DNA of 20,110 nt from a virus. The notes beneath the pieces are model-generated. The model worked only from the letters and a program-made list of their open reading frames with translations. It searched no databases and was not told the origin of the DNA. Both the position numbers and the translations under genes were made by a program. The stretch covers positions 1 to 20,110 of the IMG/VR virus record IMGVR_UViG_3300031857_001761, one strand, 5' to 3'. This document shows, in pieces, positions 1 through 20,110 of the stretch. The number at the start of each line of letters is the position of its first letter. Positions within the stretch are counted from its first letter, which is position 1.

Positions 1-77
1 TCCCAGGCACAACGTATCGTGTCCCTGAGGGCGTGTTTCAGGTACTATCAGATGCGGATGCCTTGGAGGATCAGTGA
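1..77 (+). CDS. C-terminal fragment of an upstream phage gene
   Basis: The reading frame is open from base 3 and ends at the TGA at 75-77, giving 24 residues that finish with LSDADALEDQ. The gene starts outside the window, so the product cannot be named. The tail is acidic. Its stop overlaps the GTG of the next gene (GTGA at 74-77), and GGAGGA at 65-70 inside this frame is the likely ribosome-binding site for that gene. By position before small virion-type genes it is probably a structural gene, but that is inference. Confidence 0.6.
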   Translation, partial: PGTTYRVPEGVFQVLSDADALEDQ

Positions 78-232
78 AGAAGAAGCAGACACCGTTTTGG
101 GACACGAAAAACCCGAAGAAGAAGTCCAGCCCGTTGACGGCGGAACAGAAGCGGATGGCTCAGGCCCGCGCCAAGAAGGCTGGTCGCCCGTACCCGAATC
201 TTGTCGATAATGCGTGGGCGGCGAAGCAATGA
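74..232 (+). CDS. small Lys-rich phage protein, 52 aa
   Basis: A GTG start at 74 overlaps the preceding stop by four bases and lies just after GGAGGA (65-70). The product is 52 residues, strongly basic, with KKK runs near residues 2-4 and 15-17 and a central predicted helix (about residues 22-36) rich in Lys, Arg and Ala. It ends in a conserved-looking NLVDNAWAAKQ. Small basic proteins of this look recur beside structural genes of tailed phages, but I know no assigned function. DNA binding or a packaged virion role is possible. The spacer between SD and start is short (about 3 bases), so translation probably depends on coupling to the upstream gene. Confidence 0.7.
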   Translation: MKKKQTPFWDTKNPKKKSSPLTAEQKRMAQARAKKAGRPYPNLVDNAWAAKQ

Positions 233-477
233 TCGAGTATCGGGGCGAAAAGTTCGCTGGCTACAACAAACCGAAAAGAACCCCCAACGCCGCAAAGTCC
301 CACGCTGTTCTCGCCAAAGAAGGAGACAAGGTGAAGCTGATCAGGTTCGGTCAGCAGGGCGTTCAGGGGTCGCCAGAGGGGACAGCCCGCAACAAGGCGT
401 TCAAAGCTCGCCACGCAAAGAACATCGCCAAGGGCAAGATGTCGGCGGCGTACTGGGCAAATAAGGTAAAGTGGTAG
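229..477 (+). CDS. conserved small basic phage protein, 82 aa
   Basis: The ATG at 229 overlaps the previous TGA (ATGA 229-232), which favours it over an in-frame upstream start at 214. The 82-residue product has a central block HAVLAKEGDKVKLIRFGQQG (about residues 30-49), followed by a Lys/Arg/Ala-rich block containing FKARHAKNIAKGKMSAAYWA (about 58-77). From memory this pairing matches a family widespread in marine and freshwater podovirus-like and other tailed phages, where it lies near head or tail genes. Its function is unknown. The basic character and the aromatic C-terminal segment suggest a nucleic-acid or virion-assembly role, which is inference only. Confidence 0.8.
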   Translation: MIEYRGEKFAGYNKPKRTPNAAKSHAVLAKEGDKVKLIRFGQQGVQGSPEGTARNKAFKARHAKNIAKGKMSAAYWANKVKW

Positions 478-481
478 GGCT

Positions 482-820
482 ATGGCTGTACCCGCTGACC
501 AGGATTTGACGATTACCCGTGGCGACACGGAAACCCTTGTCGTCACCATCACGTCTGACGGGTCCACCCCTGTGAACATCACGGGCCGTACTTACCGGGC
601 GCAGATCAGGTCTTCTCAGGATTCGACCACTATCAAAGCGTCGTTCACTTGTACGGTCACGTCGGGGGCGAACGGTCAGGTGACGTGCGTTCTGTCAGCT
701 ACGGATTCTGCGGCCCTTCCGGTTGGTATCGCGTTTTGGGATTTGGAGGAAACCGCGTCGGGGGTTGTGTCCACGATTCTTGCGGGGAATGTCACGGTCC
801 TGGCAGATGTGACCAGGTAG
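482..820 (+). CDS. phage beta-sandwich structural protein, 112 aa
   Basis: The protein opens with a DLTITRGDTETLVVTIT pattern (residues 8-24) and then NITGRTYRAQIR (37-48). This alternating beta-strand layout is typical of the N-terminal domain of phage baseplate upper (BppU-like) and related fibre-anchoring proteins. There is no signal peptide or membrane segment. It begins four bases after the previous stop with only a weak purine-rich SD (GGTAGGG). The neighbouring collagen-like and fibre genes support a virion surface or attachment-platform role. The exact part (baseplate, neck or head decoration) cannot be told from sequence. Confidence 0.7.
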   Translation: MAVPADQDLTITRGDTETLVVTITSDGSTPVNITGRTYRAQIRSSQDSTTIKASFTCTVTSGANGQVTCVLSATDSAALPVGIAFWDLEETASGVVSTILAGNVTVLADVTR

Positions 821-1755
<935 letters not shown>

Positions 1756-1756
<1 letters not shown>

Positions 1757-2097
1757 TGGCTGTTGGTGATGTTTTTCCGAAGATGTTGAAGGCCCCCACG
1801 TTTTTGGGTGCTTCGACGACGACTGTGTTCACGGTGACGACTAACTATCAGTGGGCTGTGAAGCAGATTGTGGTGTGCAATACGGATGGGGTGGAGCGTT
1901 TGGTGACGCTTGCGTATGATGGTTCTGCGGCTACAGCGGGGAACTGTTTCGTGTATCGGTTGCCGGTGGCTGCGTATGACACGGTGGTGTTGGATACTGC
2001 GTTGGTGTTTGAGTCGGGGGATACGTTGCAGGGGTTGTCGGATACGGCGGATAAGGTGACGGTTTCGGTGACTGGGTGGGAGCGTCAGGTCGCCTGA
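1756..2097 (+). CDS. small tail/decoration beta protein, 113 aa
   Basis: The ATG at 1756 shares its A with the preceding TAA. The product is a compact all-beta protein: TTTVFTVTTNYQWAVKQIVV (residues 21-40), then CNTDG, then RLPVAAYDTVVLDTALVFESGDTL. This is the recurring pattern of small phage tail and adhesin domains, where a 'default value' surface strand is followed by PVAA-x-DTV. There is no signal peptide. A virion surface role is inferred from the family look and from its place between the collagen-like protein and the fibre paralogues. Codon use is rich in third-position G and T, unlike the C-ending codons of the glycosyltransferase downstream. Confidence 0.7.
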
Positions 2098-2648
2098 TGG
2101 GTATTTCGTCTGCGTTGAACTTGGGGAGTTTGACTCCTGGGGTGTGTACTAGTTCGTCTCGGCCTGCGTCTCCGTATGAGGGGCAGATGATTTACGAGAC
2201 GGATACGGACAGGGTGCTGGTGTGGAACGGGTCTGCGTGGTATCCGAACTGGAACACCGCTTGGGGGATACAGGCCCAAGTGGTCAATTCGTCTTCATCC
2301 AGTACAAGTATTAGTGGTACAACAACACTATTGACAGCCCCTTCTTTTACCGCTGTCGCAAACCGTCAATATCTGATTACGTCATCTTGGACAATGTATG
2401 GCGGTACTGCCGGGCAGGTTTTGGATTTTGATATTCGAAACGGTGGGACTGTGCTAAATCGTTCTTATTGGTACATGGCTGTATCGGGTACACAAATGTC
2501 CGGGTCTATGCAGGCGTACACAACTTTGTCCGCTGGTTCAACAACCATCACCTTGGTTGCTTTTCAAGAGTCCGGTTCGGCGGCTACTTTTTGGAACAAT
2601 GGCACGACGCGAAACAATCTTGTTGTTACGGATGTGGGGCCTGCCTGA
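2097..2648 (+). CDS. tail fibre paralogue 1, 183 aa
   Basis: The ATG at 2097 overlaps the previous TGA by one base. Residues 1-50 are the shared module of three tandem paralogues: MGIS start, TPGVCTSSSRPASPYEGQ, then IYETDTDRVLVWNGSAW. This 'RPxxPxEGQxIYETDTxR' block is a common N-terminal anchoring or spike module of actinophage fibres. The remaining about 130 residues are beta-rich, Ser/Thr/Gly-rich and unrelated to those of the next two paralogues, ending FWNNGTTRNNLVVTDVGPA. It lacks the second shared block (TVGSAVASVTV) and the downstream micro-ORF found in the other two copies. Receptor binding or a virion surface role is inferred. Confidence 0.75.
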   Translation: MGISSALNLGSLTPGVCTSSSRPASPYEGQMIYETDTDRVLVWNGSAWYPNWNTAWGIQAQVVNSSSSSTSISGTTTLLTAPSFTAVANRQYLITSSWTMYGGTAGQVLDFDIRNGGTVLNRSYWYMAVSGTQMSGSMQAYTTLSAGSTTITLVAFQESGSAATFWNNGTTRNNLVVTDVGPA

Positions 2649-3304
2649 TGGGTCTTTCGAATTATTTGCCGTCTTCGCGTCTGATCCAACCGGGTGTGTG
2701 TACCAGCTCGACGCGGCCTGCTTCCCCGTTTGAGGGGCAATACATCTACGAAACCGACACCAACCGGACGCTTGTGTATGACGGTGGTGCGTGGGTGATG
2801 ACCGTTGATGCCGACAGCCCACCAGCATTGGAACTAATCAAGGCGCAAACAGTCGGGTCGGCTGTTGCTTCTGTGACGGTTAGCGATTGTTTTTCCAGCA
2901 CATACGACAACTACCGGCTTGTTGTTCAAGGCGTTGTGAACTCACAGGCCGCAAACTTCACTTTTCAGTTCTCAGGTATTACCTCCAGCACATATTTGAT
3001 GGGTGGAACATTTTTCAACTATGCCAGTGCAACAGTCACTGGATATGGACCGGCTGCCACAACAAACTGGGCTGCATTTGGTGTCGCAGGAACAACCAAT
3101 AGCCATATTTGTGCGGATATTTTTGCTCCGTTTGCCACTACAACTAAAGCGATGTTTTCTCAGTCAACTAGTACAGCGTCGTACTATTCGTTTGGTGGTA
3201 CTTGCACATCCACTACGTCAGCAAGTGGTTTTGTGTTGGCTGTCAATGCTGGAACTATGACTGGAGGAACCATCCGTGTCTACGGGTATCGAAACGCCAT
3301 CTGA
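2648..3304 (+). CDS. tail fibre paralogue 2, 218 aa
   Basis: The start overlaps the previous stop by one base (TGATG). The N-terminal module (PGVCTSSTRPASPFEGQ, IYETDTNRTLVYDGGAWV) is followed by a second block shared with paralogue 3 (PPALELIKAQTVGSAVASVT, then FSSTYDNYR). The roughly 95-residue middle (about 105-200) is divergent, and the C-terminus returns to a shared MTGGTIRVYGYRNAI. This is a conserved-variable-conserved build expected for fibre tips under receptor-driven diversification. The last 29 bases overlap a micro-ORF in another frame. A virion adhesin is the most likely role. Confidence 0.75.
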   Translation: MGLSNYLPSSRLIQPGVCTSSTRPASPFEGQYIYETDTNRTLVYDGGAWVMTVDADSPPALELIKAQTVGSAVASVTVSDCFSSTYDNYRLVVQGVVNSQAANFTFQFSGITSSTYLMGGTFFNYASATVTGYGPAATTNWAAFGVAGTTNSHICADIFAPFATTTKAMFSQSTSTASYYSFGGTCTSTTSASGFVLAVNAGTMTGGTIRVYGYRNAI

Positions 3305-3410
3305 CGACCGACCGAACATTCAAATAGACGACCTTGTACGGCCCATGACCGACGAGGAATACGCAGAGTGGTTGGCGCGACCCATGCCCGAGCCTTTGGG
3401 TGGTGCCTGA
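3276..3410 (+). CDS. micro-ORF overlapping fibre paralogue 2 end, 44 aa
   Basis: A GTG at 3276 lies eight bases after a good Shine-Dalgarno GGAGG (3263-3267) inside the fibre gene. The frame runs 44 codons to the TGA at 3408-3410, which overlaps the next fibre ATG. The product is acidic, with DDRPNIQIDDLVRPMTDEEY (about residues 10-29) and then AEWLARPMPEP. It is closely matched by the micro-ORF after paralogue 3, including frame, SD and position, so coding is well supported. Short acidic proteins with a 'RxMTxEEYxxWL' look often follow phage fibre genes, so a fibre-specific assembly helper is a reasonable guess but unproven. Confidence 0.75.
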   Translation: MSTGIETPSDDRPNIQIDDLVRPMTDEEYAEWLARPMPEPLGGA

Positions 3411-4075
3411 TGGGTATTTCTAATTTGTCTACCGGTCTTCGCCCAGGGGTTTGCACCTCCACCACGCGGCCCTCCACACCGTTCGAAGGCCAAATGATTT
3501 ACGAGACAGACACGAACCGAGTGTTGGTGTATGAGGGTGCAGCTTGGGTGATGATCGCAGACACCGACACACCACCCGGACTGGAACTGGTCAAGGTGCA
3601 GACGGTCGGGTCAGCGGTTGCTTCCGTGACTGTCTCAAACGTGTTTTCCAGCACCTACGACAACTACAGAATCACCTACATGGGTGGTTCCGCGTCGGCG
3701 GCAAATAACCTTGCTTTCCAATTCGGGCCTTCGTCGGTAAGTGGCTATAACACAAGTTACTACCAAGTTGTTCATTATTCGTTTTATAACGGTTCGTCTT
3801 CAAACAATGTTGCTGGTAGTAGCAACGCCGCAAACTGGCCTTATATCGGTTACCACGACACCGACAGTGTTAGATTTTCGGCAGATATTTGTAATCCGAA
3901 TGCGGCGGAGTGGGCGAGCATTATGAACGCACCTTATTTGGCTCCGTTGTCTACGGGCTTTTGCGTAGGCACCCATCAATCTAATGGTGCTTTTACAGAT
4001 TTTACGTTGACTCCCGGAAGCGGGACTTTGACTGGAGGAACTATCCGTGTCTATGGATACAGAAACACCATCTGA
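3410..4075 (+). CDS. tail fibre paralogue 3, 221 aa
   Basis: The ATG at 3410 overlaps the stop of the micro-ORF by one base, giving MGISNLSTGLRPGVCTSTTR. It has the same two N-terminal blocks as paralogue 2 (EGQMIYETDTNRVLVYEGAAW; PPGLELVKVQTVGSAVASV), then FSSTYDNYRITYMG, a divergent centre (about residues 95-200, rich in Asn, Ser and Tyr) and the shared C-terminus LTGGTIRVYGYRNTI. Together with paralogue 2 it looks like a tandem duplication of a roughly 760-base unit (fibre plus micro-ORF) whose central part has since diverged or been exchanged. The likely role is a virion receptor-binding or attachment protein. Confidence 0.75.
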   Translation: MGISNLSTGLRPGVCTSTTRPSTPFEGQMIYETDTNRVLVYEGAAWVMIADTDTPPGLELVKVQTVGSAVASVTVSNVFSSTYDNYRITYMGGSASAANNLAFQFGPSSVSGYNTSYYQVVHYSFYNGSSSNNVAGSSNAANWPYIGYHDTDSVRFSADICNPNAAEWASIMNAPYLAPLSTGFCVGTHQSNGAFTDFTLTPGSGTLTGGTIRVYGYRNTI

Positions 4076-4175
4076 CGACCGACCCAACATCCAAATCGAC
4101 GACCTCGTTCGGCCCATGACCGACGAAGAATACGCCGAATGGCTCGCACGGCCCACACCCGAACCGCTAGCCTGA
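4047..4175 (+). CDS. micro-ORF overlapping fibre paralogue 3 end, 42 aa
   Basis: GTG at 4047 lies eight bases downstream of GGAGG (4034-4038), with an ATG two codons later (4053) as an alternative start. The 42-residue acidic product contains DDRPNIQIDDLVRPMTDEEY (about residues 10-29) and AEWLARPTPEP, almost identical to the 44-residue micro-protein after paralogue 2. Most codon differences between the copies in this core are synonymous (for example ATA/ATC, GAG/GAA, TTG/CTC), which shows selection on the protein. Function is unknown. A chaperone or cap for the fibre encoded just upstream is a guess from position. Confidence 0.75.
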   Translation: MSMDTETPSDDRPNIQIDDLVRPMTDEEYAEWLARPTPEPLA

Positions 4176-4194
4176 CCACCACCAGGAGGGGACC

Positions 4195-5235
4195 ATGAAA
4201 ATCGCTGTCTACACCATCGCCAAAAACGAAGCCCAACACGTCCAACGCTGGGCCGAAACCACACAAGACGCAGACCACCGGCTCATCCTCGACACAGGCT
4301 CAACCGACCACACGCGGCACCTCGCAGACAGCCACGCAATCAACGTCCAGCTCGTCCAGTTTTTCCCGTGGCGATTCGATGTCGCCCGCAACAAAGCCCT
4401 GTCCCTGCTCCCCGACGACATCGACATGTGCATCGCTTTGGACATGGACGAAATACTCAACCCGATGTGGCGCGAACAACTGGAGTATTACCTCGGCGCA
4501 CGACCCGACGTGACCCGCCCCCGCTACAAGTATGTGTGGTCATGGAACGCTGACGGCTCAGAAGGACTGGTGTACGGCGGCGACAAAATCCATGCCCGAC
4601 ACGGCTACAAGTGGAAGCACCCAGTCCATGAGGTCATCACCCCAACCGGGCAGGAAGTGCAGGGCTGGGTGCCAGGACTGGAAATCCACCACCATCCCGA
4701 CCCGACCAAATCCCGAGGGCAATACTTTGATCTGCTGAAACTGGCTGTGCAGGAAGAACCGAATGATGACCGCAACCAGTTTTATCTTGGCAGAGAATAC
4801 TTTTATCACGGCGACAAAGTGAACGCGACCCGCCATTTGACGATGGCAACATTGCTGTCGAAGTGGCCCCCCGAGATAGCTGCCGCATACCGGATGCTGT
4901 ACCAGCTGAACCGTAACGTCATCAACCTGTACCGCGCCCTCGAACAAGACCCGTGCCGCAGGGAAACCCTCGTCATGTTGGCTCGCCACTATCACGACCA
5001 GCACAACTGGCGGGCCTGCTACCAGTTCGCCCAAGCTGCCCTGCACATCACCGACAAACCGTTGGACTATCTGTGCGAAGCAGACGCTTGGGGGTGGCTC
5101 CCCCATGATCTGCTGGCTGTCGCCTGCTGGCATCTCGGCTACCGCTATGAGGCCCGTGTCCACGGGGAGCAGGCAGCCCTGCTGAACCCTACGGATGAAC
5201 GGCTGAAAACGAACCTGGTGTGGTATGGGGTATAG
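4195..5235 (+). CDS. family 2-like glycosyltransferase with C-terminal TPR-like region
   Basis: The start has a strong SD (AGGAGGGG, 4184-4191). The 346-residue protein begins with the GT-A fold signature: IAVYTIAKNEA (residues 3-13), a nucleotide-sugar loop LILDTGSTD (30-38), PWRFDVARNKAL (58-69) and the metal-binding LDMDE (82-86, DxD at D83-D85). A KHPVHEV segment near 140 is typical of this subfamily. Residues about 190-345 are helical with repeated Trp/Tyr/Ala-spaced segments like tetratricopeptide repeats, as in GT2-TPR proteins related to SunS-type transferases. It would transfer a sugar from a nucleotide donor to a protein or glycan. Its place among fibre genes suggests virion protein glycosylation, which is inference. 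Codons mostly end in C. Confidence 0.85.
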   Translation: MKIAVYTIAKNEAQHVQRWAETTQDADHRLILDTGSTDHTRHLADSHAINVQLVQFFPWRFDVARNKALSLLPDDIDMCIALDMDEILNPMWREQLEYYLGARPDVTRPRYKYVWSWNADGSEGLVYGGDKIHARHGYKWKHPVHEVITPTGQEVQGWVPGLEIHHHPDPTKSRGQYFDLLKLAVQEEPNDDRNQFYLGREYFYHGDKVNATRHLTMATLLSKWPPEIAAAYRMLYQLNRNVINLYRALEQDPCRRETLVMLARHYHDQHNWRACYQFAQAALHITDKPLDYLCEADAWGWLPHDLLAVACWHLGYRYEARVHGEQAALLNPTDERLKTNLVWYGV

Positions 5236-5266
5236 TCAGGGGAACCCCGTCTAAAGGAGAGTCACC

Positions 5267-5386
5267 ATGCCGAAGGTTGGCAAGAAGGAATACCCGTACA
5301 CCGCTAAGGGAATGGCTTTGGCTAAGGCGGAAGCCAAGAAGAAGGGCATGAAGATGAAGACCGGCAAGAAGGCCAAGAAGAAGTAA
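5267..5386 (+). CDS. Lys-rich mini-protein, 39 aa
   Basis: ATG at 5267 follows AAAGGAGAG (5253-5261) with good spacing, and the TAA at 5384-5386 directly abuts the next ATG. Fifteen of the 39 residues are Lys, with an MPKVGKKEYPYTAKGM head and a tail of KKK and KMKMK-like clusters. Very similar short proteins (MPKVGKK-x-YPYT start) are familiar to me from marine and freshwater phages, next to tail genes. The conserved head with a Lys tail suggests a nucleic-acid-binding or packaged virion component comparable in charge to small histone-like proteins, but no function is established. Confidence 0.8.
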   Translation: MPKVGKKEYPYTAKGMALAKAEAKKKGMKMKTGKKAKKK

Positions 5387-6274
5387 ATGTCCACTGGTAC
5401 GACCGTCATCAACAGGACCCTGAGACAACTACTCTCAGGAACTGTTGAACAGAAGAACAAGTTGTCGGCAAGCATCAACGCAACCACCACAAGCGTTGTC
5501 GCCACCTACGACCTTGACGGTCTACGCCCCGGTTCAGTGTTCGAAATAGACAGCGAAATGTTCTATGTGTGGGCATCCACCGCAGGATCAAAAACGCTCA
5601 CAGTGGAACGCGGATTCAACGGCACCACCGCAGCCAGCCACTCGGCAGGTGCGCTCATCACCGTCAACCCCCGCTTTCCCCGCGCCCAAATCCTTGAAGC
5701 CCTCAACGACGAACTGGCAGACCTGTCATCCCCGATGCACGGCCTGTTCCAAATCAAATCGTTCGACTACGACTACAACGGCTCCGACGAGTTCATCAAC
5801 CTGCCGTCCGTTGCGGACATCATTGATGTGGTGTCCGTCCATGTCCGCATCAAAGGCGACGAATACCGTCAGATTCGCCGCATCAAACTGGTCCGTGACC
5901 TCCCAACCGATGATTTCTCCAGCGGGTACGCCATCCGGTTCGAGCAGGACTGTGAGCAGGGCCGTCTCCGTATCGTCTACAAGGCTCCGTTCACCCAGCT
6001 GACCAGCGAAGGACAAAACCTTTTTTCGTTTGCTGGTCTGCCGACATCCTGTGAGGACATCATCAACTTGGGTGTGCAGATACGGGTCATGTCCCCGCGA
6101 GAGTTGAAGCGGAACTTCACCGAATCGCAGGGCGACACCCGCCGCGCTGAGGAAGTCGGGTCGGGTGCCATCACGAACTCGATCCAAAACCTGTTGAGGC
6201 TCAGAAGGGACAGGATTACTGCGGAGGCTGCCCGTCTTGCACGGCAGTACCCGACGTTTCTGACAAGGAACTAG
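5387..6274 (+). CDS. tail/neck structural protein, 295 aa
   Basis: Starts immediately after the Lys-rich gene stop (TAA then ATG). Residues about 28-95 form a beta-rich domain with DGLRPGSVFEIDSEMFYVW and TVERGFNGTTAASHSAGALI, a pattern seen in phage attachment proteins. Next comes a helical segment PRFPRAQILEALNDELADL (about residues 94-112), resembling the ILEALNxELxxL helices of connector or tail-tube terminator proteins. The C-terminus has an amphipathic helix with REL, RRAEE and RDRITAEAARLARQYP. There is no signal or membrane segment. I judge it a neck or tail-tube completion protein, comparable in role to the T7 tail tubular protein A. That analogy comes from layout and size, not a clear motif match. 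Confidence 0.6.
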   Translation: MSTGTTVINRTLRQLLSGTVEQKNKLSASINATTTSVVATYDLDGLRPGSVFEIDSEMFYVWASTAGSKTLTVERGFNGTTAASHSAGALITVNPRFPRAQILEALNDELADLSSPMHGLFQIKSFDYDYNGSDEFINLPSVADIIDVVSVHVRIKGDEYRQIRRIKLVRDLPTDDFSSGYAIRFEQDCEQGRLRIVYKAPFTQLTSEGQNLFSFAGLPTSCEDIINLGVQIRVMSPRELKRNFTESQGDTRRAEEVGSGAITNSIQNLLRLRRDRITAEAARLARQYPTFLTRN

Positions 6275-6278
6275 CCCG

Positions 6279-8126
6279 GTGCCTCTGATTGATTTCAGCA
6301 CCGCGTACACGGGTGGCCCGTCGTTCTATACGGGGACGGGTACGACTGCTCTTGTTCCCGACATTTTTCCTGTTGCTATCAATGGTCGCCCGTATCTGAT
6401 TGATTCCAGGTCGGGTCGTTTCACCCGCCAGTTTGATGCGCGTGTCCGTGATTCGCAGGACAATTCGACTGCGCCCGGTGAGGCGGCTATCAGTCCGCAG
6501 GGGTTGTGGCGCAGGGGTCAGAACTCTTGGCATTTCGGGGCGGGACAGAAATACGCGGATGTTGCCGAGTCGCAGGATTTCAGGTTTTACAAGTCCAAGG
6601 GGATCAACCCGTGGACGAAAGGCCAGCTGACCCTGTTGAACGCAACGAAACTGTCGTTGTCTAACGCATCTACGGAACAGCACATGCTGGTTCAAGACGG
6701 CAGGGTGTACGTCTCGCTCGGGGAAGATGTCAAATACACGACCGACCCGTTCGCGTCCAGCCCCACATGGAGTGATGCGACAGGTGAACCCGGTGGCGGC
6801 AAGAAATGTATTGCAATGGCAACCAACGGTGATGTCATCTACTTCGGTTTCGAGAATGACGGCATCAGAAAACTGGACCCTGCGGTGTCTGTTTCTGCTA
6901 TCAGCGCAACAAAGTTCATCAACACAACCGACAACTACTACATGTTGGGTTTCGCTAAGGGTTTCATGTTTGGGGCGCATGACCACATCTTGCACAACAT
7001 TGATTCTTCGGGCAGCAAGTCAGCCATCACCACCCCGATTGACACAGGTTTCAAATGGGTCGGTGTCGCCACCGGGCAGAACGCCATCTACGCGGCTGGG
7101 TACGCCAACAAAAAGTCGTACATCTACAAGGTGACCATCAAAGCGGACGGCACCCTCGACAAAGGTGTGGTCGCCCTCGAACTCCCGACCGGTGAAGTGG
7201 CAACAGCTATCTCCGGGTATTTGGGGGCCATCCTGATCGGCACCAACAAAGGTGTCCGATACTGCTCCACCGACTCCAACTCGAACCTTGTTGCCGGTGC
7301 GATCATCCCCACCTCGGGAGACGTGAAGAAGTTTTCTTCTAACGACAGGTTCTCATGGTTCACCTGGACCAACTATGACGGCACCTCGGGCGGCCTCGGC
7401 AGGCTGGACCTGTCCAACTTTATTGCTGCCAACACCCCAGCGTTCGCCACCGACCTCATGTACACCTCCACCGCCGACGTGACAAACGTGGTCATCTTCA
7501 ACGACAAAGCCGTGTTCACTATCTCAGGTGTCGGCGTGATTGTGGAAGACACCGCCAACCTTGTCGCGTCAGGCACCATCGAAACAGGCCGATACCAGTG
7601 GGGCATCCCCGACCGTAAGTTCGCCCCTCGATTCGACATCCGTGTCGAACCACTCGTCGGGTCCATCTCAGCTGAGGTTGCCACCGACAACGGTGCGTAC
7701 AGTTCCATCGGCACCCACACCGACGCTGGCGACACCGAACACACCTTCCTCGCCCCCGAAAACAAGTTCATTGACGCTGGCTACCGGCTCACCCTCACCA
7801 GGGCAACCGCCACCACCGGACCGACATTCACCCGATGGATGGCCCGCGCCTACGCCGCACCCGTCAGGTCCCGCCTCATTTCCGTTCCCGTCCTCCTGCA
7901 TTCCGTCCTGCGGGCAGGCAACAAGGACTACTTCATGGATGTCGAAAACGAACGGGACCTGCTCGACAACCTGGTCACGAACCCGCGTATCGTCAGCTAC
8001 CAAGAAAAAGGCGACACCTACTCTGTCATCGTGGAAGACATCGAATGGCAGGCGTTGGACACCTCCACCGACGACTGGCTGTGGGAAGGGACAGCCGTGG
8101 TTATAATGAGAACGATCACCGAATAG
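6279..8126 (+). CDS. large tail protein, possible beta-propeller, 615 aa
   Basis: GTG at 6279 follows AAGGA (6265-6269). The 615-residue protein is beta-rich throughout. From about residue 120 to 400 it shows repeated blade-like segments with hydrophobic strands, short turns and G-x-x-Y/W ends (DGRVYVSLGEDVKY, NGDVIYFGFENDGIRKLD, GQNAIYAAGYANKKSYIYKV), consistent with a propeller. A C-terminal part (about 470-615) has jelly-roll-like strands and a charged end. It is probably a major tail, nozzle or tailspike-type component; position after the neck-like gene fits a T7 gp12-like nozzle, but this is not proven. The first third uses many G/T-ending codons and the last half mostly C-ending codons, an internal shift worth noting. 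Confidence 0.55.
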   Translation: MPLIDFSTAYTGGPSFYTGTGTTALVPDIFPVAINGRPYLIDSRSGRFTRQFDARVRDSQDNSTAPGEAAISPQGLWRRGQNSWHFGAGQKYADVAESQDFRFYKSKGINPWTKGQLTLLNATKLSLSNASTEQHMLVQDGRVYVSLGEDVKYTTDPFASSPTWSDATGEPGGGKKCIAMATNGDVIYFGFENDGIRKLDPAVSVSAISATKFINTTDNYYMLGFAKGFMFGAHDHILHNIDSSGSKSAITTPIDTGFKWVGVATGQNAIYAAGYANKKSYIYKVTIKADGTLDKGVVALELPTGEVATAISGYLGAILIGTNKGVRYCSTDSNSNLVAGAIIPTSGDVKKFSSNDRFSWFTWTNYDGTSGGLGRLDLSNFIAANTPAFATDLMYTSTADVTNVVIFNDKAVFTISGVGVIVEDTANLVASGTIETGRYQWGIPDRKFAPRFDIRVEPLVGSISAEVATDNGAYSSIGTHTDAGDTEHTFLAPENKFIDAGYRLTLTRATATTGPTFTRWMARAYAAPVRSRLISVPVLLHSVLRAGNKDYFMDVENERDLLDNLVTNPRIVSYQEKGDTYSVIVEDIEWQALDTSTDDWLWEGTAVVIMRTITE

Positions 8127-8133
8127 GAGCATC

Positions 8134-9249
8134 ATGCCGAAGACACGCAGAAAGTACAAGGGTAACGCGACAGCCACGACCGTCCCGGCTGGTCTGTCGG
8201 CGGGTGCCACCTCTTGTGTCATCGGTTCCGCTACCGGGTGGCCCACCTCGGGTCCGTTCTATGTGGTGGTTGACCCCGGTTTGTCCACCGAGGAAAAGGT
8301 GCTGGTCGGCTCGATTTCGGGTACGACCATCTCGTCGTTGACCCGTGGGGTGGATGACACCACGGATCAGAACCATGCGGCGGGTTGCAGTATCTACCCT
8401 GTGTTCACAGCGGTGGATGCGGATGAGGCGAACGAACTGACTTCGACGTATGCGAATCAGGGTGGCATCGTGTATCAGGGTGCGTCCACGTTCGCACAGC
8501 TGGCTATCGGCACGGCGGCCCAGGTGTTGAAGGTGAACTCGGGGGCTACGGCCCCGGAGTGGGGTCAGGTGGCGACGGCTGGTATCGCGGATTCGGCTGT
8601 CACGTCCGCGAAGATTGCTGACGGCACGATTGTCGCAGGCGACATCGCTGACTCCACGATTACGCTCGCCAAACTTGCGTCTGCTGTTGCCAATGCTCTT
8701 GTCCCGGTGGGGACTATCGCCATGTACGGCGGTGCGTCTGCCCCGACCGGCTGGCTCCTGTGCAACGGTACATCGACGACTGGTTACCCGACCCTCGCAG
8801 GGATTGTCGGGTCCACCACCCCCGACCTGCGGGGCCGTTTCGCCATCGGTGACAACGCCTCCCTGACCCTTCTCGCCACGGGCGGTTCGGCAACCATCGC
8901 AGAGGCAAACCTTCCGTCCCACACCCACACCATTGACCATGACCACGGTTCTGTCACGTCTGGCGGCATGTCCGCAAACGCCACGCTGACGCACTCCGCC
9001 AGCACAGTCACCACCTACGGCTATGTCGGCGGGCATGACCATGAACTTTCTAGCGGAACTTTGGCAACAAGCCCCGTGGGGGGAACAAGCGTTGGAACAA
9101 GCACCGTCACGGTTGCCAACCACGACGTGTCCCATACCCACGCCGTTGATTTGCCGAACTTCACCGGGAACTCGGGCAACGGGTCGGGATCAGGCACCGC
9201 CTACTACCAGCCGTACCTTGTGGTAAATTACATCATCAAACACGACTGA
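8134..9249 (+). CDS. tail fibre protein with phage tail-collar domain, 371 aa
   Basis: ATG at 8134 follows AATAGGAGCATC. Residues 1-100 are a beta-rich anchoring region with EEKVLVGSISGTTISSLTRG. Residues 150-185 hold pseudo-repeats (IADSAVTSAKIADGTIVAGD) common in fibre shafts. Residues 189-245 match the tail-collar family: VPVGTIAMYGG, APTGWLLCNG and PDLRGRFAIGD. The C-terminus has HTH (263-265), HDH (269-271 and 301-303) and HTH (334-336) His pairs. It closes with AYYQPYLVVNYIIKH, the usual end of this fold. HxH pairs coordinate metal ions in trimeric fibres of T4-like phages. Role: virion attachment fibre or spike. Confidence 0.85.
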   Translation: MPKTRRKYKGNATATTVPAGLSAGATSCVIGSATGWPTSGPFYVVVDPGLSTEEKVLVGSISGTTISSLTRGVDDTTDQNHAAGCSIYPVFTAVDADEANELTSTYANQGGIVYQGASTFAQLAIGTAAQVLKVNSGATAPEWGQVATAGIADSAVTSAKIADGTIVAGDIADSTITLAKLASAVANALVPVGTIAMYGGASAPTGWLLCNGTSTTGYPTLAGIVGSTTPDLRGRFAIGDNASLTLLATGGSATIAEANLPSHTHTIDHDHGSVTSGGMSANATLTHSASTVTTYGYVGGHDHELSSGTLATSPVGGTSVGTSTVTVANHDVSHTHAVDLPNFTGNSGNGSGSGTAYYQPYLVVNYIIKHD

Positions 9250-9272
9250 CAGGGGAGAACAGAGGAACCCCC

Positions 9273-9593
9273 ATGATGTCACTGAAGATCGCCAAGGATG
9301 TGCTGGGCCGCATGATTGCCCTGTTCCTGGTTTCGTCGCTCGGTATCATCACCGGTTCGTCCGTCATCAACGCCATCAACCCCGAGCAGTCAATGCCGCT
9401 GTGGTACTCGGCTGCTCTCGCAGGGTTCACCGCCTGTGCGACCGTCATCACGAAACTCGCGCAGGCATCCCTTGATGGTGGTCTTACGAAGGAGGAAGTG
9501 GACGAGGCGTTCGGTGTGAAGTCCGAAACCCGTGCCGCTGTCAACGAGTCGAAGGGCGCAGCCGAGCCTGTAGTTGAAGACCCGGCTCAGTAG
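9273..9593 (+). CDS. putative holin, 106 aa
   Basis: ATG at 9273 (an immediate second ATG at 9276 is equally possible) follows AGAGGA. Two hydrophobic segments are visible, about residues 13-33 (MIALFLVSSLGIITGSSVI) and 44-62 (PLWYSAALAGFTACATVIT). They are followed by a soluble, acidic C-terminal tail with GGLTKEEVDEAFG. This two-helix topology with an LT-rich loop resembles r1t-type holins of actinophages. It opens the lysis region, with the endolysin 1.6 kb downstream. Holins form membrane lesions that release the endolysin. The last 20 bases overlap the next gene. Family assignment is from topology and local pattern only. Confidence 0.65.
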   Translation: MMSLKIAKDVLGRMIALFLVSSLGIITGSSVINAINPEQSMPLWYSAALAGFTACATVITKLAQASLDGGLTKEEVDEAFGVKSETRAAVNESKGAAEPVVEDPAQ

Positions 9594-10608
9594 GGTCGTC
9601 ATACTGCTGGCAGGGCTGGGGTTCCTGCTGTCATCATCGGTTTCAGCTGACACCACCCGTGTCACCACGAACAGTGACTACTGGTTCACTTTCAGTGAGC
9701 AAACCTGGTTCACGGCCCGCACCCACTACATCCAAGGGATAGGGTCCGACCCGCATCTGTGGCTGTACAACGCCGACAACGAGCTGATAACCGCCAACGA
9801 TGACTGGTTCGGGTTGCAGTCCTACATTCAGGCTGACCTACCCGCAGGGCAGTACCGTCTGCGGGCCGGGATATGTTGCGGTGATCCGAACCGATGGTGG
9901 CAAGGAGTCGAGTACGACCTGGAGGTCAACACCGCGTTGTCTACGACCTCCACACAATCCACAGAAACAAGCACCACGCTGCCCCCAACCACAACGTCGG
10001 AGCCTCCAACCACCACCACTTCGACATCAACGACCTCTACCACGACCACAACATCAACGGTGCCGCCAACATCAACGACAGAACCGCCACCGCCAACCAC
10101 CACGTTGCCTCCGGAGACAACGACAACTTCTGTCGCCCCCACCGTTCCACCGTCCACTTCCACGATTCCACCGTCCACCTCATCTTCAACTTCCACCACC
10201 ACATCTTCAACCTCCACAACTGTTCCGGTCACTACAACAACGACAACCGTACAACAAACCTCTACGACTGTTGAGGTCACCCCCGAACCCACCCCCGAAC
10301 AAGCAGCCCTGATCGCCACGAACCCTGAGCAGGTTGCAACCCTCACCGCCGACGAAGCCGAAGCCGTGTTCCAAGCCCTCGATGTGGACACCCTCACCGA
10401 CGACCAAATCATCGAGCTGGTTGCCGCAGTGCAGGACGCACCCCCCGAGGTACGGGCCGCGTTCGAGGAAGAAGTCGACATCTTTGCGGGGGCTACCGAC
10501 ACCTACGTCCCGCTCGGTTCCGTGGTCCCGGTCGGCACCCGACGCGCCCTCATCGTCATCACCACCGTCACCACCATCGCCGCCATCGGCGCAACCCGCA
10601 GATGGTAA
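9574..10608 (+). CDS. secreted Thr/Pro-rich membrane-anchored protein with PPC-like domain
   Basis: The best start is a TTG at 9574 inside the holin gene, since no ATG or GTG would keep the signal peptide. Residues 1-25 are a clear signal peptide (KTRLSR, then a Leu/Val core, cleavage after SSVSA). About 30-118 resemble a bacterial pre-peptidase C-terminal (PPC) beta domain: DPHLWLYNADNELITANDDW and then LPAGQYRLRAG. About 123-232 are an almost pure Thr/Ser/Pro mucin-like linker. About 240-310 are a charged helical region with LTADEAEAVFQALD and LTDDQIIELVAAVQDAPPEV. Residues 324-341 are a membrane segment followed by RRW. The product should sit on the host surface. Role in lysis, superinfection exclusion or virion display is unknown. 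Thr residues could be O-glycosylated. Confidence 0.7.
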   Translation: MKTRLSRVVILLAGLGFLLSSSVSADTTRVTTNSDYWFTFSEQTWFTARTHYIQGIGSDPHLWLYNADNELITANDDWFGLQSYIQADLPAGQYRLRAGICCGDPNRWWQGVEYDLEVNTALSTTSTQSTETSTTLPPTTTSEPPTTTTSTSTTSTTTTTSTVPPTSTTEPPPPTTTLPPETTTTSVAPTVPPSTSTIPPSTSSSTSTTTSSTSTTVPVTTTTTTVQQTSTTVEVTPEPTPEQAALIATNPEQVATLTADEAEAVFQALDVDTLTDDQIIELVAAVQDAPPEVRAAFEEEVDIFAGATDTYVPLGSVVPVGTRRALIVITTVTTIAAIGATRRW

Positions 10609-10618
10609 TGTGCCACCC

Positions 10619-10789
10619 ATGAGGAAGTATCTCGGCGCGATCTACGCCCTGCTGATGTGGGCATCAGGCACCGGGTTCATCCTCATCACCCTGTCCGGCG
10701 AGACACTTCAGAAGGCGTTGATGCTGTCCGGGGCGACCCTCGCAATCATGCTGGCAGCTATCGCTCTCGGTATCGGAATGGATGACTAG
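10619..10789 (+). CDS. two-helix small membrane protein, 56 aa
   Basis: ATG at 10619 begins 10 bases after the previous stop and lacks a clear SD, so coupling is likely. The 56-residue product has two hydrophobic helices, about residues 5-24 (GAIYALLMWASGTGFILITL) and 33-53 (LSGATLAIMLAAIALGIGM), joined by a short charged turn (SGETLQKA), and ends MDD. Such hairpin membrane proteins next to endolysins are candidate second holins or antiholins. No residue-level signature settles it. It sits between the surface protein and an acidic soluble protein, two genes upstream of the endolysin. Confidence 0.6.
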   Translation: MRKYLGAIYALLMWASGTGFILITLSGETLQKALMLSGATLAIMLAAIALGIGMDD

Positions 10790-10791
10790 CC

Positions 10792-11166
10792 ATGTTCGAT
10801 TGGATGTCCGACCCGCAACGTGAGGCGTACCGCCGTGCGATGGAGGACTACGACAAGTTCGCGGACATTGTTCACCACTGGAACGACGAGGCCCGACCCG
10901 AACATGACGACATCCAATACAAGGCTGAAACCCTGGAGTTTTGGGATGGGGTGGACATCGGGATGGTGGTCGCCAACACCGGGTATCTCAGCATAGTGTT
11001 GAACAGTCTTGAGGAAGCGTTGGAGACATACGGTTCCTGGGAAGAAATCCCCGACGATTACGACTTTGGGGGCGACGACCGCGAACCGTTTGACTATGAT
11101 GACGGGAACCCTACGGGGTGGATATGCGACAAATGCCAACAGGAGGAAGACGATGCCGGGTCGTAA
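10792..11166 (+). CDS. acidic hypothetical protein with C-terminal CxxC, 124 aa
   Basis: The ATG at 10792 lies two bases after the preceding TAG. The 124-residue protein is strongly acidic. Its N-terminal helix (SDPQREAYRRAMEDYDKFAD) is followed by a central helical part with a repeated LEEALETYG motif. The C-terminal part is an Asp/Glu-rich tail that holds a single WICDKC pair (about residues 110-115), too little for a zinc site unless it dimerises. The end overlaps the endolysin start by 14 bases, and the endolysin SD (AGGAGG) lies inside this gene. I do not recognise a family. Its coupling to the endolysin suggests a shared schedule or a partner role, which is inference. Confidence 0.6.
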   Translation: MFDWMSDPQREAYRRAMEDYDKFADIVHHWNDEARPEHDDIQYKAETLEFWDGVDIGMVVANTGYLSIVLNSLEEALETYGSWEEIPDDYDFGGDDREPFDYDDGNPTGWICDKCQQEEDDAGS

Positions 11167-11668
11167 GTACACAGGTAACAGCGACGGTCTGAGTCGCACC
11201 GGGCTTCGTCTCGGCACGAAGAAGTTCATGGACCTCGCGATCAAGGAGTACGGCCTGACGAACCTGGGTGGGTTTGCGAACCGTTCGATGAACAACCCGA
11301 AGGCGAAGAAGGGCGACCCGAAGTGGCTGTCTGTCCATGCGACGGGGCGGGCCTGCGATCTCGGGTACAAGGACCGCAAGAAGGCGATGGAGATGTGGAA
11401 CAAGATGATGGCCCATACCCGCGAGATGGGCATTGAGGAAGCACACGACTACGCTTTCGATGAGGACAAGACCGACAAGGAGAAGGGCTGGGGTCGCGGC
11501 TATCGGTGCAGTCGCGGCGAGGGCGAAGCAGGCATCAAGGTGTATGACGAGAACGACAATGCTGGTTCGCAGGGCGGACGCTGGTGCCATTGGGAACTTT
11601 CCCCTGCGATGGCTGACGATCCGGGCAAGGTCACTGCCGTGTGGAAAAAGATTCACGGACAGGCATGA
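11153..11668 (+). CDS. M15-type peptidase endolysin, 171 aa
   Basis: ATG at 11153 has a strong SD (AGGAGGAAG, 11141-11149) and is preferred over an in-frame upstream ATG at 11009 that would overlap the previous gene heavily. Residues 60-69 read SVHATGRACD, the SxHxxGxAxD zinc signature of M15 (VanY / D-Ala-D-Ala carboxypeptidase and phage L-alanyl-D-glutamate peptidase) enzymes. The distal motif RWCHWEL (143-149) matches the usual WHWE end, giving H62, D69 and H146 as zinc ligands. There is no separate cell-wall binding domain and no signal peptide, so release needs a holin. It would cut the peptide stems of host peptidoglycan. Confidence 0.8.
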   Translation: MPGRKYTGNSDGLSRTGLRLGTKKFMDLAIKEYGLTNLGGFANRSMNNPKAKKGDPKWLSVHATGRACDLGYKDRKKAMEMWNKMMAHTREMGIEEAHDYAFDEDKTDKEKGWGRGYRCSRGEGEAGIKVYDENDNAGSQGGRWCHWELSPAMADDPGKVTAVWKKIHGQA

Positions 11669-11766
11669 GATATGCGGCCCTGGCAAGCAGTTTTCTTTTT
11701 GGCATCTGCTTTTCTGTATGCTTGTTTTTTTCTCTCGTTTATCTTGAAGTGAAGGACAGACCATGA
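11665..11766 (+). CDS. single-pass membrane micro-protein, 33 aa
   Basis: An ATGA overlap (11665-11668) joins it to the endolysin stop, and its own TGA (11764-11766) overlaps the next ATG (11763), so it fits exactly between two genes in the coupled chain. The product is MRYAAL followed by a Phe/Leu/Cys/Ser-rich helix (about residues 4-27), ending LEVKDRP. Such a short single helix fits a pinholin, antiholin or spanin-like accessory protein. The DNA is much more T-rich than its neighbours. A competing view is that the stretch holds a terminator-like hairpin (AAGCAG 11685-11690 with CTGCTT 11706-11711, T-run at 11725-11731). Both could hold. Confidence 0.55.
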   Translation: MRYAALASSFLFGICFSVCLFFSLVYLEVKDRP

Positions 11767-12023
11767 CTGTTGCACAGTGGATCATCACAGCTGGCGGCGT
11801 GGTCGCAGCCCTCGGCATCATTTGGCGTGGCGTTGTGTATCCGGTCATCAGATGGGGGAAGCGCATCGAGAAGGCCGTGGCGTTTGTTGAGTCAAACATG
11901 GTGAACAACGGTGGCGCATCTCTGCGTGACGCGATTGACCGCATCGAGGCACGTCTCACGGTTGTGGAAAAGAAACCCGAAAGTTCTACGGTTCGTAAGA
12001 AGGCTGCACCGAAAACCAAGTAG
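11763..12023 (+). CDS. membrane protein with coiled-coil tail, 86 aa
   Basis: ATG at 11763 is coupled by ATGA to the micro-ORF and also has a nearby GAAGGA. A hydrophobic N-terminal segment (about residues 4-29, WIITAGGVVAALGIIWRGVV) is followed by RWGKRIEKAVAFVESNM, a helical SLRDAIDRIEARLTVVEKK coiled-coil segment (about 53-71), and a Lys-rich tail. One helix plus a cytoplasmic coiled coil is a layout seen in actinophage lysis-region proteins whose exact function is unknown. It may assist the holin or bind the lysis proteins. The last helix and tail are basic, which could contact peptidoglycan or nucleic acid; I do not assign either. Confidence 0.6.
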   Translation: MTVAQWIITAGGVVAALGIIWRGVVYPVIRWGKRIEKAVAFVESNMVNNGGASLRDAIDRIEARLTVVEKKPESSTVRKKAAPKTK

Positions 12024-12039
12024 TAATCTGACGAGTCCT

Positions 12040-12174
12040 ATGACCCGTCAAGATGTTGAACTGCTCCTGAAATACCTGATGAAAACCCCGGTCCTGCCGA
12101 ACGACCAGGACCAGTTCATTCAGGCGGTCGAACGGCTCGCAGCCTTGCTGAACAAGGGAAAACAGAGGGTGTGA
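12040..12174 (+). CDS. small helical hypothetical protein, 44 aa
   Basis: ATG at 12040 begins 16 bases after the previous stop with only a weak purine stretch (GACGAG). The 44-residue product is predicted to be nearly all helix (MTRQDVELLLKYLMK, then DQDQFIQAVERLAALLNKGK), amphipathic with a basic end. No family is recognised. Its stop codon lies at the centre of a 15-base perfect odd palindrome (12166-12180), so the end of the gene doubles as a possible hairpin or protein-binding site. Coding is supported by overlap-free spacing and typical codon use rather than by homology. Confidence 0.5.
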   Translation: MTRQDVELLLKYLMKTPVLPNDQDQFIQAVERLAALLNKGKQRV

Positions 12175-12180
12175 CACCCT
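12166..12180. promoter_or_regulatory. 15-bp palindrome at gene end
   Basis: AGGGTGTGACACCCT reads the same on both strands apart from its central base and includes the TGA of the preceding gene. As RNA it would form a six-base stem with a three-base loop. As DNA it is shaped like a repressor or RHH-protein operator. No T-run follows, so a simple rho-independent terminator is unlikely. It sits at the border between the lysis region and the early-type genes, 24 bases before the zinc-ribbon mini-gene and about 400 bases before the promoter candidate for the recombination genes. Confidence 0.4.
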
Positions 12181-12198
12181 GTTGCTAGGGTTCCCCGC

Positions 12199-12309
12199 AT
12201 GGATCACAACTGGTTGACCTGCCCCGACTGTGGGAACTCATGGCCCGAGAAAGACTCACGGTACTGCCCTGTGTGCGGCACGAAAGGCGAAGACGATGGA
12301 CGCGAGTGA
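12199..12309 (+). CDS. zinc-ribbon mini-protein, 36 aa
   Basis: ATG at 12199 starts a 36-codon frame too short for most gene finders. The product is MDHNWLTCPDCGNSW (residues 1-15), a 7-residue linker, YCPVCG (22-27) and a short charged tail. C8, C11, C23 and C26 form a textbook four-Cys zinc ribbon with an 11-residue spacer. It overlaps the next gene by 14 bases in a different frame. Possible roles are DNA or RNA binding or a redox-sensing adaptor. The zinc site is the only supported property. Confidence 0.65.
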   Translation: MDHNWLTCPDCGNSWPEKDSRYCPVCGTKGEDDGRE

Positions 12310-12592
12310 GTTCCCTGTTGTCATCGTGAAATGGGCTGACGCTCACGCCTCAGCTGGAGGCTGGTTAGACCTTGACGACTATGAGGACGACGGTGAGTGC
12401 ATCGTCACCACCATCGGGTATCTTGTCCCTGCTGACTCACCGGGCGGCAAGAAGGATCATGTGTCAGTGTGGCAGACCATCACCGATGGTGAGGGTATCC
12501 ACGGGTTCCACATCCCGGTCGGGATGGTCAGAAACATGACGGTGATCCCCGCAGAAAAAACCGTGTCAGACCTTGACACACCCTCTGCGTAG
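12296..12592 (+). CDS. hypothetical phage protein, 98 aa
   Basis: ATG at 12296 is chosen because it lies after the purine-rich GGCGAAGACG and overlaps the preceding gene by only 14 bases. Residues 5-15 (FPVVIVKWADA), then GGWLDLDDY and IVTTIGYLVPADS, and a long GIHGFHIPVGMVRNM segment (about 73-87) form an alternating beta pattern. I know the 'V-x-W-x-DAH ... TxGxL ... IPxGMV' layout from small conserved proteins of diverse phages with no assigned function. No signal peptide or membrane segment is present. It precedes the promoter candidate, and its final codons overlap that promoter's -35 region. Confidence 0.65.
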   Translation: MDASEFPVVIVKWADAHASAGGWLDLDDYEDDGECIVTTIGYLVPADSPGGKKDHVSVWQTITDGEGIHGFHIPVGMVRNMTVIPAEKTVSDLDTPSA

Positions 12593-12602
12593 CCTGTACC
12601 TT
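12573..12602 (+). promoter_or_regulatory. sigma-A-type promoter candidate before the exonuclease
   Basis: A consensus -35 TTGACA (12573-12578) is separated by 18 bases from TACCTT (12597-12602), which fits the actinobacterial TANNNT -10. Transcription would start near 12609, leaving a short leader before ATG 12628. The -35 lies inside the last codons of the preceding gene. The leader carries AAGAAGGGG as SD. Nothing in the sequence shows temporal control, but a host-type promoter would let the recombination genes be made early. I judged this by eye. Confidence 0.5.
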
Positions 12603-12627
12603 ACCGTTCAACAAGAAAGAAGGGGTT

Positions 12628-13584
12628 ATGACACTCAACCGCTACCGCATCCCAAAACCGGAACACGGAGGCCAGGAATGGTTGAACATCCGGTTCCGTG
12701 ACGAACACGGCAACAAGCGTGTCTCAGCATCAGCTGTCGCCGCAATCTACGGCCTGCATCCGTTCGTGCCGATGGACAAGTACGCCGCCGAACTGCTCGG
12801 TGATGTCGCACCGTCCCCGATCCCACCGAACCCAGCGATGGAGCGCGGCAACAGGTTGGAGCCGTTCGTGTTGGAATGGGCATCCGACAAGCTCGGGCTA
12901 CGGTTCGACACCCCCGAGGAAATGTTCGCTGCTGACTCCGAAAACGGGGCGCGAATGGTGTCCACCTTGGACGGGCTGTGGGAACAGGACAGCAAACGCA
13001 AGGTGCTGGAAATCAAAACCACCACCCGCAAATGGGAAGGTCAACTGCCGGACTATTGGCGCATCCAAGGCATCCAGCAAGCCATCTGCGCCGATGTGAA
13101 CCAAATCCTGTGGGCCATCTTCGACCCGTCCATGATTCTCCACATCCATGTTCAGCACATCACACAGGCAGAAATGGATGAGCATGTCGCCGCTGTGGAG
13201 AACTGGTTGAACAGCATTGAGCTGGGGATGACCCCGACCGGGGTGCGCTGGTCGTATGAGACGGTGCAGACCCGCTACAAGGAATCGTTGAACTCAACCA
13301 GCAACATTGATCCTGTCCACAAGGACCTGTTCGACAGGTTGCGGCATGTCCGCAGCGAACTGGAGTCGTACAAGAAACTTGAGGACGATTTGAAGGCAAA
13401 GATTTGTGAGTTGATGGGCCAGTCGGACACGGCTGTGATGAACGGGTACACGGTTGCCACATGGAAAACCCAGGTGCGTGACACGTTCGACAGCAAGGCG
13501 TTCCGTGAGGCGCACCCTGAGTTGGCTCGTCAGTTCACGAAACAAACAACAACCCGCACGTTCCTTTTGAAAGGGGAAAAGTAA
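12628..13584 (+). CDS. YqaJ/lambda-type exonuclease, 318 aa
   Basis: ATG at 12628 follows AAGAAGGGG. The catalytic layout of lambda-exonuclease-like recombinases is complete: SASAVAAIYG (33-42), ERGNRLEPF (72-80) with E78, a LDG with D115, LEIKTTT with E128 and K130, and YWRIQGIQQA (143-152) with its Tyr-Gln-Gln. These correspond to the metal-binding Asp/Glu/Lys residues and the DNA-contact helix of the family. It degrades one strand of double-stranded DNA ends to give 3' overhangs. The C-terminal 100 residues are helical (VRSELESYKKLEDDLKAKI) and may dock the annealing protein encoded immediately downstream (TAATG overlap). Length is usual for the family. Confidence 0.85.
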   Translation: MTLNRYRIPKPEHGGQEWLNIRFRDEHGNKRVSASAVAAIYGLHPFVPMDKYAAELLGDVAPSPIPPNPAMERGNRLEPFVLEWASDKLGLRFDTPEEMFAADSENGARMVSTLDGLWEQDSKRKVLEIKTTTRKWEGQLPDYWRIQGIQQAICADVNQILWAIFDPSMILHIHVQHITQAEMDEHVAAVENWLNSIELGMTPTGVRWSYETVQTRYKESLNSTSNIDPVHKDLFDRLRHVRSELESYKKLEDDLKAKICELMGQSDTAVMNGYTVATWKTQVRDTFDSKAFREAHPELARQFTKQTTTRTFLLKGEK

Positions 13585-14222
13585 TGACAGAGAACACCAA
13601 CCAACTCCGCAAAGTCCTGGTGGACTACGCGGTGCCGGACCCGAAAATTGTCGGCAAGCTCCCCAAGGGTGGAGCAACGCTGGATTTCGTGGGTCACGCG
13701 GACATCACCCGCATCCTCATCGAGATTGACCCGCACTGGCGGCTGGTCCCTATCGCATGGGAGAACGGTCGTCCGGCGGTCAACATCGTGAACGACATGG
13801 CAACCATGTGGTTCGAGATGACACTGCTCGGGCAGGCCCGTCTCGCCATCGGCACCGCAAAGGCGAACAGCATGGACTTGGACAAGGTGCTGTACGGTGA
13901 CGCTCTCCGCAACGGGGCGATGCGTTTCGGTATCGGCCTGTCGCTGTGGACGAAGCAGGAATGGGATGACCTGGATCATCACGCCCCTGCGAAGCCCGCA
14001 CCGAAGCAGACTGGTACGGCTGCGAAGCCGAAGCCTGAGCCTGCATCAAAGCCGACCGCCCCGCTGTCGGATGAGCAGATTGCACAGTTCCGTGCCGCCT
14101 GCGAAGCGAAAGGTTTGGATGCGGACAGCGTTGCCGAAGCGGCAGGTATCGAGCCAGGGGCGGTGTGGATTCAGGCGCATCTGTCTGCTCTGCGGGCCAC
14201 GTTCAAGGAACTGGTGGGCTGA
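13584..14222 (+). CDS. Rad52/Sak-like single-strand annealing protein, 212 aa
   Basis: The start overlaps the exonuclease stop by one base. Residues 28-130 hold the conserved core: PKGGATLDFVGHADITRIL (28-46), DPHWRLVPIAWENGRPAV, MWFEMTLLGQARLAIGTAK and the family hallmark YGDALRNGAMRFGIGLSLW (104-122), close to the Rad52/Sak 'ALKRAAMxFGIG' helix. Residues 135-160 are an Ala/Pro/Lys linker, and the last about 50 form a small helical domain that may bind SSB or the exonuclease. Pairing with the exonuclease upstream matches Red- or Rec-like two-component recombination. The protein would anneal complementary single strands in replication restart or recombination. Confidence 0.75.
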   Translation: MTENTNQLRKVLVDYAVPDPKIVGKLPKGGATLDFVGHADITRILIEIDPHWRLVPIAWENGRPAVNIVNDMATMWFEMTLLGQARLAIGTAKANSMDLDKVLYGDALRNGAMRFGIGLSLWTKQEWDDLDHHAPAKPAPKQTGTAAKPKPEPASKPTAPLSDEQIAQFRAACEAKGLDADSVAEAAGIEPGAVWIQAHLSALRATFKELVG

Positions 14223-14223
14223 C

Positions 14224-14415
14224 ATGGCGAACAAGCGAACTGTTGACCCGACCGCTTCTGAGGCTTCCTCAAGGATTGTCGGTATCCGCATGACGGACAC
14301 CCAGCTGCGACAGATCGAGGAACTGTGTGTGAAGCACGGCACCAAGCGGTCTGTCCTGATCCGTGATTTGATTCGTCACGCCTACAACGAGGCGTTCATG
14401 CCGGAGGCGTTCTGA
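14224..14415 (+). CDS. ribbon-helix-helix protein, 63 aa
   Basis: ATG at 14224 begins one base after the previous stop. Residues 16-24 (SRIVGIRM) give a candidate DNA-binding ribbon strand, followed by TDTQLRQIEELCVKHG (26-41) and TKRSVLIRDLIRHAYNEAF (42-60). This matches the ribbon, helix A and helix B layout of CopG/MetJ/Arc-type regulators, which bind palindromic operators as dimers. The palindromes at 12166-12180 and 15934-15959 are possible targets. The stop overlaps the next ATG (TGATG). Confidence 0.7.
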   Translation: MANKRTVDPTASEASSRIVGIRMTDTQLRQIEELCVKHGTKRSVLIRDLIRHAYNEAFMPEAF

Positions 14416-14609
14416 TGGGTTACATGGAGGACAACGCAAAGAAACTGAACGAGGCGTTGCAGCGTCAGTTCACAAGCGATTTGACGTGGGGGATGACCCG
14501 TGAGATTGCTACCTGGGCAGAGAAGGTTGCTCTGCTGGAGGAACGCATCAGGGAACTGTCAACCGAGGTGACCCGGTTGGCTAACGAACTGGCCCGCAAG
14601 TATGAGTAA
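14415..14609 (+). CDS. coiled-coil hypothetical protein, 64 aa
   Basis: The ATG at 14415 overlaps the preceding TGA. The 64-residue product is largely helical, with a second half in clean heptads: WAEKVALLEERIRELSTEVT (about 35-54), then RLANELARKYE. It is probably a dimeric or trimeric coiled coil. No enzyme motif or membrane segment is present. Its place between the RHH protein and the Hjc-like nuclease suggests an accessory of the recombination genes, but function is unknown. Confidence 0.6.
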   Translation: MGYMEDNAKKLNEALQRQFTSDLTWGMTREIATWAEKVALLEERIRELSTEVTRLANELARKYE

Positions 14610-14639
14610 CGAGTATCCTTGGCTGTGCGGCGGTGCGCG

Positions 14640-14975
14640 GTGAGCAAAGCGAAACAGAAGGGGACTGCCGCTGAGACTGCGGTGGTGAAGTTTCTCCGTG
14701 ACAACGGGTTCCCCCATGCTGAACGGCGGGCGTTGCACGGCACCGTTGACAAGGGTGACATCACGGGTTGCGGGCCGGTCGTGTTTGAGGTGAAGAACCA
14801 CGCCAAGATGGATTTGGCTGGTTGGATCAAAGAACTGGAATCGGAGACTGTGAACGCGAAAGCTGACACGGGGGTGGTTGTCGCCAAGAAGCGTGGCACG
14901 ACGAACCCTGCCGACTGGTACGCGGTCCTGCCGTTTGAGTGGTTCGTGGACTTGCTGAAGGAGGCAGGGTACTGA
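14640..14975 (+). CDS. Hjc-like PD-(D/E)xK nuclease, 111 aa
   Basis: The frame extends upstream to a TTG at 14619, but GTG at 14640 gives the typical MSKAKQKGTAAET start. The nuclease core is visible: AAETAVVKFLRDNGF with E12 (residues 10-24), VDKGDITG with D40, then PVVFEVKNH with E50 and K52. This E...D...ExK order matches Holliday-junction resolvase Hjc and related VRR/HJ nucleases. It would cleave branched recombination intermediates, complementing the exonuclease and annealing protein. A micro-frame of 13 codons (14602-14643) overlaps the GTG and may couple translation. Confidence 0.7.
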   Translation: MSKAKQKGTAAETAVVKFLRDNGFPHAERRALHGTVDKGDITGCGPVVFEVKNHAKMDLAGWIKELESETVNAKADTGVVVAKKRGTTNPADWYAVLPFEWFVDLLKEAGY

Positions 14976-15121
14976 TGGACACCTGCGAATGTGAATACCC
15001 AGGGCTGGCCCGCTGTCGATGCTCAGCCCGATACGACGAACGCTGCGACTACTGTGACTGGCAATGGGACCATGACTGTCCCGGAATAGAAGGGGACGAT
15101 GAGGATGCCGAGGAATCCTGA
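14975..15121 (+). CDS. Cys-rich mini-protein, 48 aa
   Basis: ATG at 14975 overlaps the preceding TGA (TGATG). Seven Cys residues in 48 (C4, C6, C14, C16, C24, C27, C35), with CxC, CxC and CxxC spacings plus His33, suggest at least one and perhaps two zinc sites. The C-terminal tail is very acidic (GDDEDAEES). The last 23 bases overlap the next gene in another frame. It is too small and divergent to assign. Zinc-dependent nucleic-acid or protein contact is the only supported inference. Confidence 0.6.
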   Translation: MDTCECEYPGLARCRCSARYDERCDYCDWQWDHDCPGIEGDDEDAEES

Positions 15122-15452
15122 CAACTGGCGGCACGGAGTCAACCGTTACCGTCAACACAAATGCAGGTGCGACGAGTGTTGCGCCGCATACGCCGAGTAC
15201 CGGTTCAAGCTGAGGAAAAACCCTGAGGGGTCGTTCACGATTGACCCTGAGCCGTTGATCCGGTTCATTGAGAAGATGGAGGCCCCGGTTCCTGCGTCCA
15301 CCCAGCAGACGTTTGCTAGGTGGCGTGAGAAAGGTGTGGACATTTTCGTGGCTGACCGTCATTGCTGTAAGCGTGGGGCGCACCCGTTCGAGGTGTACGG
15401 TTCCGAATGGTTCGAGTTGGAGGCGCACGGTGCAGATCGTGGTGACTCTTGA
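15099..15452 (+). CDS. putative DNA-binding protein with Cys cluster and HTH-like segment
   Basis: The start is either ATG 15099 or ATG 15105; both follow GGGGACGATGAGG-like purines. Residues about 11-35 read WRHGVNRYRQHKCRCDECC, a 'HGxxxxYxxxCRCxxC' module that recurs in actinobacterial and phage proteins and is likely a metal-binding DNA contact. Around residues 72-107, the segment FARWREKGVDIFVADRHCCK and then HPFEVYGSEWFE resembles a divergent helix-turn-helix. No firm family is assigned. The gene lies between Cys-rich and nuclease-like genes; its last 23 bases overlap the next frame. A transcription regulator is the most plausible role. Confidence 0.55.
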   Translation: MRMPRNPDNWRHGVNRYRQHKCRCDECCAAYAEYRFKLRKNPEGSFTIDPEPLIRFIEKMEAPVPASTQQTFARWREKGVDIFVADRHCCKRGAHPFEVYGSEWFELEAHGADRGDS

Positions 15453-15930
15453 CGAGTACGAACTGGCTCACGCGGCGATGGCTGGTTGCCAGCGGCGGAT
15501 AGCGTCCATCATGCGGGGCCGTCCGCAGGTGTACGGTGCCGGTGAACGGAAGAACTACTGGCAGATAGACATTGTTGGGATGATGGCTGAGTATGCGGTG
15601 GCGAAAGCGTTTGACAGGCATTGGCAGCCTGCGACGAATCAACGTCTTGCGGATTTGCCTGGTGATGTGGCGTATTATCAGGTGCGTTCCACGGAGCATC
15701 GTGACGGGCATTTGTTCATACATCCGCAGGACAAGGATGCGCCGTACATTCTCGCTATCGTGGCTGACAGACATATCTTGTTGGCTGGGTGGATCACGAA
15801 GAAGGAGGGTTCGAAGGTGGGTGTGATGAAGTCGCCTGATACTTGGTGGGTGCCGCAGTCGGAGCTGTGGTCGTTTGATGGTTGGCCTGATCCGGTGGTG
15901 TGGTCTGACCAGGTGCGTCCGAAAGGCTAA
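15430..15930 (+). CDS. degenerate PD-(D/E)xK nuclease-like protein, 166 aa
   Basis: The GTG at 15430 begins QIVVTLDEYELAHAAMAG. It is preferred over the frame's upstream extension because that part is basic and lies within the preceding gene. Residues 46-60 (QIDIVGMMAEYAVAK, with E54), a PGD (78-80, D79) and YYQVRSTEHRDGHLFIH (83-99) follow the order of restriction-type nuclease folds, but the usual E-x-K is Q84-V-R86, so catalysis is doubtful. The block VADRHILLAGWITKKEG fits the closing strands of the same family. It may be an inactive DNA-binding relative or a nuclease with altered metal binding. Codons mostly end in G or T. Confidence 0.5.
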   Translation: MQIVVTLDEYELAHAAMAGCQRRIASIMRGRPQVYGAGERKNYWQIDIVGMMAEYAVAKAFDRHWQPATNQRLADLPGDVAYYQVRSTEHRDGHLFIHPQDKDAPYILAIVADRHILLAGWITKKEGSKVGVMKSPDTWWVPQSELWSFDGWPDPVVWSDQVRPKG

Positions 15931-15933
15931 ACT
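15905..15933 (+). promoter_or_regulatory. promoter candidate before the Rpf-like gene
   Basis: CTGACC (15905-15910) as a -35 and TAAACT (15928-15933) as a TANNNT-type -10 are separated by 17 bases. The -35 is a partial match only. Transcription would begin near 15940, inside the inverted repeat at 15934-15959, and run into a leader of about 65 bases before ATG 16005. The gap in the gene chain here (74 bases, one of the largest in the window) supports an independent promoter. Confidence 0.35.
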
Positions 15934-15959
15934 CTCCTAATCCGTTTCACAGTTAGGAG
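15934..15959. promoter_or_regulatory. inverted repeat just upstream of the Rpf-like gene
   Basis: CTCCTAA (15934-15940) and TTAGGAG (15953-15959) form a seven-base perfect inverted repeat around a 12-base loop. The right arm contains an AGGAG Shine-Dalgarno-like sequence four bases before an ATG at 15964 that opens only a two-codon frame. No T-run follows, so it is not a typical terminator. Placed at the predicted transcription start, it could be an operator or a leader hairpin. It is a site seen by eye, with no known match. Confidence 0.4.
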
Positions 15960-16004
15960 TTGTATGGCCTGAATCTTGCCCTGTCCCCCGTCGAAAGGAA
16001 CCCC

Positions 16005-16481
16005 ATGCGTAAAACCGCTGCTGTTCTCATCCTGTCCCTGTCCACCACAATCCTCTCATTGGGGTCTGTAAGCCCCGTAGAGGCGAGCAACACCCCAACC
16101 CCTTCCCACCCCCACTTGGATTGGTCCCGCAAGAAATACGGCGCAATCCTCCCCGATAAGTATTACGATTCGCTGGCTCAGTGCGAAACCGGCGGCAACT
16201 GGAACCACTCCACCCGCAGCTACACAGGCGGCCTCGGCATCCACCGCCAAACCTTCCGCCGCTGGTCCAAATACCAGTCAGCCAAAGGGCTAACCCCCCG
16301 CCAACAGGTCCGGGTCGCTGACGCAATCGCGTTCTCCGGGTACACCACCCGTGACGGCACCCACATTTGGAGAGTCGGACCTTTTGGGTGGGGTTGCGTC
16401 CGAGGATCAGCTCTCCTGAAAGCGTACATCTGCAAATCGAACCACCCGAAAGTGGTCAGATACAGGAAACGTGCCTGCTAA
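16005..16481 (+). CDS. secreted Rpf-like transglycosylase, 158 aa
   Basis: ATG at 16005 has AAAGGA (15994-15999) five bases before it and is preferred to the upstream TTG 15960. Residues 1-27 are a signal peptide (RKTAAV, then a Leu/Ser/Thr core, cleavage near VEA). Residues 53-87 (YYDSLAQCETGGNW, then SYTGGLGIHRQTFRRW) match the resuscitation-promoting factor / transglycosylase-like domain, with E61 as the expected catalytic Glu next to C60. RQQVRVADAIAFSG (99-112) matches the family's downstream helix, and C131 would pair with C60. It would cleave glycan strands outside the membrane, for late lysis, entry or remodelling of the host wall. No cell-wall anchor is visible. Confidence 0.75.
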   Translation: MRKTAAVLILSLSTTILSLGSVSPVEASNTPTPSHPHLDWSRKKYGAILPDKYYDSLAQCETGGNWNHSTRSYTGGLGIHRQTFRRWSKYQSAKGLTPRQQVRVADAIAFSGYTTRDGTHIWRVGPFGWGCVRGSALLKAYICKSNHPKVVRYRKRAC

Positions 16482-16517
16482 GTTTCCCACAGGCGGGGGA
16501 AAACCCTGGGGGCAACC

Positions 16518-16961
16518 ATGCACATCACCTACACCACCACCACAAGGTTTTGGTCCCGCGTAGCGGTCGGCCCACCCGACCACTGCTGGGAATGGCAAGG
16601 CTCCCGCCGAGGCGACAGCTACGGGCAAATCTACATACTCGGAAAACACCGGGCAGCCCACCGAGTCGCGTTCTACCTCACCCACCTCTACTGGCCCCCA
16701 GTCGTCCGACACCAATGCGACAACCGTATCTGCGTCAACCCCAACCACCTAGAAGGCGGCACCCAAACCGACAACATGCGTGATGTGGTTGACCGGGGCC
16801 GACACTGGAACCTCAACAAAACCGCCTGCCCCCACGGACACATCTATGACACACCCAACACCTATACTCGCCCGAACGGATCACGCGAATGTCGAACATG
16901 TCGAAGGGAACGCAAATGGCAAAACAAGAATGGTTCTGCGAACGGTGCCGAACCCGTGTGA
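16518..16961 (+). CDS. HNH endonuclease with C-terminal Cys pair domain, 147 aa
   Basis: ATG at 16518 follows GGGGGCAACC. The HNH core is clear: HCWEWQGSRRGDSYGQI (22-38), HRAAHRVAFYLTH (44-56), VRHQCDNRICVNPNHLEGG (63-81) with H65, N74 and H77, and then TQTDNMRD. C67 and C72 may help a zinc site. A second Cys/His region, CPHGHIY (104-110) to CRTC (125-128), forms a candidate zinc-binding tail. It resembles free-standing homing-type or packaging-associated HNH enzymes, which cut or nick DNA. It lies in the operon, not in an intron; no interrupted gene was seen. Its last 46 bases overlap the next gene. Confidence 0.8.
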   Translation: MHITYTTTTRFWSRVAVGPPDHCWEWQGSRRGDSYGQIYILGKHRAAHRVAFYLTHLYWPPVVRHQCDNRICVNPNHLEGGTQTDNMRDVVDRGRHWNLNKTACPHGHIYDTPNTYTRPNGSRECRTCRRERKWQNKNGSANGAEPV

Positions 16962-17074
16962 CTCTCTACATCAAACCCTCCCAGCCACCCATCCATCGGT
17001 GTGCTAAAAAATCCAACCAAATCTTGCCGCTGACAATGGTGGCACCAACAAAAGGGGAAACCCATGAGCAATAA
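16916..17074 (+). CDS. small Cys-containing hypothetical protein, 52 aa
   Basis: The best start is ATG 16916 (after AAGGGA), rather than ATG 16889. The 52-residue protein starts MAKQEWFCERCRTRV (1-15), giving one CxxC, then has a single HRC at 29-31 (a possible third and fourth ligand with His), and a Pro-rich end. It overlaps SSB by 11 bases. It may be a half zinc finger that pairs with a partner. Nothing supports a named function. Confidence 0.5.
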   Translation: MAKQEWFCERCRTRVTLYIKPSQPPIHRCAKKSNQILPLTMVAPTKGETHEQ

Positions 17075-17480
17075 CATCACATTCACCGGAAAACTCGGGC
17101 AGGAACCCGAACTGCGGTTCACCCCCAGCGGGATGGCAGTCGCAGAGTTCTCCGTTGCTGACACCTACGGCAAGGACGACAAGAAGAAGACCACCTGGCA
17201 CAACTGTGTTGCGTTCGGTCAGCTCGCAGAAAACATCTGTGGTTCGCTCCGCAAGGGCTACACCGTGATCGTCACCGGACGTTACGAACAGGACGAATAC
17301 ACCAAGAAGGACGGCACCAAAGGCAAGACCGTGAAGGTGATCGTCGAGGAATGTGGCCCGTCGCTGCGGTGGGACATCTATGTGAAGGACCAGTCGGAGA
17401 AGGTGATGGCAGAGGTCGGCAAGGTCGGCAGGTCAATGCCTGCACCGTCACCGTTCGAGGACGACGAACAGCCGTTCTGA
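17064..17480 (+). CDS. ssb: single-stranded DNA-binding protein, 138 aa
   Basis: ATG at 17064 follows AAAAGGGGAAA. Residues 1-100 show the OB-fold pattern of bacterial and phage SSB: MSNNITFTGKLGQEPELRFT (1-20), VAEFSVADTYG (26-36), TTWHNCVAFGQLAENI (43-58), GYTVIVTGRYEQDEY (65-79) and KVIVEECGPSLRW. The C-terminus ends FEDDEQPF, close to the DDDIPF tip that recruits partner enzymes. It binds single-stranded DNA during replication and recombination, and likely cooperates with the Rad52/Sak-like annealer encoded about 3 kb upstream. The linker is short for a bacterial SSB. Confidence 0.9.
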   Translation: MSNNITFTGKLGQEPELRFTPSGMAVAEFSVADTYGKDDKKKTTWHNCVAFGQLAENICGSLRKGYTVIVTGRYEQDEYTKKDGTKGKTVKVIVEECGPSLRWDIYVKDQSEKVMAEVGKVGRSMPAPSPFEDDEQPF

Positions 17481-17734
17481 TGCTGAACATGGATTTCGAC
17501 CGGTGGATCAAGGTCGGCTACGACAACGGGTGGTGCGGACCAGCGGTGTGCTACACGCATGACGGTCTACCCACCACAGCAGACGAAGACGAAGAACTGG
17601 CAGAGCTGGACCCGTGTGTTCACATCATCAGACTGTACGAAGACGCCACCGTCAAGGCGGCGGTGGAAGAAAACCATTCGCCGTCCCAATGGCGGGCATC
17701 GAACAGTGGGCTAACCCGTTCCGATGCTCAATGA
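17480..17734 (+). CDS. conserved small actinophage-type protein, 84 aa
   Basis: ATG at 17480 overlaps the SSB TGA by one base. Residues 5-30 hold FDRWIKVGYDNGWCGPAVCY (5-24), then THDGLPTT, followed by DEDEELAELDPCVHIIRLYE and AAVEENHSPSQW. The W-x-K-x-G-Y-D-N-G-W and DPC-x-H-x-x-R-L-Y-E pattern matches small proteins common in actinophage early regions, with no assigned function. Three Cys and several His residues may bind metal. No membrane segment. Overlaps the next gene by 11 bases. Confidence 0.7.
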   Translation: MLNMDFDRWIKVGYDNGWCGPAVCYTHDGLPTTADEDEELAELDPCVHIIRLYEDATVKAAVEENHSPSQWRASNSGLTRSDAQ

Positions 17735-17930
17735 CAGCCGCCCCGATGCTAACCCCCTAGAATGTGACCACTGCGGAACCGTCGAACGCGCCCTAACGCT
17801 ATGGCCCGAACACATCCACCGCACCTGCCCCTGCATGTGCCATGTCCGGCGGAACGAACACAACGCCGAAGCTGAACGCATCCAAGCACGACGACGCGGG
17901 ATCATCACCCCAAGAAAGAAGGCAACGTGA
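17724..17930 (+). CDS. small zinc-finger-like protein, 68 aa
   Basis: ATG at 17724 lies within the end of the preceding gene. Residues 14-17 are CDHC, and CPCMCH lies near 35-40, giving an unusual dense Cys/His cluster with an 18-residue spacer. The C-terminal half is rich in Arg and Lys (RIQARRRGIITPRKK), suggesting nucleic-acid contact. Its stop overlaps the WhiB GTG (GTGA). A regulator or DNA-associated zinc protein encoded with WhiB is plausible; no family assignment is made. Confidence 0.6.
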   Translation: MLNDSRPDANPLECDHCGTVERALTLWPEHIHRTCPCMCHVRRNEHNAEAERIQARRRGIITPRKKAT

Positions 17931-18193
17931 GCCAAGCGTGGCGCGACAAGGCAGCCTGCAAGGGTGTCCCTATCGGGGTGTTCTTCCCGGAGATACCCCA
18001 GGGGGACTCATCGAGCCATTGGTGGCGCAAAGCCCGCACCTACTGCGAAGGTTGCACCGTCAAGGCTGACTGTCTCGCGTTTGTTCTGCCGTTCGAGGCT
18101 GAGGCGGGTCGCCGGAACGGTATGTGGGCCGGTATGACCCCACGCGAACGGGACATTCACACCGCACACCCGCTGACTATCCGGCTGCGATAA
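17927..18193 (+). CDS. WhiB-family regulator, 88 aa
   Basis: The GTG at 17927 is coupled to the preceding stop (GTGA) and follows GAAAGAAGG. The WhiB layout is complete: WRDKAACKG with C11, then YCEGCTVKADCLAF with C40, C43 and C49 (the C-x2-C-x5-C set), then NGMWAGMTPRER (64-75), the turn that follows the Fe-S site, and a basic end. WhiB proteins carry a [4Fe-4S] cluster and act with sigma-A in actinobacteria; they are also found in actinophages. It likely alters host or phage transcription. No WhiB-specific target site was identified. It is the last plus-strand gene. Confidence 0.9.
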   Translation: MSQAWRDKAACKGVPIGVFFPEIPQGDSSSHWWRKARTYCEGCTVKADCLAFVLPFEAEAGRRNGMWAGMTPRERDIHTAHPLTIRLR

Positions 18194-18243
18194 ACGCCCG
18201 CCAGGATCACTCCTGCGCCACGATACCGTGCCGTGCCGTATGC

Positions 18244-18261
18244 AAGGTGCTTAGCCTTTTT
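18244..18261 (+). terminator. weak rho-independent terminator candidate
   Basis: AAGG (18244-18247) and CCTT (18255-18258) can pair around a 7-base loop, with a five-T run at 18257-18261. The stem is short and overlaps the T-run, so strength should be low. It lies about 50 bases after the WhiB stop, where the plus-strand transcript should end. Confidence 0.3.
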
Positions 18262-18294
18262 GTCATGACGTTATTGCCAGCTGACTGACCCCAT

Positions 18295-18341
18295 AAAGGG
18301 AGAACCCCGCCGCACCGGGAAGGGGGAACCAGTGGGCGGGG
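18295..18341 (-). terminator. terminator-like hairpin for the minus-strand genes
   Basis: CCCCGCC (18305-18311) pairs with GGCGGGG (18335-18341) around a 23-base loop. Read on the minus strand, the stem is followed by TTCTCCCTTTAT (18304 down to about 18293), a weak pyrimidine tail. It sits 17 bases beyond the last minus-strand stop. The loop is long and may hold its own pairing. Confidence 0.35.
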
Positions 18342-18357
18342 CCTCGGGGGGAGATTA

Positions 18358-18585
18358 TCACACCCTGTCGGGTGCCGTCTCGATTCTGTATTGGTGCGCG
18401 TAACACATCGTGCAGCTCACGGCTGCATGATCCGCATCGGCATGACTACGAAACCGGGTGGCCCGTTCGGGTTGCCGTACCCACTGCCACACTTCGGTGC
18501 GCGAGTATCGGAACCATGCAACGGAACGCCCGCTGACAGTCTTGGCGATGAGGTAACGGGTGTCACGCTTTCTTTTGCGGATCAC
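18358..18585 (-). CDS. small basic hypothetical protein, 75 aa
   Basis: The GTG at 18585 overlaps the upstream TGA by GTGA. The N-terminus is very basic (MIRKRKRDTRYLI), followed by VSGRSVAWFRYSRTEVWQWV and a conserved-looking ATRFRSHADADHAAVSC (about 42-58). The 'RF-x-SxxDADxA' ending is common in small phage proteins from actinophages. Two Cys occur late (C58, C61). No function is known. It is the last gene of the minus-strand run and is followed by a terminator candidate. Confidence 0.6.
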   Translation of the reverse strand: MIRKRKRDTRYLIAKTVSGRSVAWFRYSRTEVWQWVRQPERATRFRSHADADHAAVSCTMCYAHQYRIETAPDRV

Positions 18586-18845
18586 TTCCTGCGGCGTTCG
18601 AGAGCTTTCACGTTCGGTATCACGAACGCCGCCCCGACTGCCTGCACTATGAGGGCCAACCCGAAATAGTTGTCTGCCAGGGGAACCCCTGCGAACATCA
18701 GTAGGAACCCGAACGCGATACCCCAGCCGTACAAGCGGCGCGGGTGTGGTATGCCTTGCCGGTCCCGCATGGCGGCGGTCCGTTCCGCAAGGGTGCGCGG
18801 TATCGGGGTCCCGTAGGACGGGTGCCAGTCCGGGCGGCGCGTCAT
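18582..18845 (-). CDS. two-helix membrane protein, 87 aa
   Basis: ATG at 18845 overlaps the preceding gene's stop by ATGA. A basic, Pro/Arg-rich N-terminal half (residues 1-38, RRPDWHPSYGTPIPRTLAER) is followed by two hydrophobic helices, about 40-57 (GWGIAFGFLLMFAGVPLA) and 62-80 (GLALIVQAVGAAFVIPNV), then ALERRRK. The basic residues at both ends should face the cytoplasm. Small two-helix proteins of early phage regions often affect host membranes or exclude other phages, but there is no direct evidence here. Confidence 0.65.
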   Translation of the reverse strand: MTRRPDWHPSYGTPIPRTLAERTAAMRDRQGIPHPRRLYGWGIAFGFLLMFAGVPLADNYFGLALIVQAVGAAFVIPNVKALERRRK

Positions 18846-18855
18846 GCCGTCACCC
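18842..18855 (-). repeat. GVTA-type junction repeat, copy 4
   Basis: Core GGTGACGGCATGA with GG before it, joining the 50-residue Cys-rich gene to the 87-residue membrane protein. The recipients of the repeats are otherwise unrelated in sequence. Confidence 0.85.
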
Positions 18856-18994
18856 CTTTGGGTTGGCAGGGCGCACCGTCGAAGCTGTCGGTGCCGTCAC
18901 ATCCGTAGCACCCGCAACAGTAGGTGTCGTATTCTGCACCAACGGGGCGGTGGGTTGCCGTGTCCCCGCAAATGCCGCACGTTTCCGTTGTCAT
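18842..18994 (-). CDS. Cys-rich mini-protein, 50 aa
   Basis: ATG at 18994, 50 residues, ending KGVTA and TGA at 18844-18842. It contains CGICG (residues 6-10), YCCGCYGCDG (25-34) and a late C43, giving seven Cys in 50 residues. The CxxC ... CxxC layout, with an extra Cys pair, resembles a zinc ribbon. Both ends are fused to neighbours by ATGA junctions. It is short and lacks an assigned family, but its Cys pattern, coupling and matching tail (VTA) to neighbouring genes support coding. Confidence 0.6.
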   Translation of the reverse strand: MTTETCGICGDTATHRPVGAEYDTYCCGCYGCDGTDSFDGAPCQPKGVTA

Positions 18995-19003
18995 GCCGTC
19001 ACC
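18991..19003 (-). repeat. GVTA-type junction repeat, copy 3
   Basis: Core GGTGACGGCATGA retained, but the base before it is A, so the upstream gene ends EVTA in place of GVTA. It joins the 55-residue gene to the 50-residue Cys-rich gene. Confidence 0.85.
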
Positions 19004-19158
19004 TCATCCGCCACTGCCGCCATGTCGCTCGGGTCAATACGGTACTCTCCCGCGTTGATCGCCGCCGTTATTTGTTCGGCTGCCACATTCTCCGCATCCC
19101 ATTCGTCCGCGGCCTCACATTCCCACGTGATGGAGAACGTCACACGGTAGTTTCTCAT
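18991..19158 (-). CDS. YRVT-type small protein, 55 aa
   Basis: ATG at 19158, MRNYRVTFSITWECEAADEW (residues 1-20), then an acidic helical stretch and ending DEVTA. The first eight residues and the W-D at about 20 match the next gene (MTTYRVTLVIE...WDWDELVA), which shows that the two are paralogues. One beta strand then a helix is a simple alpha/beta look. It has one Cys only. Similar 'M-x-x-YRVT' mini-proteins occur in actinophage early regions from memory; function unknown. Coupled to both neighbours by ATGA. Confidence 0.65.
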   Translation of the reverse strand: MRNYRVTFSITWECEAADEWDAENVAAEQITAAINAGEYRIDPSDMAAVADEVTA

Positions 19159-19168
19159 GCCGTCACCC
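19155..19168 (-). repeat. GVTA-type junction repeat, copy 2
   Basis: Same core GGTGACGGCATGA on the minus strand, joining the 49- and 55-residue YRVT-type genes. The two bases before the core (GG) also match copies at 19301 and 18842. Confidence 0.85.
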
Positions 19169-19304
19169 CGCTACTGTCAGTAGTTTTTTCGATCCGTACT
19201 TCCAGCACGTTTTCGTTTTCCTCGCTTGCTACAAGCTCGTCCCAGTCCCACTTGGCGGGGTTGTACGGTGTCTCAATTACTAGCGTGACACGGTAGGTTG
19301 TCAT
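19155..19304 (-). CDS. YRVT-type small protein, paralogue, 49 aa
   Basis: ATG at 19304, 49 residues: MTTYRVTLVIETPYNPAKWD (1-20), then WDELVASEENENVLEVRIEK (about 21-40) and the ending TTDSSGVTA. The strand-helix-strand pattern is clean (YRVTLVIE; WDELVASEE; VLEVRIEK). It shares its start with the 55-residue neighbour and its DSSGVTA end with the 67-residue neighbour, whose end is DDSGVTA. It is part of the coupled chain, with the repeated ribosome-binding junction at each end. Function is unknown. Confidence 0.65.
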   Translation of the reverse strand: MTTYRVTLVIETPYNPAKWDWDELVASEENENVLEVRIEKTTDSSGVTA

Positions 19305-19314
19305 GCCGTCACCC
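19301..19314 (-). repeat. GVTA-type junction repeat, copy 1
   Basis: Read on the minus strand, GGGGTGACGGCATGA encodes GVTA plus stop while supplying a G-rich ribosome-binding sequence and the ATG of the next gene. The core GGTGACGGCATGA is shared by four junctions: here, 19155-19168, 18991-19003 and 18842-18855. Confidence 0.85.
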
Positions 19315-19504
19315 CACTGTCGTCACGGTACGAAACAGTCAGCTCCCGCTGCCGGAACCCCAGCTGCTCCGCCTCCGGGTCTAATTCGTAATACCCGGTC
19401 ATGTCCATTTCCCGGTGATCCACCCAGTAGTCCGGCACCGCCACCACTATCGTGATCTCGAACACCCGTACATCGACGGGCGGCCCTTGCTTATTGTCTT
19501 TCAT
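19301..19504 (-). CDS. small acidic beta-rich protein, 67 aa
   Basis: ATG at 19504 shares a base with the preceding TAA (TAATG), with AAAGGGG upstream. The product has two strands, VRVFEITIVVAVPDYWV (residues 12-28) and RQRELTVSYRDDSGVTA (51-67), separated by an acidic turn with DMTGYYELDPEAEQLGF. Its EITIVVAVP strand looks like a longer relative of the YRVT family. The ending DDSGVTA also serves as the ribosome-binding site of the next gene. Function is unknown. Confidence 0.65.
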   Translation of the reverse strand: MKDNKQGPPVDVRVFEITIVVAVPDYWVDHREMDMTGYYELDPEAEQLGFRQRELTVSYRDDSGVTA

Positions 19505-19731
19505 TAGTTGCCCCTTTCAGTGGCGTTACCGAACGGGTGCGCCCCGTCCGTGTCTGTTTCTTCCCGTGGGTGCGGGTCGATCATTGCGGCGACATAGCCA
19601 AGAGTCCACGCGATACCGTCGAACACGGCCCGCGCGTCATCCGGCAACGCTGCCATGATGCGGGTGTCTGCCAGCTCGCGGGCAGCGTTGTCGATGATCC
19701 GCCACGCCCGCACCAATTCGTCGGCGGTCAT
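19504..19731 (-). CDS. helical hypothetical protein, 75 aa
   Basis: ATG at 19731 overlaps the preceding TGA. The product is mainly helical: TADELVRAWRIIDNAARELA (2-21), DDARAVFDGIAWTLGYVAAM (31-50), then an acidic, polar tail (EETDTDGAHPFGNATERGN). No metal motif, signal or membrane segment of full length is present. Its end overlaps the next gene by one base, and its start carries the second type of repeated junction. No family is recognised. Confidence 0.6.
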   Translation of the reverse strand: MTADELVRAWRIIDNAARELADTRIMAALPDDARAVFDGIAWTLGYVAAMIDPHPREETDTDGAHPFGNATERGN

Positions 19732-19745
19732 GCCTGGCCCCCGTT
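19728..19745 (-). repeat. 18-base junction repeat, copy 2
   Basis: Identical to the copy at 19907-19924 over all 18 bases. It joins the 60-residue gene to the 75-residue gene on the minus strand. Synonymous positions inside the shared codons match too, which points to common descent or exchange and not only to shared need for a ribosome-binding site. Confidence 0.85.
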
Positions 19746-19910
19746 GATTATTGCCATCAGTGGGTAAGCGTCGAACGCATAGATACGGCCCGGTAGAGCT
19801 TGCTCGATGTCGCGTTCCATGTCTGCTGGGTCCGGTGCGTTACCGTCACTGTCGGCGGCGGGATAGTCCACCGTGAGAACTATCCGATAACGGATAGTGT
19901 CGCCGTTCAT
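19728..19910 (-). CDS. small alpha/beta protein, 60 aa
   Basis: The ATG at 19910, inside an ATGA, is preferred over an in-frame upstream start. The product begins MNGDTIRYRIVLTVDYPAAD (1-20), with a strand resembling the YRVT family (IRYRIVLTV), then ADMERDIEQALPGRIYAFDA (34-53) and the ending INGGQA. The tail NGGQA is identical to that of the next gene upstream, and both are coded by the same 18 bases. Function is unknown. Confidence 0.65.
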   Translation of the reverse strand: MNGDTIRYRIVLTVDYPAADSDGNAPDPADMERDIEQALPGRIYAFDAYPLMAIINGGQA

Positions 19911-19924
19911 GCCTGGCCCCCGTT
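19907..19924 (-). repeat. 18-base junction repeat, copy 1
   Basis: TCATGCCTGGCCCCCGTT on the plus strand; read on the minus strand it encodes NGGQA and the stop of one gene, a GGGGG ribosome-binding stretch and the ATG of the next. An identical copy lies at 19728-19745. Confidence 0.85.
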
Positions 19925-20110
19925 CCCACACTGAACGCACGTCTCAACGTCCGCGCCGCTAGCTATGTCGTCCCGCCATTCGAGCCAGTCCCCAAGATCA
20001 GTGGAACAGTCCCCGCACACTGGCAACCCGCCGCACCCGGCGCACACTAGGAACGGGGCGACAGTCACGCCGCCAGTCTCGCCGTGACGGTACAGGGCAT
20101 CGACGGTAGC
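19907..20110 (-). CDS. zinc-ribbon-like protein, partial, at least 67 aa
   Basis: The minus-strand frame is open to the window edge, so the start is missing. Visible residues include PFLVCAGCGGLPVCGDC (with CxxC twice), then a helix DLGDWLEWRDDIA and DVETCVQCGNGGQA at the end. Six Cys in CxxC pairs fit a rubredoxin-like or double zinc-ribbon protein. The end overlaps the next gene by ATGA. Its full length and start lie beyond 20110. Function unknown. Confidence 0.55.
   Translation of the reverse strand, partial: ATVDALYRHGETGGVTVAPFLVCAGCGGLPVCGDCSTDLGDWLEWRDDIASGADVETCVQCGNGGQA

Follow-up and report, generated by a model that had tools for sequence, protein, structure and literature searches.

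Mosaicism of phage genomes at gene edges poses an old question, whether genes are exchanged through homology at boundary sequences or are joined at random and then sorted by selection. The locus described here poses it for a chain of very small genes, several of them unrelated, which end and begin in the same few short sequences. The window, by which we mean the whole stretch of DNA analysed, was a complete linear IMG/VR record of 20,110 b. Its plus strand carried structural genes followed by a recombination module, and the chain of very small genes lay on the minus strand at the right end, in the order a3, a4, B, C, D, E, F, G. The genes encoded 49 to 87 aa (a3 is cut by the window end), and the stop codon of each overlapped the start codon of the next, the type I and type II junctions defined below being 4-nt overlaps. 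The genes of the array were as follows.

19907..20110, minus strand: gene a3, Cys-rich, truncated by the window end; complete copy at L209:903-1136; missing from the close relatives L210 and L212
19728..19910, minus strand: gene a4, 60 aa; absent from the close relatives L210-L213
19504..19731, minus strand: gene B, 75 aa; anchor gene common to all close relatives
19301..19504, minus strand: gene C, 67 aa; absent from L210-L213
19155..19304, minus strand: gene D, 49 aa, YRVT type; relative in L002 at 54% identity
18991..19158, minus strand: gene E, 55 aa, YRVT type; likely paralogue of D
18842..18994, minus strand: gene F, 50 aa, Cys-rich; absent from L210-L213
18582..18845, minus strand: gene G, 87 aa, probable membrane protein; found in all close relatives

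A contig of the same virus, L209/L001, was 100% identical to window 9158-20110 (10,953 b) and extended the array by 932 b. The nucleotide search of the window gave no match to named phages, protein searches with genes D and G gave no matches, and comparison of the array proteins with Pfam and PHROGs gave no convincing family; a match of gene E to FlgM (0.0027) lay below the FlgM cut-off and was set aside. Convergent with the array was a gene for a WhiB-like regulator (window 17927-18193; PF02467, E 9e-13), which agrees with an actinobacterial host. A related phage segment, with a single-strand DNA-binding protein (SSB) 59% identical, was carried by L239 (CAIVDG010000222.1), a MAG contig from Lake Erken labelled Acidimicrobiaceae, and this contig gives a weak hint that the hosts of this phage group are Acidimicrobiia. 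On the plus strand, three genes at window 2097, 2648 and 3410 started with CCTGATGGGT after a TGATG overlap, and they look like paralogous structural genes with common starts.

Three types of block were found at the junctions of the array.

18842..18854, minus strand: type I block GGTGACGGCATGA, F end/G start, exact copy
18991..19003, minus strand: type I block GGTGACGGCATGA, E end/F start, exact copy
19155..19167, minus strand: type I block GGTGACGGCATGA, D end/E start, exact copy
19301..19313, minus strand: type I block GGTGACGGCATGA, C end/D start, exact copy
19501..19518, minus strand: type III block GAAAGGGGCAACTAATGA, B end/C start, TAATG overlap at 19504
19728..19745, minus strand: type II block AACGGGGGCCAGGCATGA, a4 end/B start, exact copy
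19907..19924, minus strand: type II block AACGGGGGCCAGGCATGA, a3 end/a4 start, exact copy

In each block the SD lay inside the upstream gene, with stop and start overlapping, which is the anatomy of translationally coupled genes, and the conserved bases included the spacer between the SD and the ATG. The encoded tails were VTA before the stop for type I, NGGQA before the stop for type II, and ERGN for type III, and the block sequences stood at the starts of unrelated genes in one orientation. In the window, the exact type I and type II sequences were found at coding overlaps only. GGTGACGGCATGA occupied four successive stop/start junctions and had no other exact copy; with up to 2 mismatches it gave 8 matches against 0.84 expected, and 8 was reached in 0/100 dinucleotide shuffles. 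AACGGGGGCCAGGCATGA was present in two exact copies, compared with 0.07 expected in dinucleotide shuffles even at 3 mismatches. The L209/L001 extension added two junctions, GGAGTGACGGCATGA (type I) and AACGGGGGCTGGGCATGA (near type II), and the remaining overlap junctions of the window bore no resemblance to the blocks. A sequence-only reading of this DNA had listed six ATGA overlaps with tails VTA or NGGQA, four with one common sequence and two with a common 18-base block, all of which were recovered as exact copies; its statement that only two sequences are used was wrong, since the interval has seven junctions and that between B and C, at 19504, is the third type.

Relatives were gathered by a search with the SSB protein, which gave 80 loci; events were inferred from metagenome contigs, and differences were scored without a direction of gain or loss. 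Two close lineages, 92-96% identical to the window, diverged from it mainly within the array. Identity to the window was 94-96% outside the variable genes for L211/L213 (97 b at 100%) and 92-95% for L210/L212. In L210/L212 the type III block joined B straight to G, and C-F were missing, as were a3 and a4. In L211/L213 four other genes, b4-b7, stood between B and G with blocks of types III and I at their junctions, and another gene, b3, lay between type II blocks in the upstream part of the array. The presence of a3 and a4 (this phage) and of b3 (L213) between type II blocks varied among these lineages. The match to the window broke off at two positions: 18856, which is the outer edge of the type I block preceding G, and 19745, which is that of the type II block preceding B. 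Each arrangement was recovered from two metagenomes (L211/L213 99.96% identical, L210/L212 99.0%), which speaks against assembly error. The sequence-only reading had proposed an alignment of related phages, in which shuffled, missing or extra genes bounded by the blocks would speak for it, and the alignment mostly turned out in its favour, with genes missing, or swapped for others, between blocks. Nor was gene order fixed with blocks drifting like the gene bodies, since blocks II and III were identical in the three lineages and the bodies of B and G there differed by 5-9%.

In two relatives, type II hammerhead ribozymes (Rfam RF02276) were also seen between genes on the array strand, at L212:9905-9972 (minus strand, 49.5 bits) and L002:6146-6210 (plus strand, 43.5 bits). 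Short tRNA-like elements lay between array operons (L212 ~9382-9430, L213 ~3637-3685, L230 ~9926-9977, L182 reverse complement 3340-3388 and L239 ~8481-8530), with an acceptor stem and a T arm carrying a GTTCGAT or TGCAAGT loop and no anticodon arm; four of the five folded as a closing stem plus a T-arm hairpin, and ARAGORN called no tRNA.

The tails of the joined genes bear on how the blocks came to be alike. Across their junctions, B in two lineages had 28 nt of its tail, TAACGCCACTGAAAGGGGCAACTAATGA, in common with the unrelated gene b4 (type III), and a stretch of 23 nt, ATCGGAACGGGGGCCAGGCATGA, was common to the tails of the unrelated genes b3 and c2 (type II). The last codons of c2 were unlike those of its own orthologue b2 and the same as those of b3, the gene ahead of B in the other lineage. 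Ribosome binding does not extend as far as 24 nt upstream, and the 28-nt and 23-nt tails thus far exceed what it needs, as recombinant tails would. Judged from these sequences, the type II and type III tails point to copying rather than convergence. The common stretch of type I was only 12-16 nt, unless the next gene was orthologous, and the copying reading is therefore confined to types II and III.

When all the loci gathered were surveyed for clean, gene-sized insertions or deletions between related contigs, 86 distinct indels were obtained, and these were compared with a null of the same sequences and spacings. Direct repeats at the break points averaged 5.74 nt against 2.49 nt in the null; repeats of at least 8 nt were found at 18 indels (0.12 expected) and of at least 12 nt at 5 (0.02 expected), the repeats of the other 68 being shorter than 8 nt, and 35 repeats contained ATG or CAT where 2.1 were expected. 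Three of the five longest repeats were junction blocks. When up to 20 nt was allowed between the flanks, the events numbered 132, with the same 18 and 5 long repeats, and the mean fell from 5.7 to 4.8 nt. The blocks showed no special role over other gene edges in the change of neighbours: partners changed in 32/46 upstream families at non-block junctions and in 6/8 at blocks, in a control that is noisy owing to mechanical ORF calls, possible false genes and the small number of blocks. Moreover, in L230 and L129, contigs that matched at 98% through most of what was compared, the arrays carried different genes at gene edges where no block was repeated. The notion that partners change only at blocks was ruled out by the non-block partner changes in the same region. 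The idea of a modular array with gain, loss and shuffling of genes at the blocks was thus upheld in one part, since genes between B and G were missing (L210, L212) or replaced (L211, L213) with the breaks at block edges, but not in another, since non-block junctions changed partners equally often. As far as these comparisons of sequence go, genes in this region are commonly joined at their starts through short homology, of which the blocks provide the longest and most evident case and not the sole route.

The distant relatives (SSB 57-70% identical) had an array at the same place, with a different repeated block, CTTAAGTCATGA. Its junction had the form [GT/GA/GG]CTTAAG[AT]CATGA and encoded tails like GLKS and GLKT; the conserved bases lay in the spacer and not in the SD, and up to 5 identical copies of CTTAAG[AT]CATGA plus 2 variants were present in one locus. 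The gene after a given tail varied between genomes, and copies of the CTTAAG block, of 18 nt and 12 nt, flanked the indels that separate L180 from L172 (397 b) and L172 from L174 (194 b). The window lineage had no CTTAAG. In L182, L172, L138, L132 and L169 this hexamer was six- to nine-fold over-represented (13-26 copies against 2-3 expected per 11-12 kb); in the distant relatives its copies stood not only at gene junctions but within genes as well, and on the opposite strand, and in gene orientation they often read CTTAAGACAGG. A comparable difference was seen in a pair unrelated to the window, L004 and L054, which were 95% identical and differed by one complete gene of 158 b (53 aa). The extra gene in L004 was flanked by two direct copies of AGGCGGTGACGGCATGA (17 nt, the type I block included), of which L054 had one copy.

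We consider that the blocks are probably stop/start coupling sequences which double as short boundary homologies for gene exchange. With the last codons and stop of one gene overlapping the SD, spacer and ATG of the next, the tiny genes would be translated as a coupled chain, as their anatomy suggests. Unrelated genes have the same block at their ends and starts, so that crossing over between two copies of it would move whole genes, which could be removed, added or swapped with a working junction kept. An exchange within a block would preserve stop, SD and start, so that survivors would keep the block and it could spread through the array without selection for exchange as such. Over time the block types would come to be spread through the array, and relatives would differ by whole genes at block edges. 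Observed directly were the repeated blocks, the gene-content differences at their edges and the tails common to unrelated genes; on this reading the blocks, and not later selection, would set the break points. A plausible engine of the exchange, suggested by gene content, would be the enzymes of the recombination module.

12628..13584, plus strand: RecE-like exonuclease (phrog_434, E 4.8e-59), candidate recombination engine
13584..14222, plus strand: single-strand annealing protein (phrog_3290, E 2.8e-44)
14619..14975, plus strand: RusA-like Holliday junction resolvase (phrog_244, E 6.5e-29)
17064..17480, plus strand: SSB

Phage Rad52-like recombinases have a relaxed fidelity, and the minimum for Red-beta is quoted as ~30 bp (PMC3945230). 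The blocks, at 12-28 nt, are shorter than this, so exchanges through them would be infrequent, unless a different process is at work, for example replication slippage.

The alternative that survives best is convergence with selection, in which GC-rich phages favour a few stop/start sequences with both a good SD and an ATGA overlap, which would make identical letters recur, illegitimate recombination occurs anywhere, and only exchanges at gene edges survive, the breaks then lying on junctions that did not cause them. It was weighed against a control set of 119 unrelated GC-rich viral contigs chosen for one type I copy (885 further overlap junctions in 1.03 Mb). In these, GTGACGGCATGA occurred in two or three copies in 8 contigs, at gene ends of unrelated phages, and the CGGC spacer was present in 8/20 GGTGA-type overlaps with the selecting copies left out. 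The class to which G001 belongs (G001 is a MAG labelled Acidimicrobiaceae and includes a related phage contig) was represented by 80 genomes, in which the type I motif had 38 copies (~0.2 per Mb) against 1 for the reversed control. GGTGACGGC is a favoured junction in its own right among GC-rich phage contigs, and type I, to judge from where its sequence recurs, appears to be partly a convergent coupling signal. Its recurrence in unrelated phages excludes type I as a private marker of the array. These recurrences, together with partner changes that are as common at non-block junctions and with indels that mostly have short repeats, favour convergence. As to chance or codon bias, a 9-mer was repeated upstream of ATG in only 2 of the 119 control contigs with GTGACGGC set aside as the selecting sequence, and 116 had no such repeat; when nine junctions were drawn from the control pool, three proved alike roughly once per 9,000 draws and four in 0/200,000.

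Evidence against convergence came from the distribution of the blocks among relatives. Type I was found in 0/261 ATGA overlaps of the distant relatives, and the CTTAAG block is conserved in the spacer rather than in the SD. The type II 18-mer was nearly confined to the window lineage: among 2.9 million viral contigs it was present in 6, of which 5 were this virus and its close relatives and 1 was L208, a match that is probably due to chance, since by our own estimate a database of such size would give one. The sequence-only reading had set its cassette idea against blocks recurring at many unrelated gene ends by codon bias; type I does recur at gene ends of unrelated phages, as GGTGACGGCATGA and the 8/20 share of its spacer indicate, but the type II 18-mer is private bar that one match. 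The 28-nt and 23-nt sequences common to unrelated genes, and the long break-point repeats, which are far over the null, also tell against convergence, and as a full account of the locus we regard it as possible but rather doubtful.

For type III, GGAACTAACGC(T/A/C)xx(T/C)GAAAGGGGCAACTAATGA preceded a conserved 92-aa gene in L216, L217, L219, L221-L224, L226, L227 and L231, contigs that are apparently unrelated to the window; between L216 and the b4 tail, 30/40 upstream bases matched. The privacy of type III is weakened by this very similar sequence at a gene start of unrelated, L216-like contigs.

The blocks could also be binding or processing sites for a phage protein or RNA, conserved for such a function, as is the case for the stoperators of cluster A mycobacteriophages, 13-bp repeats at gene boundaries in one orientation that bind the repressor. 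Their fixed orientation and the single lineage-specific sequence of each clade agree with this, as does the strong over-representation of CTTAAG in the distant clade, outside junctions too (20-26 copies per 12 kb, with about 3 expected). The stoperators resemble the blocks as one-orientation repeats at gene boundaries, but they are repressor-binding sites with another consensus, GGTGGMTGTCAAG; in the window this consensus had 3 matches at 2 mismatches against 1.3 expected, none of them in the array. The start-associated sequences (SAS) of cluster K mycobacteriophages are a 13-bp repeat, GGGATAGGAGCCC, whose copies, all in one orientation, lie where unrelated non-structural genes start, and their authors suggest that they may be a recombination target (PMC3203893). 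In lying at start codons of unrelated genes in one orientation they are like the blocks, but they are mostly in intergenic gaps of more than 50 bp, whereas the blocks are in stop/start overlaps, and the window had no match to the SAS consensus at up to 2 mismatches. The confinement of blocks I and II in the window to coding overlaps, the coexistence of three types in one array and the absence of CTTAAG from the window lineage also stand against binding or processing sites, which we hold to be unlikely. Tandem duplication of a gene and the junction attached to it, after which the gene bodies diverged, fits D and E, which look like paralogues in sequence (a 42-nt stretch across their starts alike at 83%, and the YRVT motif in both) and may thus account for part of the block repetition, but identical blocks join genes with no common body (a1, F, G, B and b4-b7 lack such a relation), so that it is excluded as the whole explanation and is very improbable as the main one; the statement of the sequence-only reading that the joined genes are partly unrelated holds for most of them, though not for this pair.

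The preferred reading, coupling sequences that double as exchange homologies, is closest to an older idea. Conserved boundary or linker sequences in phage mosaicism were described by Susskind & Botstein 1978 and by Clark et al. 2001 for HK620, according to the summaries in PMC3233612 and PMC3029335, and later authors and reviews found them absent at most mosaic joints (PMC3233612, PMC3029335). As in that idea, a short sequence was common here to the boundaries of otherwise different genes and genome discontinuities fell on it, though other discontinuities lay where there was no block. The difference is that here the boundary itself is coding (C-terminus, stop, ribosome-binding site and start) and is repeated within one array, so that the array genes could in principle be joined in many orders. 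In the cluster I mycobacteriophages, genes 67/68 of Island3 compared with Brujita have ~50 bp of common C-terminal sequence, which was read as recombination between copies (PMC3029335). There too a gene of one phage is absent in its relative, but that case is one event at one longer homology, whereas several short block types are spread across the array here. What we judge to be new relative to the boundary-sequence idea is a boundary that is coding, repeated in one array and of several types, with gene gain or loss between close relatives. More tentatively, the VTA, NGGQA and ERGN tails of the window lineage and the GLKS/GLKT tails of the distant clade may be lineage-specific in-frame junctions that make accessory genes interchangeable. 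They would then form a system of gene cassettes that has no dedicated integrase and works through phage annealing recombination, the tails being the ribosome-binding site of the next gene read through.

A region with a visible, repeated boundary sequence of several types, and with whole-gene differences between close relatives, allows the two models of mosaicism to be tested against each other. It also offers a simple reason for C-terminal tails common to unrelated tiny phage proteins, namely that the ribosome-binding site of the next gene is read in frame, and this explanation matters for annotation and for false calls of homology.
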